Shown piece by piece: positions 1 through 64,000 of a DNA stretch of 64,000 bases. The first letter of the stretch is position 1. Each line of letters starts with the position of its first letter. Both the position numbers and the translations under genes were made by a program. Source of the stretch: Agromyces cerinus subsp. cerinus (GTDB taxonomy: Bacteria > Actinomycetota > Actinomycetes > Actinomycetales > Microbacteriaceae). The DNA is taken from the NCBI RefSeq assembly GCF_900142065.1, contig NZ_FSRJ01000002.1, forward strand, positions 558,001-622,000, in the 5' to 3' direction. The notes beneath the pieces were generated by a model. It saw nothing but the letters and a program-made list of their open reading frames with translations, was not told the origin of the DNA and ran no database searches.

Positions 1-711
1 CGCCGCCGCATTGACGAGCCCGCCGACGACGGCGAGGCGGATGCCCCGTGCCCGGTCGCGAGCGTCGAGGGCGTCCGTCGACTCGTCGGCGCGCGGCATC
101 CTCGATCGCTTCGCCCGCGCGCGGAGTGCGAGCCCGCCGACCACGGCGAACATGACGACCGCGGTGACCGCGCTGTTGACCGCGAGGGGTGCGAGGCCGC
201 TCTCGTCGGAGGTCCGGTCGATGAGGATGAAGAACGCGCCGATCGCGGTGCCGGATCCGATGCCCATGGCGATGCCGGTGAGGCTCGGCCTGACGGCACC
301 GCGTTCGGGCACGAAGCCGACGAGCACGACCGCGACGAGCGCCAGGCCGAGCGCCCACGGCGCGAGGGGGCCGAGCCGTGCGCCGGTCGCGAGGCCCCAG
401 AGCATCGGCACGATCGCCGAGACCACCGCGGTGAGCGGCGAGAGGATCGACATCGGGCCGATCGCGAGGCAGGCGTAGAGGAGGCCGATCGCGACGGCGC
501 CGGCGACACCCGCCGCAGCGCCCCACCAGAGATCGGCAGCAGTCCAGACTCCGCCCGACAGCGGTGTCGCGACGGCCAGCCCGATGAAGCCGGCGACCGA
601 GGCGACCGCGGTGGCGAGCACGGCGCCGATGCGTTTCGCGGCGAGCCCGCCGAGGAAGTCCGCCGCCCCGAACACGAACGCTCCGGTGAGCGAGAGGACG
701 GCGGTGAGCAT
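1..711 (-). CDS. EamA/DMT-family membrane transporter, 3' part outside the window
   Basis: Reading the minus strand from an ATG at 711 gives an open frame running off the left edge (237 residues visible). It begins MLTAVLSLTGAFVFGAADFL and consists of alternating hydrophobic helices separated by short loops, with the Ala/Gly/Leu-rich pattern of drug/metabolite transporters (EamA repeats). About six to seven membrane segments are visible, ending in an Arg-rich cytoplasmic loop (around residues 195-225) that would precede the second EamA half. A TACGCT hexamer lies about 10 nt upstream of the ATG, so the mRNA is probably leaderless or nearly so. The substrate cannot be told; the family exports metabolites or amino acids. 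It is truncated only because the window ends. Confidence 0.8.
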   Translation of the reverse strand, partial: MLTAVLSLTGAFVFGAADFLGGLAAKRIGAVLATAVASVAGFIGLAVATPLSGGVWTAADLWWGAAAGVAGAVAIGLLYACLAIGPMSILSPLTAVVSAIVPMLWGLATGARLGPLAPWALGLALVAVVLVGFVPERGAVRPSLTGIAMGIGSGTAIGAFFILIDRTSDESGLAPLAVNSAVTAVVMFAVVGGLALRARAKRSRMPRADESTDALDARDRARGIRLAVVGGLVNAAA

Positions 712-848
712 GGTGCTGCTCAGCGTATCGGGCACCGCCCTCGGGGTCGGATCTGCTCATCCGTGCGGCTGTCACCCGGTCATCTGCTCATCTGAGCACT
801 GGTTGTGAACTCCGCGTGAAATCGGGGCGAGCGGGTGGTGTGAAGCCC

Positions 849-877
849 TTGGCAGCGGCACAGCGCGGTCTTATGCT
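849..877 (+). promoter_or_regulatory. Sigma70-type promoter of the secreted nuclease/nucleotidase gene
   Basis: TTGGCA (849-854) and TATGCT (872-877) are separated by 17 bp, a near-consensus housekeeping promoter. Transcription would start near 884 and give a leader of about 75 nt before the gene at 959. The sequence ATCTGCTCATC occurs twice just upstream (751-761 and 782-792), which could be a regulator site. The promoter is inferred from sequence only. Confidence 0.6.
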
Positions 878-958
878 ACGGAGCAATCGTCCCGCCGCCG
901 GCGTGCTCGCTGCAGCGTCGAATCCGAGGTGGGGTGTGGTCGTTCGATGAGGAGAGTC

Positions 959-3900
959 ATGCAACGTCGCACCAGAAACTGCTTGTCCGGGGTGGCGCTC
1001 GCCGCTGCGGGCACGCTCGTCGCCGGGTTTCTCGGCGCCGCGCCCGCGTTCGCCGCGGTCGACGGCTCGGGCGTCGTGATCAACGAGGTCTACGCGCGCG
1101 GAGGCAGCGCGAACCAGCCGTACCAGAACAAGTTCGTCGAGCTCTACAACCCGACGAACGCCGACGTCTCCCTCGCCGGATGGTCGCTGCAGTACCGCTC
1201 GGCCACGAGCACGGGCGCCTCGAGCGGCGTCGGTGCGTTGAGCGGCACGATCAAGTCCGGCGGCTACTACCTCATCGGCCTCAACAGCAACGGCGGAACC
1301 GGTGCGGCGCTGCCCACCGCCGACGCCTCGTTCTCAGTGGCGCCGAGCGGCACGAACGGCTCGCTGTTCCTCGCCAAGGTGCCCGGTGCGATCAACCCGG
1401 GCAACGGATCGGTCGTGAACAACCCGCAGGTGGCCGACTACGTCGGCTACGGCACCTCGGCGAACTTCGAGACCGCGGCCGCCGCGTACCCGGGCGACAA
1501 CGCCGTCCCCGGCAGCATCGTGCGCACCGGCTTCAAGGACAGCGACGACAACTCGAAGGACTTCGCCTTCACGGCGACGCCGACGCCCCAGAACTCCGGC
1601 AGCCCTGGAGGACCCGTTCTGCCCGTCTCGAAGACGATCGCCCAGATCCAGGGCACCGACGTGGCCGCGAGCCCGCTCGTCGGCCAGGCCGTCGTCACCG
1701 AGGGCATCGTCACGGCCGACCACCGCGTCGGGGGCTACGACGGCATCTACATCCAGACGGCAGGTTCGGGCGGTTCGACGGATGCCACGCCCAAGGCCTC
1801 GGACGGCGTGTTCGTGTACCTCCACGGCGAGAACCCCGCCGTCTCGATCGGCGACAAGGTGCGCGTCACCGGTCTCGTCGAGGAGTTCAACGGCCTCACC
1901 CAGATCCGACCCGAGACGGCCGCGAACGTCGAACTCGTGCAAGCGACGGCGGGCCTGCCCGCGCTGACGCCGCTGCCCGCCACCGCCGTCGGCAACACGG
2001 CCCGCGAGGCGTTCGAGGGCATGCTCATCGCGCCGAGCGGCACCTACAAGGTCGTCTCGAGCCACAACCTCAACCGATTCGGCGAGCTCTGGCTGAACGC
2101 CGGTGCCGCGATGCCGGTGAAGTCGACCGAGACGCAACTGCCCGGCTCGAAGGGCGCGAGCGACATCGCGGCCGCGAACAAGGCCAGCCGCATCCTGCTC
2201 GACGACGGGTACAGCATCGCCGTGCGCAACTCGAACGGCACCGACAACCCGGCCCACCCGGGAGACCAGCCCTACTTCACGAAGGGCACGGTCGTCCGCA
2301 ACGGCGACGTCGCGACGTTCCCGACCTCGGGCTACGTGCTCGGCTTCGGCTTCAACGAGTGGCGCCTGCAGCCGTCTCGGCCGATCAACGACGCGAGCCC
2401 CGCATCGGTCAAGCCGACGTTCGCGAGCCTCGACGCCGCGGGCAAGGTCATCGGCAACCCGCGGCCGACCGCGGCACCCGCCGTCGGCGGCGACATCACG
2501 GTCGCCGCGTTCAACGTGCTGAACTACTTCACGACGTTGACGTCCGAGAACCCCGAGGCCCGCGGCGCCGACACCGCCGAGGAGTTCGCGGTGCAGAAGG
2601 CGAAGATCGTGAAGGCGATCAACGGCCTCGACGCCGATGTCGTCGCGCTCCAGGAGATCGAGAACTCGGTCGCGCTCGGCGAGAAGCCCGATGAGGCGCT
2701 CGCCGACCTCGTCGCCGGCCTCAACGCCGCGGCAGGTGCCGGAACGTGGAAGTACGTGAAGACGCCCGAGGCGCTCCACGACCCCGCGATCACCGACGTC
2801 ATCACGAACGCGATCATCTACAAGCCCGCATCGGTCAAGCCGAGCGGCGAGGCGCAGACGATCATCGACGAGACCGTGTGGGACATCGCGCGCGAGCCGA
2901 TTGCCCAGACCTTCAAGCACGGCAAGCAGTTCGTGACCGTGATCGCGAACCACTTCAAGTCGAAGAGCGGCACCGACCCCTCGCCGCAGCCCGGTCAAGA
3001 CGCCTTCAACGACGAGCGCACGGCACAGGCCGAGTCGCTGCTCGCCTTCGCGGACGAGCTCTCCGAAGGGCGCAAGAACGCGGTCTACCTCGTCGGCGAC
3101 TTCAACTCCTACGCCAAGGAGGATCCGATCAAGGTGTTCATCGACGCGGGCTGGAGCGACCTCGTCTTCAGCAAGGCGCGCGGCCAGTACACCTACAGCT
3201 TCGACGGTGAGCTCGGCTCGCTCGATCACGTCATCGCGTCGCCCGCGGCGAACAGCCGCGTCACGAAGACCGCGGTCTGGTCGATCAACTCTCCCGAGTG
3301 GGCGGGCCGCGAGTACTGGGGCCCCGCTGCCGAGACGGTCGCGGAGGCCACGCCGTTCCGTTCGAGCGACCACGACCCGATCCTCGTCGGCGTCGGTTCC
3401 GAGGCGGTGCCCGGCAAGGTCGACATCGACCTCGTCACCGTCAACGACTTCCACGGTCGCATCGAGCAGTCGGCCCCGTCGGGCGGCATCGCGGCGCTCT
3501 CCAGCGCCGTGAAGCAGATCCGTGCCGGGAACCCGAACACGGTGTTCGCCGCAGCGGGCGACATGATCGGGGCTTCGACGTTCACGTCGTTCATCCAGTA
3601 CGACGTTCCGACGATCGAGTCGCTCAATGCGGCCGGTCTCGACGTGAGCTCGGTCGGCAATCACGAGTTCGACCAGGGCTTCGCCGACCTCACCGATCGG
3701 GTGATGCCGATGGCCGACTGGGAGTACCTCGGCGCCAACATCCGCGACAAGGAGACCGGTGCTGCCGCCCTGCCGGAGTACTACACCCAGGAGTTCGACG
3801 GCGTGACCATCGGCTTCGTCGGTGCGGTCACCGACGAGCTGTCGTCCCTCGTGAGCCCGGCGGGCATCGCCGACATCACGGTGGAGGATCCGACCGAGGC

Positions 3901-5266
3901 GATCAACCGGGTCGCCGACCAGCTGAGCGACGGCAAGAGCGAGAACGGCGAGGCCGACATCATCGTGGCGCTCGTGCACGAGGGCGCGTCGACGACCGAC
4001 AAGTCGTCGGCGGTCGATGCGGGGTCGCGCTTCGGCGAGATCGTGCTCGGCGTCGACGCCAACGTCGATGCGATCGTCTCGGGTCACACCCACCTCGCGT
4101 ACAACCACGTGGTCACGAGCTCGGACTCGGCGCTGTTCGATCACGCTCCGATGCCCGTCATCTCGAGCGGCCAGTACGGCGAGCGGTTCAGCAAGATGGA
4201 CATCCAGTACGACCGCAAGACGAAGTCGTTCACCATGAAGAACGAGATCTTCAACCTCATGGACGGTACGACGGCGCTCTTCCCCGATGACCCGACGGTC
4301 AAGAAGATCGTCGATGACGCGGTCGTGGTGGCGAACGAGCTCGGCAACGTCGTGCTCGGCACCGCGAGCGCGGACTTCGGTCGCGCGGTGGCGTCGAATC
4401 CCGACGGGGCTTCGTCGTTCCCCGAGAACCGGGGCGGTGAGTCGACGCTCGGCAACCTCGTCGCCGACGTGCAGCAGTGGGCGCTCAACGTCGACGGCAC
4501 CCGCGCGGTCGACATCACCTTCATGAACCCGGGCGGCCTGCGCGCCGACCTGGCTTCGGGTGAGGTCACCTACCGCGAGGCCGCCAACGTGCAGCCCTTC
4601 GCGAACACCCTCGTGACGGTGAACCTCACCGGCGCGCAGGTCAAGAAGGTGCTGGAAGAGCAGTGGCAGCCCGCGGGTGCGTCGCGTCCGTTCCTGAAGC
4701 TCGGCGTCAACAAGGAGCTCACGTACACGTACGACCCGACCGCACCGGCCGGATCGCACATCACCGAGATCCTGCTGAACGGCGAGCCGATCGACCCGGC
4801 CGCGAACTACCTCGTGGGTGCGAACTCGTTCCTCGCTGCGGGTGGCGACAACTTCACCACCCTGGGCCTCGGTACGGGGCGCGCCGACACCGGCAAGATC
4901 GACCTCGAATCGATGGTCGACTACTTCGAGGTGAACCCTGAGATCGCGCCTGACAACGCCCAGCGCGCGGTCGGCGTCGACGTCGAGGGCGACGGCGTGT
5001 ACGCGCCGGGCGAATCGGTCACCGTGAAGCTGTCGTCGCTCGACTTCAGCCGCAACGAGCCGGCTGCCGGCACCGTCGTCGTCTCGTTCGGCGGCGCGCA
5101 GCTCGACACCTCGCCGGTCGATCGTGCGTACACGGCGACGCTCGATGAGATCGGCAAGGCGACGATGCAGTTCGTCGTCCCGGCCGGCACGAGCGGGCCG
5201 ACGCGATTCGACGTCACGGTGCCGACGACGGGCACAGTGAGTTCGTTCGTGCTCAACATCGGCTAG
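959..5266 (+). CDS. Secreted ExeM/NucH-type nuclease fused to a 5'-nucleotidase
   Basis: A 1435-residue exported protein. A signal peptide ends near AAPAFA (about residue 34). Then come a lamin-tail domain (about 40-150), an OB-fold/YhcR-like domain (about 225-330), an endonuclease/exonuclease/phosphatase domain (about 512-815; AAFNVLNYF, LQEIEN, NHFKSKSG, VGDFNSY, SSDHDP), a calcineurin-like phosphoesterase (about 820-1075; NDFHGR, GDMIGAS, GNHEFDQG, SGHTH) and a 5'-nucleotidase C-terminal domain (about 1130-1330; NPGGLRADL). The protein should cut extracellular DNA and then dephosphorylate the nucleotides, supplying phosphate and nucleosides. No LPXTG or membrane anchor is seen at the C-terminus. 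The start at 959 is chosen because GAGGAG lies 3-4 nt upstream; in-frame starts at 947 (ATG) and 929 (GTG) lack such a site. Confidence 0.93.
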   Translation: MQRRTRNCLSGVALAAAGTLVAGFLGAAPAFAAVDGSGVVINEVYARGGSANQPYQNKFVELYNPTNADVSLAGWSLQYRSATSTGASSGVGALSGTIKSGGYYLIGLNSNGGTGAALPTADASFSVAPSGTNGSLFLAKVPGAINPGNGSVVNNPQVADYVGYGTSANFETAAAAYPGDNAVPGSIVRTGFKDSDDNSKDFAFTATPTPQNSGSPGGPVLPVSKTIAQIQGTDVAASPLVGQAVVTEGIVTADHRVGGYDGIYIQTAGSGGSTDATPKASDGVFVYLHGENPAVSIGDKVRVTGLVEEFNGLTQIRPETAANVELVQATAGLPALTPLPATAVGNTAREAFEGMLIAPSGTYKVVSSHNLNRFGELWLNAGAAMPVKSTETQLPGSKGASDIAAANKASRILLDDGYSIAVRNSNGTDNPAHPGDQPYFTKGTVVRNGDVATFPTSGYVLGFGFNEWRLQPSRPINDASPASVKPTFASLDAAGKVIGNPRPTAAPAVGGDITVAAFNVLNYFTTLTSENPEARGADTAEEFAVQKAKIVKAINGLDADVVALQEIENSVALGEKPDEALADLVAGLNAAAGAGTWKYVKTPEALHDPAITDVITNAIIYKPASVKPSGEAQTIIDETVWDIAREPIAQTFKHGKQFVTVIANHFKSKSGTDPSPQPGQDAFNDERTAQAESLLAFADELSEGRKNAVYLVGDFNSYAKEDPIKVFIDAGWSDLVFSKARGQYTYSFDGELGSLDHVIASPAANSRVTKTAVWSINSPEWAGREYWGPAAETVAEATPFRSSDHDPILVGVGSEAVPGKVDIDLVTVNDFHGRIEQSAPSGGIAALSSAVKQIRAGNPNTVFAAAGDMIGASTFTSFIQYDVPTIESLNAAGLDVSSVGNHEFDQGFADLTDRVMPMADWEYLGANIRDKETGAAALPEYYTQEFDGVTIGFVGAVTDELSSLVSPAGIADITVEDPTEAINRVADQLSDGKSENGEADIIVALVHEGASTTDKSSAVDAGSRFGEIVLGVDANVDAIVSGHTHLAYNHVVTSSDSALFDHAPMPVISSGQYGERFSKMDIQYDRKTKSFTMKNEIFNLMDGTTALFPDDPTVKKIVDDAVVVANELGNVVLGTASADFGRAVASNPDGASSFPENRGGESTLGNLVADVQQWALNVDGTRAVDITFMNPGGLRADLASGEVTYREAANVQPFANTLVTVNLTGAQVKKVLEEQWQPAGASRPFLKLGVNKELTYTYDPTAPAGSHITEILLNGEPIDPAANYLVGANSFLAAGGDNFTTLGLGTGRADTGKIDLESMVDYFEVNPEIAPDNAQRAVGVDVEGDGVYAPGESVTVKLSSLDFSRNEPAAGTVVVSFGGAQLDTSPVDRAYTATLDEIGKATMQFVVPAGTSGPTRFDVTVPTTGTVSSFVLNIG

Positions 5267-5283
5267 CGACGGCGGAGCCGACC

Positions 5284-5317
5284 AGGGGCGAGCGGATGCG
5301 ACATCCGCTCGCCCCTT
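5284..5317 (+). terminator. Rho-independent terminator after the nuclease gene
   Basis: A perfect 15-bp stem (5284-5298 with 5302-5316) closes a 3-nt loop 18 bp after the stop codon. The stem contains the GAGCGGATG/CATCCGCTC words common in this genome. No long T run follows, as is usual in high-GC Actinobacteria. Confidence 0.75.
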
Positions 5318-5399
5318 CCGTTCGCGCCCGCACTCCTCCTCGACAGCTCAGGCTGCGGGGCCCGTCTGCGACCCGGCGGAGCGTGTCCGCTGCCGTCGT

Positions 5400-5405
5400 T
5401 AGACT
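5400..5405 (+). promoter_or_regulatory. -10 element of recQ, leaderless start
   Basis: TAGACT lies 6 nt before the recQ ATG at 5412 and no Shine-Dalgarno sequence is present. This predicts a transcript beginning at or next to the start codon. No clear -35 box is visible. Confidence 0.5.
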
Positions 5406-5411
5406 CGACGG

Positions 5412-7442
5412 ATGAGCTGGAACGCGGAACCCGCCTGGACCGACGAGGTCCCGTGGGACCCCGACGAGCTCGCCCCGCCGCCCGACGACGAGTGGGTGCC
5501 GCCCGTCGACGACGCCCAGTCCGGCGCCGCGCGAACGACCGGTCAACAGCGCTCGGCCGGTTCCGCCGGTGCGTCGTCCGGAGTCGTCGCGGCGGATCGA
5601 CGAGCCGCAGCGCCGGCACGGTTCGCCTCGGCGGCCGAAGCGCTGCACACGGTCTTCGGCTACGACAGCTTCCGCGGCGAACAGTCCGAGATCATCGCGC
5701 AGGTCGCGGGCGGCGGCGACGCCGTCGTGCTCATGCCGACCGGCGGCGGCAAGAGCCTCTGCTACCAGATCCCGTCGCTCCTCCGCGAGGGCACGGGCAT
5801 CGTGGTCTCGCCGCTCATCGCCCTCATGCACGACCAGGTCGACGCGCTCGTGCGCAACGGTGTGCGCGCCGCGTACCTGAACTCGAGCCAGCAGTCGCAC
5901 GAGCGCGCCGAGGTCGAGCGCGCCTACCTCGCCGGCGAACTCGACCTGCTCTACGTCGCCCCCGAGCGGCTCGGCAACGAGGCGACCAAGCGCTTCCTCG
6001 CGCAGGGCACGATCGCACTGTTCGCGATCGACGAGGCCCACTGCGTCGCGCAGTGGGGGCACGACTTCCGGCCCGACTACCTGGCGCTCTCCGAGCTCGC
6101 CGAGCGCTGGCCCGACGTGCCGCGCATCGCCCTCACCGCCACGGCGACCGAGGCGACGCACCGCGAGATCACCGAGCGGCTGAGCCTCGGGGGAGCCGAG
6201 CACTTCGTCTCGAGCTTCGACCGGCCGAACATCCAGTACCGCATCGACTCGAAGCTCGAGGTGCGCAAGCAGCTGCTCGAGTTCATCCGCAGCGAGGGGC
6301 GCGACGCCGCCGGCAACCCGGTGGCGGGCATCGTCTACGCGCTCTCACGGGCGAGCACCGAGAAGATCGCCGCATACCTCGCTGAGCACGGCGTGAACGC
6401 CATGCCGTACCACGCGGGCCTCGATGCCTCGGTTCGTCGCCGCACCCAGGAACGGTTCCTGCGTGAAGAGGGCGTCGTCGTCGTCGCGACCATCGCGTTC
6501 GGCATGGGCATCGACAAGCCCGACGTGCGCTTCGTCGCCCATGTCGACCTGCCGAAGTCGGTCGAGGGTTACTACCAGGAGACGGGTCGTGCCGGCCGCG
6601 ACGGCGCGCCCGCCACCGCCTGGCTCGCCTACGGCCTGCAAGACGTCGTGCAGCAGCGGCGCATGATCGACGAGAGCCCAGGAGACCTCGCCCACCGGCG
6701 CCGTCTCGCGCAGCACCTCGACGCGATGCTCGCCCTCTGCGAGACGGTGCAGTGCCGTCGCCAGAACCTGCTCGGCTACTTCGGCCAGCCGAGCCAGCCC
6801 TGCGGCAACTGCGACACCTGCCTCGAGCCGCCCGCGTCATGGGACGGCACGGTGCCCGCGCAGAAGCTCATGTCGACGATCGTGCGCCTGCAGCGCGAGC
6901 GCCGGCAGAAGTTCGGCGCGGGCCACCTCGTCGACATCCTGCGCGGCAAGGAGACGCCGCGGGTGCGCCAGTACGGCCACGACGCGCTCGCAACCTGGGG
7001 CATCGGTCAAGACCTCAGCGACCAGCAGTGGCGCGGTGTCGTGCGGCAACTGCTCGCCCAGGGGCTCCTCGCCACGCACGGCGAGTACGGCACCCTGACG
7101 GTGACGGATGCCGCGGCAGACGTGCTCTCGGGCAAGCGGGTCGTGAAGCTCCGCACCGAACCCGAGCGCGTGTCGCGCTCACGCAGCACGCGCGCGGCCA
7201 CGGCCGCAGCCGACCTCGAGCCGGCGCAGGCCGAGCTCTTCGAGCAGCTCCGCTCGTGGCGTGCCGGCGAGGCGAAGGAGCAGGGCGTGCCCGCGTACAT
7301 CGTCTTCGGCGACGCGACCCTGCGTGCGGTCGCGGTCGCGAAGCCCGCGAGCCTCGCCGACCTCGACGGCATCACGGGCATCGGCGCCAAGAAGCGCGAG
7401 GCCTACGGCGAGGCGCTGCTCTCCGTCGTCGCCTCGGCCTGA
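5412..7442 (+). CDS. recQ: ATP-dependent DNA helicase RecQ
   Basis: A 676-residue superfamily-2 3'-5' helicase that unwinds DNA for recombination and repair of stalled forks. Walker A is MPTGGGKS near residue 108, the DEAH box is FAIDEAH near 205, and the second helicase lobe contains [13 protein letters not shown] zinc site is formed by Cys residues in [12 protein letters not shown] and CGNCDTC (about 447-470). A winged-helix region and an HRDC domain (about 600-676, ending [13 protein letters not shown]) follow. It is about 65 residues longer than E. coli RecQ because of an acidic, Pro-rich N-terminal extension (residues 1-75) that looks disordered. It forms a single-gene unit. Confidence 0.95.
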
Positions 7443-7471
7443 CAGGCCTCGTCGCCCCGGCCGCCCCCGTC

Positions 7472-7546
7472 CGCGCCTGACCGGGCGAGCGCCTGACCGA
7501 CGAGCGCCCGACCGGTGAGCGCCCGACTGGCGAGCACCTGACCACC
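7472..7546 (+). repeat. 15-bp degenerate tandem repeat, about five copies
   Basis: Units of the form GAGCGCCTGACCGAC occur at 7487-7501, 7502-7516, 7517-7531 and 7532-7546, with a degenerate unit at 7472-7486. The array lies between recQ and padR, directly upstream of the padR promoter. It codes for nothing convincing. Confidence 0.7.
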
Positions 7547-7574
7547 GCTCGCCCCGACCGGTGTCCGGCGACCC

Positions 7575-7614
7575 TTGACGGATCCTCACTCGCGATATAC
7601 TCTGAACAGAGTAT
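7575..7614 (+). promoter_or_regulatory. padR operon promoter with overlapping PadR-type operator
   Basis: TTGACG (7575-7580) and TATACT (7596-7601) form a short-spaced promoter (15 bp); TACTCT (7598-7603) would give 17 bp. The -10 overlaps a perfect inverted repeat, ATACTCT-GAAC-AGAGTAT (7597-7614). PadR-family repressors usually control their own operon from such palindromes. Autorepression is therefore likely, though inferred. Confidence 0.65.
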
Positions 7615-7626
7615 TTGGAGGTGAGT

Positions 7627-8304
7627 ATGTCGCGTCGGCCGGTGAGCAACCCGCTCGCACTCGCGGTGCTGGCGAGCCTGTGGGAGCGCCCGATGTACCC
7701 CTACGAGATCACGACCACGCTGCGCGAGCGCGGCAAGGAAGACAGCATCAAGCTGAACTTCGGCTCGCTCTACGCGATCATCAAGTCGCTCGAGAAGCAC
7801 GGCCTCATCGAAGAGGCGCGCGTCGAGCGCGAGGGCAATCGACCCGAGCGCATCGTCTACGCGATCACCGATGCGGGTCGCGCCGAGGCCCATGACTGGA
7901 TGCGCGAGCTCATCGCGGTGCCGGTCAAGGAGTACCCGGCCTTCGAGTCGGGTCTCTCGCTCATCGCGCTGCTCGCACCCGACGAGGCGATCTCCCTGCT
8001 GCGCGAACGCCTCGAGCGCCTCGATGCCGAGCTCGCCTCGCGGGCGCAGCTCGCCGAGCAGTCCGACGAGCTCGGCCTGCCCGAGCTGTTCCTCGTCGAG
8101 TTCCACTACCGCGTCGCCATGACCCGCGCCGAGCGCGAGTTCGTCGCCGGCATGCTCGAGCGGCTCGAGGCCGGCGAGCTCGGCGGTCTCGAGGCGTGGA
8201 AGGCCATGCACGAGCTGATCGAATCCGGCGCGAGCGCCGAAGAGATCGAAGCGCGGCTCGCGCACTACCTGGCGGAAGGAGCCGCAGACCAGCAGCAGCA
8301 CTGA
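7627..8304 (+). CDS. PadR-family transcriptional regulator
   Basis: A 225-residue protein with an N-terminal winged helix (about 1-85; LAVLASLWERPMYPYEI and LYAIIKSLEKHGLIEE are characteristic) and a C-terminal alpha-helical Vir-type dimerisation domain (about 95-185). The ATG at 7627 is preceded by GGAGGTG (7617-7623), which sets the start; the in-frame TTG at 7615 is not needed. It lies immediately upstream of a DrrA/DrrB-like exporter pair. This is the classic arrangement in which PadR represses the pump until a toxic substrate binds. The ligand is unknown. Confidence 0.92.
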   Translation: MSRRPVSNPLALAVLASLWERPMYPYEITTTLRERGKEDSIKLNFGSLYAIIKSLEKHGLIEEARVEREGNRPERIVYAITDAGRAEAHDWMRELIAVPVKEYPAFESGLSLIALLAPDEAISLLRERLERLDAELASRAQLAEQSDELGLPELFLVEFHYRVAMTRAEREFVAGMLERLEAGELGGLEAWKAMHELIESGASAEEIEARLAHYLAEGAADQQQH

Positions 8305-8454
8305 CCAGTACACAGATCGATGGCCCGGATGCGGCAACACCCGAGCCATCTCGCAACCGAGTCGTTCAACGTGAATCGAATCCATCCCAGCGCGTGCCGC
8401 CATTCTATCGGCGCGCCCTCACGACCGAACGGCTCCCCACCGAAGGAGAGCCTC

Positions 8455-9486
8455 ATGGCTGCATCACCCGACGGGATGGCCCTCGTGGCCGCCGATCTCG
8501 TCAAGACCTATTCGCAGGGGCGCGGCAAGCCCCCGCTCCGAGCTCTCGACGGGCTCACGTTCCAGGCCGAGGAGGGCACGGTCTTCGGCCTGCTGGGGCC
8601 GAACGGCGCCGGCAAGTCGACGACCGTCAAGATCCTCTCGACCCTCGCGCGCCCGGACTCCGGCACCGCAACGGTGGCCGGTATCGACGTGGGACGCCAC
8701 CCCGGTCGCGCACGCAGCGCGATCGGCTTCGTCGCCCAGAAGCAGGTGTCCGACCCCATGGACACGGGGGTCGAGAACCTCGTGCTCGCGGGCCAGCTGC
8801 ACGGCATGTCGACGCGCGCCGCGCGCAGCCGGGCGGGGGAGCTGCTCGAGCGGTTCGCGCTCACGAGCGCGGCCCGACGCCAGGTGAAGACCTACTCGGG
8901 CGGCATGGCGCGCAAGCTCGACGTCGCGATCGGCCTGATGCATCGGCCGAGGGTGCTCTTCCTCGACGAGCCGACGACCGGTCTCGACCCCGAGGCGCGC
9001 GCCGAGATGTGGGCCGAGATCGAGCGGATGTCCCGTGAGGAGCGCATGACCGTGCTGCTGACCACCCACTACCTCGAGGAGGCCGATCGGCTCGCGAGCC
9101 GACTGGCGATCGTCGATGCCGGGCGGGTCGTGACCGAGGGCACACCCGAACAGCTGAAGAGCGAGCTGCGCGGCGATGCCGTGGTGATCGAGCTGCACGA
9201 GGCATCCGTCATCGCTCCGGTGCTCGAGTCGCTCGACCGCCTCGGCGGCTTCCGCGAGGTCGCGGCCGAGGGGCGTGCAGTGCGCGCCCGAGTCGACGAC
9301 GGCGGCGCCGCGATGCCGCTCGTGCTCGCGGCGCTCGACGCCGAGGGCATCGCCGTGGCCTCGGCGACCGTGTCGCGGCCGAGCCTCGACGACGTCTACC
9401 TCGCCCACACCGGGCATTCCTTCGCCGCGGTGCACGCCGGTTCGTCGGCGGACGCCCGCACCGATCTCGAGGAGGTTGCGTCATGA
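8455..9486 (+). CDS. ABC transporter ATP-binding protein, DrrA-like
   Basis: A 343-residue ATPase of the daunorubicin-resistance (DrrA) type. Walker A GPNGAGKST is near residue 48, the signature YSGGMARK near 147, Walker B VLFLDEP near 167 and the switch His in LLTTHYLEEA. A C-terminal accessory domain of about 100 residues is typical of this subfamily. It drives an exporter with the permease encoded by the next gene, which starts 4 bp before this stop. The ATG at 8455 has AAGGAGAG upstream; the open frame extends back to 8320 but those residues look non-coding. A 150-bp gap separates it from padR, so a second promoter is possible. Confidence 0.93.
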   Translation: MAASPDGMALVAADLVKTYSQGRGKPPLRALDGLTFQAEEGTVFGLLGPNGAGKSTTVKILSTLARPDSGTATVAGIDVGRHPGRARSAIGFVAQKQVSDPMDTGVENLVLAGQLHGMSTRAARSRAGELLERFALTSAARRQVKTYSGGMARKLDVAIGLMHRPRVLFLDEPTTGLDPEARAEMWAEIERMSREERMTVLLTTHYLEEADRLASRLAIVDAGRVVTEGTPEQLKSELRGDAVVIELHEASVIAPVLESLDRLGGFREVAAEGRAVRARVDDGGAAMPLVLAALDAEGIAVASATVSRPSLDDVYLAHTGHSFAAVHAGSSADARTDLEEVAS

Positions 9487-10313
9487 CCACGCTCACCAAC
9501 CCGGCCCGCGTCGCAGCCGAGCCGGCGTACGCCCGGCCGAGCTTCTTCCGCCACACCGCCTACCTCACACTCCGGCAGCTGCGGGCGGCGATGCGGGTGC
9601 CGGCGTTCATCGTGATGAACGTCGTGCAGCCGCTCATCTGGCTGCTGCTGTTCGGGCAGCTCTTCACCTCGGTCGTCGACATCCCGGGCTTCACGGGCGG
9701 TGACAACTACCTCGAGTTCCTGACGCCGGGCATCGTCATGATGATGGCGCTGTTCGGCAGCGCCTGGGCGGGCACGAGCTACATCCAGGACATGGATCGC
9801 GGCGTCATGGACCGCTTCCTCACGTCGCCGACGAGCCGCGGCGCGATGATGGTCTCGACGCTCGTCTACCAGGCGCTGCTCACCCTCGTGCAGTCGCTCA
9901 TCGTGCTCGGCGTCGCCTGGCTCGGCGGGGCGCGGTTCGACGGCGGCATCGGCGGCATCCTGATCATGCTGCTCGCTGCGATGCTGCTCACGGCATCGTT
10001 CTCGGCACTGTCGAACGCTGCTGCGCTGCTCGCGCGCAATCAGAACGTGCTGATCGGCATCTCGCAGCTCATCACGATCCCGCTGATGTTCCTGAGCTCT
10101 GCGCTGATGGACACGAGCCTCTCGGCCGACTGGGTCGCGGAGGTCGCGCGGTTCAACCCGTTCGAGTGGGCCGTCGTCGCGGGCCGCGAGGCGCTCGGCG
10201 CGGACCCCGACTGGGCGAGCGTGTGGGGACACCTGGGCCTCCTCGCGGTGTTCACGGCGGTGCTCGCCTGGGTGGCGACGCGGGCGTTCCGCGTCTACCA
10301 GCGCAGCGCGTAG
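9483..10313 (+). CDS. ABC-2 type transporter permease, DrrB-like
   Basis: A 276-residue membrane protein with about six transmembrane helices and the ABC-2 permease pattern: an amphipathic N-terminus, then FIVMNVVQPLIWLLLFGQLF, and the FNPFEWAVVAGREALG loop before the last helix. The ATGA overlap with the ATPase gene implies translational coupling and a 1:1 complex. The pair resembles DrrAB and related multidrug or antibiotic exporters. The substrate is not predictable from sequence. Confidence 0.92.
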   Translation: MTTLTNPARVAAEPAYARPSFFRHTAYLTLRQLRAAMRVPAFIVMNVVQPLIWLLLFGQLFTSVVDIPGFTGGDNYLEFLTPGIVMMMALFGSAWAGTSYIQDMDRGVMDRFLTSPTSRGAMMVSTLVYQALLTLVQSLIVLGVAWLGGARFDGGIGGILIMLLAAMLLTASFSALSNAAALLARNQNVLIGISQLITIPLMFLSSALMDTSLSADWVAEVARFNPFEWAVVAGREALGADPDWASVWGHLGLLAVFTAVLAWVATRAFRVYQRSA

Positions 10314-10386
10314 CCCTCGGCAGCGGGCGGCACGCGGCATCCGCTCGTGGGACCGCGAGCGAGCCTGCGAGTCGGCGGATCCGCGC

Positions 10387-10428
10387 CGCGACACGCCGAT
10401 CCCGGTGGCCCGGGGTCGGCGTGTCGCG
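10387..10428. terminator. Terminator shared by the convergent permease and TetR genes
   Basis: CGCGACACGCCGA (10387-10399) pairs perfectly with TCGGCGTGTCGCG (10416-10428). The 16-nt centre can itself pair CCCGG with CCGGG. The hairpin lies between two genes that converge, so it can stop transcription from both sides. Confidence 0.7.
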
Positions 10429-10461
10429 TCATCCGTCCGCACTGGCGCAGATGGGCACGTC

Positions 10462-11865
10462 TCAGGCGGGCGGCGAGACCCGGGGCGGTGCCTGCACCGA
10501 GAAGGTGACCGCGGCGTCGAAGTAGTCGGCGAGGAGGGCCGCGACGTCGATCGACGGGTCGTAGCCCCACTGCACCTGCAGGCCGTCCCACATGGCGGGC
10601 ACCCAGCGTCCCTCGTGCCTCGGATCCCGGCCGGGGGCGAGCAGACCGTCTGCGGCGAGCAGTTCGAACAGCACGGTGACGTCGGCGATGGTGCGCCGCG
10701 ACCGCTCGGCGAAGAACCGGTGCGCCGGATGCCCCGGTGAGGCCGCTTCGCTCGTGAGCACCGTGTAGACCTCGACCAGACCCGGCGTGTCGAGTTCGGA
10801 TCGGCGGGCCGTTCGCACCATGAGCTCGATCGTCTCGGCGGGGGAGGCCGCCAGGAGCTCCTCCGAGCTCGGGACCGTGCGGCGGTCGCGCTCGGCGATC
10901 ACGGAGACGAGCAGCGCGTCCTTCGTCGGGAAGTGGTGCAGGAGCGCCGACTTCGAGATGCCGACGGCCTCGGCGACCTCTCGCAGGCTCGTGTCGTGGA
11001 ACCCGCGGCGCGCGAAGAGCTCGGTGGCGTCGGCGATGATGCGGGCCTGCCGAGCGCGACCGACCGCGTAGCCGGCCGATGGGGCGGTCGCAGGAGTCGA
11101 GGGCTGCGGCTCGTCGGCCGGGGTCGCGTGGGACGCCGGGCGGGTGTCCGCGGCCGAAGCCGCCGCCGTCGGGCCGTCGCCCGCTCCGGCCTCGGCGCCT
11201 GCCCCGGCCTCGGGTTCTGCCCCCGCCTGCTCGCGCCTGCCCGTCAGCTGCTGCGCGAGTTCCGCCGCGACATCCACCTCGCCCGGGTTGTAGAGCGATG
11301 CCAGCTGGAGGCCGTCCCACCCGGCGAGCATTCGCGTCGCATCGTCGCGCGACCACGGGGTCGCCGGCGGCTGCCGCAGGCTCTCTTCGCGCAGTTCCCG
11401 GTAGCGGGTTGCGAACCGGCCGTGTGCGGGATGCTCCGGGCTGACGGCCTCGCCGGCCAGGGCGGAGAAGAGCTCGAGGTAGCCCGGCTTCGACTGGTTG
11501 TGCTCGGCGAGGGCGATCAGCAGGTGCGGCGGAACGTCGGTGCGCGCGGCGAGCCAGTGCTCGTTCTCGAGCTCGAACCGGGTGACCACGGCGTCGAGGA
11601 TCTGCTCGCGTGACGAGAAGTGCCGCAGCACGCCGGGGTGCGAGAGTCCGGCCTCCGCCGCGACGTCCCGAAGCGAGACGCCGCGGTAGCCGGATGCCGC
11701 GAAGCACCGTGCGGCGGCGGCGACGATGCGTTCGCGCGTCGCGCGGCCTCGTGCGGACGCCGCGGGCCGCGCGGACCCCGCGGGCTGCGCAGACGCCGCG
11801 GGCCGCGCGGACCCAGCGGACGCCGTGGGCGGCGCGGCTTCTGGTCCGGAGCTGTTCGGCGGCAT
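10462..11865 (-). CDS. Tandem TetR-TetR fused transcriptional regulator
   Basis: The 467-residue protein contains two complete TetR repressor units. The first has its helix-turn-helix at about residues 40-90 (GRATRERIVAAAARCFAASG, SLRDVAAEAGLSHPGVLRHF) and a ligand domain to about 225. A Pro/Ala/Glu linker follows (about 225-275). The second helix-turn-helix is at about 278-325 (RQARIIADATELFARRGFHD, SLREVAEAVGISKSALLHHF) with its own ligand domain. A usual TetR protein is about 200 residues. The N-terminus carries imperfect SARPAAS repeats. A TAGGCT hexamer lies 8 nt before the ATG and no ribosome-binding site is seen, so translation is probably leaderless. It is divergent from the histidine-phosphatase gene, with a TetR-like operator between them. 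Confidence 0.9.
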   Translation of the reverse strand: MPPNSSGPEAAPPTASAGSARPAASAQPAGSARPAASARGRATRERIVAAAARCFAASGYRGVSLRDVAAEAGLSHPGVLRHFSSREQILDAVVTRFELENEHWLAARTDVPPHLLIALAEHNQSKPGYLELFSALAGEAVSPEHPAHGRFATRYRELREESLRQPPATPWSRDDATRMLAGWDGLQLASLYNPGEVDVAAELAQQLTGRREQAGAEPEAGAGAEAGAGDGPTAAASAADTRPASHATPADEPQPSTPATAPSAGYAVGRARQARIIADATELFARRGFHDTSLREVAEAVGISKSALLHHFPTKDALLVSVIAERDRRTVPSSEELLAASPAETIELMVRTARRSELDTPGLVEVYTVLTSEAASPGHPAHRFFAERSRRTIADVTVLFELLAADGLLAPGRDPRHEGRWVPAMWDGLQVQWGYDPSIDVAALLADYFDAAVTFSVQAPPRVSPPA

Positions 11866-11904
11866 CGGCGCTCAGCCTACCCGCGGATATCGAATCCATT
11901 TTGT

Positions 11905-11920
11905 TACCGCACGGTCGGTA
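11905..11920. promoter_or_regulatory. Candidate TetR operator between divergent genes
   Basis: TACCG-CACGGT-CGGTA is an inverted repeat whose ACCG/CGGT arms match many TetR-family operators. It lies 40 bp upstream of the tandem TetR start and upstream of a TATGCT -10 candidate (11930-11935) for the rightward gene. Control of both genes by the tandem TetR protein is inferred. Confidence 0.5.
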
Positions 11921-11980
11921 TTGCGCCCATATGCTGACACCGGGCATCCGCCCCGCCTACATCGCCACAAAGGAGTCCCG

Positions 11981-12793
11981 ATGAACCGCACCGCGCGCGC
12001 CGTCACGGCCGGCGCCCTCGCCATCACCACCCTCGCCACGCTCGCCGCCTTCTCGGCCGTGCCGGCCACCCAGGCCGCCGAGCCGAAGAAGCCGAAGCCC
12101 GGCACGGTCACGATCTACCTCACGCGCCACGGCGAGACGATGCTGAACACCCTCGAGCGAGCGCAGGGCTGGTCCGACTCGCCGCTCACCGAAGAGGGCC
12201 GCCTGTCTGCCGAGCACCTCGGCGCGGGCCTCGCCGAGTCCGGCGTGAAGTTCGAGGCCGCCTATTCGGCCGACATGGTGCGGCACTGGGAGACGGTCTC
12301 GCTCGCGCTCGACGAGCTCGACGCGAAGGACGAGGCGACCCGTGACGAGCGACTCCGCGAGATCTCCTTCGGCAAGTTCGAGGGAGCGAAGAACATGGAG
12401 ATGTGGGCGGCCATCGCCACCGAGCTCGGCTACGCCAACGTCGGCGAGCTGTTCTCCGACCCCGACTTCGACTTCATGGAGGGCCTCAGCGCGGTCGCCC
12501 GCCTGAGCGAGGGCAGCGGCCTCGTCGCCGAGACGCCCGAACAGGTCGCCGCACGTGCGGTGGAGGCGCTCGACGACATCGCCGCCAAGCAGGCGAAGCA
12601 CGGCGGCGGCGAGGTGCTCGTGGTCTCGAGCGGCATCACGATCATGCTCGCGCTCGAGACGCTCGGGGCCGACGTGAGCGAACTCACGAGCGGCATCGAG
12701 AACGGTGCGGTCAGCGAGCTCGTCTACCGCCGCGGCGAGTGGACGATCAAGACCATCAACGACCTGAGCTACGTCGAGGCCGGATCCGACTGA
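11981..12793 (+). CDS. Secreted histidine-phosphatase-fold protein lacking its second catalytic His
   Basis: A 270-residue protein with a signal peptide (MNRTARAVTAGALAITTLAT...) likely cleaved after TQA, near residue 32. The histidine phosphatase fold is shown by ITIYLTRHGET-like sequence (here VTIYLTRHGET) with the nucleophilic His, by GWSDSPLTEEG and by FGKFEG. The second family His, normally in a V-V-S-H-G motif near the C-terminus, is replaced: the sequence reads VLVVSSGITIM. It may therefore be impaired or bind ligand without hydrolysis. The start at 11981 is fixed by AAAGGAG (11969-11975). Members of this fold act on phosphosugars or phytate, but the substrate here is unknown. Confidence 0.88.
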   Translation: MNRTARAVTAGALAITTLATLAAFSAVPATQAAEPKKPKPGTVTIYLTRHGETMLNTLERAQGWSDSPLTEEGRLSAEHLGAGLAESGVKFEAAYSADMVRHWETVSLALDELDAKDEATRDERLREISFGKFEGAKNMEMWAAIATELGYANVGELFSDPDFDFMEGLSAVARLSEGSGLVAETPEQVAARAVEALDDIAAKQAKHGGGEVLVVSSGITIMLALETLGADVSELTSGIENGAVSELVYRRGEWTIKTINDLSYVEAGSD

Positions 12794-12820
12794 TCGGCCG
12801 ACCCGCCCACCGCTCGACCG

Positions 12821-12858
12821 CACAGGCACGGCTGCATCTCGATGCGTCCGTGCCTGTG
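12821..12858 (+). terminator. Terminator after the histidine-phosphatase gene
   Basis: CACAGGCACGG (12821-12831) pairs with CCGTGCCTGTG (12848-12858), and the inner GCATC/GATGC continues the stem. TGTTGT follows. It lies 28 bp after the stop codon. Confidence 0.75.
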
Positions 12859-12954
12859 TGTTGTCGGGGAGACTCGAAAACCAAGCGACATTCGGTTTAT
12901 GATGATCCGGATGCCGCGCAGCGGCCCCATATCGAAGCATGAAGGAGTGCTGGC

Positions 12955-14799
12955 ATGACCGATCAGCTGAACTACGAGACGGAAGCCGCGGCGCCCGTCG
13001 ACACCGCCGGCGACCTCGACCTGCGTTTCCGTGATGCGAGCCTGCCCGTCGCAGAGCGCGTCGAGATCCTCCTCTCGCAGATGACGCTCGAAGAGAAGGC
13101 CGGCCTGTTCTTCCAGACGATGATCGCCGCCGGTGAAGACGGCACGCTCTCGCAGGGCGACGACATGTTCGGCCTGCCCGCGACCGACGACTACGTCGGG
13201 CGCCGACTCATGAACCACTTCAACGTGCTGCAGACCCCGCCCACGGCGGAGCTCATCGCCGAGTGGCACAACCGCCTGCAGGAGGCCGCAGCGGCGACCC
13301 GCCTCGGCATCCCCGTGACGGTCTCGACCGACCCGCGCCACTCGTACACCGACAACCCCCTCTCGGGCATGCTCGCCGGGTCGTTCTCGGTCTGGCCCGA
13401 GACCATGGGCCTCGCGGCCGTCGGCGACGAGGCGCTCGTCGAGCAGTTCGGCGACATCGCCCGTCAGGAGTACACGGCGGTCGGCATCCGCGTGGCGCTG
13501 CACCCGCAGATCGACCTCGCCACCGAGCCCCGCTGGTCGCGCGCGCTGCAGACCTTCGGCGAAGACCCCGAGCTCTCGGGCCGCATGGGCGCCGCCTACA
13601 TCCGCGGCTTCCAGGGCGCTGAGCTCGGCCCTGACTCCGTCGCGACGATGACCAAGCACTTCCCGGGCGGCGGCCCCCAGAAGGACGGCGAGGACCCGCA
13701 CTTCGCGCACGGTCGCGAGCAGGTCTACCCCGGCGGCGAGTTCGAGACGCACCTGAAGCCGTTCGAGGCGGCCTTCGAGGCCGGCACGAGCCAGATCATG
13801 CCCTACTACGGCATGCCCGTCGGCACCGAGTACGAAGAGGTCGGCTTCGGCTTCAACAAGTCGGTCATCACGGGCCTGCTGCGCGAGCGTTACGGCTTCG
13901 ATGGCATCGTCTGCACCGACTGGGGACTCATCAACGACGCCGCGATCTTCGGCCAGCCCTTCCCGGCCCGCGCCTGGGGCGTCGAGCACCTCACCCCGCG
14001 CGAGCGCATGAAGAAGGTCATCGACGCCGGCGTCGACCAGTTCGGCGGCGAAGCCGACCCCGAGATGCTCGTCGACCTCGTGAACTCCGGCGAGATCACC
14101 GAGGAGCGCCTCGACGTCTCGGCCCGACGCCTCCTCCGCGAGAAGTTCGTGCTCGGCCTCTTCGAGCAGCCCTATGTCGATGTCGAGCGCGCCGGCCGCG
14201 TCGTCGGCTCGCCGGAGTTCGTCGCTGCCGGCGAGGCTGCGCAGCGTGCCGCGATCACCCTGCTGGTCAACCGCGAGCAGACGGATGCCTCGGGCGTCGA
14301 GCGCCCCACCCTGCCGCTCGCGCGGGGCCTGCGGCTCTACGTCGAGGGCATCGCCCCCGAGGTCGCGGCGGAGTACGGCCAGGTCGTCGAGACCCCCGCC
14401 GAAGCGGATGTCGCGATCCTCCGCCTGCAGGCTCCCTTCGAGGAGCGCCCGACGGTGTTCGAGAACTTCTTCCACTCGGGTTCGCTCGACTACACCGCGG
14501 AGCAGATCGCGCACGTGCGCGAGGTCGCCGCGGCGGTGCCGACCGTGGTCGACGTGTTCCTCGACCGGCCCGCGATCCTCACGCCGTTCGTCGACGGCCT
14601 CGCAGCGCTCACCGCCAACTGGGGCGCGAGCCCGCGTGCGGTGCTGGACGTGCTCGTGGGCGACGCCGCGCCGAAGGGCAGGATGCCGTTCGACCTGCCG
14701 TCGAGCATGGCCGCCGTCGAGGCGAACCGCTCCGACGTGCCGTTCGACACGGCCGACCCGCTGTTCCGCTTCGGCCACGGCCTGAGCTACTCCGCCTGA
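12955..14799 (+). CDS. Glycoside hydrolase family 3 (beta-glucosidase-type), cytoplasmic
   Basis: A 614-residue GH3 enzyme without a signal peptide. The N-terminal TIM-barrel domain (about 40-400) contains the substrate-site sequence MTKHFPGGGP and the nucleophile Asp in IVCTDWG (residue 322). The C-terminal alpha/beta sandwich domain (about 420-610) ends in the GH3 hallmark PLFRFGHGLSYS. It is shorter than many GH3 beta-glucosidases because it lacks the fibronectin-III tail. It probably hydrolyses imported beta-glucosides, xylosides or similar oligosaccharides; specificity cannot be assigned. The ATG at 12955 has GAAGGAG upstream. AAACC...GGTTT half sites at about 12878-12899 lie just upstream and could be an operator. 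Confidence 0.92.
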   Translation: MTDQLNYETEAAAPVDTAGDLDLRFRDASLPVAERVEILLSQMTLEEKAGLFFQTMIAAGEDGTLSQGDDMFGLPATDDYVGRRLMNHFNVLQTPPTAELIAEWHNRLQEAAAATRLGIPVTVSTDPRHSYTDNPLSGMLAGSFSVWPETMGLAAVGDEALVEQFGDIARQEYTAVGIRVALHPQIDLATEPRWSRALQTFGEDPELSGRMGAAYIRGFQGAELGPDSVATMTKHFPGGGPQKDGEDPHFAHGREQVYPGGEFETHLKPFEAAFEAGTSQIMPYYGMPVGTEYEEVGFGFNKSVITGLLRERYGFDGIVCTDWGLINDAAIFGQPFPARAWGVEHLTPRERMKKVIDAGVDQFGGEADPEMLVDLVNSGEITEERLDVSARRLLREKFVLGLFEQPYVDVERAGRVVGSPEFVAAGEAAQRAAITLLVNREQTDASGVERPTLPLARGLRLYVEGIAPEVAAEYGQVVETPAEADVAILRLQAPFEERPTVFENFFHSGSLDYTAEQIAHVREVAAAVPTVVDVFLDRPAILTPFVDGLAALTANWGASPRAVLDVLVGDAAPKGRMPFDLPSSMAAVEANRSDVPFDTADPLFRFGHGLSYSA

Positions 14800-14831
14800 T
14801 CCCGCCCGGTCGGCCCCGCCGATCGCGCCGC

Positions 14832-14866
14832 CTCGAGACCCCCGCCGATTCGACGGGGGTCTCGAG
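14832..14866 (+). terminator. Terminator after the GH3 gene
   Basis: CTCGAGACCCCCG (14832-14844) pairs perfectly with CGGGGGTCTCGAG (14854-14866) around a 9-nt loop, and TGTTT follows. It is 32 bp after the stop codon. Confidence 0.8.
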
Positions 14867-14971
14867 TGTTTCGGCCCCGACCCGGCCGAAATCGAGACAC
14901 GCGTGCCCCGGCGGCGCTAGCATCAGCCCAGGGGCGCCGTATCGACGGCGCATGGGGCAAGGGGGTTCGGC

Positions 14972-15388
14972 ATGTCCGATCAGATGACTCGGCCGATGGG
15001 CGTCACCATCGTCGCGATCCTCGCGTGGATCGCGGGGGCGCTCGACATCGTGTCGGGCACCATCCTGCTGTTCCAGGCGGGCGTCGAATCCGTCGCCGAC
15101 GGTCTCGGCGGCACCGGCCCGCTCTACGTCGCCGCGATCGGCTCGATCGTGCTCGGCCTGATCGTGGTGGCCGTGGCCGCTGGGCTGCTCACCGGCAGCT
15201 GGGTGTCGCGCATGATCATCACGGTCGTCGAGGTGCTCTCGATCATCGGCTCGCTCTTCCTCGCCTTCGCGTACCTGGGCGGTGCGGTCGGCGAGTGGCT
15301 CGGCATCGTCATCTCGCTCATCGTGCTCTTCCTGCTCTGGGGGCACAAGTCGAGTGTGTTCTTCGGTAGCCGGCAGCCGGAGGCCTGA
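14972..15388 (+). CDS. Small four-helix membrane protein (tandem paralogue 1)
   Basis: A 138-residue integral membrane protein with four hydrophobic helices (about 10-30, 50-72, 78-98 and 102-125) and short loops. The N-terminal segment VTIVAILAWIAGALDIVSG recurs closely in the next gene. It resembles uncharacterised actinobacterial membrane proteins of about 130 residues. I do not recognise a function. A G-rich stretch (CAAGGGGG) about 7 nt upstream supports the ATG. It overlaps the next gene by stop/start contact, which suggests a hetero-oligomer or co-translation. Confidence 0.8.
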   Translation: MSDQMTRPMGVTIVAILAWIAGALDIVSGTILLFQAGVESVADGLGGTGPLYVAAIGSIVLGLIVVAVAAGLLTGSWVSRMIITVVEVLSIIGSLFLAFAYLGGAVGEWLGIVISLIVLFLLWGHKSSVFFGSRQPEA

Positions 15389-15787
15389 GTGAATGCGGTC
15401 GGCCGCCCCGGCGGCGTCACGTTCATCGCGGTGCTCACCTGGATCTCGGGTTTCCTCGACGCCATCGGCGGTACGATCCTGCTCTTCCAGACGAGCGTCG
15501 CGGCCACGGTGGAGCAGTTCGGCGGCGCGAGCCAGCTCATCGCCTCGGCGATCATCTCGATCCTCATCGGCGTCGTCGTCATCGCCGTGGCCGGCGGGTT
15601 GCTCCGCGGCAGCTCCGGCGCGCGCATGTTCATCACGATCCTGCAGGTGCTCTCGATCGCGAGTTCGATCTTCCTCGCGATCGCCTACCCGGCGGGAGCG
15701 ATCGGCGAGTACTTCAGTGTGGTCATCTCGGTGATCGTGCTCGCGTTCCTCTGGTCGGGCCGAGCGAACGCCTTCTTCCGGGACTGA
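15389..15787 (+). CDS. Small four-helix membrane protein (tandem paralogue 2)
   Basis: A 132-residue protein starting at GTG 15389, immediately after the stop of its neighbour, without a Shine-Dalgarno of its own, so translation is probably coupled. The layout of four membrane helices and the segment VTFIAVLTWISGFLDAIGGT match the preceding protein along the whole length. The pair therefore arose by tandem duplication. Function is unknown. Confidence 0.78.
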   Translation: MNAVGRPGGVTFIAVLTWISGFLDAIGGTILLFQTSVAATVEQFGGASQLIASAIISILIGVVVIAVAGGLLRGSSGARMFITILQVLSIASSIFLAIAYPAGAIGEYFSVVISVIVLAFLWSGRANAFFRD

Positions 15788-15962
15788 ATCCGTTGTCGGT
15801 ATCCCATCGATGCCACAAGTGCCTTTTGTAGGGTCCTCACAGTGCGGTCCGACGCGCCGCCGCGCCCGTTTGTAGGGCACGGATGCAGGGTTTCCTCGCC
15901 GTATGCCCTCGACCTACCGTGGAATGAAGCCCAGACCGCACACGAAGGACGAGACACCGACG

Positions 15963-18092
15963 ATGGTTGACACGGCACCCCGCACCGCCTCGAAGCAGCA
16001 GAAGGCCGCCCCCGAGCGCTCGGCCGAGACTTCGCCGCCGAAGTCCGCGCGCACCGCGGCATCCGCCCCGCAGCCCGCCCCGCCCGCCCAGCCGTCGATC
16101 GATGTGGCGACGCTCGGCCGGCAGCTGCTCGGCACCTGGGCCGACCTCCGGCTCGGCGCCCGCGAGCGCGCCGCCCACCCCGACCTGCAGCGCATCGAGG
16201 GGCAGTCGATGGCCGAGCACCGCGAGCGCGTGCTCGGGCAGCTGAAGATCCTCGTCGACCAGCGCGCCGTGCACCGCGCCTTCCCCACCTCGCTCGGCGG
16301 GTTCGACGACCACGGCGGCAACATCGCCCAGTTCGAAGAGCTCGTGATCGCCGACCCCAGCCTGCAGATCAAGGCGGGCGTGCAGTGGGGCCTCTTCGGC
16401 GCCGCCGTGCTGCACCTCGGCACCGAGTTCCACCACGAGACGTTCCTCCCCGACATCATGTCGCTGAAGGTGCCCGGCGCCTTCGCGATGACCGAAACCG
16501 GTCACGGTTCGGATGTCGCGGCGATCGGCACGACCGCGACCTACGACGAGGCGAAGCAGCAGTTCGTCATCAACACGCCGTTCCGCGGCGCGTGGAAGGA
16601 CTACCTCGGCAACGCGGCGCTGCACGGCACCGCCGCCGTGGTCTTCGCGCAGCTCATCACGAAGGGCGTCAACCACGGCGTGCACGCCTTCTACGTGCCG
16701 CTTCGCAACACCAAGGGCGGATTCCTCAAGGGCATCGGCGGTGAGGACGACGGCCTGAAGGGCGGCCTCAACGGCATCGACAACGGGCGTCTGCACTTCA
16801 CGAACGTGCGCGTGCCGCGCGAGAACCTGCTGAACCGCTACGGCTCGGTCGCCGAAGACGGCACCTACTCGAGCCCCATCTCGAGCCCGGGTCGCCGCTT
16901 CTTCACGATGCTGGGCACGCTCGTGCAGGGTCGCGTCTCGCTCGACGGCGCGGCGACGACCGCCGCCGCGATGGCGCTGACGATCGCGATCACGTACGGC
17001 AACCAGCGCCGCCAGTTCAACGCGGCGAGCGACACCGACGAAGAGGTGCTGCTCGACTACCAGCGCCACCAGCGCCGACTGCTGCCGAAGCTCGCGACGA
17101 CGTACGCGCAGATCTTCGCGCACGATGAGTTCCTCGTGAAGTTCGACGCGGTCTTCTCGGGCGCCGCCGACACCGACGACGACCGTCAAGACCTCGAGAC
17201 GATCGCCGCAGCGCTGAAGCCGCTCTCGACCTGGCACGCGCTCGAGACCCTGCAGGAGACGCGCGAGGCATCCGGCGGGGCCGGATTCCTCGCCGAGAAC
17301 CGCATGGTCGGGCTGCGTCAGGACCTCGATGTCTACGCGACGTTCGAGGGCGACAACAACGTGCTGCTGCAGCTCGTCGCGAAGCGCCTGCTCACCGACT
17401 TCTCGAAGCAGTTCGCGAAGGCGGACGCCGGTGTGATGGCGCGCTACGTCGTGGCCCAGACGGCCGACCGCGCGTATCACGGCACCGGGCTGCGCCGACT
17501 GGCGCAGACCATCGCGGACTTCGGCTCGACGGCCCGCTCGGTCTCCGAGCTCCGCGACGAGCAGACGCAGCGAGAGCTGCTGACCGACCGGGTCGAGGCG
17601 ATGATCTCCGAGATCGCCGGTCGCCTGCGCGATGCGCGGAAGCTCCCGAAGGCCGATGCGGCCGCAGCCTTCAACCGCAACCAGAACGAGCTCATCGAGG
17701 CGGCACGCGCGCACGGCGAACTGCTGCAGTGGGAGGCGTTCACCCGCGCGCTCGCGAAGACGACCGACCCCGGCACGAAGCAGGTGCTCACGTGGGTGCG
17801 CGACCTCTTCGGGCTCGGCCTCGTCGAGAAGCACCTCGCGTGGTACCTCATCAACGGCCGGCTCTCGCCGCAGCGGGCGCAGGCCGTCACCGCCTACATC
17901 GACCGACTGCTCGAACGGCTGCGTCCCCACGCCCAGGACCTCGTCGACGCGTTCGGCTACGGCCCCGAGCACCTGCGCGCGAAGATCGCGTCGGGCGCCG
18001 AGCAGGAGCGGCAGGACGAGGCACGCGCCTACTACGCCGCGCAGCGCGCAGCGGGCACGCTGCCCGTGCCCGAGAAGTCGAAGAAGAAGTAG
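15963..18092 (+). CDS. Acyl-CoA oxidase/dehydrogenase family flavoprotein
   Basis: A 709-residue FAD enzyme of the acyl-CoA oxidase type, catalysing the first step of fatty acyl-CoA beta-oxidation. An Ala/Pro-rich disordered N-terminus (about 1-45) precedes the helical N-domain, the beta-domain with the FAD-binding MTETGHGSDVAAIGTTATYD, and a C-domain with the catalytic-Glu motif TFEGDNNVLLQL (about residue 463). The extra C-terminal domain (about 520-700) is typical of acyl-CoA oxidases rather than short dehydrogenases. The start is uncertain: ATG 15963 has AAGGA about 13 nt upstream, and in-frame ATGs exist at 15924 and 15903. Upstream, TTTGTAGGG occurs twice (15825-15833 and 15869-15877). 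The TetR gene 118 bp downstream is a plausible regulator. Confidence 0.88.
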   Translation: MVDTAPRTASKQQKAAPERSAETSPPKSARTAASAPQPAPPAQPSIDVATLGRQLLGTWADLRLGARERAAHPDLQRIEGQSMAEHRERVLGQLKILVDQRAVHRAFPTSLGGFDDHGGNIAQFEELVIADPSLQIKAGVQWGLFGAAVLHLGTEFHHETFLPDIMSLKVPGAFAMTETGHGSDVAAIGTTATYDEAKQQFVINTPFRGAWKDYLGNAALHGTAAVVFAQLITKGVNHGVHAFYVPLRNTKGGFLKGIGGEDDGLKGGLNGIDNGRLHFTNVRVPRENLLNRYGSVAEDGTYSSPISSPGRRFFTMLGTLVQGRVSLDGAATTAAAMALTIAITYGNQRRQFNAASDTDEEVLLDYQRHQRRLLPKLATTYAQIFAHDEFLVKFDAVFSGAADTDDDRQDLETIAAALKPLSTWHALETLQETREASGGAGFLAENRMVGLRQDLDVYATFEGDNNVLLQLVAKRLLTDFSKQFAKADAGVMARYVVAQTADRAYHGTGLRRLAQTIADFGSTARSVSELRDEQTQRELLTDRVEAMISEIAGRLRDARKLPKADAAAAFNRNQNELIEAARAHGELLQWEAFTRALAKTTDPGTKQVLTWVRDLFGLGLVEKHLAWYLINGRLSPQRAQAVTAYIDRLLERLRPHAQDLVDAFGYGPEHLRAKIASGAEQERQDEARAYYAAQRAAGTLPVPEKSKKK

Positions 18093-18104
18093 CGCGTATC
18101 GAGG

Positions 18105-18132
18105 AGGCCGGGGGTCCGTCGGCCCCCGGCCT
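18105..18132 (+). terminator. Terminator after the acyl-CoA oxidase gene
   Basis: AGGCCGGGGG (18105-18114) pairs with CCCCCGGCCT (18123-18132) around an 8-nt loop, 13 bp after the stop codon. Confidence 0.75.
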
Positions 18133-18175
18133 TCGTCGTGCCCGTTCGCGGGTTCGAGGGCATCGGGCCGGACGT

Positions 18176-18200
18176 CCGTAAGGTGTACGGAGAATATAGG
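18176..18200 (+). promoter_or_regulatory. tetR promoter with overlapping palindrome
   Basis: CCGTA-AGGTG-TACGG (18176-18190) is a perfect palindrome directly before TATAGG (18195-18200). The -10 ends 9 nt before the ATG at 18210 and no Shine-Dalgarno is present, so the mRNA should be leaderless. The palindrome sits where a repressor would block the polymerase. Autoregulation by the adjacent TetR protein is inferred. Confidence 0.55.
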
Positions 18201-18209
18201 CTGTCCGGC

Positions 18210-18974
18210 ATGGCGGGAGAATCCACAGGCAGCGAACCGGACCGCACCCTTCGGCTCCTGTGGCGGTCGCACTTCGGCGAGCCCGTCGGATCCAGGGGTC
18301 CCAAGCAGCGATCGAGCGTCGACGAGGTCGTCGCGACGGCGGTGCAACTGGCCGATGTCGACGGCATCGAGGCCGTGTCGATGCGGCGCATCGCCGACCG
18401 TCTCGGGCTGAAGCCGATGTCGGTCTACACCTATGTGCCGGGCAAGGCCGAGCTCGTCGACCTCATGGTCGATCGCGTCGCGGGCGAGATGGCGCTGCCG
18501 AGCCTCGACGGCGACCTGCGCGAGCGCCTCGCACAGATCGCGCGACAGCAGTGGAACGAGTACCTGCGGCATCCGTGGCTGCTCTCGATCGACACCAGCA
18601 GGCCGCCCCTCGGGCCGAACGTCTCCGACCACTGGGAGTGGTGCCTGCGTGCGATCGACGGCCTCGGACTCTCCGACCTCGACATGGACCGCATCGTCAC
18701 GCTGCTGCTCGGCTTCGTTACCGGGCCGGCGCGCGCGCATCTCGACGCAGAGCGGCATCGCGCGGCCGACCAGGAGTCGGCCGTCGACTGGTGGGAGCGC
18801 AACGAGCCGCTGCTCGACGAGATCCTCGATGCGGAGCGCTATCCCGTGTCGGCACGGGTCGGGCAGGCCGCGGGCGCGGCGGATCCCGCAGACCCGTCGG
18901 ACGGCTTCGAGTTCGGACTCGCGCGCCTGATCGACGGCATCGTGGACTACATCGGGGTCACGGCCGAGCGATGA
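18210..18974 (+). CDS. TetR-family regulator, TetR_C_1 type
   Basis: A 254-residue repressor. The DNA-binding region (about 38-85) contains VVATAVQLADVDGIEAVSMR and LGLKPMSVYTYVPGKAELVD, the form seen in the tetracycline-repressor subgroup. The all-helical C-terminal domain (about 90-250) fits TetR_C_1. The start at 18210 is set by the -10 9 nt upstream; the frame extends to 18138 but without support. It follows the acyl-CoA oxidase gene and may control it or itself. Confidence 0.9.
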   Translation: MAGESTGSEPDRTLRLLWRSHFGEPVGSRGPKQRSSVDEVVATAVQLADVDGIEAVSMRRIADRLGLKPMSVYTYVPGKAELVDLMVDRVAGEMALPSLDGDLRERLAQIARQQWNEYLRHPWLLSIDTSRPPLGPNVSDHWEWCLRAIDGLGLSDLDMDRIVTLLLGFVTGPARAHLDAERHRAADQESAVDWWERNEPLLDEILDAERYPVSARVGQAAGAADPADPSDGFEFGLARLIDGIVDYIGVTAER

Positions 18975-19014
18975 ATCGGGCGAGACGAGCGGCGCCAGGA
19001 CCGCTCGCGTCCGT

Positions 19015-19194
19015 TCACTTCTCGGCGGGCGGCCGCATGAGGAGGCCGGTGACGACGCCGACCACGATGCCCGCGGGCAGCCACAGCCAGAAGCTCGTCC
19101 AGAGGCTCACGCCGACGCCGACGAGCACGCCGACGATGAGCCCGACGATCAGCTGATTGCGACGGGCATTGCGTGAGGGGGTCTGCTCGGCCAT
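19015..19194 (-). CDS. Small two-helix membrane protein, 59 residues
   Basis: The minus strand reads MAEQTPSRNARRNQLIVGLI and continues through two hydrophobic helices (about 14-31 and 34-52) to RPPAEK and a stop. A positively charged N-terminus suggests it faces the cytoplasm. TAGGCT lies 6 nt before the ATG, the same leaderless-start signature as mdh just upstream. Codon use has strong G/C third positions. Function is unknown. It converges on the tetR gene. Confidence 0.7.
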   Translation of the reverse strand: MAEQTPSRNARRNQLIVGLIVGVLVGVGVSLWTSFWLWLPAGIVVGVVTGLLMRPPAEK

Positions 19195-19224
19195 GCCCTC
19201 AGCCTACGTCGGCGCCGGAGGTCG

Positions 19225-20247
<1,023 letters not shown>

Positions 20248-20293
20248 CTAACCGCCTCGCGGCATCCGATCCGTCGCCGGAACGGACGGCGAT

Positions 20294-20464
20294 GAGCCGC
20301 CATGCGGTTCCGGCGCGGCACCCGGCCGCGGCATCCGGTGGTCGGCATGTTGCGAGCCGCCATGCGGTTCCGGCGCGGCACCCGGCCGCGGCATCCGGTG
20401 GTCGGCATGTTGCGAGCCGCCATGCGGTTCCGGCGCGGCACCCGGCCGTGGCATCCGGTGGTCG
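20294..20464. repeat. 60-bp tandem repeat (minisatellite), nearly three copies
   Basis: Units at 20294-20353, 20354-20413 and 20414-20464 (the last 51 bp) are almost identical; one C-to-T change is visible in the third. The period is exactly 60 bp and begins GAGCCGCCATGCGGTTCCGG. The array fills the gap between the divergent mdh and pip genes, so it sits in or beside both promoters. Confidence 0.92.
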
Positions 20465-20477
20465 ATACCGTGGCGCC

Positions 20478-21698
<1,221 letters not shown>

Positions 21699-21707
21699 CG
21701 TCTGACC

Positions 21708-22598
21708 ATGACGTTCAATCCCGACGCCGACATCAGCAAGGGCAAGGCATCCAAGCGCGGCCGCAACACGGGCATCGCCGTCGTGGGCGGCGGAATCGGC
21801 GCGCTCGCCATCTTCCTGATCTCGCAGTTCCTGGGCGTCGACCTGACCGGGATCGTCGGCGGCGGCGGCGGCGGCGGCGGCCAGCCCGAGGCGAGCGACT
21901 CGACCCTCGAGAAGTGTCTCACCGGCCAGGACGCGAACGAGGACGTCGAGTGCCGCATGAAGGGCGCGTCGGCCTCGCTCGAGTCGTACTGGGTCGAAGA
22001 GGCGCCGGCCATCGGCGTGAACTACAACGCCCCGCAGGACTTCGTGCTCTTCGACCAGGCGACGACGACCGCCTGCGGCAGCGCCTCGTCGGCGACCGGG
22101 CCGTTCTACTGCCCGCCCGACCAGACGATCTACATCGACGTGACGTTCTACGACGAGCTGCGCAGCCGGTTCGGCGCGAACGGCGGCACGCTCGCCGAGA
22201 TGTACGTGATCGCGCACGAGTGGGGCCACCACGTGCAGAACCTCGCGGGAGTGCTCGGGCGCACGCAGGACGGGCAGACGGGTCCGGCGTCGAACGCCGT
22301 GCGGGTCGAGCTGCAGGCCGACTGCTTCGCCGGCGCCTGGGTGGCGAACGCCTCGACGGTGCCCGACGACAACGGCGTGCCGTTCCTGCAGCAGATCACC
22401 GTGGCGCAACGCGAGGACGCGCTCGACGCCGCCGCATCGGTCGGCGACGACCACATCCAGCAGGCGACGCAGGGCCAGGTGAACCCGCACTCCTTCACGC
22501 ACGGCACGAGCGAACAGCGGAAGGACTGGTTCGAGGCCGGCTTCGAGCAGGGTGCCCAGGCCTGCGACACGTTCTCGGTCGGCGCCGGCAGCCTCTGA
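21708..22598 (+). CDS. ypfJ: Membrane-anchored neutral zinc metallopeptidase, YpfJ family
   Basis: A 296-residue protein. A cytoplasmic N-terminus and one membrane helix (about 23-42) precede a run of eight Gly residues and a metallopeptidase domain (about 65-290) with the zinc motif VIAHEWGHHVQ and the third-ligand Glu in VELQADCFAGAW. Four Cys residues could form disulphides outside the cell. The TAG stop of pip is part of a TAGCGT hexamer (21696-21701) that ends 6 nt before this ATG, so a leaderless promoter overlaps the end of pip. The physiological substrate is unknown. Confidence 0.92.
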   Translation: MTFNPDADISKGKASKRGRNTGIAVVGGGIGALAIFLISQFLGVDLTGIVGGGGGGGGQPEASDSTLEKCLTGQDANEDVECRMKGASASLESYWVEEAPAIGVNYNAPQDFVLFDQATTTACGSASSATGPFYCPPDQTIYIDVTFYDELRSRFGANGGTLAEMYVIAHEWGHHVQNLAGVLGRTQDGQTGPASNAVRVELQADCFAGAWVANASTVPDDNGVPFLQQITVAQREDALDAAASVGDDHIQQATQGQVNPHSFTHGTSEQRKDWFEAGFEQGAQACDTFSVGAGSL

Positions 22599-22700
22599 CC
22601 GCACGGCGCGAACGAATTCGCCCGATCGGCGTCATGATCCGGTCGGTCCGCCGTCTCTCCAGTAAGCGCACCGTGACGTGCGCAGGACGGAGCGACGATC

Positions 22701-22964
22701 ATGGCACGACGACGACGTGACACCCCGACTCCTCACCGTGAGTTCTTCCGCGCGGTGACGATCGACGAGACGGTTGCGCTCTCGTGCACCTGCAGCCGCG
22801 GCGCCGACCACTGGTACGCGGAGCCGATGGACGGTGCGCCTCGGAACGAGGGCACGCAGCTCGGTGCGAGGATCGGGAAGACTACGACGCCCGAACCGGG
22901 GGGACCGGCGCTCAGTCTGCGAGCGCTGCGACGTTCGCCTGACGGAGCCCGCCCGGCCTGGTGA
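22701..22964 (+). CDS. Short hypothetical protein, 87 residues, doubtful
   Basis: The frame starts MARRRRDTPTPHREFFRAVT and has GGACGGAG about 8 nt upstream. The first 50 codons show the strong G/C third-position bias of real genes here (including a CTC motif, VALSCTCSRG), while the last third does not. No family is recognised. It may be a small real gene, a remnant of one, or chance. The remainder of the gap 22599-23180 holds only the promoter described next and GTGCAC repeats at 23056-23061 and 23071-23076. Confidence 0.3.
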   Translation: MARRRRDTPTPHREFFRAVTIDETVALSCTCSRGADHWYAEPMDGAPRNEGTQLGARIGKTTTPEPGGPALSLRALRRSPDGARPAW

Positions 22965-23008
22965 ACGTTGCGCGGTGCGTGCGTGCGCCGTGCGACCCAC
23001 CGGGGTCG

Positions 23009-23053
23009 CCCCCGGAAATGGGGGAAGCGCGCGCGGCTGAACGGTCGTAACGT
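23009..23053 (+). promoter_or_regulatory. C-tract/G-tract promoter element, site 1 (membrane operon)
   Basis: CCCCC-GGAAAT-GGGGG (23009-23024) is followed by TAACGT (23048-23053). The G block starts 28 nt before the -10. No -35 box is seen. The start of transcription would be near 23060, giving a leader of about 120 nt before the gene at 23181. Confidence 0.6.
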
Positions 23054-23180
23054 GGTGCACGTCCGTGGAGTGCACTCCCTGCGCAACGAGCACCGAGGCG
23101 GAACAGACAGACGACATCGCGCACGCTCCTCGGGCCTCGTCGAACACACTCGGACGAGACGCTGAGCCGAGGAGGGGGAC

Positions 23181-23831
23181 ATGGCGTGGACGACGCGGCG
23201 CATCCTCATCGCGGTCGGCGTCTCGACGGTCGTGATCCTCGCGGTCGCCGTCACCCTCGACCGGCTCGCCGCCGATGGCGGGGCCGCTGATCCCAGTTCC
23301 GTCGCAACGGACGGCGCCGATGCACCGGGCACGGCCACCGGCCCGAACGGCGACGACTCCGCGGCCGGGGCGTCCGAGCCGCCCGGGTCGTCCGGTGACG
23401 ACGGGAACGCGAGCGAGGTGCTTCCGCCCCTCGAACCGATGTCGGGGCTGCCCGATCCCGTCGTTCCCACGCCGTTCGTCTCGAGTCCGCTGCCACCCGA
23501 CGCCGCGGTGTCCGGTGGTCTCGTCGACGGGTTTCCGGCGGGCATCGCCGTGTACGAGGCATCCGAAATCGTCTCGAGCTCGGTGAGCTCGGCGGGAGAG
23601 CACCTGCAGGCGACGCTCGCAGCGCGAACCGAGGCCGGACCGCAGGCCGTGCTCGACTTCTACTCGCAGCACTTCGGGTCGCTCGGACTCACCTCGACGA
23701 TCGCGCCGGCCGTCGGCGGTTCCCGGGCGCTCAGCTTCGCGAACGGCGGCGATTCCCTCGTCGTGACGGTGACCGGCGGCTCGGCGGGAACCGACTACAC
23801 GGTGTTCGCGACCCTGACCGCGCAGGGATGA
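23181..23831 (+). CDS. Membrane-anchored hypothetical protein with acidic linker
   Basis: A 216-residue protein. One N-terminal membrane helix (about 7-27) is followed by an Asp/Gly/Pro/Ser/Ala-rich linker (about 30-110) and a small folded extracytoplasmic domain (about 120-216; YEASEIVSSSVSSAGEHLQA, VLDFYSQHFGSLGLT). The domain resembles small alpha/beta modules that track a surface or bind ligand, but no family is recognised. CGAGGAGGGGG directly upstream is a very strong ribosome-binding site. It is the first gene of a three-gene operon with ATGA overlaps. Confidence 0.8.
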   Translation: MAWTTRRILIAVGVSTVVILAVAVTLDRLAADGGAADPSSVATDGADAPGTATGPNGDDSAAGASEPPGSSGDDGNASEVLPPLEPMSGLPDPVVPTPFVSSPLPPDAAVSGGLVDGFPAGIAVYEASEIVSSSVSSAGEHLQATLAARTEAGPQAVLDFYSQHFGSLGLTSTIAPAVGGSRALSFANGGDSLVVTVTGGSAGTDYTVFATLTAQG

Positions 23832-25270
23832 CCGTGTACCTCTCATTCTCGGATCTGCGCAAGGCGAAGCAGCAACCCGACGCCGAGACCGAGACGGAGG
23901 GCGCAGCCGACGGTGCCGACGGTGCCGACACGTCGGCCGGCGCACCAGGAGGGATATCGCCGACGGTCCGGGTCGCGTCGGCACGCGTCTCCTCGGTCGT
24001 CATCGCCCTCGGCATCGTCAGCATGTTCACCGACATCTCGTCCGAGGCGACCGCGGCGATCCTCCCGCTCTACATCACCGGCGTCATCGGCCTCTCCACG
24101 GTCGCGTACGGATTCATCGACGGCCTCTACCAAGGGGTCAGCGCCATCGTGCGCATCGCAGCCGGGTACGCGGCCGACCGCGGCGATCAGCCCAAGTGGG
24201 TCGCCATGTTCGGGTACGGCATCTCGGCGATCGCGCGAGTGGGGCTGCTCTTCGCCAGCGGGTTCGCCGCGCTCACGGCGGTCGTGGTCGTCGACCGACT
24301 GGGCAAGGGGGCACGAACGGCACCGCGCGACGCGCTCATCGCCGCGTCATCCGAACCCTCCTCCCTCGGCCGCTCGTTCGGCGTGCATCGGATGCTCGAC
24401 ACGGTCGGCGCCGCCGTCGGGCCCCTCCTCGCATTCGTCATCCTCCTGTTCATCCCCGACGGGTACACGACCGTCTTCGTGGTGTCGCTCGCGTTCGCGG
24501 TGCTCGGGGTGATCGTCCTCGGAATCTTCGTGCCGAACAAGCGACCGCGTGCGGAACGCGCCGCCGGCGACGGCCGCCCGGCGCCGTTCCGATGGAAGCA
24601 CCTCGGAGACCCCAGGCTCACCCGTTTGCTCCTCGTCGCGGCGTTGTTCGGATCGGTCACGATCGGCGACGGATTCGTCTACCTCGTGCTGCAGAGTCGT
24701 GGAGCCTTCGCCGCGGAGTGGTTTCCGCTGTTCTACGTGGGCACCAACATCGCCTTCCTCGCCCTGGCGGTGCCGTTCGGGCGATTGTCCGACCGGTTCG
24801 GCAGCGCCCGGATCTTCGTCATCGGGCACGTCGCCCTCCTCGGCACCTATGTCCTCGCGGCCATCCCCGTCAGCGGTGCGCTCATCACGATCGCGTGCCT
24901 CGTGCTGCTGGGCGCCTTCTACGCGGCGACCGACGGCATCCTCGCCGCACTCGCGAGCCAGTGCACCCCGGTGGCCGCACGCGCGAGCGGCATCGCCGCG
25001 GCGCAGACGGTGGTCGCGGTCACGCGTCTCATCGCCTCCGTCGGCTTCGGCCTGCTCTGGTACACGATCGGACGGACGGAAGCGGTCATGGTCGTGGCCG
25101 TCATCCTCGCGGTCCTCATCCCAATCGCGGCCTGGTTGCTGCTGGGGGCGAAGGGGAGGTCGACGGGAGGCCCGCCGCACGATGACGTGCCGGCAGCCGT
25201 CGTCGCGGCCGACGCGACATCCGACAGTCCGCCCCTGCACGACGAAGGCCGTGCGGAGCCCGCCGAATGA
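23828..25270 (+). CDS. MFS transporter
   Basis: A 480-residue major facilitator with about twelve membrane helices. A hydrophilic acidic N-terminus (about 1-50) is followed by SMFTDISSEATAAILPLYIT, and the loop-2/3 region shows the MFS motif RIAAGYAADRGDQPK. DRLGKGARTAPRDALIA is characteristic of a bacterial MFS group close to putative drug or metabolite exporters. It overlaps both neighbours by 4 bp. The cargo is unknown. Co-transcription with two anchored extracytoplasmic proteins suggests export or surface assembly. Confidence 0.9.
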   Translation: MTVYLSFSDLRKAKQQPDAETETEGAADGADGADTSAGAPGGISPTVRVASARVSSVVIALGIVSMFTDISSEATAAILPLYITGVIGLSTVAYGFIDGLYQGVSAIVRIAAGYAADRGDQPKWVAMFGYGISAIARVGLLFASGFAALTAVVVVDRLGKGARTAPRDALIAASSEPSSLGRSFGVHRMLDTVGAAVGPLLAFVILLFIPDGYTTVFVVSLAFAVLGVIVLGIFVPNKRPRAERAAGDGRPAPFRWKHLGDPRLTRLLLVAALFGSVTIGDGFVYLVLQSRGAFAAEWFPLFYVGTNIAFLALAVPFGRLSDRFGSARIFVIGHVALLGTYVLAAIPVSGALITIACLVLLGAFYAATDGILAALASQCTPVAARASGIAAAQTVVAVTRLIASVGFGLLWYTIGRTEAVMVVAVILAVLIPIAAWLLLGAKGRSTGGPPHDDVPAAVVAADATSDSPPLHDEGRAEPAE

Positions 25271-26274
25271 CGCCGAGACTGAAGTGGACGATCGTCGTCG
25301 TGGCCGCGATCGTCCTGCTCGGCGGGTCGCTCGCGTACGCGATCTCGGCCTTCCTCCGATTCCAGGCCGTCGCGTCGACCGCCGGCGAACGCAGCGGCCC
25401 ACCACTCACCGCGATCGAGCCGGGACAGATCGTCTTCCGATCGACCGATCCCGGGACCGAGTACGGCCACGTCGCCTCGGTGCCGATCGGAGCACCGGGC
25501 GCGGCGCGTGCCGTCGCCGAGCTCACGTGCGATCGCGTCGACGCGAGCGCCGCGCTCGTCTCGTGCCTGCGCACGCAGCGCGGGATCGTGACGAGGTTCG
25601 AATGGCAGGTGCTCGACGAACGGTTCGACGCCCGATGGGAAGCTCCGCTGCCCGGCGTCCCGAGCCGCACGCGGGTCGCGGATGACTCGAGCTACTGGGC
25701 ATCGACGGCATTCGTCACGGGCCACACCTACGCGACCGTGGGCTTCTCGACCGCGACGGTCATCGTCGGCGCCGACGGTACCGAGTACGGCAACCTCGAG
25801 GACTTCGCCTTCACGGTCAACGGCGATTCCGTCACCTCCGTCGACCGGAACTTCTGGGGTGTGACCTTCGTGCCCGGTACCGACGGGTTCTTCGCCACGG
25901 CCGCCGCAGGAGGGCGCACCTGGCTGGTCCGCGGGGATCTCGGCGATCGGACCCTCGTCGCCATCCATGACGCAGTCGAGTGCCCCTCGCTCTCCCCGGA
26001 CGGCGAGCGCATCGCGTTCAAGAAGCCCGTCGGCGAGGCGCCGACGAAGACGTGGACGATCGCCGTGCTCGACCTCGCGACGGGCGAGGAGGTCGTCCTG
26101 CCCGAGTCGCGCAACGTCGACGACCAGGTGGAGTGGCTCGACGACGAGACGATCGTCTACGGTCTCCCACGGGCCGCCGCCGGAGACAGCGATGTCTGGG
26201 CGATCGCCGCCGACGGCGGCGGGGAGCCCGAGCTGCTCATCGAGCACGCCTGGTCGCCCTCGGTCGTCCGTTAG
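25267..26274 (+). CDS. Membrane-anchored TolB-like beta-propeller protein
   Basis: A 335-residue protein with one N-terminal membrane anchor (about 7-30) and an extracytoplasmic domain containing PD40/TolB-type blades, clearest at ECPSLSPDGERIAFKKPVG and DLATGEEVVLPESRNVDDQV. Such propellers mediate protein or glycan contacts. It is the last gene of the operon starting at 23181 and converges on the DUF4082 gene. Function is unknown. Confidence 0.82.
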   Translation: MTPRLKWTIVVVAAIVLLGGSLAYAISAFLRFQAVASTAGERSGPPLTAIEPGQIVFRSTDPGTEYGHVASVPIGAPGAARAVAELTCDRVDASAALVSCLRTQRGIVTRFEWQVLDERFDARWEAPLPGVPSRTRVADDSSYWASTAFVTGHTYATVGFSTATVIVGADGTEYGNLEDFAFTVNGDSVTSVDRNFWGVTFVPGTDGFFATAAAGGRTWLVRGDLGDRTLVAIHDAVECPSLSPDGERIAFKKPVGEAPTKTWTIAVLDLATGEEVVLPESRNVDDQVEWLDDETIVYGLPRAAAGDSDVWAIAADGGGEPELLIEHAWSPSVVR

Positions 26275-26288
26275 CCGGCGGCCCGCGG

Positions 26289-26324
26289 TGTCGGAGCCTC
26301 AGCCGCTGTCGGAGCCTCAGCCGC
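26289..26324. repeat. 18-bp direct duplication at the 3' end of the DUF4082 gene
   Basis: TGTCGGAGCCTCAGCCGC occurs twice in direct tandem (26289-26306 and 26307-26324). The second copy contains the stop codon of the minus-strand gene and the first repeats the same stop just beyond. It fills most of the 42-bp gap between the converging genes. Confidence 0.85.
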
Positions 26325-29300
26325 TGACGACGATGTCCGCCCAGAGGTTGTGGGCCGTGATCTGGCCCGGGTAGTTCGTACCGGCGTAGGTGTAGACCCC
26401 GCCGTTCGGAAGCGTCGCCAGCGAGCCGCGCACGACGGATGCGGCGAGTGCGTTGAGATCCGCTGCATAGCGACCACGGGTGGTGAGGTACGTCGCGCGG
26501 TACTCCACGCCCGGCTCGAGCACGACCGAGGTGGGGAACTGGACGGTCTGCCAGCCCGAGGCGGTCTCCGTCGTGCTGGTCGCGGTCGCGAGCGGGGTCA
26601 CGGTGTTGGCGCCCCAGAGGAACACCTGATGGGTGGCGGCATCGCCGGGCGCCTTGTAGAACCGGATGGCCGACACCCGCACCGGGGCGGAGGTGGTGAA
26701 CCGCACGCCGAGCTGCACGGTGGTGGCGTCGTCCCACGAGGTGTTCGAGGGCGTCTGACCGGCGAAGAACACGGGGCCCGTCACGGCCGAGGCCGTCGTG
26801 AACGACCAGGTGCCGCCGCCGACGCTGCCGTTGCCGGTCCCGCCGGCGACCGTCACCGTCGCCGTGAACTTGGTCGACGCCGGCAGCGGGCTTGTGGGTG
26901 TGAATCGCACCGTGGATGCTCCGGCGTCCCACGCGGAGACGCCGGGGACGGCGCCGCCGGGTCCGCTCAGCGCGATCTGCGGCGTACCGCCGAGCAGGTC
27001 GCCGCCGAGCACCGCACGGACGACGGTCAGGGGATCGACGAGGGCGGCACCGCTCGCCGGCACGGAACTCACGAGCACGGCCGGCTTCGGGGGATCGGGC
27101 AGATCGCGGAACACGACGTCGACGAAGTAGTTCGTGCGATTCCAGCTGAAGGCCGGGATCTCGGCACCGGCCCCGTACCGGTACCGGCCGTTGAGCTCGG
27201 CGACCGCGGTGAGCGGGCCCTTCACCTGGGCGACGGCGAAGTCGTTCGACGTGTAGGCGTAGTTCCCGTTCGGTGCCAGGTACGACGCGACGTACTCGCG
27301 TCCGGGCTGGATCGCGACCGGCGTCGCGAACGAGGCCTGCTGCCATCCGCTCGACGATTCCGCCGCGAACGTCACGGTCGCGAGGCGTTGCCCGGTCGCC
27401 GCGTCCCACAGCGATCCCGTGTGCGTCCCGGTGTTGCCTGCGCCCTTGTAGAAGCGGATGCCGGTGGCCTCGCCGTTCGTCGTCGACGTGAACGCGACCC
27501 CGAGTTCGACAGACGACGGGTCGTTCGCCGCGGGGACCTCGGGCGTCCGATCGCTGAAGAGGCGGAACACGTCAGGGGGGACCGGCGCCGTGACCTGGAA
27601 GCTCCAGGTCCGATCGGCGAGCGAACCGGGGCCGTCGAATGCGGTCACGTTCTTGAGCGAGACCGTGACGGTGGCACCCGGAGCGAAGTCCGCGGCCGGG
27701 TCGAAGGTGAGGAGCTTCCGGTCCGCGGACAACGTGGTCGTTCCGGTGATCGACGTGCCCGCCGCACTGGCGGTGAGCGAGTAGCCGTCGGCGATCTTCG
27801 CGTTGAACGCGACCGAGATCGTGGAACCGACCGTGACATCCGTCGCATTCTCGGCGGGAGTCGTCGAGACGACGGCCAGCGCCGTGGGGGCCGGATCGAA
27901 GACCACGTCGACGAGGTAGCTCGACGTGCTGCGGCTCGAGGGGAAGTCGCCGCCGTAGCTGTAGGCCCCGGCCCCGGCGGTCGTCGAGAGCGGGCCCACG
28001 CTGAGCGGCGACGCCAGCGCGCCGATCGTGGTCGAGTAGTGGCCGGCCGGAGCGCGGTACGCCGCGATGTACTCCGTGCCCGCGGTGACGGCGACGGGGG
28101 TGGCGAACGTCAGCGTCTGCCAGCCGCTCGTCGTCTCCGCGGTGAACGTGCCGGTCGCCAGCAGCGTGCCCGATGCCGTCCACAGGCTCCCCGTGTGCGT
28201 TCCGGTGTTGGCCGCTCCCTTGTAGAACGACACTCCGGTCACCTTGCCGTTGACGGCCGTCTTGAACGCGGTGCCGAGCACGAGGCTCACCTGCTCCGGA
28301 TTGTCGAGGACGCCCGGGACCGTCGAGTCGGTGAAGAGGCCGCACGGGCAGGCGCCGGGCACGGGATCGGGCTTCGCCGTGCGGAAGGTCCAGGTCGCCC
28401 CTGCTCCGAGCGGGAGCCCGGTCGCGGTGGTGGCGGTCACCTGCACGGTGTAGTTCACGAAACCGGCGAGCCGGTTGGTCGGGGTGAAGGTGAGTGTCCG
28501 GGTCGCCGCGTCGTAGACGGTCGCACCTGCCACGACCGACCCCAGCTCGTCGACGACGCGGACCTCGTAACTGGTCACCGGCTTCGACAGCGTGGCCGAG
28601 ATCGTCGTGTTCGTGGCGACACTGGACGAACCGGGCAGCGGCCAGCGCGAGACGGCGGTGACCGGGGAGGTGTCGTTCGTGTCGAAGAGGACGTCGACGT
28701 AGTAGTTCGAGGCGTCCCAGGACTCTGCAGGCATCCAGCCCTGGATGCCGAACACCCCTGCCGGCTGACCGCCGAGCCCGCCGGGCAGCAGGAATGGATC
28801 CCGCTCGAGACCGCTCGCGGTGAACGCGTGCGGCACCGCGGCGTAGTGGCCGTTCGGAGCCCAGTAGGACGCGGTGTAGGTCGTTCCGGCGCTCACTTCG
28901 ACCGGTGTGGCGAAGCGGAGCACCTGCCACCCCTCCGCGCTCTCTCCCGTGAACGTCCCCGTCGCCAGCAGCGTCCCGTTGGGGGCCCACAGCGAACCGG
29001 TGTGGGTGCCGGTGTTGGCCCTGCTCTTGTAGAACCGGACGCCCTGGACGAACCCGCCGACCATGGGGGTGAACCGCAGCCCGAGTTCGACCGGTGATCC
29101 GTCACCTGCATCGGGCACGACGGGCGTCTCGGCGCCGAACGCGGAGTAGGGGCCGGTGACCCGCAGTTTCACTTCGGTGCCGGCGGCGGGGAAGTTGGCA
29201 CTGTCGTCGATGGCGCGGGCGAGCACGGAGACCTCGCCCATGCCGTGCAGCGCGAACGAGTAGCTCCAGTTCGTGAGCCCGGTGGCGGGGTGCCACGACG

Positions 29301-31068
29301 CGCCGCCGTCGGTCGAGACCTCGACTCCCGCGACCACGCCGCCCGTGTCGCTCGCCGTGCCGGTGAGGGTGACCATCGACCCGTTCGCGACCTGGGTCCC
29401 TGTAGCAGGTGAGCTGATCGTCAGGGTCGGGGCGACCGTGTCGGTGCTCCGCGTCGCAGCCACGAGCCCCGACTGCAGGGAGGCCGGGAACGCGCCCATG
29501 TCCGCGAGCAGGTTGACCTCGGCCTGCTGCATCCTGGGGTCGGCGGCGGCGCCGTCTCCGTCGTGCCCCTGGTCGAGTCCCCAGGTCCACTGGATGCTTC
29601 CCGAGGAGAACACCAGCGCCCCGCTCTTCGCGCGGTACAGGGTCACGTGGTGTTCGGTGACACCGGGCGCGACGCGATTGCCGAAGTCCTGGAGGTACTC
29701 CGGAACAGCGCCGGTCGTCGTCGAGAGACGGATCAGGCCCGGTGGCCGCCGACCGTTGTCGATGTCCTCGTCGGACTCGTAGCCCACGGTATGGGCGGCC
29801 AGTTGTGTCGTGCTCCCCGCCGGTTTGGTCGCGAGCACGGTATTGCGCCAGAGCCGTGTCTTCCCCTCCTGGGCGGACACGGTGACGGGCAGATCGGAGT
29901 GGTTCGACATGTACATCGTGCCGAGGAGCTGGTTCTCCGGGAGGTTCCCGCCGTTCGCCGTCGTCGCGAACCGGGGGTCGCGCCAGGTTCCGGTCCACTC
30001 GGGCGAGGGGTCGACCTTCCCGTTGGACCACGTCTCCTTGTAGCTCACGAGCGTGCGATAGGGCGAGGCTGAGGCATCGGCCGAGGGCTCGTACCGGGTG
30101 CGCCAGTACCCGACGTTGCCGCCGAGGAACTGGATGTCGACGCCCGCGTCCCGTGCCGCCTGGATGTTCGCCCGCTGCGCGCCCGACCAGTACTCGTCGT
30201 GCCCGACGGAGAGGAACACTTCGTGCTTCAGCAACGCCGCCCCGTTGCGCGCGGTGTCGACCCCGCTCGCGTAGGTGACGTCGTAGCCGTTCCGTTCGAG
30301 GAACCTGACCATCGCGAATTCGGCCGAGAAGTAGAAGTCGCGGGTCGTCACGCCGTTCCGCGTCGAGAACGGACGGTTGTAGCTCAACTTGTAGGCGCGA
30401 CCGTTCGCCGCGCCCGCGTAGAAGTCCGATCCGCCGTACAGGTTGTACGCGTGCCAGGTCGGGTCGGAGGTCTGGAACATGACGGCGGCGGTGCTCGCTG
30501 AATCGCGCACGATGAACGTGATGTGACTCTGTCCGCCCGTGTCGGCACGGGTGAGCAGCGCGACGTACACGCCTGACACGGCGGTCGACGGCACCGCCCA
30601 TGAGGCGGAGACGCGCCAGTTGCCGCAGTCGTAGAGTTCGGTGCTGACATCCGTGATGCACTGGGGCTGGCTCTGGGGGAGCGTCACCTTCGGTGCGACG
30701 CTGCCGATCTTGCGCGCACCGAGGCCCTGGTACCAGCCCGTGCGGTAGATGTCGATCGTGTAGGCGCGCGCGTTCGTATCGATCTTGAAGTCGACGGTGC
30801 TGCCGACGTTCACGCTGATGTCGGTGGCGAATCCCTGGATCGAGTCATCGCCGGCACCGTCGATCTGCCAGACGGACGGGTCGGTGCCGGGGAGCGCGTT
30901 CTCGCAGGCGATCGGGTTGGCACAGGCGGCCGCGTCGGCGCTCGTCGCGGAGGTGGTGATGCCGAGCGTGGCGGTCAGTCCGACGACGGCCGTGAGGGCG
31001 AGGAGGCGCCGAACGGTCTTCGAACCCGGGTTCGCGCCAGTCTGCTGTTGATCGTGGATTGCATTCAC
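26317..31068 (-). CDS. Very large secreted protein with four DUF4082 modules
   Basis: A 1583-residue exported protein starting at GTG. A twin-Arg-free signal peptide ends near ATSADAAA (about residue 47). Residues of about 60-520 match the N,N-dimethylformamidase beta-subunit-like domain, with LSVGHDEYWSGAQR and a cysteine-containing lid. An Ig-like domain (about 530-640) follows. Then four DUF4082 modules (about 645-790, 900-1040, 1150-1290 and 1400-1583) alternate with Big_5/SbsA-type Ig domains. The repeated signature of each module is GxRFYK, TGTHTGSLW and SGWQ. DUF4082 modules are found on secreted, often glycan-linked proteins. A surface or matrix role is inferred. It is transcribed away from the polysaccharide operon. 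Confidence 0.9.
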   Translation of the reverse strand: MNAIHDQQQTGANPGSKTVRRLLALTAVVGLTATLGITTSATSADAAACANPIACENALPGTDPSVWQIDGAGDDSIQGFATDISVNVGSTVDFKIDTNARAYTIDIYRTGWYQGLGARKIGSVAPKVTLPQSQPQCITDVSTELYDCGNWRVSASWAVPSTAVSGVYVALLTRADTGGQSHITFIVRDSASTAAVMFQTSDPTWHAYNLYGGSDFYAGAANGRAYKLSYNRPFSTRNGVTTRDFYFSAEFAMVRFLERNGYDVTYASGVDTARNGAALLKHEVFLSVGHDEYWSGAQRANIQAARDAGVDIQFLGGNVGYWRTRYEPSADASASPYRTLVSYKETWSNGKVDPSPEWTGTWRDPRFATTANGGNLPENQLLGTMYMSNHSDLPVTVSAQEGKTRLWRNTVLATKPAGSTTQLAAHTVGYESDEDIDNGRRPPGLIRLSTTTGAVPEYLQDFGNRVAPGVTEHHVTLYRAKSGALVFSSGSIQWTWGLDQGHDGDGAAADPRMQQAEVNLLADMGAFPASLQSGLVAATRSTDTVAPTLTISSPATGTQVANGSMVTLTGTASDTGGVVAGVEVSTDGGASWHPATGLTNWSYSFALHGMGEVSVLARAIDDSANFPAAGTEVKLRVTGPYSAFGAETPVVPDAGDGSPVELGLRFTPMVGGFVQGVRFYKSRANTGTHTGSLWAPNGTLLATGTFTGESAEGWQVLRFATPVEVSAGTTYTASYWAPNGHYAAVPHAFTASGLERDPFLLPGGLGGQPAGVFGIQGWMPAESWDASNYYVDVLFDTNDTSPVTAVSRWPLPGSSSVATNTTISATLSKPVTSYEVRVVDELGSVVAGATVYDAATRTLTFTPTNRLAGFVNYTVQVTATTATGLPLGAGATWTFRTAKPDPVPGACPCGLFTDSTVPGVLDNPEQVSLVLGTAFKTAVNGKVTGVSFYKGAANTGTHTGSLWTASGTLLATGTFTAETTSGWQTLTFATPVAVTAGTEYIAAYRAPAGHYSTTIGALASPLSVGPLSTTAGAGAYSYGGDFPSSRSTSSYLVDVVFDPAPTALAVVSTTPAENATDVTVGSTISVAFNAKIADGYSLTASAAGTSITGTTTLSADRKLLTFDPAADFAPGATVTVSLKNVTAFDGPGSLADRTWSFQVTAPVPPDVFRLFSDRTPEVPAANDPSSVELGVAFTSTTNGEATGIRFYKGAGNTGTHTGSLWDAATGQRLATVTFAAESSSGWQQASFATPVAIQPGREYVASYLAPNGNYAYTSNDFAVAQVKGPLTAVAELNGRYRYGAGAEIPAFSWNRTNYFVDVVFRDLPDPPKPAVLVSSVPASGAALVDPLTVVRAVLGGDLLGGTPQIALSGPGGAVPGVSAWDAGASTVRFTPTSPLPASTKFTATVTVAGGTGNGSVGGGTWSFTTASAVTGPVFFAGQTPSNTSWDDATTVQLGVRFTTSAPVRVSAIRFYKAPGDAATHQVFLWGANTVTPLATATSTTETASGWQTVQFPTSVVLEPGVEYRATYLTTRGRYAADLNALAASVVRGSLATLPNGGVYTYAGTNYPGQITAHNLWADIVVSG

Positions 31069-31100
31069 GGTTGGGTATCCTCACCCTGGTGGCTCACGCC

Positions 31101-31112
31101 GCCCGTACGGGC
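31101..31112. promoter_or_regulatory. 12-bp perfect palindrome upstream of the DUF4082 gene
   Basis: GCCCGTACGGGC lies 33 bp upstream of the minus-strand GTG start. It looks like a shortened form of the C-tract/G-tract element (CCC-N4-GGG). The nearest -10-like hexamer on the minus strand, TACCCA from 31077, is 27 nt away, so it fits the common spacing only loosely. Confidence 0.4.
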
Positions 31113-31211
31113 AGCGGCCCTCGGTTCCACACCTACCGCAGATCGCCGTTCGGCGCTCCCCCCACTTCAGAGGCCACGGCCCGATTCGACGGGGCGCTGC
31201 CCGGTCTGTCG

Positions 31212-31256
31212 CCCCCGCACTGGGGGATTGTCGGCCATAGGGCCGTATGCGACTCT
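31212..31256 (+). promoter_or_regulatory. C-tract/G-tract promoter element, site 2 (main operon)
   Basis: CCCCC-GCACT-GGGGG (31212-31226) is followed 29 nt after its first G by GACTCT (31251-31256), a weaker -10 match than at other sites; TATGCG (31246-31251) is an alternative. Transcription would begin near 31263 and leave a leader of about 105 nt before the gene at 31368. Confidence 0.5.
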
Positions 31257-31278
31257 CGGAGAGCAACCGCGTCGCCGT

Positions 31279-31345
31279 GGTGCATCGGCACCCCTCCGAC
31301 GCGGTGCACCAGTGAGAACCCGAACCCCGAATGGTGCGGTGCATC
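31279..31345 (+). repeat. Three GGTGCAYC repeats in the main operon leader
   Basis: GGTGCATC (31279-31286), GGTGCACC (31303-31310) and GGTGCATC (31338-31345) are direct repeats in the region between the promoter and AAGGAGG of the first gene. The first two also pair in part (GGTGCA with TGCACC). They may be regulator sites or leader structure. The rest of 31069-31367 holds nothing that looks coding. Confidence 0.4.
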
Positions 31346-31367
31346 CGCCCTGCAAGGAGGACACTCC

Positions 31368-32465
31368 ATGTCCTACCCGCTGACGGTCGCTGTGGTCGGA
31401 GCCGGCTACTGGGGGCCGAACCTGGCTCGCAACTTCAACCTGAGCCTCGACTGGCGCCTGGCCGCAATCTGCGATCTCGACGTCGACCGCGCGGCCGCGC
31501 TCGCGTCGCAGTTCCGGGATGTGCGCGGAACGAGCGACCTCGAGGAGCTGCTCGCAGACCCCGAGATCGATGCGATCGCGATCGCGACGCCCGCCAGGAC
31601 GCATTTCGCGATCGCGACGGCCGCGATGCGGGCGGGCAAGCACGTGGTCGTCGAGAAGCCGATCGCCGACAGCAGCGAGAAGGCGGTCGAGATGATCCGC
31701 GCCGCCGGCGAGGCCGAAGTCGTGCTCATGACCGACCACACCTACTGCTACGCCCCCGCCGTCCTCAAGATCCGCGAACTGATCCGGGCGGGCGAGCTCG
31801 GCGAGATCCTCTTCGTCGACTCGGTTCGCATCAACCTCGGTCTGATCCAACCCGACGTCGACGTGTTCTGGGATCTCGCGCCGCACGACCTGTCGATCAT
31901 CGACTTCATCCTCCCGGGCGGGTTGCACCCGATGTCGGTGGCTGCGCACGGTGCCGACCCTCTCAAGGCGGGCAAGAGCTGCATCGGCTACCTCTCGCTG
32001 CCGCTCGAAGGCGGCGCGGTCGCGCACGTCCACGTCAACTGGCTGAGCCCGACGAAGATCAGGCAGATGATCATCGGCGGCGCGAAGCGCACGCTCGTCT
32101 GGGACGATCTCAATCCCCAGCAGCGGGTGAGCGTCTTCGACCGGGGCGTCGATCTCGGCCAGCAGGCGATCGACGAGGCCGATCGGAGCGCCGTGACCAT
32201 CTCGTACCGACTCGGCGACACGTGGTCCCCGGCGCTCCAGGAACGCGAGGCGCTCGCCTCGATGGTGTCGGAGTTCGCGGAGTCGATTCGCGAACGGCGC
32301 ACCGCGCGCACCGACGGCGGTTCGGGGCTCAGGGTGCTGCGTGTGCTCGAGGCGGCATCCGAGAGTCTCGGCGGCGGGGGCAAGGTCGTCGCCCTTGCGG
32401 ACCCGACGGCGCCGACGGCACTCGACGGAGCGCGTTCGGTTCAGCTTGCGGGAGAACCGGCATGA
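31368..32465 (+). CDS. Gfo/Idh/MocA oxidoreductase, WbpB/WlbA-like
   Basis: A 365-residue NAD-dependent dehydrogenase. The Rossmann motif VAVVGAGYWGPNLARN (residues 5-20) is followed by the EKP motif (VVVEKPIADS) and a C-terminal dimer domain with DLAPHDLSIIDF. This form is common in amino-sugar clusters. Relatives WbpB and WlbA oxidise C3 of UDP-GlcNAcA before transamination and are known to recycle NAD with 2-oxoglutarate. The ATG at 31368 is preceded by AAGGAGG. It opens the 12-gene polysaccharide operon. The exact sugar is not provable from sequence. Confidence 0.87.
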   Translation: MSYPLTVAVVGAGYWGPNLARNFNLSLDWRLAAICDLDVDRAAALASQFRDVRGTSDLEELLADPEIDAIAIATPARTHFAIATAAMRAGKHVVVEKPIADSSEKAVEMIRAAGEAEVVLMTDHTYCYAPAVLKIRELIRAGELGEILFVDSVRINLGLIQPDVDVFWDLAPHDLSIIDFILPGGLHPMSVAAHGADPLKAGKSCIGYLSLPLEGGAVAHVHVNWLSPTKIRQMIIGGAKRTLVWDDLNPQQRVSVFDRGVDLGQQAIDEADRSAVTISYRLGDTWSPALQEREALASMVSEFAESIRERRTARTDGGSGLRVLRVLEAASESLGGGGKVVALADPTAPTALDGARSVQLAGEPA

Positions 32466-33457
32466 CGCAGTTGCAGGGGGCGACCGTACTCGTCACGGGC
32501 GGTGCCGGCACGATCGGGTCGACGCTCGTCGACCAGCTGCTCGATGCCGGCGTCGAACGCATCGAGATCCTCGACAACCTCGTGCGCGGTCGTCTCGAGA
32601 ACATCGCGCCGGCGCTCGCGTCCGAGCGCGTGACCCTCGTCGACGGAGACATCCGGAATCGGGACCTGGTGCACGACCTCACGCGGGGCAAGGATCTCGT
32701 CTTCCACCAGGCGGCGATCAGGATCACGCAGTGCGCGGAGGAACCGCGTCTCGCGCTCGAGGTGCTGGTCGACGGCACCTTCAACGTGCTCGAGGCCGCA
32801 GCCGAGCATCGGGTCGCCAAGCTCGTGTCGGCGTCGAGCGCGTCGGTCTACGGGATGGCCGAGGAGTTCCCGACCGGTGAGCGCCACCACCACCACAACA
32901 ACGACACCTTCTACGGTGCCGCGAAGTCGTTCAACGAGGGCATGCTCCGGAGCTTCCACGCGATGTACGGCCTCGATCACGTGATGCTCCGATACTTCAA
33001 CGTCTACGGGCCGCGGATGGACGTGCACGGTCTCTACACCGAGGTGCTCGTGCGCTGGATGGAGCGGATCGCCGACGGGAAGCCGCCACTCGTCTTCGGC
33101 GACGGACTGCAGACGATGGACTTCGTGTTCACCCGCGACGTCGCGCGGGCGAACGTGCTGGCCGCCGCGAGCGACGTCCGCGAGGGCGTCTACAACGTCG
33201 CGAGCGGCCGCGAGACGAGCCTGCTCGAGCTCGCGCAGGCACTGCTGCGCGTGATGGGTTCCGATCTCGCGGTCGAGCACGGACCCGACCGCGCAGTGAA
33301 CGGTGTCGTGCGGCGGCTCGCCGACACCTCGGCGGCGAGCCGAGACCTCGGCTTCGTCGCGGAGGTCGGGCTGGAGCAGGGGCTCGCCGAGCTCGTCGAG
33401 TGGTGGCGACCGCAGCGTGAGGCGATCGCCGCTGGGAGGACGACGGCGATCGCATGA
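32462..33457 (+). CDS. NAD-dependent sugar epimerase/dehydratase (extended SDR)
   Basis: A 331-residue extended short-chain dehydrogenase. The NAD motif is VLVTGGAGTIGSTLV, the serine site is VSASSASVYG and the catalytic pair is Tyr151/Lys155 (FYGAAKSF). MLRYFNVYGPRM and DFVFTRDVARANV are typical of UDP-glucose/UDP-GlcNAc 4-epimerases. A natural run of four His residues (ERHHHHNNDTF) precedes the active-site Tyr. It starts 4 bp before the preceding stop. It could be a 4-epimerase or a 4,6-dehydratase; epimerase is more likely from the GalE-like motifs. Confidence 0.87.
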   Translation: MTQLQGATVLVTGGAGTIGSTLVDQLLDAGVERIEILDNLVRGRLENIAPALASERVTLVDGDIRNRDLVHDLTRGKDLVFHQAAIRITQCAEEPRLALEVLVDGTFNVLEAAAEHRVAKLVSASSASVYGMAEEFPTGERHHHHNNDTFYGAAKSFNEGMLRSFHAMYGLDHVMLRYFNVYGPRMDVHGLYTEVLVRWMERIADGKPPLVFGDGLQTMDFVFTRDVARANVLAAASDVREGVYNVASGRETSLLELAQALLRVMGSDLAVEHGPDRAVNGVVRRLADTSAASRDLGFVAEVGLEQGLAELVEWWRPQREAIAAGRTTAIA

Positions 33458-34614
33458 ACACCGGAGCACCCGCGCGGATCAATGTGATGAAGCCGTGGCT
33501 CGGCGCCGAGGAGGCGGCGGCGCTCGCCGAGGTCATCGAGTCGGGCTGGGTCGCCCAGGGTCCGCGGGTCGCCGAGTTCGAGCACGGCTTCGCGACCGCG
33601 ATGCAGGCGCCCGAGGCCGTCGCGACCTCGAGCTGCACGACCGCGTTGCACCTTGCGCTCGTGGTCGCCGGCGTCGTCGCCGGAGACGACGTCGTGGTCC
33701 CGTCCTTCTCGTTCATCGCCACCGCGAACGCGCCGACGTACGTGGGCGCGCGCCCCGTCTTCGCCGATGTCGACGCCGAGACGGGGGATCTCACCGCGGA
33801 GACCGTCGCGGCCGCCCTGACGCCGGAGACGGCCGCGGTGATCGTCGTCGATCAGGGCGGTGTCCCGGTCGATCTCGCCCCGATCAGGGCGCTGTGCGAT
33901 CCGCTCGGCATCGTGGTGATCGAGGATGCCGCCTGCGGCGCCGGGTCGACGTACCGCGGTCGACCGGTCGGGGCCGGCGCCGAGATCTCCGCATGGTCGT
34001 TCCACCCGCGGAAGATCCTCACGACCGGGGAAGGCGGCATGATCACCACGAGTCGTGCCGACTGGGCCGAGCGTGCCCGCAGGCTCCGCGAGCACGCGAT
34101 GAGCGTCTCGGCGGCCGAGCGGCACGCGAGTCTCGTCTCGCCGCCCGAGGAGTACGGCGAGATCGGCTTCAACTACCGCATGACCGACCTGCAGGCCGCC
34201 GTGGGGCTCGTACAGCTCGGCAGGCTCGCCGAGGTCGTCGAGCGACGGCGCGAGCTCGCGGGGCGCTACCGCTCGGCGCTCGCCGACGCTTCGGGCGTGC
34301 GGCTCGTCGGCGACCCCGCCTGGGGAACGAGCAACTTCCAGTCGCTCTGGCTCGAGGTGCTGCCCGAGTACCCGATCGACCGGGAGGGTCTGCTGGTCGC
34401 GCTCGCCGAGGCGGGCGTCTCCGCACGGCGCGGCATCATGGCCGCGCACCGACAGCCCGCGTACGCCGACCGCGACACCGGCGCTGCGGCGCTGCCCGTG
34501 ACCGAACGCCTCGCCGACGCCACGATCGTCCTCCCGCTCTTCCACCAGATGACCGACGACGAACTCGACCGCGTCACGGCCGTCGTGCTCGAGGCCGGGC
34601 GCTTCCGACCGTGA
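33454..34614 (+). CDS. DegT/DnrJ/EryC1 sugar aminotransferase 1
   Basis: A 386-residue PLP-dependent aminotransferase acting on keto-sugar nucleotides. The PLP lysine is Lys187 in AWSFHPRKILTTGEGGM, and the substrate-side sequences VVPSFSFIATANAPTYVGAR and VIEDAACGAGS fit the family. Together with the following PglD/NeuD-like acyltransferase it resembles the PglE-PglD pair that builds a 4-acetamido sugar. The start overlaps the previous stop by 4 bp. Confidence 0.9.
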   Translation: MNTGAPARINVMKPWLGAEEAAALAEVIESGWVAQGPRVAEFEHGFATAMQAPEAVATSSCTTALHLALVVAGVVAGDDVVVPSFSFIATANAPTYVGARPVFADVDAETGDLTAETVAAALTPETAAVIVVDQGGVPVDLAPIRALCDPLGIVVIEDAACGAGSTYRGRPVGAGAEISAWSFHPRKILTTGEGGMITTSRADWAERARRLREHAMSVSAAERHASLVSPPEEYGEIGFNYRMTDLQAAVGLVQLGRLAEVVERRRELAGRYRSALADASGVRLVGDPAWGTSNFQSLWLEVLPEYPIDREGLLVALAEAGVSARRGIMAAHRQPAYADRDTGAAALPVTERLADATIVLPLFHQMTDDELDRVTAVVLEAGRFRP

Positions 34615-35246
34615 AGGGTCTGGTGCTCGTCGGGTCGAGCGGCCTCTCCCGTGAGGTCGTGCCCGTGCTGCGCGAGGCCGGACGCGACATCGTCGGCGTG
34701 CTCGACGACCGGCACGCCGGGCTTCCTCGCACGGTCGGCGGCGTGCCCGTGCTCGGCGGTGTCGAGGACGTCGTGGGCCATCCCGATGCCGACGTGCTCG
34801 TCTGCGTCGGCTCGGGGCTCGTGCGCGCGGCGATCGTCGAGCGGATGTCGCGCGCCGGAGTGGATCCCTCGCGCTACGTCACCCTGATCGACCCGTCGGT
34901 GCGCAATCCCGGCGGCTGCGCGATCGGCGCGGGGTCCATCCTGCTCGCGAACGTGGTCATCACCGCCGACGCGGTGCTCGGCGGGCACGTCGTGGCGATG
35001 CCCGGGGTCACCGTCACCCACGACTGCCGCGTCGACGATTTCGCGACCCTGGCATCCGGCGTGTCGCTCGGGGGCGGTGTCCGCATCGGTCGCGGAGCGT
35101 ACCTCGGGATGAACGCGTCGGTGCTGCCGGGCTGTGCCGTGGGTTCGGGTGCGACCGTCGGCATGGGCGCGGTCGTGCTCGCCGACGTGCCGGACGACGA
35201 GACCTGGGCCGGCGTGCCGGCGCGACGGCTGGGAGGGTCGGCATGA
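34611..35246 (+). CDS. PglD/NeuD-type sugar O/N-acyltransferase
   Basis: A 211-residue left-handed beta-helix acyltransferase. It starts at GTG 34611, with GTGA overlapping the previous stop. The N-terminal Rossmann-like domain (GLVLVGSSGLSREVVPVL) binds the nucleotide sugar. Hexapeptide repeats (about 100-205) include VTVTHDC, whose His corresponds to the catalytic base in PglD. It probably transfers an acetyl group to the amino sugar made by the adjacent aminotransferase. Confidence 0.87.
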   Translation: MKGLVLVGSSGLSREVVPVLREAGRDIVGVLDDRHAGLPRTVGGVPVLGGVEDVVGHPDADVLVCVGSGLVRAAIVERMSRAGVDPSRYVTLIDPSVRNPGGCAIGAGSILLANVVITADAVLGGHVVAMPGVTVTHDCRVDDFATLASGVSLGGGVRIGRGAYLGMNASVLPGCAVGSGATVGMGAVVLADVPDDETWAGVPARRLGGSA

Positions 35247-36391
35247 GCAGCATCCCGACGACGAGGGTGCCGTTCCTCGACCTCGCGGCGCAGCAGGCCG
35301 AGGTCGCCGATGAGGTGCTGCCCGTGTGGCGTGCGCAATTCGAGTCCGCGTCGTTCATCGGAGGTCCCGAGGTCGCCGCGTTCGAGCGCGACTACGCCGC
35401 GTACATCGGCGTCGAGCACTGCATCGGCGTCGGCAACGGCACGGACGCGGTCGAGCTGGCGCTGCGCGCCGTCGGCGTCGGGCGGGGTGACGAGGTGATC
35501 ATTCCCGTCAACACGTTCATCGCCACGGCCGAGGCGGCGACGCGCATCGGTGCGACGCCGGTGTTCGTCGACGTCGACGACGAGCACCTGCTCATCGACC
35601 CGTCCGCCGTGGAGGCTGCGATCACCCCGCGTACGCGTGCGATCGTTCCCGTGCACCTGTACGGGCAGACCGCGCCCGTCGAGGATCTCCAGCCCATCGC
35701 CGAGCGCCACGGCCTCGCCATCGTCGAGGACGCTGCGCAATCGCAGGGCGCCTCGTCGGCATTCGGACGCGCCGGCGCGCTCGGGCGGGTCGCGGCGACG
35801 AGCTTCTATCCGGGCAAGAACCTCGGTGCCGGGGGCGACGCCGGCGCCGTGCTGACGGACGACCCGGTCGTGGCGGACTTCGTGCGCAACTTCGCAGCCC
35901 ACGGCAGCCTGGTGAAGTACGTTCACGACCGCGCGGGGGCGAACTCGCGCCTCGACGCGGTTCAGGCGCCGTTGTTGCGCGCGAAGCTGCGCCGTCTCGA
36001 CGACTGGAATGCGGCGCGCCGCACCGCCGCGGCCCGATACGGCGAACTGCTCGCCGACGTGTCGGGTGTGCGTGCGCCGGTGGTCCGACCGGGAAACGAC
36101 GATGTCTGGCACCTCTACGTCGTGAGGGTCGACGAACGGGACCGCGTCTTCGCCGAGCTCGGCGCCTCAGGCGTCGGGTTCGCGATCCACTACCCCGCGC
36201 CATTGCACCTCACGGCCGCATACGCCGAACTCGGGTACCGCGAGGGCGAGTTCCCGGTGGCGGAGGCGGCTGCAGCTCGGATCCTCTCGCTGCCGATGTT
36301 CCCGCACCTCACTGCAGGGCAGCAGGAGATCGTGGTCGATGCGCTGAGCCGGGTCGTCGCACCCGGTCCCGCGATGGTCCGACGGCCATGA
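35243..36391 (+). CDS. DegT/DnrJ/EryC1 sugar aminotransferase 2, WbpE/FdtB-like
   Basis: A 382-residue PLP aminotransferase clearly different from the first one. The PLP lysine is Lys192 in TSFYPGKNLGAGGDAGA, and VEDAAQSQGA and YGQTAPVEDL are the family signature of 3-keto-sugar aminotransferases such as WbpE, WlbC and FdtB. With the dehydrogenase at 31368 and the WbpD-like acetyltransferase at 56387 it could complete a UDP-2,3-diacetamido-uronic-acid pathway. It has 4-bp overlaps at both ends. Confidence 0.9.
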   Translation: MSSIPTTRVPFLDLAAQQAEVADEVLPVWRAQFESASFIGGPEVAAFERDYAAYIGVEHCIGVGNGTDAVELALRAVGVGRGDEVIIPVNTFIATAEAATRIGATPVFVDVDDEHLLIDPSAVEAAITPRTRAIVPVHLYGQTAPVEDLQPIAERHGLAIVEDAAQSQGASSAFGRAGALGRVAATSFYPGKNLGAGGDAGAVLTDDPVVADFVRNFAAHGSLVKYVHDRAGANSRLDAVQAPLLRAKLRRLDDWNAARRTAAARYGELLADVSGVRAPVVRPGNDDVWHLYVVRVDERDRVFAELGASGVGFAIHYPAPLHLTAAYAELGYREGEFPVAEAAAARILSLPMFPHLTAGQQEIVVDALSRVVAPGPAMVRRP

Positions 36392-37677
36392 ACGCGCGTC
36401 CCCGCGTCCTCGTGCAGCTCGACAATCTCGAGCTCGGCGGGGCGCAGATCAACGCGGTCCAGCTGTCCGCCGCAGTGTCGGTGCACGGCTTCGACAGCCT
36501 CCTCATCGGCCCGGAGGACACCCTCCCCGTCGAAGGGCCGTCTCTGCTGGACATCGCACGGGACTACGGGGTGCAGCTCGAGGTGTATCGGCGACCGGCG
36601 CCGCTGATGGCCCACGCGCGCACGATCTCGAGGCTCGCCGACCGCTGGGAGGCCGACCTCGTGCACGCGTTCAGCTCCTCGGAGCGGGCCGCGTACTGGG
36701 GCGCGGGGCTGTTCGGGCGGCGCGCGCTGGTCCGTACGATCTACGAGAACTCGTACGACCCGAGGACGCATCCCTCCGTGCCGGTGGTGATCGGTACCGG
36801 CTATCTGCGGGACCAGTTGGCGGACCGCCCGGGCGGTGCGATCCTCATCAGCCCTCCGGTCGACACGTCGCGGGATGCATCCGGAGTCACCGATCGCGAA
36901 TCGTTCCGACGCAGGCTGGGCGTGGCCGGCGACGCGGTCGTGCTGGTCATCGTCAGCCGAGTCGCCACGGAGCTGAAGGGCCGGGGGATCGAGGACGCGA
37001 TCTGCGCGGTCGAATCCGCGAACGACCCTCGGATCCACCTGATCGTGGTAGGCACCGGTGATGCCGAGGAGCGGTTGCGCGGTCGGGCCGCAGCGGTCAA
37101 TGCGCGGCTCGGACGGTCCGCGATCGTGTTCTTCGGGCCGATGTCGGACCCCCGGCCCGTGTACGACGCAGCCGACGTCGTACTCGGAATGGGCAGCTCC
37201 GCTGCACGGGGGCTCGCCTTCGGCAAGCCGCTCATCGTGCTGGGCGAGCGCGGCTGGAGTGCGATCTTCCGTCCGCCCGACACCGAAGCCATCCTGCACA
37301 ACAACTTCTGGAGTCCGCAGAGCGTGACCGACGGGGCCGGCATGCTCCTGGGGCACATCCGCGAACTCGTCGACCACCCAGCTGACCGCGTCGCGCTCGG
37401 ACGAACGGCACGGCAGTTCGCAGAGGAGCACTTCGGACTGCCGACGATGGCGCTCCGCCTGGCGGGCGTCTACGAAGGCGCGTTGGAGTCGAGGTCGGCC
37501 TCGGCGTGGCTGGGGGACCTGCGCATGGAGGCTCGGATACTCGCCGCGAAGGCGGAGCGGACGGCCGGTCGGATGAGCGGCGGCCGGTTCTCGGGCGGGC
37601 GGGCCTCGGCATCCCTCGCGTGGAACCGGCACGGTCCGGACGGGACGCTGCAGATGGTGGAGCGGACCACGCGATGA
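36388..37677 (+). CDS. Glycosyltransferase, GT4-like
   Basis: A 429-residue GT-B fold protein. The N-terminal half begins PRVLVQLDNLELGGAQINAV, the acceptor-side signature of GT4 enzymes. The C-terminal half has LVIVSRVATELKGRGIEDAI and a nucleotide-sugar region with VLGMGSSAARGLAFGKPLIV, where the usual E-x7-E is degenerate. It probably adds one sugar to the lipid-linked repeat unit at the inner face of the membrane. Specificity is unknown. It overlaps both neighbours by 4 bp. Confidence 0.85.
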   Translation: MNARPRVLVQLDNLELGGAQINAVQLSAAVSVHGFDSLLIGPEDTLPVEGPSLLDIARDYGVQLEVYRRPAPLMAHARTISRLADRWEADLVHAFSSSERAAYWGAGLFGRRALVRTIYENSYDPRTHPSVPVVIGTGYLRDQLADRPGGAILISPPVDTSRDASGVTDRESFRRRLGVAGDAVVLVIVSRVATELKGRGIEDAICAVESANDPRIHLIVVGTGDAEERLRGRAAAVNARLGRSAIVFFGPMSDPRPVYDAADVVLGMGSSAARGLAFGKPLIVLGERGWSAIFRPPDTEAILHNNFWSPQSVTDGAGMLLGHIRELVDHPADRVALGRTARQFAEEHFGLPTMALRLAGVYEGALESRSASAWLGDLRMEARILAAKAERTAGRMSGGRFSGGRASASLAWNRHGPDGTLQMVERTTR

Positions 37678-38915
37678 ACGCCGAGGAGCCCCAGGGAAGT
37701 GCTGCTCGCCGAACCGGGGCGAGGGCGGCCAAGGCAGCGGGCATCCTTCGCGCCGGCGGCCCGCGTGCGCTCGCCCAGCGTCTGGCGCGGCACGCGTTCC
37801 ATCGACTGCACGATCCGAGCCTCGACGAGCCGCTGCTGGATGGCGATGTCGCCGATTCGACGCGGTTGAACCTGGCGACTCCCGAGCGTCGACCGTTGCG
37901 ATCGGAGCAGCTGCGCATCGGGTGGGTGACGACGCCGCCGCGGGCGGGCTCGGGGGGCCACACGACGCTGTTCCGGATGGTGGAGGCGGTCGAGCGCGCA
38001 GGTCATCGCTGCGAACTCTTCCTCTACGACCGGTACGGCGGCGACGTGCGCGAGCACGAGCGCGTGATCCGCGGCTGGTGGCCGAACATCGGGGCCGGCG
38101 TGCACGACGCGTCCGCCGGGATCTCGGGGGTCGACGCGAGCGTCGCCTCGTCGTGGGACACCGCGCACGTGCTCGCCCGACGCGGCACGGCACCGATGCG
38201 GCGGCTCTATTTCATCCAGGACTTCGAGCCGTTCTTCTACGCACGCGGGTCGATGTACGCCCTGGCAGAGGACACGTATCGGTTCGGGTTCCGCTGCATC
38301 GCGCTGGGCGAGATGGTGGCCGAACTCCTCCGGTCGGAGGTCGGCATCGCTCCGGACACGACCGAGTTCGGATGCGACACCTCGGTGTATCGACTGCTCC
38401 CCGGACGTGCACGCACCGGCGTGGTGGCGTACGCGCGCCCCGACGTGCCGCGTCGGGGCTACTGGCTCGCGAGGCTCGCGCTGGAGCAGTTCCACGGACT
38501 CCACCCCGAGATCGACATCCACATGTACGGAGCGGAGATCAACGGGTTGCCGTTCCCGGTCGCTCAGCACGGCCGGCTCACCCCGGCGGAACTCAACGAA
38601 CTCTACAACCGCAGCATCGCCGGGCTCGCGATGTCGTTCACGAACATCTCCCTGGTCGCCGAGGAGATGCTGGCGGCCGGTGCGATCCCCGTCGTGAACG
38701 ACTCCTCGCATTCGCGCGCGGATCTCGTGAACGGGCACGTCGCGTGGGCGAACCCGACGCCCCATGGGATCGCCGCGGCACTCGGCGATGTCGTGGCACG
38801 CGCGGATCGGGACGCGGCAGCGCGGAGCGCGTCGGAGTCGGTGCGTCCGTTCGGCTGGACGAAGGCGCAGTCCGATGTCGTGCGGATCCTCGAGGACGAG
38901 GTGTACGGATCATGA
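37674..38915 (+). CDS. Glycosyltransferase, WsaF/rhamnan-synthesis-like
   Basis: A 413-residue GT-B protein. RIGWVTTPPRAGSGGHTTLF and RRLYFIQDFEPFFYARGSMY match the WsaF family, whose founding member is a rhamnosyltransferase of S-layer glycan synthesis. YNRSIAGLAMSFTNISLVAE forms the donor-binding part. The start at 37674 gives a 4-bp overlap; the frame is open further upstream only inside the previous gene. A polymeric deoxyhexose such as rhamnose in the product is possible but inferred. Confidence 0.85.
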   Translation: MNAEEPQGSAARRTGARAAKAAGILRAGGPRALAQRLARHAFHRLHDPSLDEPLLDGDVADSTRLNLATPERRPLRSEQLRIGWVTTPPRAGSGGHTTLFRMVEAVERAGHRCELFLYDRYGGDVREHERVIRGWWPNIGAGVHDASAGISGVDASVASSWDTAHVLARRGTAPMRRLYFIQDFEPFFYARGSMYALAEDTYRFGFRCIALGEMVAELLRSEVGIAPDTTEFGCDTSVYRLLPGRARTGVVAYARPDVPRRGYWLARLALEQFHGLHPEIDIHMYGAEINGLPFPVAQHGRLTPAELNELYNRSIAGLAMSFTNISLVAEEMLAAGAIPVVNDSSHSRADLVNGHVAWANPTPHGIAAALGDVVARADRDAAARSASESVRPFGWTKAQSDVVRILEDEVYGS

Positions 38916-40429
38916 CACCCGCGGAGCGCGAACCCCGGACCCACGACTCTCCCATCGGGTCCGTCGGTCGACAGGCGGCATCGGGCGTGTTCTGGCTGAC
39001 GGTCCAGAAATGGGTGATCAGGCTCTTCGGCTTCGTCATGATCGCGATCCTCACCAGACTTCTGACGCCGGAGGACTTCGGTGTCGTGGCCGCCGCGTCG
39101 AGCGTGCTGCCGTTCTTCTACCTGCTCGCAGATCTGGGATTCTCCGCGTACATCGTGCAGGCCGACACCACCGACCGGCGCATGTTGAGCACGGGCTTCT
39201 GGTTCTCGTCCCTGGCCGGTCTCCTGCTGTGCGGCCTCGTCATCGGGTTCGCCCCGGTCTTCGGGTCCGTGTTCGGTTCCGACGACGTCGTTCCCGTCCT
39301 GCAGGTCATGGCCCTCGCAGTGGTGCTCGTCGCCGTCGCCTCGGTGCCGATCGCGCTGCTTCGGCGAGCCATGCGGTTCCGTGCGCTGGCAGTGCAGGGG
39401 GCCATCGCCGCGCTCGCGGCTCAGGTGGTCGCCGTCACCATGGCGTTCACCGGCTTCGGCGTCTGGGCCCTGGTCGGCCAGGTGCTGGTGACCGCGTTGG
39501 TGACCGCCGTGCTCGCGTGGGTCACGGCCGGCTGGCGTCCGGCGTTCGAGTTCTCGCGCACGGAGTTCACGACGATGGCCCGGTTCGGCAGTCAGGTGCT
39601 CGGCGTCGAGTTCGTCGGCATGTGCCGCGTGTTCGCCGAGACCGCCATCATCTCGGGTGTGCTCGGCATGGCGGCGCTGGGGTACCTGAACATCGCGCAG
39701 CGACTCGTCCAGATCGTGCAGGACCTGACCGGTTCGGCGCTCCTGCCGGTGTCATCGGTCGCCTTCTCCAAGATCCGCGATTCCGCCGAGCGTCTGCGGC
39801 GGGCGTACGTGCGCGCGCTGCGCATGACCTACGCCCTGATGACCCCTCCGCTCACGGTCGTGGCGGTGGCCTCGCCGCTGATCATCCCGATCGTCTTCGG
39901 CAAGGGATGGGCGGAGAGCGCGCCTGTCGCCCAGATCCTCGCACTCGCCGGGATCATCGTCGTCGGCGCGACGCTCGATCACGGGCTCTTCTACGGACTC
40001 GGCAAGCCCGGCAGGTGGTTCGTCTACGCCGTCATCGTCGATGCGTGCACCGTCGCCACGACGGCGATCACGGCCCGATGGGGACTCGAGGCCGTCGCGT
40101 TCGGATTCCTCGTGATCGCCGGTCTCGCCACGGTGAGCCGCTGGTTCCTGGTCGGCAGGCTGCTCGAGGCGTCGCCGAGGACGGCGGCGGGGCCGTTCGG
40201 CTTCCTCATCGCTTCGGTCGTGGTCGGCTTCGGCGCCGGGTGGGCGGCGCTCGCCCTGTCGGACGGGCTTCTCCCGATCGTCAGGATCCTCATCGTGGGC
40301 TTCGCGGTTCTGGCGGCGGACCTCGTGCTGGTCCGCGTGTTCGCCCGCTCCGTCTTCGACGACCTGGTCGAGGTGCTGTCCCGGTTCGGTCGGGGAAACC
40401 GGATCCGCTCTCCGCAGAAGGAGGGATGA
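38912..40429 (+). CDS. Wzx-like polysaccharide flippase (MOP superfamily)
   Basis: A 505-residue protein with about twelve to fourteen membrane helices and the polysaccharide-transport pattern: ASGVFWLTVQKWVIRLFGFV at the start and LTRLLTPEDFGVVAAASSV in the first loop. It should flip the undecaprenyl-linked repeat unit to the outer face, where the Wzy-like protein at 49140 would polymerise it. It overlaps the previous gene by 4 bp and ends 2 bp before the next start. Confidence 0.92.
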   Translation: MTPAEREPRTHDSPIGSVGRQAASGVFWLTVQKWVIRLFGFVMIAILTRLLTPEDFGVVAAASSVLPFFYLLADLGFSAYIVQADTTDRRMLSTGFWFSSLAGLLLCGLVIGFAPVFGSVFGSDDVVPVLQVMALAVVLVAVASVPIALLRRAMRFRALAVQGAIAALAAQVVAVTMAFTGFGVWALVGQVLVTALVTAVLAWVTAGWRPAFEFSRTEFTTMARFGSQVLGVEFVGMCRVFAETAIISGVLGMAALGYLNIAQRLVQIVQDLTGSALLPVSSVAFSKIRDSAERLRRAYVRALRMTYALMTPPLTVVAVASPLIIPIVFGKGWAESAPVAQILALAGIIVVGATLDHGLFYGLGKPGRWFVYAVIVDACTVATTAITARWGLEAVAFGFLVIAGLATVSRWFLVGRLLEASPRTAAGPFGFLIASVVVGFGAGWAALALSDGLLPIVRILIVGFAVLAADLVLVRVFARSVFDDLVEVLSRFGRGNRIRSPQKEG

Positions 40430-40431
40430 GG

Positions 40432-41796
40432 ATGACCGTTGCAGCCGCCCCTCCTCCGCACATCTTGATCATCGTGCAGAACCTGCCCGTCCCGCTGGAC
40501 CGGCGCGTGTGGCTGGAATGCCGGGCCCTGATCGCTCGCGGATACCGGGTCAGCGTGATCTGTCCGAAAGGACCGGGCGATCCCGCCCGCCAGCGCCTCG
40601 ACGGCGTGGACATCTACAAGTACCAGCCTGCGCCCGAGGCGGGCGGGCTGGCAGGGTTCGCGTGGGAGTTCGCCTACAGCTGGGTGCGGACTGCGTGGCT
40701 GTCGCTTCGAGTGCGACGCAATCGCCGGTTCGACATCATCCAGGCCTGCAATCCGCCGGACACGTTCTGGCTGCTCGCCCTGTTGTGGCGGCCGTTCGGG
40801 GTCAGGTTCGTGTTCGACCACCATGACCTGAATCCCGAGCTCTTCCTCTCCCGGTTCGGTGCGCCCACCGGCGGGCTCAAGGCCCTCGAGTACCGTGTGC
40901 TGCGATGGCTCGAGCGGCGCACGTTCCGTGCTGCCGATCGCGTCATCTCGACGAACGACTCGTACAAGGCGATCGCGGTCGAGCGGGGGCAGCGGCGCCC
41001 GACGGACGTGACCGTCGTCCGCAGCGGGCCGGACACCCGGCAGATGCGCCCGATCTACCCCGACGATCCGCGCCCCCTCGACGGGATCAACCTCGTGTAT
41101 CTCGGCATCATGGGGCCGCAGGACGGGGTCGACCAGGTGCTGCTCCTGGTCGACGAGCTCGTGCATCGGCGGGGACGGGCGAATGTGAGCGCGACGCTCC
41201 TCGGGTTCGGCGACTGCCTCGCGCAGCTCAGGGCGCAGGCGACGTCGCTCGGACTCGACGACCACGTGACCTTCACGGGGCGGGTCGACCGGGTGGCGAT
41301 CGCCGAGTACCTCAGCCGCGCCGACATCGGGGTCTGCCCCGACCTGAAGACCCCGCTCAACGACCTGTCCACGATGAACAAGACGATGGAGTACATGTCG
41401 TATGCACTGCCCGCGGTGTCGTTCGACCTGCGGGAGACACGCGTGTCCGGTGCCGACACGGTGCAGTACGTCGCATCGGGCGACCTCAGGGCATTGGCCG
41501 ACGTGGTCGAGGGGCTCATCGACGACCCCGAGCGGCGCGTCGAACTCGGAGCGAAGGCGCGGGCTCGCGTCGCCGCGGTCCTGGACTGGCGCCCTCAGGC
41601 GGCGGCGTACGTCTCCGTCTACGACGGTCTCTCCGGATTCGGCAACCTCGACTCGCGCACCGGGCGCGCGGACCGGGTCGCGGCCGTCCCCGAGCCCGAG
41701 CGCGCGCCGGACACCGACCCGCAGGGTCGGAGCTACGTCGACCTCGACGATCCCGAGGAGTTCCGGCGGTATCTCATCGAACGGAGAGCGCGATGA
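40432..41796 (+). CDS. Glycosyltransferase family 4
   Basis: A 454-residue GT4 protein. PHILIIVQNLPVPLDRRVWL and FVFDHHDLNPELFLSRFG are typical of the exopolysaccharide GT4 group near exosortase-type clusters. The donor site includes TFTGRVDRVAIAEYLSRADI and NKTMEYMSYALPAVSF. An acidic C-terminal tail (about 415-454) is an extra. The ATG at 40432 is chosen because GGAGG ends 7 nt upstream; an ATG at 40426 lies too close to it. Confidence 0.88.
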   Translation: MTVAAAPPPHILIIVQNLPVPLDRRVWLECRALIARGYRVSVICPKGPGDPARQRLDGVDIYKYQPAPEAGGLAGFAWEFAYSWVRTAWLSLRVRRNRRFDIIQACNPPDTFWLLALLWRPFGVRFVFDHHDLNPELFLSRFGAPTGGLKALEYRVLRWLERRTFRAADRVISTNDSYKAIAVERGQRRPTDVTVVRSGPDTRQMRPIYPDDPRPLDGINLVYLGIMGPQDGVDQVLLLVDELVHRRGRANVSATLLGFGDCLAQLRAQATSLGLDDHVTFTGRVDRVAIAEYLSRADIGVCPDLKTPLNDLSTMNKTMEYMSYALPAVSFDLRETRVSGADTVQYVASGDLRALADVVEGLIDDPERRVELGAKARARVAAVLDWRPQAAAYVSVYDGLSGFGNLDSRTGRADRVAAVPEPERAPDTDPQGRSYVDLDDPEEFRRYLIERRAR

Positions 41797-43385
41797 CTCC
41801 GGTCGGAACCGCCGTCCACGACCTGTTGGCGCACGCGGCCGCAGGCACTCCCGATGCGCCCGCGCTGAGCTACCGGAACCGCACGGTCTCCTACGCCGAG
41901 ACCTGGGGGAGCGTCTGCACCGTCGCCGATCATCTGCGAGCTCTCGGCCTCGGACGTGGCGATCGCGTGGCGATCTCCCTCGAGAAGCGGATCGAGACCG
42001 TCGTCGCGATCTTCGCCGCCTCGGCCGCCGACGGGCTGTTCGTCCCGATCAACCCCGTCCTCAAGCCGGCGCAGGTCGGTCACATCCTCGTCGACAGCGG
42101 TGCCCGAGTGCTCATCACGTCGACCGACCGACTCACCCAGCTGATCTCGATCCTGCCGGGCACCGCGATCGCCGACGTGATCCTGATCGGCGCCGCCGAC
42201 GCCGGCCGCACGGACGGCGCCGCCCCGGCCGTGCACTCCCGGGTGCACCGCTGGCGCGACGGGCAGCGTGCAGGCGGAGAGGCCGGCCGATCCGCTCGGA
42301 TCGATATCGATCCGGCCGCGATCCTCTACACCTCAGGCAGCACCGGCGGGCCCAAGGGCGTCGTCGTGAGTCATCGCAACCTGATCGCCGGCGCCGAGAG
42401 CGTGAGTTCCTACTTGGAGAACGACGGCGACGACGTCATCCTGAGCGCCCTGCCGCTGAGCTTCGATGCCGGTCTGAGCCAGGTCACGACGGCGTTCTCG
42501 GTCGGCGCCCACTGCGTGCTCATGAACTACCTGCTGCCCAGAGACGTTCCGAAGCTCTGCGAGCAGTACGGCGTCACCGGGCTGACGGGCGTTCCGCCGC
42601 TCTGGCAGCAGCTGATGGATGTCCCGTGGCCGAAGGAGACCGCGCACCGGCTCCGCTACTGGGCGAACACGGGCGGAAGGATGCCGCGCACGACGCTCGC
42701 CCGACTCCGCGAGACCTTCACCGAGGCGAAGCCCTACCTCATGTACGGACTCACGGAGGCGTTCCGTTCGACGTACCTCGACCCGGCTGAGGTGGATCGT
42801 CGCCCCGACTCGATCGGCAAAGCCATCCCGAATGCCGAGATCGTCGTGATGCGACCCGACGGCTCGCCGGCTTCCGTCGGCGAGGAAGGCGAGCTGGTGC
42901 ACCGCGGGGCCCTCGTCGGACTCGGCTACTGGAACGACCCCGTTCGGACGGCTGAACGGTTCCGCCCGGTCGACCATGCCGACCAGCCCTGGCGCGCCCT
43001 CGAAATGGCCGTGTGGTCGGGAGATACAGTGGTGGCCGATGAGGAGGGCTTCCTGTACTTCGTCGGTCGCGCGGACGAGATGATCAAGACCTCGGGATAT
43101 CGGGTGAGCCCGACCGAGATCGAGGAGGCCGCCTACGCCACCGGGCTCGTTCGCGACGCCGTCGCGTTCGGCGTCGATGATCCTGCCCTGGGCCAGCGGA
43201 TCGTCCTCGTCGCCACACCGGCGGGCACGGGACTCGACGGGGGTGCACCCGTGCTCATCGCGGCGCTCCGACCGCTCCTCCCGCTGTACATGGTCCCGTC
43301 CCGGGTGGAGATCCGCGCGGAGCTGCCTCGTTCCCCGAACGGCAAGTTCGACCGCAAGCTCATCAGGGCGGAGGTCGCCGGATGA
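41793..43385 (+). CDS. AMP-forming acyl/aminoacyl-ACP ligase
   Basis: A 530-residue adenylate-forming enzyme. A3 core ILYTSGSTGGPKGVV, A5 YLMYGLTEAF, A7/A8 WSGDTV and RADEMIKTSGYRVSPTEIE, and the A10 lysine in PNGKFDRK are all intact, so it should be active. The order ligase - PLP decarboxylase - ACP matches the 'exosortase A system-associated' ligase and decarboxylase families (TIGR03098/TIGR03099), although no exosortase is seen here. It probably activates an amino acid and loads it on the ACP encoded two genes downstream. Overlaps of 4 bp flank it. Confidence 0.9.
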   Translation: MTPVGTAVHDLLAHAAAGTPDAPALSYRNRTVSYAETWGSVCTVADHLRALGLGRGDRVAISLEKRIETVVAIFAASAADGLFVPINPVLKPAQVGHILVDSGARVLITSTDRLTQLISILPGTAIADVILIGAADAGRTDGAAPAVHSRVHRWRDGQRAGGEAGRSARIDIDPAAILYTSGSTGGPKGVVVSHRNLIAGAESVSSYLENDGDDVILSALPLSFDAGLSQVTTAFSVGAHCVLMNYLLPRDVPKLCEQYGVTGLTGVPPLWQQLMDVPWPKETAHRLRYWANTGGRMPRTTLARLRETFTEAKPYLMYGLTEAFRSTYLDPAEVDRRPDSIGKAIPNAEIVVMRPDGSPASVGEEGELVHRGALVGLGYWNDPVRTAERFRPVDHADQPWRALEMAVWSGDTVVADEEGFLYFVGRADEMIKTSGYRVSPTEIEEAAYATGLVRDAVAFGVDDPALGQRIVLVATPAGTGLDGGAPVLIAALRPLLPLYMVPSRVEIRAELPRSPNGKFDRKLIRAEVAG

Positions 43386-44608
43386 AACCGAACGAGCACA
43401 TCGCCGAATTCGGCACGATCGACGCCGAGCTCGGGGTCGGCGGAATGCCGCTCAGCAGGCTCGCGGCCCGCGTCGGCTCGACGCCGTTCTTCGCCTACGA
43501 CCGCACGCTGCTGGACCGGCGCGTCGATCGATTGCGCGCAGCGCTTCCGGCGCGGATCGAACTCAGCTACGCCATGAAGGCCAACCCGATGCCGGCGATC
43601 GTCCAGCATCTGGCGCGCCGGGTCGATCGGATCGACGTGGCGTCGTCGGCAGAGATGCTGACGGCGCTCGACACGACGCTCCCGGCGGACCGGGTCAGCT
43701 TCGCGGGGCCCGGCAAGGCACCGGCCGAGATCCGCCGCGCGGTCGCCTCCGGGATCATCGTGGAGATCGAGTCCGCCACCGAGTTCCGCCGGGTCGTCGC
43801 CGCCGGCGATGAGCTCGGCATCGTGCCGACCGTCGCCGTCCGGGTCAATCCGGACTTCGCAGTCAAGGGTTCGGGGATGCGGATGGGCGGAGGCCCGCAG
43901 CAGTTCGGCATCGACGCCGAGCAGGTCCCCGCAGTGCTGCACGACTTCGCAGCGGCCGGGGTGGACATCCTCGGATTCCATGTCTTCGCCGGTTCGCAGA
44001 ACCTGAACGCCGCGGTCATCACCGAGGCCCAGCGACGCACCGTCGACCTCGTGACCGAGCTCGCGGAGCATCTGCCGGCACCGCTCCGGTATCTGAACCT
44101 CGGTGGAGGGTTCGGCATCCCGTACGTCGATCGGGATCGCCCACTCGATCTCGACGAGGTTGCAGCAGGGCTGCACGAGCTGGTCGACGGCGTCATCGCG
44201 GAACGGCTCCCGGATGCCACGCCGGTGATCGAGCTCGGGCGCTACCTCGTCGGGGAGTGCGGTGTGTACGTCACCCGGGTGCTCGACCGCAAGGTGTCGC
44301 GCGGCAGGACCTACCTCGTGGTCGACGGCGGGATGCACCATCAGCTCGCTGCATCCGGGAACTTCGGGCAGGCGATCCGTCGCAACTACCCCGTCGCGGT
44401 CGGCAACCGCGCCGACGCCGCAGCCGGGGGCGGCGTCACGGTGGTGGGGTGCCTCTGCACGCCGCTCGACCTGCTGGGCGACGACGTCGAGCTGCCTCCC
44501 GCGGAGATCGACGATCTCATCGTGATCTTCCAGGCCGGGGCGTACGGCCTGACCGCGAGCCCGACCGCATTCCTGGGGCATCCGGCTCCGGTGGAGGTCC
44601 TCGTCTGA
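43382..44608 (+). CDS. PLP-dependent (LysA-fold) decarboxylase, carrier-linked type
   Basis: A 408-residue fold-type III decarboxylase. PLP Lys66 is in LSYAMKANPMP, the phosphate-binding part is LNLGGGFGIPY, and the active-site Cys region is VVGCLCTPLDLLG. It belongs to the ornithine/diaminopimelate decarboxylase superfamily but sits between an adenylating ligase and an ACP. The known parallel is BtrK of butirosin synthesis, which decarboxylates glutamyl-S-ACP to a GABA thioester. A carrier-bound amino acid is therefore the likely substrate (inference). Its start overlaps the ligase stop by 4 bp. Confidence 0.88.
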   Translation: MKPNEHIAEFGTIDAELGVGGMPLSRLAARVGSTPFFAYDRTLLDRRVDRLRAALPARIELSYAMKANPMPAIVQHLARRVDRIDVASSAEMLTALDTTLPADRVSFAGPGKAPAEIRRAVASGIIVEIESATEFRRVVAAGDELGIVPTVAVRVNPDFAVKGSGMRMGGGPQQFGIDAEQVPAVLHDFAAAGVDILGFHVFAGSQNLNAAVITEAQRRTVDLVTELAEHLPAPLRYLNLGGGFGIPYVDRDRPLDLDEVAAGLHELVDGVIAERLPDATPVIELGRYLVGECGVYVTRVLDRKVSRGRTYLVVDGGMHHQLAASGNFGQAIRRNYPVAVGNRADAAAGGGVTVVGCLCTPLDLLGDDVELPPAEIDDLIVIFQAGAYGLTASPTAFLGHPAPVEVLV

Positions 44609-44628
44609 TCAGGTGACAGGGAGCAAGC

Positions 44629-44886
44629 ATGGATGACACGTTCGACGCCGTTCGCGAGGTGCTGGTCGAGACGCTCGAGTTGCAGCAGCGCCCCGACGAC
44701 CTGCACGCCGACACCGCACTCTTCGGTTCGCTGCCGGAACTGGATTCGTTCGGAGTGGTGCAGCTCGTGGCCGCGCTCGAGCAACGATTCGGCATCACCG
44801 TCGACGACGACGAGTTCGGGGCCGAGCTCTTCGAGACGGTGGGCACCTTGACCGAGTTCGTCGACGCGAAGCTCGCGGCCGCGTGA
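44629..44886 (+). CDS. Acyl carrier protein
   Basis: An 85-residue acidic four-helix carrier. The phosphopantetheine site is Ser40 in PELDSFGVVQL. Helix boundaries and length fit stand-alone ACP/PCP proteins. GACAGGGAG upstream is the ribosome-binding site, and a gap of 20 bp separates it from the decarboxylase. It ends the long operon. It should hold the activated and decarboxylated group for transfer, possibly to a glycan. Confidence 0.92.
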   Translation: MDDTFDAVREVLVETLELQQRPDDLHADTALFGSLPELDSFGVVQLVAALEQRFGITVDDDEFGAELFETVGTLTEFVDAKLAAA

Positions 44887-44949
44887 TGGTGCTCCATGCC
44901 TCCGGTGAGCCTGCCGTCGCCCTGGCGCCTACCACCGGGTGCGAGCCTG

Positions 44950-45813
44950 CTACCAGGGGACCAGGGTCAGTTCGCTGTACAGGTAGTCGACGGTGTCGGC
45001 TTCGAGCCGGCTCCCGCGGAACATCTTCGGTCGAGGCCGCGGGAGTTCGATTCCGGGTCGCGGTGCGAACCCGAGAACCCGCCGTTCGGCAAGGGTGGCG
45101 ACGAGCCCGCGCCGCAGCAGGTGGGCGCCGACGCTCGGCCAGGCGGCTTCGAGACATCCGGGATCTCCGCCCGCGTACAGCGGCGAGGCGAACGTGCGGA
45201 CCCCCTTCCTGGCGTCCCGCCGGTACATGAGGTACCCGTGCTCATCGGCGTGCGTCACGAGCAGGTGCTGGGCCGCGGGCGCGCGCCGATGGTCCCGGTA
45301 GATCTCGGCGTCCCGCCCGCGGAGCACCCGGTGGATCGCCTCCGGATCGCTCGTGACGCGGGTTCCGCGCCGCGGGACCCACGGCAGGTTCGGTACGAGC
45401 TTCGTGCTGGTGTCCAGTCGCCGGAATCCGAGGCGTTCGTTCAGCGCGACCACGTTCCCGCTGGGGGAGAGGTCGGTGAACTCGTAGCCCTGCTGCGAGA
45501 GGAGCGCTCGCACGAGCCGGAGACCGTGCACGCGGTGATCCTCCAGCACGCAGAACGCCGCCAGATTGCAGACCCGCACCTGCTCGTCACCGACGTCTCG
45601 CAGCGAGTACACGGCGGCGTAGACGCCGACGACGCCCTCGTCGCCCACGAGTTGGAACCCGTGATTGGGGGCCGAGTCCTCCCACGGAGGCGCGACGACG
45701 CTCGCCCAGGCCTCGGCCGAGACGTTCCGGTTGAGGTGCTGATGGAGGAACCTGCCGACCGGCTCGAGATCGGCGGCCAGGATGGGACGAACTTCGACGG
45801 CCGATCCTGCCAT
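44950..45813 (-). CDS. GNAT-fold N-acyltransferase
   Basis: A 287-residue protein on the strand opposite to the cluster. The N-terminal GNAT domain (about 5-150) shows VEVRPILAADLEPVGRFL, the AcCoA-region sequence DHRVHGLRLVRALLSQQGY and NERLGFRRLD. The second half (about 150-287) is a less conserved companion domain. Proteins of this shape occur in polysaccharide clusters. It could move an acyl group from CoA or from the neighbouring ACP to a sugar amine, but this is inference. TAGGCT lies 7 nt before the ATG, so the mRNA is leaderless. Confidence 0.82.
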   Translation of the reverse strand: MAGSAVEVRPILAADLEPVGRFLHQHLNRNVSAEAWASVVAPPWEDSAPNHGFQLVGDEGVVGVYAAVYSLRDVGDEQVRVCNLAAFCVLEDHRVHGLRLVRALLSQQGYEFTDLSPSGNVVALNERLGFRRLDTSTKLVPNLPWVPRRGTRVTSDPEAIHRVLRGRDAEIYRDHRRAPAAQHLLVTHADEHGYLMYRRDARKGVRTFASPLYAGGDPGCLEAAWPSVGAHLLRRGLVATLAERRVLGFAPRPGIELPRPRPKMFRGSRLEADTVDYLYSELTLVPW

Positions 45814-45820
45814 GCCGCTC

Positions 45821-45865
45821 AGCCTACGCGGCGGATTCCCCGCGTGGGCAGCCCATATCGGGGGG
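45821..45865 (-). promoter_or_regulatory. C-tract/G-tract promoter element, site 3 (GNAT gene)
   Basis: Read on the minus strand, CCCCCC-GATAT-GGG (45865-45852) is followed by TAGGCT (45826-45821). The G block begins 28 nt before the -10. Transcription would start at or next to the ATG at 45813. Confidence 0.6.
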
Positions 45866-45899
45866 TCGGCGACCGCTCCCCGTCCGCGATGAAGCGGAC

Positions 45900-45905
45900 T
45901 ATCCT
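45900..45905 (+). promoter_or_regulatory. Candidate -10 for the leader peptide and GT2 operon
   Basis: TATCCT lies about 23 nt before the leader-peptide ATG. No -35 is clear. It is 40 nt from the G block of the element above, so it does not follow the common spacing. Confidence 0.3.
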
Positions 45906-45927
45906 GCTCGGCAGGGGAGGTGTCGCG

Positions 45928-45975
45928 ATGTCACCTCGGGTCGAGGGCGGCAACGGCGATCGGGGCGCACGATGA
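45928..45975 (+). CDS. 15-residue leader/coupling peptide upstream of GT2
   Basis: The frame encodes MSPRVEGGNGDRGAR. GGGGAGG (45914-45920) lies 7 nt upstream, the best ribosome-binding site in this intergenic region. Its TGA overlaps the ATG of the glycosyltransferase (ATGA at 45972-45975), which itself has no good Shine-Dalgarno. Translation of the glycosyltransferase is therefore probably coupled to this mini-gene. It is too short to assign a function. Confidence 0.5.
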   Translation: MSPRVEGGNGDRGAR

Positions 45976-46847
45976 CCAGCGTGGTGATCGCGGCGCACAA
46001 CGAGGAGCACGTGATCGGTGCGTGCCTCGACGCACTGCTCGGCCGGCAGGGACCGGAGCCGATCGGCATCGTGGTGAGCGCCAACGGCTGCACCGACCGC
46101 ACCGCGGCGGCGGCCACCCGGCCCGGTGTGACGGTCATCGATCGAGCCGAGGCGGGCAAGACCGCCGCACTCAATGCCGCCGACGAGGTGGCGACCGGAT
46201 TCCCGAGGATCTACCTGGATGCCGACATCGTCGTGCCGCCGGGCGGCATCGCCGCGATCCTGGCGTGCTTCGACGCGTCACCCCGGTCGCTGGCGGTCGT
46301 GCCCCGGCGGCGCCTGAACACCGCGGGCAGACCGTGGCCGGTCCGAGCGTACTTCTCGATCAACGAGCGGATGTCGCCCTTCCGGAACGGGCTGTTCGGT
46401 CGCGGCATGATCGCCCTGTCCGAACAGGGTCGTGCACGGTTCGACGTCTTCCCGGCGGTGATCGCCGACGACCTGTTCGTCGATTCGCAGTTCTCGGACG
46501 CCGAGAAGGCGGAGGCGAGCGAGATCGAGGTCGTCGTCGAGGCTCCGTTCACGACCTCGGACCTCCTGCGTCGCCTGGTTCGCGTGCGCCGCGGCAACCG
46601 GCAGTTGCGCGCTTCGGCCGAGGCGGGGCGGATCGCCGCGCAGGTGCGACCGGTCGACCACTGGGGGTGGCTCCGCGATGCAGTGGTGCCCGAACCCCGT
46701 CTGGCATCGGCCGCCATCCCGTACCTGATCATCACCGTGATGGCGGCCCTGCTCGCCCGCCGCCCGGTGAAGGCCGGCCGCGAGTGGGGCCGGGATGAGA
46801 GCACCCGCGGACCTCGTCGGCCGGGAGAGGAGGTCGGCAGCACATGA
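45972..46847 (+). CDS. Glycosyltransferase family 2
   Basis: A 291-residue GT-A enzyme. SVVIAAHNEEHVIGACLDAL is the GT2 N-terminus, and the metal-binding DxD is in YLDADIVVPPGG. A C-terminal hydrophobic segment (about 255-275, IPYLIITVMAALLA) suggests membrane association. It starts inside the stop of the leader peptide and overlaps the deacetylase gene by 4 bp, so the two act together. The sugar is unknown. Confidence 0.88.
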   Translation: MTSVVIAAHNEEHVIGACLDALLGRQGPEPIGIVVSANGCTDRTAAAATRPGVTVIDRAEAGKTAALNAADEVATGFPRIYLDADIVVPPGGIAAILACFDASPRSLAVVPRRRLNTAGRPWPVRAYFSINERMSPFRNGLFGRGMIALSEQGRARFDVFPAVIADDLFVDSQFSDAEKAEASEIEVVVEAPFTTSDLLRRLVRVRRGNRQLRASAEAGRIAAQVRPVDHWGWLRDAVVPEPRLASAAIPYLIITVMAALLARRPVKAGREWGRDESTRGPRRPGEEVGST

Positions 46848-47497
46848 CCGTCAATCTCTGCTTCCACGGGGTCGGAACCTGCGTTCGAGAGCGTGAACCG
46901 GGTGAGGCCGGGTACTGGGTGACCGACGAGCTCTTCCTCCGCATCCTCGACGAGGTCGGCTCTCATCCCCAGGTCCGGTTGAGCTTCGATGACGGCAACC
47001 GATCCGATGTCGCGGTGGCGCTTCCCGCGCTCCAGGAGCGCGGGCTGCGCGCCACCTTCTTCGTCCTCGCCGGTCGCCTGGGCGATCCGGTGAGTCTGAG
47101 CGACTCGGAGCTGCGGCTGTTGAGAGACGCGGGAATGGGGGTCGGCAGCCACGGCTGGTCTCATGTCCAGTGGCGCGGGATGGGTCCCGACGACGAACGG
47201 CGAGAACTCGTGGAGGCCCGCACCGCCCTCGCGGAGGCCAGCCGCGGCCCGATCGACGAGGCCGCACTCCCGCTCGGCCGCTACGATCGTCAGCTGCTGG
47301 CGCGGCTTCGTCGGTACGGCTACCGCGCCGTGTACACGAGCGATCGCTTCCCGGCGCGCCCCACGGCCTGGCTCCAGGCCCGCTACAGCGTGACCGCGGG
47401 CGACACCGTCGAGACGGTGCGCTCCATGGTCACCCGTCCGCACCGGTTCGCTGAGACCCGCAACCGCGCCGCGTGCCTCGCGAAGCGCATCCGATGA
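46844..47497 (+). CDS. NodB-like polysaccharide deacetylase
   Basis: A 217-residue protein with the NodB metal site: RLSFDDGNRSDV provides the first Asp pair and GVGSHGWSHVQW the two His ligands. No signal peptide is seen, so it may act on cytoplasmic lipid-linked sugars. It is slightly shorter than usual, and the late catalytic region is degenerate (PLGRYDRQLLARLRRYGY). It would remove N-acetyl groups from amino sugars. It is co-translated with the GT2 gene. Confidence 0.82.
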   Translation: MTVNLCFHGVGTCVREREPGEAGYWVTDELFLRILDEVGSHPQVRLSFDDGNRSDVAVALPALQERGLRATFFVLAGRLGDPVSLSDSELRLLRDAGMGVGSHGWSHVQWRGMGPDDERRELVEARTALAEASRGPIDEAALPLGRYDRQLLARLRRYGYRAVYTSDRFPARPTAWLQARYSVTAGDTVETVRSMVTRPHRFAETRNRAACLAKRIR

Positions 47498-47512
47498 GCG
47501 GTCGGGACGGCG

Positions 47513-48214
47513 TCACTGCACCGCACCGACGCCGGCGACGCCCGTGGTGGCTGGTTCGGGGCCGTTCGCGCCCGCAGGCCCGACGCGTCGACGCGCGCGG
47601 TGCTCGACCAGGAGGACGCAGGCGGTGGTCGCGCTGACGCCGAGCACGCCGATGACGGCCAGCGCCCTGATCGAGCTGCCGTTGAGGTCGCGGACCACGC
47701 CCGACTCCGGAACCACGGACACGGTGATGTCGTTCACCGGATCGACGCCCGCATCGCGCTGCAGCGAGGCCAGTTCGAGCTCGATGCGGTCGACCAGTTC
47801 GTGCTGCTTCGCGAGCGCCGCCTCGCGGTCACGCGCAACGACCTCCACGATCAGCGACTGGCTCGAGAAGTTCGACGCCCACTGTCCCCCCGTGTCGGGG
47901 AGGCGCACCGCCCAGCCGTCGCGAACGCCCAGCCCGACGAGGGTGACGCTCGGGTCGGCGAACTTCGTGACCTTGCCCGGCCCGGAGATCGCCTTCGAGA
48001 CGACGCCCGCGGTGATGATGAGGTCTTCCGAGGTCGTCTTCAGTGAGTTCGGATTGAGCTCGCTCGTCGGGGCGAGGAACACCACCTCGGTGCGGGCGTA
48101 GGAGACGCCGTCGTCGCTCACCGCGAGATAGCCGAGCGCGACGGTGCAGATGGCTCCCGCCACGACGATCGGCCAGCGGCGGATCATCGAGCGGATGAGT
48201 TCTGGCAGTGTCAC
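47513..48214 (-). CDS. Wzz-like chain-length determinant protein A
   Basis: A 233-residue protein with two membrane helices (about 15-35 and 180-200) flanking a periplasm-type loop, as in Wzz/capsular polysaccharide co-polymerases. No tyrosine-kinase domain is attached. GTG 48214 is preferred (VTLPELIRSM...), with GGGAAG upstream; the frame is open to 48349 but across the promoter region. It is divergent from a second Wzz-like gene. It should control polymer length or export together with the polymerase at 49140. Confidence 0.8.
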   Translation of the reverse strand: MTLPELIRSMIRRWPIVVAGAICTVALGYLAVSDDGVSYARTEVVFLAPTSELNPNSLKTTSEDLIITAGVVSKAISGPGKVTKFADPSVTLVGLGVRDGWAVRLPDTGGQWASNFSSQSLIVEVVARDREAALAKQHELVDRIELELASLQRDAGVDPVNDITVSVVPESGVVRDLNGSSIRALAVIGVLGVSATTACVLLVEHRARRRVGPAGANGPEPATTGVAGVGAVQ

Positions 48215-48307
48215 GAATGCTTCCCGCGGGATCTCTTCGGTGGGTGGGTTTTGGAAGGTTGCAGAAACATGATATAGGGGGGAGGGGTCGCGCCGGCCTT
48301 GGGCGGG

Positions 48308-48313
48308 TACACT
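48308..48313 (+). promoter_or_regulatory. -10 element of the second Wzz-like gene
   Basis: TACACT ends 8 nt before the ATG at 48322 and no Shine-Dalgarno is present, which predicts a leaderless mRNA. A run of G residues (48277-48282) lies at the position of the G block seen at other island promoters, but without the C block. Confidence 0.5.
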
Positions 48314-48321
48314 CTGTCCGT

Positions 48322-49143
48322 ATGGTGATGACCGACTTCCTTCGCGCAATGGGGCGACGATGGTACGTGCTGATCGTCGGTCTCATCGCCACGGCAGGGC
48401 TGGGATATGCCGCGGTCGCCATGACTCCGCCCGAGTACACGGCGCGAGGGCTGGTGCTGCTGCTGCCCTCTCAAGACGTCGTGGGCAAGGGCGGCAACCC
48501 GTTCCTCGCGATGGGCGACCTGGGGCTGCCGGCCTCGATCCTGGCAGCGTACTTCCAGAGTTCCTCGGTCCAGGCGCAGGTCGCCGAACTGTCTCCCGAG
48601 GCGAAGTACTCGGTCGCCATCGAAGCCTCCACGCGAGGTCCTCTGATGTCGATCGACGTCACGGACGTGACGGCTGACGGTGCGCTCACCACGCTCGACT
48701 ACCTGGCCGGCGCGATCCCGTCGAATCTGGAACGACTGCAGCAGGAGGTCGGAGCGCCGTCGGCGTCGACGGTGACCTCGATGCCGTTGACCATGGACTC
48801 GGAGGCGACGGAGCACACCGACGGCACGATCCGCATGATGATCGTCGCGGTCGCCGTCGGACTCCTCGGCACGGTGACCCTGACCTTCACGATCGATCGC
48901 CTGATCCTCAGGCGGGCGCAACGGCGAAGGGACGACGCGCTGCAGTCCGCCGACGCGGCCGACGTCACCGAGGGCGATGAGGGCGCGGATGCCGCTGCGG
49001 GGGCTGAGGGCGCGGAGCCCGCCGACGGCACCGAGGTCGTCGACGGTGACGACGTCGTCGAAGATCAGCCGTCCGTCGTGGTGCGGGAGCCCGATGCCGA
49101 TCTCGTGCTGCAAGTCCCGGAGAATCTCGAGCAGTCTCGGTGA
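48322..49143 (+). CDS. Wzz-like chain-length determinant protein B
   Basis: A 273-residue protein with two membrane helices (about 13-33 and 172-192) around an extracytoplasmic domain. The long cytoplasmic tail (about 200-273) is very acidic with many Ala, Asp and Glu residues. It resembles Wzz-type co-polymerases and, like its divergent neighbour, has no kinase domain. Alternative ATG at 48328 is two codons later. The polymerase gene follows with a GTGA overlap. Confidence 0.82.
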   Translation: MVMTDFLRAMGRRWYVLIVGLIATAGLGYAAVAMTPPEYTARGLVLLLPSQDVVGKGGNPFLAMGDLGLPASILAAYFQSSSVQAQVAELSPEAKYSVAIEASTRGPLMSIDVTDVTADGALTTLDYLAGAIPSNLERLQQEVGAPSASTVTSMPLTMDSEATEHTDGTIRMMIVAVAVGLLGTVTLTFTIDRLILRRAQRRRDDALQSADAADVTEGDEGADAAAGAEGAEPADGTEVVDGDDVVEDQPSVVVREPDADLVLQVPENLEQSR

Positions 49144-50459
49144 CATCCCGAGTCGGCATCGAGCGCACGACGCGTACGAGCGGAGATGCCGTCACGTGGC
49201 TCAGCGTCTACGTGCTGCTGCTCTTCTTCATCCCGTCGAAGCTCGTCATCGGAGCCCTCGGCAGCGCCGGCGCCCCTTCGATGATCTTCGGCCTCGTGAG
49301 CCTCGTGCTGTGGTTCCTGTTCCGGCTCTGGTCCCTCCTCCGCTTCGACCACCCCCGACGACGCGCTCCAGCGCACCGCGAGCCGATCCGCACCGCCCTC
49401 TGGGTCTTCCTCTTCTGCATCGGGGTCACGTACGCGCTGGCCATGTCGCGCCCGATCAGTCCCGATGAGATCAGTCCCGCCGACGTCGCGCTGCTCGCCG
49501 CCGCGTCATGGACCGGAACCCTGCTGTTCGCCCATGACGGAATTCCCAGCCGTGATCGACTCGAGACGTTCCTCTGGCGCCTGGCCGTCTGCGGTGCGCT
49601 CCTCGCAGGTCTCGGCATCGTCCAGGTGCTCACCGGGCAGGCATGGGTCGACCGGATCTCCATCCCCGGCCTGACCGTGACGGAGGTGCCCACGCTGTTC
49701 ACCCGCGGCTCCTTCCCCCGCCCGTCGGGCACGGCGGTGCATCCGATCGAATACGGGGTGCTCGTGTCGATGCTCCTCCCGCTCGCGCTGTACGTGGCGT
49801 TCAACCAGGTCGAGCGCGGCCGCATCCGCTGGTTTCCCGCCCTGGCGCTCGCGGCCGTCATCCCGCTGACGTCGTCGCGGTCGGCCTACATCGGGGCCGT
49901 CATCGGCTTGGCGATCGTCATGCTCGGGTGGCCCAAGATGCGCCGACGGGTGATCGCCCTGCTCGCCGTGGCAGGTGTCGCGGCGATGTCGGTCGTGACA
50001 CCCAACCTGCTCAACTCCATCGTCAACCTGTTCGTGGGGGCTCCCGAGGATCCGAGCGTGGGATCGCGCACCGGGAGCTTCGACGTGGCGTTCCAGTTCA
50101 TCGCCGAACTCCCGCTGTTCGGCCGCGGGTTGGGTACGTTCCTGCCCAAGTACCGGATCTTCGACAACCAGTACTTGGTCCTCCTCGTCACGATCGGCAT
50201 CATCGGCACCGTGGTGTTCGTCGCGCTCGGCGTCGTGGCGGCGATCACGATGTTGCGCCTCCGACGCGCCAGTTCGGATGATCGGACACGGGATCTGGCG
50301 CTGACCCTCGTCGCTTCGGTCTCCGTCGGGTTCGTCAGCCTCTCCTTCTTCGACGCTTTCGCGTTCCCGATGACGATGGGCGCGCTGTTCCTGCTGCTCG
50401 GCGTGTGCGGGGCGCTGCACCGCCTCGAACGCGATGGCGGCACCCTTGGGATCGGTTGA
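49140..50459 (+). CDS. O-antigen ligase/Wzy-like polymerase
   Basis: A 439-residue polytopic membrane protein with about ten to twelve helices. A large extracytoplasmic region (about 175-200, SFPRPSGTAVHPIEYGVLVS) and the downstream segment IPLTSSRSAYIGAVIGL match the Wzy_C/O-antigen ligase family; Arg residues in these loops are the usual catalytic candidates. It starts with GTG overlapping the previous stop. It should polymerise flipped repeat units under control of the Wzz-like proteins. Confidence 0.87.
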   Translation: MTSRVGIERTTRTSGDAVTWLSVYVLLLFFIPSKLVIGALGSAGAPSMIFGLVSLVLWFLFRLWSLLRFDHPRRRAPAHREPIRTALWVFLFCIGVTYALAMSRPISPDEISPADVALLAAASWTGTLLFAHDGIPSRDRLETFLWRLAVCGALLAGLGIVQVLTGQAWVDRISIPGLTVTEVPTLFTRGSFPRPSGTAVHPIEYGVLVSMLLPLALYVAFNQVERGRIRWFPALALAAVIPLTSSRSAYIGAVIGLAIVMLGWPKMRRRVIALLAVAGVAAMSVVTPNLLNSIVNLFVGAPEDPSVGSRTGSFDVAFQFIAELPLFGRGLGTFLPKYRIFDNQYLVLLVTIGIIGTVVFVALGVVAAITMLRLRRASSDDRTRDLALTLVASVSVGFVSLSFFDAFAFPMTMGALFLLLGVCGALHRLERDGGTLGIG

Positions 50460-50471
50460 ACGTGGGAGCGT

Positions 50472-50516
50472 CCCCCGGACTGGGCGTCGCGAGGGCGTTG
50501 CCGGCTCGGTTAGCCT
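50472..50516 (+). promoter_or_regulatory. C-tract/G-tract promoter element, site 4 (GT2 gene)
   Basis: CCCCC-GGACT-GGG (50472-50484) is followed by TAGCCT (50511-50516), the G block starting 29 nt before the -10. The transcript would start near 50523 and carry a leader of about 45 nt. Confidence 0.6.
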
Positions 50517-50567
50517 CGACCGAGCATCGCTGAGATTCGGTCGGATCCACGCGGTTCGGGGGTCACG

Positions 50568-51632
50568 ATGAAGTTGAGCCGGTTCGTTCAGCTCCCCGCC
50601 GGTGCGACACCGCACGTCGAGGTGGTCGTGCCGTGCTACAACTACGGCCACTACCTGCCCCAGTGCGTCGAGAGCATCCTGCGTCAGGCGGGCGTGCGCA
50701 CGACGGTGACGATCGTGGATGACGCGTCGACCGACGACTCGGTCCTCGTGGCGGAACGGCTCGCCGGTGCGCACCCGGGGGTCCGACTCATCCGGAACGA
50801 GACGAACCTCGGCCACATCCGTACCTACAACGTCGGCCTGCGGGAGGCGGACTCCGACTACGTCGTGCTGCTCTCGGCCGACGACATGCTCGCTCCCGGG
50901 GCGCTCTGGCGGGCCGCAGCGCTCATGGAGGCGCACCCGACGGTCGGCTTCACGTTCGGCCATGCCCAGAAGTTCGCCACCGAGCCGTCGCCTCGCGCGC
51001 CGATGCCCGCCGTGACCTGGGCGACCTGGCTCGGCGAGGAGTGGATCGAGCTGCAGATGCGACGAGGGTGGAACAACATCTCCTCGCCCGAGGTGGTCGT
51101 CCGCACGACGGTGCAGCATGCGGTGGGGTACTACAACCCCGATCTCCCGCACTCGGGTGACGTCGAGATGTGGCTGCGCATCGCGGCCGTCGCCGACGTC
51201 GGCCATGTCAACGGCGTCGACCAGGCGTACTACCGTCGCCACGCATCGAACCTCTCGACGGGCTACAGCGGCTATCGGGACATCGAGGAACGCTGGCGGG
51301 CCTACGAGGGGTTCCTCTCGGACTGGTCGCGGACGGACGACGCTGTCCGTCTGGGCGCAGTGATGCGTCGGCGCCTCTCGGACGAGGTGCTGTTCGACCT
51401 GCTCCGAGATCTCGACCGCGTCGAGCTGCCCGCCGAGCGAGTGGACTGGATACTGGAGCTCGCGCATCGCATCGACCCCGACGTCGTCGGTCGCGGGCCA
51501 TGGGCCGACGCGCAGGTGCGGCGCGCAGGCGGTCGGCCGCGCGGCATCTCACCGGCCGTGCGCTCCGCCGGCCGCGAGCTCGCCGCGTGGACGCGCTGGC
51601 ACCGGTGGCGCAGGTTCCGCTACCTCGGATGA
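50568..51632 (+). CDS. Glycosyltransferase family 2
   Basis: A 354-residue GT-A enzyme. VEVVVPCYNYGHYLPQCVES and VTIVDDASTDDS are the GT2 nucleotide-binding signature, and the metal-binding motif is LLSADDMLAPGA. The catalytic-base region DLPHSGDVEMWLRIA (GDxEMWLR) is well conserved. The C-terminal third (about 250-354) is helical with basic residues. Monocistronic, with its own promoter. Confidence 0.9.
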   Translation: MKLSRFVQLPAGATPHVEVVVPCYNYGHYLPQCVESILRQAGVRTTVTIVDDASTDDSVLVAERLAGAHPGVRLIRNETNLGHIRTYNVGLREADSDYVVLLSADDMLAPGALWRAAALMEAHPTVGFTFGHAQKFATEPSPRAPMPAVTWATWLGEEWIELQMRRGWNNISSPEVVVRTTVQHAVGYYNPDLPHSGDVEMWLRIAAVADVGHVNGVDQAYYRRHASNLSTGYSGYRDIEERWRAYEGFLSDWSRTDDAVRLGAVMRRRLSDEVLFDLLRDLDRVELPAERVDWILELAHRIDPDVVGRGPWADAQVRRAGGRPRGISPAVRSAGRELAAWTRWHRWRRFRYLG

Positions 51633-51677
51633 GCCTCGCATCGGCCCGATGAGCCTCGCGGCACGCCATCGAGGATC

Positions 51678-52745
51678 TCAGGCAGGCACCTGGCGGATGC
51701 GGAGCGCTCGGCGCACCCCGCGCTGCGCCGTGTCGAGGAGGGCGAGCGGCACCTCCCGCAGCGCCGGTGACCCGACATGGGCGAACAGTCGCCCGACCCC
51801 GGTGGCAGGTTCCACCCAGTCGGCGGGTTCATCCAGATCGGCGACATGCGGTCGCGCGGCCGAGACGAACGGGGTGAGGTCGAGGTGCAGCTGTTCCCAC
51901 TCGGACCCGAGGCGTCGGCGGAGACCCCCCGTGCCCCGCTCAGGGCGCGACCAGGGCTTGCGGCCCATGGCATGCACGAGCGCCGGCAGCCTGCGCCGGG
52001 CGGCCCAGCGTTCCTTCACGGTGAACCCGGACGGCCCGAAGCACTGTGCGATGTCGACCCCGCGGCGGAGCTGTACGAGCGGCACGCCCGAGTATCCGCT
52101 CGAGCCGAGCAGCCCGCCGAGCACCTCCTGGTCGCCGAGGTAGGCGATCGGGCGACGGGGGATCGGGGCATCCTGCGCCGCCGCATACTCCGGGGTCGCG
52201 AGCACCGCAGCCCAGGCTTCGAGCAGGGGCCGATGCACCGCCGAGACGCGGAGCACACCGGAGTTGATCGACCTTGGCAGCACGCGGCCGACCTCGAGAC
52301 CGAGCGTCGTCGTTCGCACCGGGGAGCACTGGTGGTAGCCCCAGTAGTACTCCTCTGCGGCGATGAGCACCTCTCCCGGGTGCGGGTCGAGCAGGGGGCG
52401 GATGTCGCGAGTGGCGATGATGTCGGTGTCGAACCACAGCACGGGATCGGCTCCCTCGTCGAGCAGGTGCATCAGCACGGTCGGCTTGACGTCCCACCCG
52501 GTCGCACGAAGTGAGTCCGGCGCGTCCATCACGGTGATGCCGTGAGCCGTCGCCCACGTCCGGAAACGGTCGGAGGCGCCGGGCACCATCGCGCGGATGT
52601 CGAGGCCCGGACTCGTGGCCCTGAGGCTGAGGGCGGCGAGTTTGAGGCCGGTCAACGCCTCGGGCCGATCGTCGTACAGCACGACCACCAGCGGCCGCGT
52701 GGAGCTCCTCGACGACGACGTCGCTGGAGCACGGGACCGGTCCAC
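51678..52745 (-). CDS. GT-A glycosyltransferase, GT8-like
   Basis: A 355-residue protein. PLVVVLYDDRPEALTGLKLA starts the nucleotide-binding fold, and PVLWFDTDIIATRDI carries the DxD metal motif of GT8-like and related sugar-nucleotide transferases. PIAYLGDQEVLGGLL resembles the later catalytic region. No membrane helix is evident. The start is set at GTG 52745 because TACTTT ends 6 nt upstream; GTG 52763 is an in-frame alternative. It is divergent from the GT2 gene at 52841. Confidence 0.8.
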   Translation of the reverse strand: MDRSRAPATSSSRSSTRPLVVVLYDDRPEALTGLKLAALSLRATSPGLDIRAMVPGASDRFRTWATAHGITVMDAPDSLRATGWDVKPTVLMHLLDEGADPVLWFDTDIIATRDIRPLLDPHPGEVLIAAEEYYWGYHQCSPVRTTTLGLEVGRVLPRSINSGVLRVSAVHRPLLEAWAAVLATPEYAAAQDAPIPRRPIAYLGDQEVLGGLLGSSGYSGVPLVQLRRGVDIAQCFGPSGFTVKERWAARRRLPALVHAMGRKPWSRPERGTGGLRRRLGSEWEQLHLDLTPFVSAARPHVADLDEPADWVEPATGVGRLFAHVGSPALREVPLALLDTAQRGVRRALRIRQVPA

Positions 52746-52783
52746 AACCTCAAAGTAGGGCACAACGGTGCCGGTCGCACCCC

Positions 52784-52833
52784 TCTCGCCCCACGTTCTG
52801 GGGCGAGAGCGCCGAGGGCCCGCGGCCTAGGAT
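52784..52833 (+). promoter_or_regulatory. C-tract/G-tract promoter element, site 5 (GT2 gene)
   Basis: TCTCGCCCCA-CGTTC-TGGGGCGAGA (52784-52808) is a perfect 25-bp inverted repeat with the common CCCC/GGGG core, followed by TAGGAT (52828-52833). The first G of the core is 28 nt before the -10. The -10 ends 7 nt before the GTG at 52841, so the transcript is leaderless. Confidence 0.65.
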
Positions 52834-52840
52834 GAACGGC

Positions 52841-53740
52841 GTGACAGTCGATGTCGCCGCGGTCGTCGTAACGTACAACAGCGAGCAGCACATCTCGGAC
52901 CTGCTCGACACTCTCCCTGCCGCTTTCGCGACGACCTCGTACTCCGTCGTGGTCGTCGACAACGGCTCGACCGACGGCACGATCGACCTGCTCGACCGCC
53001 GCACGGACTGCACGGTCGTGCGCTCGACGAACGTCGGCTACGCGGCGGGAATCAACCTCGCCGTCCGCTCGTCTCCCGCCGCCGCGGCGATCCTCATCCT
53101 GAACCCCGACGCGAAGCTCGACCCCGATGCCGTGCCCCGCATGCTCGCGGTGCTGCACAAGCCGGGGGTGGGCATCGTCGCGCCGCGCATCCGGGAGCAG
53201 GACGGCAGCCTCTCCCGCACCCTCCGGAGGGCGCCGACCCTCGGTCGCGTCGGCGGATTGAGCTTCACCGGCCTCGCGTCGTTCGCCGAGCGCGTCGAGG
53301 ATGCGCGAGAGTACGAGCGCGAGCATGAGGTCGATTGGGCGGTCGGCGCCATCCTGCTCGTCGGCCGGCCCTGCTACGAGGCCCTCGGCGGGCTCGACGA
53401 GTCGTACTTCCTCTACTCGGAGGAGACGGATTTCTGCCTGCGGGCGCGCGATGCCGGTGGGGCGACGGTCTACACACCCGTCGCCGGCGCCATGCACATC
53501 GGCGGCGGGTCCGGCGAGAGTGTCACGACCCACACGATGAAGGCCGTCAACAGGGTGCGCGTCTACCATCGGCACGCCGGGCCGCTGCGGGCATGGCTGT
53601 ACTTCTCGATGACCGTGCTCATCGAGATGCGTCGCGCGATCCGCTGGCACGGCGCTTCCTGGCCGACCGTGCGCGCACTGCTGCACCCGGCGGAGCGTCC
53701 GGTCGCACTCGGCGCGAACGACACGCTGCTGCCGGGATGA
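52841..53740 (+). CDS. Glycosyltransferase family 2, rhamnosyltransferase-like
   Basis: A 299-residue GT-A enzyme. VAAVVVTYNSEQHISDLLDT and VVVVDNGSTDGTIDLL are the GT2 signature, ILILNPDAKLDPDAVPRML carries the metal motif and YFLYSEETDFCLRARDAG is the catalytic-base region typical of WbbL/rhamnosyltransferase-like enzymes. GTG 52841 is chosen because the -10 TAGGAT overlaps the upstream in-frame ATG at 52832, which cannot then be in the mRNA. A coupling mini-gene links it to the next glycosyltransferase. Confidence 0.88.
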   Translation: MTVDVAAVVVTYNSEQHISDLLDTLPAAFATTSYSVVVVDNGSTDGTIDLLDRRTDCTVVRSTNVGYAAGINLAVRSSPAAAAILILNPDAKLDPDAVPRMLAVLHKPGVGIVAPRIREQDGSLSRTLRRAPTLGRVGGLSFTGLASFAERVEDAREYEREHEVDWAVGAILLVGRPCYEALGGLDESYFLYSEETDFCLRARDAGGATVYTPVAGAMHIGGGSGESVTTHTMKAVNRVRVYHRHAGPLRAWLYFSMTVLIEMRRAIRWHGASWPTVRALLHPAERPVALGANDTLLPG

Positions 53741-53781
53741 ACGGCGAAGGCGCGTCGGGGCGCGAGCGGCGGCTGCCATGA
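53737..53781 (+). CDS. 14-residue coupling peptide between two glycosyltransferases
   Basis: The frame encodes MNGEGASGRERRLP. Its ATG overlaps the stop of the GT2 gene (ATGA at 53737-53740) and its TGA overlaps the ATG of the next glycosyltransferase (ATGA at 53778-53781). It bridges a 37-bp gap exactly, so ribosomes could pass from one gene to the next. No function of the peptide itself is implied. Confidence 0.4.
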   Translation: MNGEGASGRERRLP

Positions 53782-55001
53782 CGAGGGTCCTGATGATCGC
53801 GCCGACCTGTGATGGATCGGACGTGGGCGAGGCGTGGCTCGCACACCAATGGGCGAGCCTCCTGTCGGAGCGCTTCGAACTGACGCTCCTGACGACGTTC
53901 AAGCGCGGCCATGTGCCGGCATCACTGCAGCTTCCCGGAATCCGGGTGATCGAGTGGGCCGAGCCCCCGGGTGTCGGTCGGTTCGAGCGCCTCAACAGCC
54001 TGATGGAGCCGGGCTACCTGCCGTTCTACGTGAAGGCGCGGCGGTGGATCCGCGCCCGGCTCGCCGAAGGCGAACAGTTCGACATCGCGCACCAGGTCAT
54101 CCCGGCGTCGATGCGGTACCCGTCGCCTGCGGCGGGCCTCGGGATCCCGCTCGTGCTCGGACCGCTCGGCGGCAGTCTCGAGTCGCCGCCCGCGTTCGCA
54201 TCCGAGGAGGGCGCGATTCCGTGGTACCAGCGGCTGAGGAGCATCGACGGGTTCCGCCTGCGACACGACCCGCTGCTTCGACGGTCGTTCGAATCGGCCG
54301 ACTGCGTCGTCGGGATCGCGCCCTACGTGCGCGACCTGCTCGCCGGCCTGTCGATCCGGCGCTTCGAGACGATGAGCGACGTTGCGATGCACGACGTGCA
54401 TCCACCGGTGGATCGTGCGGGACGCAGCGGACCCGTGCGGTTGCTCCACGTCGGACGCATCGTCAGGACGAAGGGCCTGCGCGACGTCATCCGAGCCCTT
54501 CACCTCCTGCGCGATCTCGACCTCGCGCTCGACGTCCTCGGCGAGGGCAACGACCGCGAGGCGTGCGAGGAGCTCGTGCACGACCTGGGACTCGACGACC
54601 GCGTCGCGTTCCATGGACAGGTGCCTCGCGCGGTCGTCGACGGATTCTACGAGCGGGCCGACGTGTTCGTCTTCCCGAGCTACCGCGAGCCCGGGGGGAG
54701 CGTCGTGCTGGAGGCCATGTCGTTCGGTCTGCCGCTGGTGGTCTGCGACCGCGGCGGCCCCGCCGCCAACGTCGACGAGTCGTGCGCGTTCCGGATCCCG
54801 GCGGTCTCGCCCGCGCAGATGGCGACGGAGTGCGCGTCCGCGTTGCGAGCACTTGCACTGGATCCCGAACTCCGCCGCCGCATGGGAGCGGCGGCTCGAG
54901 CACGGGCGGCATCGACGCACCTCTGGACGCACCGTCTCGAGCGGATGACGGCGCTCTACGCTGCGGTCACCCGCCGTCGCCCGAGCACCGCAGACGACTG
55001 A
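53778..55001 (+). CDS. Glycosyltransferase family 4
   Basis: A 407-residue GT-B enzyme. The N-terminal half starts TRVLMIAPTCDGSDVGEAWL and includes GPLGGSLESPP. The C-terminal donor domain has LLHVGRIVRTKGLRDVIRAL, VAFHGQVPRAVVDGFYERAD and the E-x7-E type motif FPSYREPGGSVVLEAMSFGL. It probably adds a sugar to the repeat unit. It overlaps the 3' end of the converging DUF4082 gene by 35 bp. Confidence 0.9.
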   Translation: MTRVLMIAPTCDGSDVGEAWLAHQWASLLSERFELTLLTTFKRGHVPASLQLPGIRVIEWAEPPGVGRFERLNSLMEPGYLPFYVKARRWIRARLAEGEQFDIAHQVIPASMRYPSPAAGLGIPLVLGPLGGSLESPPAFASEEGAIPWYQRLRSIDGFRLRHDPLLRRSFESADCVVGIAPYVRDLLAGLSIRRFETMSDVAMHDVHPPVDRAGRSGPVRLLHVGRIVRTKGLRDVIRALHLLRDLDLALDVLGEGNDREACEELVHDLGLDDRVAFHGQVPRAVVDGFYERADVFVFPSYREPGGSVVLEAMSFGLPLVVCDRGGPAANVDESCAFRIPAVSPAQMATECASALRALALDPELRRRMGAAARARAASTHLWTHRLERMTALYAAVTRRRPSTADD

Positions 55002-56376
55002 CCGGCACCGGCTGTCCGGCCGCGTCGAGCGTGACCACCCGGGCCTGCCAGGTCTGCACGACCGAGCACCGAACGTCGACCGGAGCGTAGCCCCAACCTC
55101 CGTCGACGACGTTGAGGTTCCGGATCGAGCCCGGCATGCCGTTGCGGAACGAGTACCCGCCACCGCTGACGATCAATCCGTCGATGTCGACCGAGGTGTT
55201 CTCCTGGCCGCTGGGGTAGAAGAACGGCGCGGTTCCGTGGCATCCGTCCTCCTCCTCCATCAGGATCGTGGACTGTCGGACGATGAGATGCGGTCCGTCA
55301 TAGCCTTGGATGCCGTCGCCGTGCCAGTCGCCGCAGACCTTCGGCGGCGTGATGCGGATGAAGGTGAACTCGACGGTCACGGTCTCGCAGCCGGCGCCCT
55401 TGCCACCCGCGCGGAGTCCTTCGGGAACGCCGTCGATGGCGGTGTTCCGAACGGTGTAGCCGCCGGGGCCGATCACCTCGAAGCCGTTGGCGCCGCTCGA
55501 GGTGAACTCGGAGTCCTCGACGAGCAGGCCGTTCTTGCACACGTCGTCGTAATCGTTGACGATGCGGGCATCGACGGCCTGGATGCGGCGCAGGGTCACG
55601 TTCGGTGCCTCGACGTAGATCGTGGCGTCGGTGTACCGGACGTCTTCGATCACAGCGCCCGCCTCGCGGATCCAGACTTCCCCCGTCATCTCGCGCTCCG
55701 GGGCCCAGCCATCGGGCAGGCCGACGGTCTCACGCGTCGGGAAGACGCCCAGCGCGGCCTGCGGCGGCGGCGTCGCGTCGGCGACGAAGGTGACGTCCAC
55801 CCAGTACTGGCTGGAACGCCAGGTCGAGCGCGGAACGGCGCTGTGCGACTCGTAGTCGAAGACACCGGAGTCCGTGAGGCCGACGTCGAGCGCATCGCTG
55901 TGCGAGCCGCCCGAGTGATCGACCGTCACTCCGTAGCCGCCGCCCTCCGGCACTCGGTACGAGACGACGTACGTCCGGTCGGCCTCGAGCTCGACGGGCT
56001 TCGCAAGCGCGGCGGTCTGCCAGCCCGACGAGGTCTCGGACACGAAGTCGGCCTCGGCGAGCTTCTCGCCGTCCTCCGTCCACAGGGTTCCCGTGTGCTT
56101 CCCAGTGGCCCCCTCCGCCTTGTAGAAGCGGATGCCGGTGGCGAGTCCGCCGACGGTCGGAATGAACATGGTGCCCAGCTCGGCCGATTGCGGATCGGGG
56201 TGGAGCTCCACACCGGGCGGCCGTTCGGTACCCCAGATCGTGGTCGGGGCGGTCGCTGCCCTCGTCGTCGCCAGAACAGTGAGGCCCACGACTCCGGCGA
56301 CGGCCGCGATGAGGGCCAGTGCCACGACGAGGAGACGTCGGCGACTCGGGTCGGGTGTCGAGCTCGATGGTCGCAC
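54967..56376 (-). CDS. Membrane-anchored DUF4082 plus beta-helix protein
   Basis: A 469-residue protein. An N-terminal membrane helix (about 14-36) acts as anchor or uncleaved signal. One DUF4082 module (about 45-190) follows, with GIRFYKAEGATGKHTGTLW and TSSGWQTAAL as in the 1583-residue protein. The C-terminal part (about 215-430) reads like a right-handed parallel beta-helix (repeated TIYVEAPNVTLRRIQAVDAR-type rungs), a fold of polysaccharide lyases and hydrolases. It may process or bind the exopolysaccharide. GTG 56376 is the probable start; longer versions run into the upstream gene. Confidence 0.8.
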   Translation of the reverse strand: MRPSSSTPDPSRRRLLVVALALIAAVAGVVGLTVLATTRAATAPTTIWGTERPPGVELHPDPQSAELGTMFIPTVGGLATGIRFYKAEGATGKHTGTLWTEDGEKLAEADFVSETSSGWQTAALAKPVELEADRTYVVSYRVPEGGGYGVTVDHSGGSHSDALDVGLTDSGVFDYESHSAVPRSTWRSSQYWVDVTFVADATPPPQAALGVFPTRETVGLPDGWAPEREMTGEVWIREAGAVIEDVRYTDATIYVEAPNVTLRRIQAVDARIVNDYDDVCKNGLLVEDSEFTSSGANGFEVIGPGGYTVRNTAIDGVPEGLRAGGKGAGCETVTVEFTFIRITPPKVCGDWHGDGIQGYDGPHLIVRQSTILMEEEDGCHGTAPFFYPSGQENTSVDIDGLIVSGGGYSFRNGMPGSIRNLNVVDGGWGYAPVDVRCSVVQTWQARVVTLDAAGQPVPVSRLRCSGDGG

Positions 56377-56386
56377 CGTGATCCGT

Positions 56387-57016
56387 TCAGCGACCCTGCT
56401 CCGAAAGCACGCCATCGATCTCGGTATAGCGTTCTCCGGTGCGGGGACAGGTCCAGCGCCCCTCGGGCTCCTCGAAGAGCGGTACGCCCGCCCTCCCGAC
56501 CCAACCCACCTGCCGGGCCGGAGTGCCGACCACGAGCGCATGCGCCAGGACGTCCTTCGTCACGACCGACCCCGCCGCGACGAGTGACCAGGCCCCGATC
56601 GTCACGGGTGCGATGCACACGGCACGAGCGCCGATCGATGCACCCTCCCGAACGGTGACGCCGACCGCGTGCCAGTCGTCTGCCGACTTCGGCGTGCCGT
56701 CGGGATTCACGGCACGCGGGTACTCGTCGTTCGTGAACACGACGGCCGGTCCGATGAAGACGCCGTCCTCGAGCACGGCCGGCTCGTACACGAGCGCGGA
56801 GTTCTGGATCTTGCACCGGTCGCCGATGACGACCCCCGGACCGATGTAGACGCCCCGCCCGATGGTGCAGTCCGACCCGACGACGGCGTGCTCCCGGAGC
56901 TGCGACAGGTGCCAGATCCGAGTGCCGTCGCCGATGGTCGCCGATGGGTCGATCTGAGCGCTCGCGGCGACGGCGACGAGGGATCCGGCATCAGACGGCG
57001 ACGAGGCGACAACCAT
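56387..57016 (-). CDS. WbpD/WlbB-like sugar N-acetyltransferase
   Basis: A 209-residue left-handed beta-helix acetyltransferase. Hexapeptide repeats run from IDPSATIGDGTRIWHLSQLR through VYIGPGVVIGDRCKIQNSAL, and IGPAVVFTNDEYPRA carries the characteristic loop of the WbpD/WlbB group, which acetylates the 3-amino group of UDP-GlcNAc3NA. ATG 57016 is chosen because GAAGGAG lies 9 nt upstream; the frame is open to 57103. It could complete a three-step pathway with the dehydrogenase at 31368 and the aminotransferase at 35243. Confidence 0.88.
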   Translation of the reverse strand: MVVASSPSDAGSLVAVAASAQIDPSATIGDGTRIWHLSQLREHAVVGSDCTIGRGVYIGPGVVIGDRCKIQNSALVYEPAVLEDGVFIGPAVVFTNDEYPRAVNPDGTPKSADDWHAVGVTVREGASIGARAVCIAPVTIGAWSLVAAGSVVTKDVLAHALVVGTPARQVGWVGRAGVPLFEEPEGRWTCPRTGERYTEIDGVLSEQGR

Positions 57017-57166
57017 CTCAGCACGCTCCTTCGGCGACGGCGAGGCGCCGGCGACGGCGACGATCGTGACCGATTCGGGATCATGGAGCGTCGGATGATT
57101 CACCGAGTCGCGGTTCCCCTTGGATGCGGTCGACCGATCGGCATCGCAACCACTCGCCCACTCCAG

Positions 57167-57241
57167 AAACTACTCGTGCAGCACCGGCGCCCGCCTCCCC
57201 CAGTCAGGGGGAGTCGCCGACGAGAGCCGTCGCGCTACGCT
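57167..57241. promoter_or_regulatory. Divergent promoter pair sharing one C-tract/G-tract element, site 6
   Basis: CCCCC-AGTCA-GGGGG (57197-57211) is flanked by TACGCT (57236-57241) on the plus strand and TAGTTT (57172-57167) on the minus strand. The G block read in each direction starts exactly 29 nt before the respective -10. The plus promoter serves the VanZ and lhgO genes, the minus one the WbpD-like gene. Neither has a visible -35 box. Confidence 0.7.
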
Positions 57242-57325
57242 GAGGGGCCGGGCCGGATTGCGGAATCCTCAGCGTTCCGAGGCTTGCGCGCGACCAGGTT
57301 CGAAGCGAGGCGGGTTGTGGAGCGG

Positions 57326-57772
57326 ATGCGTTCCCAGTGGGCTCTCTGGGTGTTGGCGGTCTACCTGCTGCTCGCGGCGGTCGTGCTGATGTCGCCGCTG
57401 TCGTACGGTGCGATCACCCAAGCGATCGCCACCTGGGCGAACGAGGAACTCGGACTCGCCGGAGTCCGCGACGGAATGGTCGAGTTCGCTGCGAACATCG
57501 CATTCTTCGTTCCGTTCGGGCTGCTCCTGAGCCTCTCGACGCGACGATTCTGGATCGGCCTGACGGCGGCCCTGGTGCTGTCGGCGTCGGTCGAGCTGGT
57601 GCAGCTCATCCTCCCCTCGCGTGTGGCGAGCCTTCGGGACGTGCTCGCGAACGTCCTCGGCGCGGCCATCGGCTGCCTCATCGCCCTTGCGATCCTGCAT
57701 TCCAGAACCCGCCGGAGGCGTGCGGCGGCCAGTGGCACGGGCCAGTCGCCGTCGGCGACGCCGTCGGGATGA
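57326..57772 (+). CDS. VanZ-family membrane protein
   Basis: A 148-residue protein with four membrane helices and the VanZ-like signature EFAANIAFFVPFGLLLSLST and SVELVQLILPSRVASLRDVLANVLGAAIG. VanZ domains affect teicoplanin sensitivity and appear in surface-polymer clusters; the reaction is unknown. ATG 57326 has GTGGAG close by; GTG 57317 is an alternative. It lies 6 bp before lhgO and shares its promoter at site 6. Confidence 0.85.
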   Translation: MRSQWALWVLAVYLLLAAVVLMSPLSYGAITQAIATWANEELGLAGVRDGMVEFAANIAFFVPFGLLLSLSTRRFWIGLTAALVLSASVELVQLILPSRVASLRDVLANVLGAAIGCLIALAILHSRTRRRRAAASGTGQSPSATPSG

Positions 57773-57778
57773 CGTCGC

Positions 57779-58984
57779 ATGGACGACCTCATCATCATCG
57801 GGGCGGGCATCGTGGGCCTGGCGACGGCGCGCGCCGTCCTCGAACGCGAGCCGAGGACCCGCATCACGATCGTCGAGAAGGCCGACGCCGTCGCCACGGG
57901 GCAGACCGGGCACAACTCGGGGGTCGTCCACGCGGGTCTCTACTACGAACCCGGATCGTTGAAGTCCGAGCTCTGCCGGGCGGGCAGGCTCGCGACCATC
58001 GAGTTCTGCGAGGAGAACGCCGTGCCGCTCGGCCGGGTCGGCAAGCTCGTCGTCGCGACCGATGAGCGGGAGCGGGCGCGCCTCGATGCCCTCGCCGATC
58101 GCTCGGTGGCGAACGGAATCGACATCGAACGGATCGATGCGGCCGAGATCAGCAGGCGCGAGCCGAACATCCGCGGCGTCCAAGCCGTCTTCTCGCCGGG
58201 GACGAGCATCGTCGACTTCGGCCTCGTGGCGCGCACCATGCAGGCGCGACTCGAGGCTGCAGGCGTGCGTCTGGTCTTCGGCGCCGACGTGAGGTCGATC
58301 GACGAACACGGCTCGGCAGGCGCGGGAGAGGTGCGCGTGCGCACGGCCGACGGTGCCGAGTACCGCGCGAGGAGACTGGTCGCGTGCGCCGGGCTGCAGG
58401 CCGACCGGATCGCCCGCCTCGGTGGGCTGCCGGTGGACTTCCGGATCATCCCGTTCCGCGGCGAGTACTTCGAGCTCGTCGGTCAGGCGAGCCTGGTGCG
58501 ACACCTCATCTATCCGGTGCCGGATCCGTCGATGCCGTTCCTCGGCGTGCATCTCAGCCCGACGATCGACGGTCGCATCACCGTCGGGCCAAACGCGGTG
58601 CTCGGCTTCGCCCGCGAACGCTACCCGAGGGGGGCGATCTCCGCCGCCGACATGTTCGACTACCTCCGGTTTCCCGGGTTCTGGCGGATGGCGTTCCGGC
58701 ACCGCCGAGCAGCCGCGATCGAGGCTCGGAACTCGATGTTCCGCCGCAGCTATCTCGCCGCGTGTCGTCGGTATGCGCCCGGTCTGCGCCTCGAAGATCT
58801 CGGCAGGAGATTCGCGGGGGTCCGGGCGCAGGCGGTGCGTCCCGACGGCTCGCTCGTCGAGGACTTCCTCTTCGAGCGCACGGCACGGCAACTGCACGTC
58901 TGCAACGCGCCTTCGCCCGCGGCGACGTCCGCGATCCCGATCGGCCGGCTCATTGCCGGACAGTTCGCCGTCGGAGCACGCTGA
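57779..58984 (+). CDS. lhgO: L-2-hydroxyglutarate oxidase
   Basis: A 401-residue FAD enzyme of the DAO/LhgO family. DDLIIIGAGIVGLATARAVL is the FAD motif, and QTGHNSGVVHAGLYYEPGSL is the diagnostic LhgO sequence with the active-site His. It oxidises L-2-hydroxyglutarate to 2-oxoglutarate. Its presence in a sugar cluster makes sense if the WbpB-like dehydrogenase uses 2-oxoglutarate to reoxidise NADH and leaves 2-hydroxyglutarate. It is co-transcribed with the VanZ gene and divergent from the WbpD-like gene. Confidence 0.92.
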   Translation: MDDLIIIGAGIVGLATARAVLEREPRTRITIVEKADAVATGQTGHNSGVVHAGLYYEPGSLKSELCRAGRLATIEFCEENAVPLGRVGKLVVATDERERARLDALADRSVANGIDIERIDAAEISRREPNIRGVQAVFSPGTSIVDFGLVARTMQARLEAAGVRLVFGADVRSIDEHGSAGAGEVRVRTADGAEYRARRLVACAGLQADRIARLGGLPVDFRIIPFRGEYFELVGQASLVRHLIYPVPDPSMPFLGVHLSPTIDGRITVGPNAVLGFARERYPRGAISAADMFDYLRFPGFWRMAFRHRRAAAIEARNSMFRRSYLAACRRYAPGLRLEDLGRRFAGVRAQAVRPDGSLVEDFLFERTARQLHVCNAPSPAATSAIPIGRLIAGQFAVGAR

Positions 58985-58987
58985 CGA

Positions 58988-60517
58988 TCAGTACGCGCCG
59001 ACGGGTCGCAGCACGACACGCAGCGTGCGCCAGATGAGCATGAGGTCGCCCGTGAGGGACCAGTTCTCGACGTAGTAGAGGTCCAGGCGCACGCTCTCCT
59101 CCCAGCTGAGGTCGGATCGCCCGCTGACCTGCCAGAGGCCGGTGAGCCCGGGCTTGATGAGGAGCCTGCGGTGCACCTGCGCGGAGTACCCGTCGACCTC
59201 CTCCGCGAGCGGCGGCCGGGGGCCGACCATGCTCATCTCACCGCGGAGCACGTTCCAGAGTTGCGGGAGCTCGTCGAGCGAGTGCTGCCGCAGGAATCGG
59301 CCGGTGCGAGTGACCCGTGGGTCGTTCTTCAGCTTGAACAGCAGGCCGGCGGCCTCGTTCCGTTCGAGAAGCTCGGCGCGCACTCGATCGGCCCCTGGGA
59401 TCATCGAGCGGAACTTCAGCAGCTTGAACGTCTTGCCGTCGCGGCCGATGCGCTCCTGCCGGTAGAGGATCGGGCCGGGACCGTCGAGCTTGATCGCGAT
59501 CGCGATCGTGATCAGTATCGGCGCGATCGCGATGAGGCCCATCGAGGCCGCGAACACGTCGAACCCTCGCTTGAGGGCGTGCTTGCCGCCGTCGAACTGG
59601 GGGATCTCCACCTGGATGAGGGGGAGCCCGGCGACCGGGCGGAAGTGGATGCGGGGTCCGGCGACGTCGGTCAGCCGCGACGAGAGCACGAGCTCGGTGG
59701 CCGTGCCTTCGAGGGCCCAGCTGAGCTGTCGGATGGCATCGCCCGCCGAGTTGTACTGCCCGGTGACGATGACCGCGTCCGCATGAAGGGCCACGGCCGC
59801 CGCCGCCGCCGCGCCGATGCCGTCGAGCACGGGAATCGACGTGCCGTCGGCGATGAACTCGGAACGGTCGTCACCGTCGATCGCCGCGCCGACGACGACG
59901 AACCCGGCGCCGGTGTCGTGTGCGATCTGACACGCGACGTACTCCGCGTCGATTCGGGAGCCGACCACGATCGCGCGGGAGAGGAAGCGGCCGCGGCGGC
60001 GCTCGGCGACGAGCCATCTGCGCCAGAGCCATCTGCCTGCCAGCAGTCCGGCGACGCCGATGGGGGCACCGACCACGAGATACCACCGCGCGTTCGGGGG
60101 CTGCGCGACGAGGAAGACGATCGCCACGACACCGAAGGTGGTCGCGCTGGCGTTGAGCACCCGCTTGTACTCGAGCGCGCCGACACCGAGCACGTGCGGT
60201 TCGCGGGTACGGAACGCGACGAGGGCGAGCAGCCAAGCCGCCGCGATGGCGACGGGGGCTCCGATCCGCTCGGTCGCCGCCTCATGGAGGATGTCCGGCC
60301 CGATGATGGCCGATCTCACCGCGACGGCGATGAGCATGGCGACGGCGACGATCATCGCGTCGGTGACGCGCAGACGGTCGCGATACTGCCGGACCCACCG
60401 GATGCCCGAGGTCGAGACCGCATGGTCGGTGACGGCGACGGCGACGGGCGAACCGGAACCGTCGAACCGCGCGAGGTTCTTCGCGGGCGGTTCCACCGGT
60501 GAGGGGACGCCGGTCAT
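58988..60517 (-). CDS. WbaP/WcaJ-like polyprenyl glycosylphosphotransferase
   Basis: A 509-residue initiating enzyme that transfers a sugar-1-phosphate to undecaprenyl phosphate. Four N-terminal membrane helices (about 50-160) and a central nucleotide-binding-like domain (about 175-300) precede the catalytic domain, with KRGFDVFAASMGLIAIAPIL, the catalytic Asp-Glu in HSLDELPQLWNVLRGEMSMV and VGPRPPLAEEVDGY. It starts the repeat unit that the island's glycosyltransferases extend. The ATG at 60517 has no strong ribosome-binding site, and a leader of about 195 nt lies upstream. Confidence 0.92.
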   Translation of the reverse strand: MTGVPSPVEPPAKNLARFDGSGSPVAVAVTDHAVSTSGIRWVRQYRDRLRVTDAMIVAVAMLIAVAVRSAIIGPDILHEAATERIGAPVAIAAAWLLALVAFRTREPHVLGVGALEYKRVLNASATTFGVVAIVFLVAQPPNARWYLVVGAPIGVAGLLAGRWLWRRWLVAERRRGRFLSRAIVVGSRIDAEYVACQIAHDTGAGFVVVGAAIDGDDRSEFIADGTSIPVLDGIGAAAAAAVALHADAVIVTGQYNSAGDAIRQLSWALEGTATELVLSSRLTDVAGPRIHFRPVAGLPLIQVEIPQFDGGKHALKRGFDVFAASMGLIAIAPILITIAIAIKLDGPGPILYRQERIGRDGKTFKLLKFRSMIPGADRVRAELLERNEAAGLLFKLKNDPRVTRTGRFLRQHSLDELPQLWNVLRGEMSMVGPRPPLAEEVDGYSAQVHRRLLIKPGLTGLWQVSGRSDLSWEESVRLDLYYVENWSLTGDLMLIWRTLRVVLRPVGAY

Positions 60518-60717
60518 GAGCGCGACGACGCTTCTCTGTTGGCGGAGAGGCCGCTACGGGGCCGACGGGAACGCCGGCGGGATGCAGGCATGGCAGGTTC
60601 GATCTTCGGGTACGGGCGATCGGGGGCATGCCGGGTCGCCCCGGCATCGGTGCCGACTCGCGACTGAACCACGTCGACGAGCCGGTGACTTGTTCCTCTG
60701 GGAGGAAGTTGCCCCTG
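60518..60717 (-). other. Long structured leader of the initiating transferase gene
   Basis: No gene is convincing in the 362-bp gap 60518-60879. The part downstream of the predicted promoter contains ATGCCGGG-TCGC-CCCGGCAT (60628-60647), a perfect 8-bp hairpin, and TTCCTC-TGG-GAGGAA (60693-60707) close to the transcription start. Both could be leader or attenuator structure, but no known riboswitch class is recognised. Confidence 0.35.
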
Positions 60718-60760
60718 ACGCTACTCGGCTGCTAGGATCCGCACCTTACCCAAAACGGGG
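60718..60760 (-). promoter_or_regulatory. C-tract/G-tract promoter element, site 7 (initiating transferase)
   Basis: On the minus strand CCCC-GTTTT-GGG (60760-60749) is followed by TAGCGT (60723-60718). The G block starts 28 nt before the -10, as at the other sites. Transcription would start near 60711. Confidence 0.6.
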
Positions 60761-60794
60761 CACACGATGTACCCGGGCACACGATGCACCCGGG
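60761..60794. repeat. 17-bp tandem duplication beside site 7
   Basis: CACACGATGTACCCGGG (60761-60777) is followed directly by CACACGATGCACCCGGG (60778-60794), one mismatch. The pair begins right after the C/G-tract element and is followed by a further CACCCGG. Confidence 0.8.
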
Positions 60795-60879
60795 CACCCG
60801 GCATCGCACTCGCGTCGCCCGAGACGCGCGGACCGGTCTCAGCCCGCGATGGCCCCGCAGCCCCCGACGGGTCCGCAGG

Positions 60880-61821
60880 TCAGGTCGTGACGAGCCGCGG
60901 TCGCCGGCCCGGATTCGCCGTCGCGAGCACGACGATGCCGGTCGCGAGCACGAGCAGCCCGAGCACCGCCCCGACGGTGAGGGATTCGCCGAGGAGTGCG
61001 ACGCCGAGCACGCCGGCGGTCAGCGGCTCGGCGAGCGTGAGCGTGGCGACCGTCGCCGGGGCGAGTCCGCCGAGCCCGTAGCCGAAGAGCAGGTAGGCGA
61101 CGGTCGTCGTGACGAGGCCGAGCCAGAGGGCCATCGCGAGGCCCGGCCCGGTCGCGAGCCACGAGGCATCCGTCGTCGCGAGCAGGGGGACGCTGAAGAC
61201 CGCTGCGGTGCCGAAGAGCGCGCCCATGCTGGAGGTTCCGCTCCAGCCGCGGTCGAGCAGGGCCTTCGCTGCCAGGGTGTAGACCGCATACGAGGCGCCG
61301 GCGCCGAGCGAGGCCGCGAGGCCGAACGGGTCGGCGCCTGCGGCTCCTCCGCCGCCGGTCGCCGCGGCGAGGATGCCGACGCCGAGCGTCGCGACGGCGG
61401 TGGCGATCGCCCAGCGGTGACCGGGGTAGCGGCGCCGGAGCGCCCAGTCGAGCCCGCCCGTGATGACGGGCGCGGAGCCGAGCGCCACGACCGTGCCGAC
61501 CGCGACGCCGTTCGCGGCGGTGCCGGCGAAGAAGGCCGGCTGGTAGGCGAGCACGCCCGCCGCGCCGATGGCGACGAGCAGCCAGGCGGGCAGCGGATGC
61601 CGCGTGGCGACGTCGGCCACCGGCGCGGCGGGTGTCCCGGCCGCACCGCGCCGGCGCCCGGCGAAGATCGGGATCAGCGCGAGCAGCCCGAGGGCGCCGC
61701 CGCCGATCAGGATTCGCGCCGCCCCGACCGAGGCCGCGCTCGCCTCGGGCCCGAGCGCCTGCGCGGTGCCCGTGGTGCCGAAGCAGACGGCCGCGAGCAG
61801 CACGGCGGTCACGAATCGCAT
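60880..61821 (-). CDS. EamA/DMT-family transporter
   Basis: A 313-residue membrane protein with ten hydrophobic helices in two EamA repeats, starting MRFVTAVLLAAVCFGTTGTA. LALGSAPVITGGLDWALRRR-like sequence (VVALGSAPVITGGLDWALRR) ends the first repeat and TLAEPLTAGVLGVALLGESL marks the second. It belongs to the drug/metabolite transporter superfamily, whose members export amino acids or metabolites. The palindrome ATTGTTACACAAT lies 6-18 nt before the ATG. It is divergent from the alcohol dehydrogenase gene. Confidence 0.88.
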   Translation of the reverse strand: MRFVTAVLLAAVCFGTTGTAQALGPEASAASVGAARILIGGGALGLLALIPIFAGRRRGAAGTPAAPVADVATRHPLPAWLLVAIGAAGVLAYQPAFFAGTAANGVAVGTVVALGSAPVITGGLDWALRRRYPGHRWAIATAVATLGVGILAAATGGGGAAGADPFGLAASLGAGASYAVYTLAAKALLDRGWSGTSSMGALFGTAAVFSVPLLATTDASWLATGPGLAMALWLGLVTTTVAYLLFGYGLGGLAPATVATLTLAEPLTAGVLGVALLGESLTVGAVLGLLVLATGIVVLATANPGRRPRLVTT

Positions 61822-61826
61822 GGCAT

Positions 61827-61839
61827 ATTGTTACACAAT
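61827..61839. promoter_or_regulatory. Palindrome over the DMT gene promoter
   Basis: ATTGT-TAC-ACAAT is a perfect inverted repeat and is AT-rich in an otherwise GC-rich region. It lies directly in front of the minus-strand DMT gene, where it may include the -10 and act as an operator. Confidence 0.45.
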
Positions 61840-62040
61840 CCGGCCCCAGCCGTGAGGAGGAGTTCGAACGATCGGGAGGAGGCGGGACGTGCGTTCCGGC
61901 CCCCGAACGGTGCGTCGACCTGCCGCCGCCGTACGAGCACGCCTCCGCAGGCCGATAAGCTCGCGGATGTCGCGCGCGCGATCCGGCGACGATGCCGTGA
62001 GTGCCGCCGACATCCGTGACCCGGAACGGAAAGGACTCCT

Positions 62041-63084
62041 GTGCGCGCCGTGCTCTTCAACGCCTTCGGTGAGAACCCCGAACTCGTCGACGTGCCGGAG
62101 CCGGAGTGCCCGCCGCGCGGCGCCGTGATCCGGGTTCGCGCCACCGGGGTCTGCCGCAGCGACTGGCACGCCTGGATGGGCCACGACGACACCGTGTCGC
62201 TGCCGCACGTGCCGGGCCACGAGTTCGCCGGCGAGATCGCCGTGCTCGGCTCCGAGATCGACCCCGAGGCGGGCTGGGCCGTCGGCGACCGCGTCACCGC
62301 ACCGTTCATCTGCGCGTGCGGCCGATGCCACGAATGCCTGACGGGCAACGAGCAGGTCTGCGACCAGCAGTCGCAGCCCGGGTTCACGCATTGGGGCTCG
62401 TTCGCCGAGTTCGTGGCGATCGACGAGGCCGAACTGAACCTCATCCGACTGCCCGAGTCGCTCGGCTTCGTCGAAGCCGCCTCGCTCGGCTGCCGCTTCG
62501 CGACCGCCTACCGGGCGATCGTCTCGCGCTCGCGTCTCGCCCCGGGCGAGCAGATCGCGGTGCACGGATGCGGCGGGGTCGGCCTCTCCGCGATCATGAT
62601 CGCCGTCGCTGCGGGCGTGAAGGTCTACGGCGTGGACGTCTCGGATGGGGCGCTCGCCGCGGCCGAGGGGCTCGGCGCGGTGCCGCTGCAGGGCGGCGAG
62701 GGTGCGGCCGAGCGGATCCTCGAGGCCTCGGGCGGGGGAGTGGACGTCTCGGTCGACGCATTCGGCTCGACGGAGACCTCGTTCGCCTCGGTGCGGAGCC
62801 TCAAGAAGCGCGGCCGTCACGTGCAGATCGGGCTCATGGTCGGAGATTCCGCGCTCGCCGCGATGCCGATGGACGCGGTGATCGCGGGCGAGCTCGAGAT
62901 CCTCGGCAGCCACGGCATGGCCGCGCACGAGTACCCCTCGATGCTCGGCGCGGTGGCGTCGGGCGACTTCCGGCCGATCGAGCTCGTCGGCCGGCGCATC
63001 ACGCTCGACGAGGTGCCCGCCGCTCTCGCGGCGATGGGCACGGCCGGCGGCGCCGGCTCGGGCATGACGGTCGTCGAGCTGTAG
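62041..63084 (+). CDS. Zinc-dependent alcohol dehydrogenase family protein
   Basis: A 347-residue medium-chain dehydrogenase. Catalytic zinc ligands are in GVCRSDWHAW and PGHEFAGEI, the structural zinc is held by four Cys in ICACGRCHECLTGNEQVC, and the NAD motif is AVHGCGGVGLSAIMIA. The enzyme is complete and should oxidise or reduce an alcohol/aldehyde pair. GTG 62041 is preceded by GAAAGGA with 5-6 nt spacing, which sets the start. Confidence 0.92.
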   Translation: MRAVLFNAFGENPELVDVPEPECPPRGAVIRVRATGVCRSDWHAWMGHDDTVSLPHVPGHEFAGEIAVLGSEIDPEAGWAVGDRVTAPFICACGRCHECLTGNEQVCDQQSQPGFTHWGSFAEFVAIDEAELNLIRLPESLGFVEAASLGCRFATAYRAIVSRSRLAPGEQIAVHGCGGVGLSAIMIAVAAGVKVYGVDVSDGALAAAEGLGAVPLQGGEGAAERILEASGGGVDVSVDAFGSTETSFASVRSLKKRGRHVQIGLMVGDSALAAMPMDAVIAGELEILGSHGMAAHEYPSMLGAVASGDFRPIELVGRRITLDEVPAALAAMGTAGGAGSGMTVVEL

Positions 63085-63155
63085 CGGCATCCGTCTGCTC
63101 GTCGGCCGGCCGCGGGCGTACCCGTAGCATGTCCGAGAACCCACTGGAGGAATCG

Positions 63156-63959
63156 ATGAGCGAAGGTCGTGCGACCCCCGCAGGCTGGTATCCCGACCCG
63201 AGCGACACCGCTGCGCAGCGCTGGTGGAACGGGGTGCAGTGGACGGAGCATGTCGCGCAGGCGGCGCCCGTCGCCCCCGTCGAGCAGGTGGCACCGGCGG
63301 TGTCGGTTCCGCCGGTCGTGGCTCCCGTCGTCGTACCCCAGGCCGTCGCACCCGCGTACGTCGCCCCGGTGACTCCGGCGTACGCACCCGCGTACGTCTC
63401 CGCGCCGGCGTACGCCTCACAGCAGGTGCCGAACGCCGGGCAGCCGGCGCCGTACGGCGGCGTTGCGCCGACGGCTCGTGTGCCCGAGGGCACCCCGGTC
63501 GACACGATCTGGATCTGGCTGATCGTGGCGCTGCCCGTGCTCGGGATCCTGCCGCTCTTCTTCTGGGACTTCCAGGCGTACATGGAGCAGTCGATGTCGC
63601 CGTCGACGGACCCGATGCTCACCGCGCTCGGCCCGTACACCGACCCGTGGTACCTCGCTGCGACGTTCGGCGGATGGATCGTCTACGGCCTCGCCGTCTG
63701 GTTCGCCGCCCTCGACAACGCGGCCCTCGCGCGGATGGGCTACCAGCGCCGCTTCCACTGGGCCTGGGCGTTCCTCTCGTCGCTCGTCTACGTCATCGGC
63801 CGCTCGGTCGTGGTGCGGCGACAGGCCGGTCGCGGCTACCTGCCGATGGCCGCGGCGATCGCGCTCACCGTGGTGATCACGATCGGCGTGGTCGTGTGGA
63901 CCGTCGTGATGATGATCACCATCTTCGACACCGCGATGGAGATGTACCCCACCTACTGA
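63156..63959 (+). CDS. DUF2510 membrane protein
   Basis: A 267-residue protein. The N-terminal DUF2510 motif is PAGWYPDPSDTAAQRWWNGV, followed by a Pro/Ala/Val/Tyr-rich linker (about 40-110) and four membrane helices (about 118-265). The DUF2510 domain is a short actinobacterial module found at the start of many membrane proteins; its role is unknown. GGAGG 5 nt upstream supports ATG 63156. An in-frame ATG at 63129 would add nine residues (MSENPLEES). Confidence 0.85.
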   Translation: MSEGRATPAGWYPDPSDTAAQRWWNGVQWTEHVAQAAPVAPVEQVAPAVSVPPVVAPVVVPQAVAPAYVAPVTPAYAPAYVSAPAYASQQVPNAGQPAPYGGVAPTARVPEGTPVDTIWIWLIVALPVLGILPLFFWDFQAYMEQSMSPSTDPMLTALGPYTDPWYLAATFGGWIVYGLAVWFAALDNAALARMGYQRRFHWAWAFLSSLVYVIGRSVVVRRQAGRGYLPMAAAIALTVVITIGVVVWTVVMMITIFDTAMEMYPTY

Positions 63960-63972
63960 TGACGGGCCGTGC

Positions 63973-64000
63973 TCGTGGAGGCCGATGGCGGCCCCCACGA
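63973..64000 (+). terminator. Probable terminator at the right edge
   Basis: TCGTGG-A-GGCC pairs with GGCC-C-CCACGA around GATGGC, an imperfect hairpin 14 bp after the DUF2510 stop. The window ends at its last base, so any following T run cannot be seen. Confidence 0.5.

Follow-up and report, generated by a model that had tools for sequence, protein, structure and literature searches.

A ligase, decarboxylase and acyl carrier protein triad with a linked tandem GNAT acyltransferase in an Agromyces glycan locus: a candidate exosortase-free glycan-acylation cassette

The window, a 64,000 nucleotide stretch of the Agromyces cerinus subsp. cerinus genome, carries on its + strand an operon (31368–44886) with a 4-bp start/stop overlap at every gene junction except that of the acyl carrier protein (ACP) gene, which follows a 20-bp gap (Table 1). 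Open reading frames were chosen by codon-position GC and homology, not by a trained gene caller, and the overlaps were scored with the first listed start codon per junction. The overlap chain bears out the first-pass annotation, which had a ligase, a decarboxylase and an ACP as the last three genes of the operon. That annotation also spoke of a Wzx/Wzy operon; a Wzx-type flippase does lie within it, but the Wzy-type gene lies outside. For the first gene product the nearest NCBIfam model is NF040723 (UDP-GlcNAc 3-dehydrogenase; 154 bits, under cut-off).

The glycan locus extends past the operon with a GT2 glycosyltransferase, a deacetylase, Wzz-like and Wzy_C proteins and more glycosyltransferases to position 55001. 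The GT2 gene is divergent from the GNAT gene and overlaps the start of the deacetylase gene by 4 bp. The deacetylase possesses FDDG and HxxxH motifs, has by eye no evident signal peptide, and scores just 20.5 bits against the NodB model. A fourth gene, convergent with the triad and lying directly after the ACP gene, belongs to the set and had been overlooked; it specifies the GNAT protein.

Table 1. Features of the operon and the adjoining glycan locus in the window.
Feature	Coordinates	Strand	Evidence
Gfo/Idh/MocA sugar-nucleotide oxidoreductase, operon gene 1	31368..32465	+	PF01408 9e-29
SDR epimerase/dehydratase	32462..33457	+	PF01370 7e-49
DegT/DnrJ aminotransferase 1	33454..34614	+	PF01041 6e-105
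NeuD/PglD-type sugar acetyltransferase	34611..35246	+	TIGR03570 183.4 bits vs cut-off 160.8
DegT/DnrJ aminotransferase 2	35243..36391	+	PF01041 5e-111
Glycosyltransferase, weak	36388..37677	+	PF00534 3e-5, below Pfam cut-off
WsaF-like glycosyltransferase	37674..38915	+	PF22772 2e-9
Wzx-type flippase	38912..40429	+	PF13440 2e-66
GT4 glycosyltransferase	40426..41796	+	PF13439/PF13692
AMP ligase TIGR03098, 530 aa	41793..43385	+	713 bits
BtrK-like PLP decarboxylase TIGR03099, 408 aa	43382..44608	+	559.6 bits
Acyl carrier protein, phosphopantetheine site Ser40	44629..44886	+	PF00550 38.6 bits, 1e-9
Tandem-GNAT (NMT/Eis-like) acyltransferase, 287 aa	44950..45813	-	predicted fold, linkage
GT2 glycosyltransferase	45972..46847	+	PF00535 3e-15
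Polysaccharide (CE4) deacetylase	46844..47497	+	PF01522 7e-22
Wzz-like protein, weak	48208..49143	+	PF02706 18.6 bits, below cut-off 25.5
Wzy/O-antigen-ligase-type protein (Wzy_C)	49140..50459	+	PF04932 2e-16

The ligase and the decarboxylase, earlier said to resemble TIGR03098 and TIGR03099, exceed the curated cut-offs of these models (592.35 and 478.45 bits, respectively) and are members by score. Both models are curated as hypothetical equivalogs, and their names state no substrate. The pocket segment of the ligase (residues 205–345) has VinN as its best match in the PDB. D225 is kept in 71 of 72 aligned ligases, the remaining one having a gap, while T293 and R325 are present in all 72. In the alignment with the VinN chain, D225 falls at position 246 and R325 at position 347 (D230 and R331 in the usual numbering, offset 16), the former site binding the amino group and the latter the second carboxylate. 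The specificity assigned here draws on three aligned positions, the VinN residues concerned being D230, S299 and R331. With the amino- and carboxyl-binding positions of VinN, the ligase is predicted to take an amino-dicarboxylate as substrate. In the ACP, Ser40 had been picked out from the start, and D39-S40 is indeed conserved in 72 of 72 aligned ACPs. Its best PDB match is 2LKI (8e-18); against the DltC model it scores 26 bits, the cut-off of 68 not being reached.

In the PDB the decarboxylase matches BtrK best (4e-75), with chains labelled as diaminopimelate decarboxylase following at 3e-46 or weaker. K66 and the C359-T-P-x-D363 motif are found in 81 of 81 aligned sequences. With BtrK closest in the PDB, and with the PLP lysine and CTPxD present, the protein can be assigned from these sequence features to the BtrK type. 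An ordinary LysA is ruled out by a TIGR01048 score of 233.9 bits (cut-off 297.9) and by the lack of a Glu after the active-site Cys (CTPLD), CExxD being the diaminopimelate decarboxylase motif; the second, LysA-like copy in this genome (L002) has CESGD at this point. One scan of viral contigs found no decarboxylase relative.

Two antibiotic pathways offer close parallels. In butirosin biosynthesis BtrJ is the ligase and BtrI the ACP, and L-glutamyl-ACP is converted to GABA-ACP. The analogy with BtrJ/BtrK/BtrI drawn by the first-pass annotation is supported by the BtrK match, and the sets share a ligase, a BtrK-type decarboxylase with CTPxD and a free-standing ACP; they differ in that the butirosin genes belong to an aminoglycoside cluster, whereas the window has a glycan operon with a tandem GNAT, in loci that often include a deacetylase. 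The second parallel is with the vicenistatin and fluvirucin proteins VinN-VinL-VinO and FlvN, to which the VinN match of the ligase pocket points. There, 3-methylaspartate or aspartate is loaded first and decarboxylated on the carrier (PMC11284099). Unlike these pathways, the window gave no polyketide synthase match among the genes scanned against Pfam and NCBIfam.

The GNAT protein matched no Pfam or NCBIfam family at E≤1. Its AF2 model (pLDDT 93.7, pTM 0.89) aligns over its length with tandem GNATs, with two GNAT lobes in a single chain, and resembles Eis (Foldseek E-value=4.4e-9) and N-myristoyltransferase, NMT (VIA; Z=15.1, 4.3 Å over 266 of 287 residues), at 7–16% identity to the structural matches listed. 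Its predicted fold places this protein among the tandem GNAT acyltransferases, closest to NMT and Eis, and it belongs to no named family. The C-terminal segment that starts at Tyr279 has nine residues in 59 of 60 members, and the terminal residue is Trp in 58 of 60. NMT and Eis are tandem GNATs which use the C-terminal carboxylate; the window protein is like them in its fold and invariant C-terminus, and unlike them in its low identity, its place in a bacterial glycan locus and its probably ACP-bound donor. It was also considered as a NodA, and rejected in the same searches, in which no NodA model was matched (0 Pfam and 0 NCBIfam families).

The surroundings of the triad were compared among relatives. 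A scan of genome contigs gave 169 relatives, and locus counts refer to the best 80 of the 169, so that weaker relatives, among them the exosortase-bearing strict Pseudomonadota, scarcely figure in them. Presence was scored by tblastn at bit thresholds fixed after the first table had been seen (ligase 300, ACP 40, GNAT 120, deacetylase and DegT 100, glycosyltransferases 80). A GNAT relative is present in 60 of the 80 named loci, in 58 of them alongside all three triad genes. It lies less than 250 bp from the triad in 43 of these 58, either in one same-strand unit (32 loci) or convergent as in the window (11), and at a greater distance, up to 8 kb, in the other 15. Ligase and decarboxylase apart, no protein cluster is commoner near the triad than the GNAT (57 loci), and no other transferase of its frequency was recognised among ten cluster representatives scanned, five of which had no match.

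Profile searches covered samples of 297 genomes from the order, 296 from the phylum and 398 from Pseudomonadota. In the order sample, strict (over cut-off) decarboxylase and GNAT are confined to the same five genomes; at two loci, L088 and L010 (the latter from G289, one of these five), GNAT, decarboxylase and ACP are present and the ligase was not found alongside. Distances among the GNATs correlate with distances among the ligases (r=0.82), the decarboxylases (r=0.79) and the ACPs (r=0.75), against respective maxima of 0.11, 0.09 and 0.17 over 500 permutations.

Of the 60 GNAT loci, 42 have a deacetylase homologue close to the GNAT. None (0 of 20) of the others has one, but these are not a clean control, seven of them being short or cut records (L021, L022, L037, L038, L049, L073, L087). 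Homologues of the window's glycosyltransferases were found in 56 of 60 GNAT loci and in 8 of 20 others. In nine of the 60 GNAT loci, deacetylase and DegT homologues are both missing from the stretch. The NeuD-type protein is less likely as the transferase, since its homologues occur in 32 of 87 loci (the 80 named and seven from a genome search), compared with the GNAT in 60 of the 80.

Our reading, probable if only just, is that the triad and the tandem GNAT form an exosortase-free glycan-acylation cassette, in which an Asp/Glu-type acid is converted to beta-alanyl- or GABA-ACP and the acyl group is passed to an amino sugar. The ligase would adenylate the side-chain carboxyl of Asp, Glu or a closely related acid and load the ACP, as its VinN-aligned residues suggest. 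By analogy with BtrK and VinO, the decarboxylase would then act on the carrier-bound acid and strip its alpha-carboxyl, so that beta-alanyl-ACP, GABA-ACP or a similar species results. Fold, linkage and C-terminus point to the tandem GNAT as the enzyme that would move the omega-amino-acyl group to the free amine of an amino sugar, its invariant C-terminal carboxylate perhaps serving as base, as that of NMT and Eis does. The acceptor glycan would be cytoplasmic and probably lipid-linked, and its amine may be unmasked by the linked deacetylase or, at some loci, supplied by a DegT aminotransferase. Wzx and the Wzy-type protein would then export and polymerise the acylated unit. With each transfer a group ending in a free amine would take the place of an acetamide, and the polymer would gain positive charge.

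Attachment of an aminoacyl group to the glycan, as first proposed, gains plausibility from the conserved tandem GNAT that accompanies the triad, often together with a deacetylase. The scheme recalls rhizobial NodC, NodB and NodA, in which a glycosyltransferase and a deacetylase are followed by N-acyltransfer from an acyl carrier protein (PMC5080398). Deacetylation followed by N-acylation from an acyl carrier protein is likewise proposed here, with a short amino-acyl group in place of the fatty acid and a transferase that is no NodA by sequence. An amine-bearing acyl group is also added to an envelope polymer by the Dlt system (D-alanylation of teichoic acids), which has an AMP ligase and a carrier protein as the window does; the decarboxylation step and the GNAT set the window apart. 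Searches of open-licence PMC found no paper linking polysaccharide, beta-alanyl, amino sugar and acyl carrier protein. If the reading is right, amine-bearing acyl groups join the known ways of charging bacterial surface polymers, an unnamed acyltransferase family of NMT-like fold acquires a role, and the products of the same genes in exosortase-A exopolysaccharide loci can be predicted. Since the cassette has its own candidate transferase, its function is directly testable with four small proteins.

Alternatively, the amino-acyl-ACP of the triad may feed a small molecule or peptide-like secondary metabolite, the glycan genes being bystanders. BtrK serves an antibiotic, and in a sister decarboxylase lineage of Streptomyces, Amycolatopsis, Saccharothrix and relatives (L063, L069, L074, L080, L090, L095, L096) homologues of the window's glycosyltransferases are absent nearby, L074 adjoining a polyketide synthase. 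VinO serves an antibiotic too (PMC11284099). The enrichment of glycosyltransferase homologues in GNAT loci argues the other way, as does the position of the window triad at the end of a chain of nine overlapping glycan genes, and we regard this alternative as unlikely.

An equally unlikely alternative is that the GNAT is an acetyl-CoA-dependent N-acetyltransferase which re-acetylates the sugar, while the triad supplies something else. Its structural neighbours Eis and NMT are acyl-CoA enzymes. Furthermore, a GNAT invariably tied to an ACP was not upheld in a scan of 11 stretches for distant relatives: a GNAT relative was present in ten (absent from L186), and in seven of these loci (L185, L187–L192), a result that favours acetyl-CoA, no ACP match was obtained at E≤1e-4. 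The GNAT subfamily of the window, however, co-occurs and co-diverges with ligase, decarboxylase and ACP, and further GNAT relatives lie in same-strand runs with other ACPs, directly before one at L155 and with an ACP, FkbH-like and MaoC/SDR proteins at L184.

More doubtful still is a role for the GNAT in extending or protecting the amino-acyl-ACP by acylation of its free amine, in the manner of VinM with alanine, after which a different enzyme would attach the product to the glycan. Vicenistatin biosynthesis offers a precedent, its beta-amino acid being acylated on the amine while still on the carrier, ahead of transfer (PMC11284099). Such a role, however, would leave the deacetylase linkage unexplained, and no other transferase as frequent as the GNAT was recognised among the representatives scanned.

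The first-pass annotation had seen no exosortase, and had named one with PEP-CTERM substrates elsewhere in the genome as grounds against its reading. None was found with PF09721 in the Agromyces genome (100% complete) or with TIGR02602 in eight genomes, this one included. Strict TIGR03099 members occur in 30 of the 398 sampled Pseudomonadota genomes, and an exosortase is present in 27 of these; two of the three without have a decarboxylase-linked GNAT, and just one of the 27 (G735) has a GNAT, which is unlinked. The triad thus occurs in exosortase genomes without this GNAT, and its carrier-bound product can therefore be put to a different use. Among the 49 locus genomes PF09721 matched six at E≤0.001 and exceeded its cut-off in three, including two of the 41 with a GNAT locus; all of these matches are partial and reach at most 30.5 bits.

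A decarboxylase tree was built from a selection of 73 rows, of which 39 belong neither to the outgroup nor to the set of 30 Pseudomonadota genomes. All 30 GNAT-linked rows fall on one side of a branch (support 98/97), clustering across Actinomycetota and Rhizobiales separately from the exosortase-linked decarboxylases; two Nocardioides loci (L064, L078) lie within the GNAT branch and have no GNAT nearby. There are two triad lineages, one mostly with an exosortase and the other with a GNAT. The earlier reading is supported in part, by the butirosin analogy, the VinN-like pocket of the ligase and the failure to find an exosortase, and it missed both the candidate transferase and these two lineages. 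While the window's pair shares the model membership of the exosortase-A-associated ligase and decarboxylase, it differs in having a GNAT and no exosortase found, and in lying on the opposite side of the tree. That the cassette is a relic of an exosortase-A/PEP-CTERM system whose exosortase was lost, as the naming of TIGR03098 and TIGR03099 for exosortase A and the frequency of exosortase in strict Pseudomonadota might suggest, is very improbable given one GNAT-linked branch spanning two phyla, the few partial PF09721 matches and the intact catalytic residues.

More broadly, and tentatively, the glycan-acylation cassette may represent a hitherto undescribed pathway common to Actinomycetota and Rhizobiales, in which an NMT-like acyltransferase with a C-terminal carboxylate base would place beta-alanyl or GABA groups on a deacetylase-unmasked amine and so render the polysaccharide zwitterionic. 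On this view, the triads of exosortase-A loci would form a sister system with the same donor and another transferase. We put this wider proposal somewhat below an even chance. A search of open-licence PMC for the phrase 'exosortase A system-associated' found no paper. The exosortase/GNAT split is not clean, the exosortase genome G647 having a weak GNAT relative in one stretch (L193) with ligase, ACP and a below-cut-off decarboxylase (442 bits). The cut-off of the hydrolase 2 model TIGR03101, a broad one matched at E≤0.001 in 41 of 44, is exceeded in 0 of 15 GNAT-cassette genomes as against 7 of 27 exosortase-positive strict ones.

The three genes that the first-pass annotation had recognised as a ligase, decarboxylase and carrier protein set were borne out: the coordinates match, the first two proteins score above the curated cut-offs of their families, and the third (ACP) is a PP-binding protein. 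This triad is the 3' end of a plus-strand operon which begins at 31368 and runs in the order Gfo/Idh, SDR, DegT, NeuD, DegT, glycosyltransferase (GT), WsaF-like GT, Wzx, GT4, ligase, decarboxylase and ACP. If the first listed start codon is used at each junction, successive genes overlap by 4 bp, except that the ACP gene follows after a 20-bp gap. Downstream, the glycan locus goes on with a GT2, a CE4 deacetylase, a weak Wzz, a Wzy_C protein and more glycosyltransferases. No exosortase was found by model searches of the organism's complete genome, in agreement with the annotation's remark that none was visible. Adjoining the operon (26317-31068, minus strand) is a gene for a 1583-aa protein that combines an N,N-dimethylformamidase-beta-like domain with bacterial Ig domains and DUF4082 repeats.

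Genes of the triad and the adjacent gene for a predicted acyltransferase
Feature	Position	Strand	Remarks
Ligase	41793-43385	+	TIGR03098, 713 bits (cut-off 592)
Decarboxylase	43382-44608	+	TIGR03099, 559.6 bits (cut-off 478)
ACP	44629-44886	+	PP-binding protein
GNAT (P0001), 287 aa	44950-45813	-	predicted fold; stop 63 bp past the ACP stop

Among PDB sequences the best match to the decarboxylase was BtrK (4e-75), chains named diaminopimelate decarboxylase reaching 3e-46 or weaker. Its motif CTPLD reads CESGD in the LysA-like copy of the same genome, and K66 and CTPxD are intact in 81 of 81 sequences. VinN was the best PDB match to ligase residues 205-345. Asp225 of the ligase is conserved in 71/72 sequences (one gap), and Thr293 and Arg325 in all 72; we take the aligned VinN letters to be D230, S299 and R331. 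In the vicenistatin pathway, as an excerpt of PMC11284099 describes it, VinN puts 3-methylaspartate on an ACP and VinO decarboxylates it on the carrier. Given this precedent, the BtrK-like decarboxylase and the VinN-like ligase pocket, the triad product is probably an omega-amino-acyl-ACP, for example beta-alanyl- or GABA-ACP; we infer both the amino acid used and its carrier-bound decarboxylation.

The decisive piece is a fourth gene, whose product is a candidate transferase from a family without a name. The annotation was right in its observation and took a good direction, and missed this gene, which lies just outside its coordinates. The protein gave no match at E<=1 in Pfam or NCBIfam, nor did a profile of 60 relatives against PDB sequences; weak matches to Pfam GNAT models occurred in 11 of the 60 (best 7.8e-4). 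A confident AlphaFold2 model (pLDDT 93.7, pTM 0.89) retrieved Eis and other tandem GNATs with Foldseek (best 4.4e-9), and VIA re-ranking of these matches put N-myristoyltransferases (NMT) at the top (Z 15.1, 4.3 A over 266 residues). The C-terminus is invariant: the stretch that begins with Tyr279 and closes the chain is 9 residues long in 59/60 members, and Trp is the last residue in 58/60. The C-terminal carboxylate takes part in catalysis in NMT and Eis according to excerpts of PMC7048800 and PMC8556138, and an excerpt of PMC4964394 describes such catalysis as unique to NMT. By analogy with both enzymes, it may do so in the GNAT too.

Linkage was computed for the best 80 of 169 decarboxylase relatives from a scan of genome contigs. 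All four genes are present in 58 of these 80 loci; the others hold the triad only (11), GNAT, decarboxylase and ACP (2), ligase and decarboxylase (2) or the decarboxylase only (7). Fewer than 250 bp separate the GNAT from the triad in 43 of these 58 loci: 32 have all four genes on one strand (GNAT-ligase-decarboxylase-ACP) and 11 show the convergent arrangement of the window. The other 15 have wider spacing, reaching 8 kb, which counts against reading the four genes as one cassette. The four proteins co-diverge (pairwise distances, r 0.75-0.86; permutation maxima 0.09-0.17), part of the correlation coming from common ancestry of the hosts. Strict decarboxylases (TIGR03099 above cut-off) occur in 5/297 sampled genomes of the order, exactly those that hold the GNAT at E<=1e-20; among 296 genomes of the phylum the numbers for decarboxylase and GNAT are 2 and 3, both occurring in the 2. 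Only 1/7 sampled genomes of the genus, the organism's own included, has either, suggesting acquisition by transfer, or loss. Two loci, L088 and L010 (a 20-kb stretch of G289, one of the 5 order genomes), have GNAT, decarboxylase and ACP with no ligase found nearby, a further point against the cassette. Their decarboxylases are each other's nearest relatives in the decarboxylase tree, and a different loading enzyme may have taken over, or the ligase gene may have relocated. In Mycolicibacterium iranicum (L047) two GNAT copies flank the triad (7475-8380 and 12508-13356). A contig labelled Stenotrophomonas maltophilia P13 (L039) carries an actinobacterial-looking locus, its decarboxylase 79% identical to that of the window, and is perhaps assembly contamination.

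The decarboxylase has two types of partner. Strict decarboxylases were found in 30/398 Pseudomonadota genomes, 27 of which have an exosortase and three the GNAT; triads without GNAT in exosortase genomes speak against the cassette. The GNAT is linked to the decarboxylase in two exosortase-free genomes (G335, G740) and unlinked in G735, which has an exosortase; the third exosortase-free genome, G1029, gave no GNAT match. A tree was built of 73 decarboxylases, among them LysA-like and other remote rows; in it the 30 GNAT-linked rows are separated from the 27 exosortase-linked ones by a branch supported at 98/97. Rhizobial GNAT-linked rows are interspersed with actinobacterial ones, two Nocardioides rows with no GNAT nearby fall inside the GNAT side, and G1029 lies amid exosortase-linked rows. 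Hydrolase 2 (TIGR03101, exosortase-A-associated) exceeds its cut-off in 7/27 exosortase-positive strict genomes versus 0/15 GNAT-cassette genomes. The exosortase-type locus L174 has hydrolases 1 and 2 above their cut-offs and a protein with TIGR03108 as best model, under cut-off. The exosortase model PF09721 matched 6/49 locus genomes at E<=0.001, 3 of them above cut-off, 2 of these 3 being among the 41 genomes with a GNAT locus; the matches were partial and at most 30.5 bits. Among 15 Pseudomonadota genomes with weaker decarboxylases, an exosortase is present in 5 and a GNAT relative in 5. The two types do not separate cleanly: G647 has both, and encodes a weak GNAT relative, ligase, sub-cut-off decarboxylase and ACP in one stretch (L193); this too argues against the cassette. 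L155, a 9.5-kb contig of G374, is a mixture of the two types, with GNAT immediately 5' of ACP, hydrolase 2 above cut-off and an asparagine synthase; G374 has no TIGR03099 decarboxylase at E<=1e-100. Weaker decarboxylase relatives (410-424 bits, below cut-off) occur in 12/296 phylum genomes (L111-L122), which all belong to one family (f34 of that sample); these genomes gave no GNAT match at E<=1e-20, and the three decarboxylases placed in the tree make up a deep branch of their own.

In the last step the GNAT would transfer the amino-acyl group to an amino sugar, with the ACP as putative donor; we infer a cytoplasmic order of events and the resulting charge. The nearest logic is that of rhizobial NodB, which deacetylates, and NodA, which then N-acylates from acyl carrier protein (excerpt of PMC5080398). 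What the cassette would add, as a variant, is BtrJ/BtrK/BtrI-type carrier chemistry applied to a glycan. Within the best 80 of 169, a deacetylase homologue occurs in 42/60 GNAT loci versus 0/20 others, DegT in 24/60 versus 3/20, either in 51/60 versus 3/20, and homologues of the window's glycosyltransferases in 56/60 versus 8/20, the 20 including cut contigs and secondary-metabolism loci and thus being no clean control. Nine of those 60 GNAT loci have no obvious amine source, and ACP was not matched at 7/10 loci with distant GNAT relatives; both weigh against the cassette. In G735, whose decarboxylase sits elsewhere, a GNAT relative, a MaoC/SDR fusion, an FkbH-like protein and an ACP form a same-strand run (L184:9087-13602), perhaps the same transferase family using another acyl-ACP.

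A protein of roughly 600 aa is encoded on the same strand just 3' of the ACP in 11 loci (e.g. L018:11484-13286, weak macrolactam cyclase match, 43.5 bits); it is perhaps asparagine-synthase-like, echoing the amidotransferase of exosortase-A loci. A sister decarboxylase lineage of Streptomyces, Amycolatopsis and relatives (L063, L069, L074, L080, L090, L095, L096) lacks homologues of the window's glycosyltransferases at its loci. These are candidate antibiotic clusters, and L074 adjoins a polyketide synthase and a SARP regulator.
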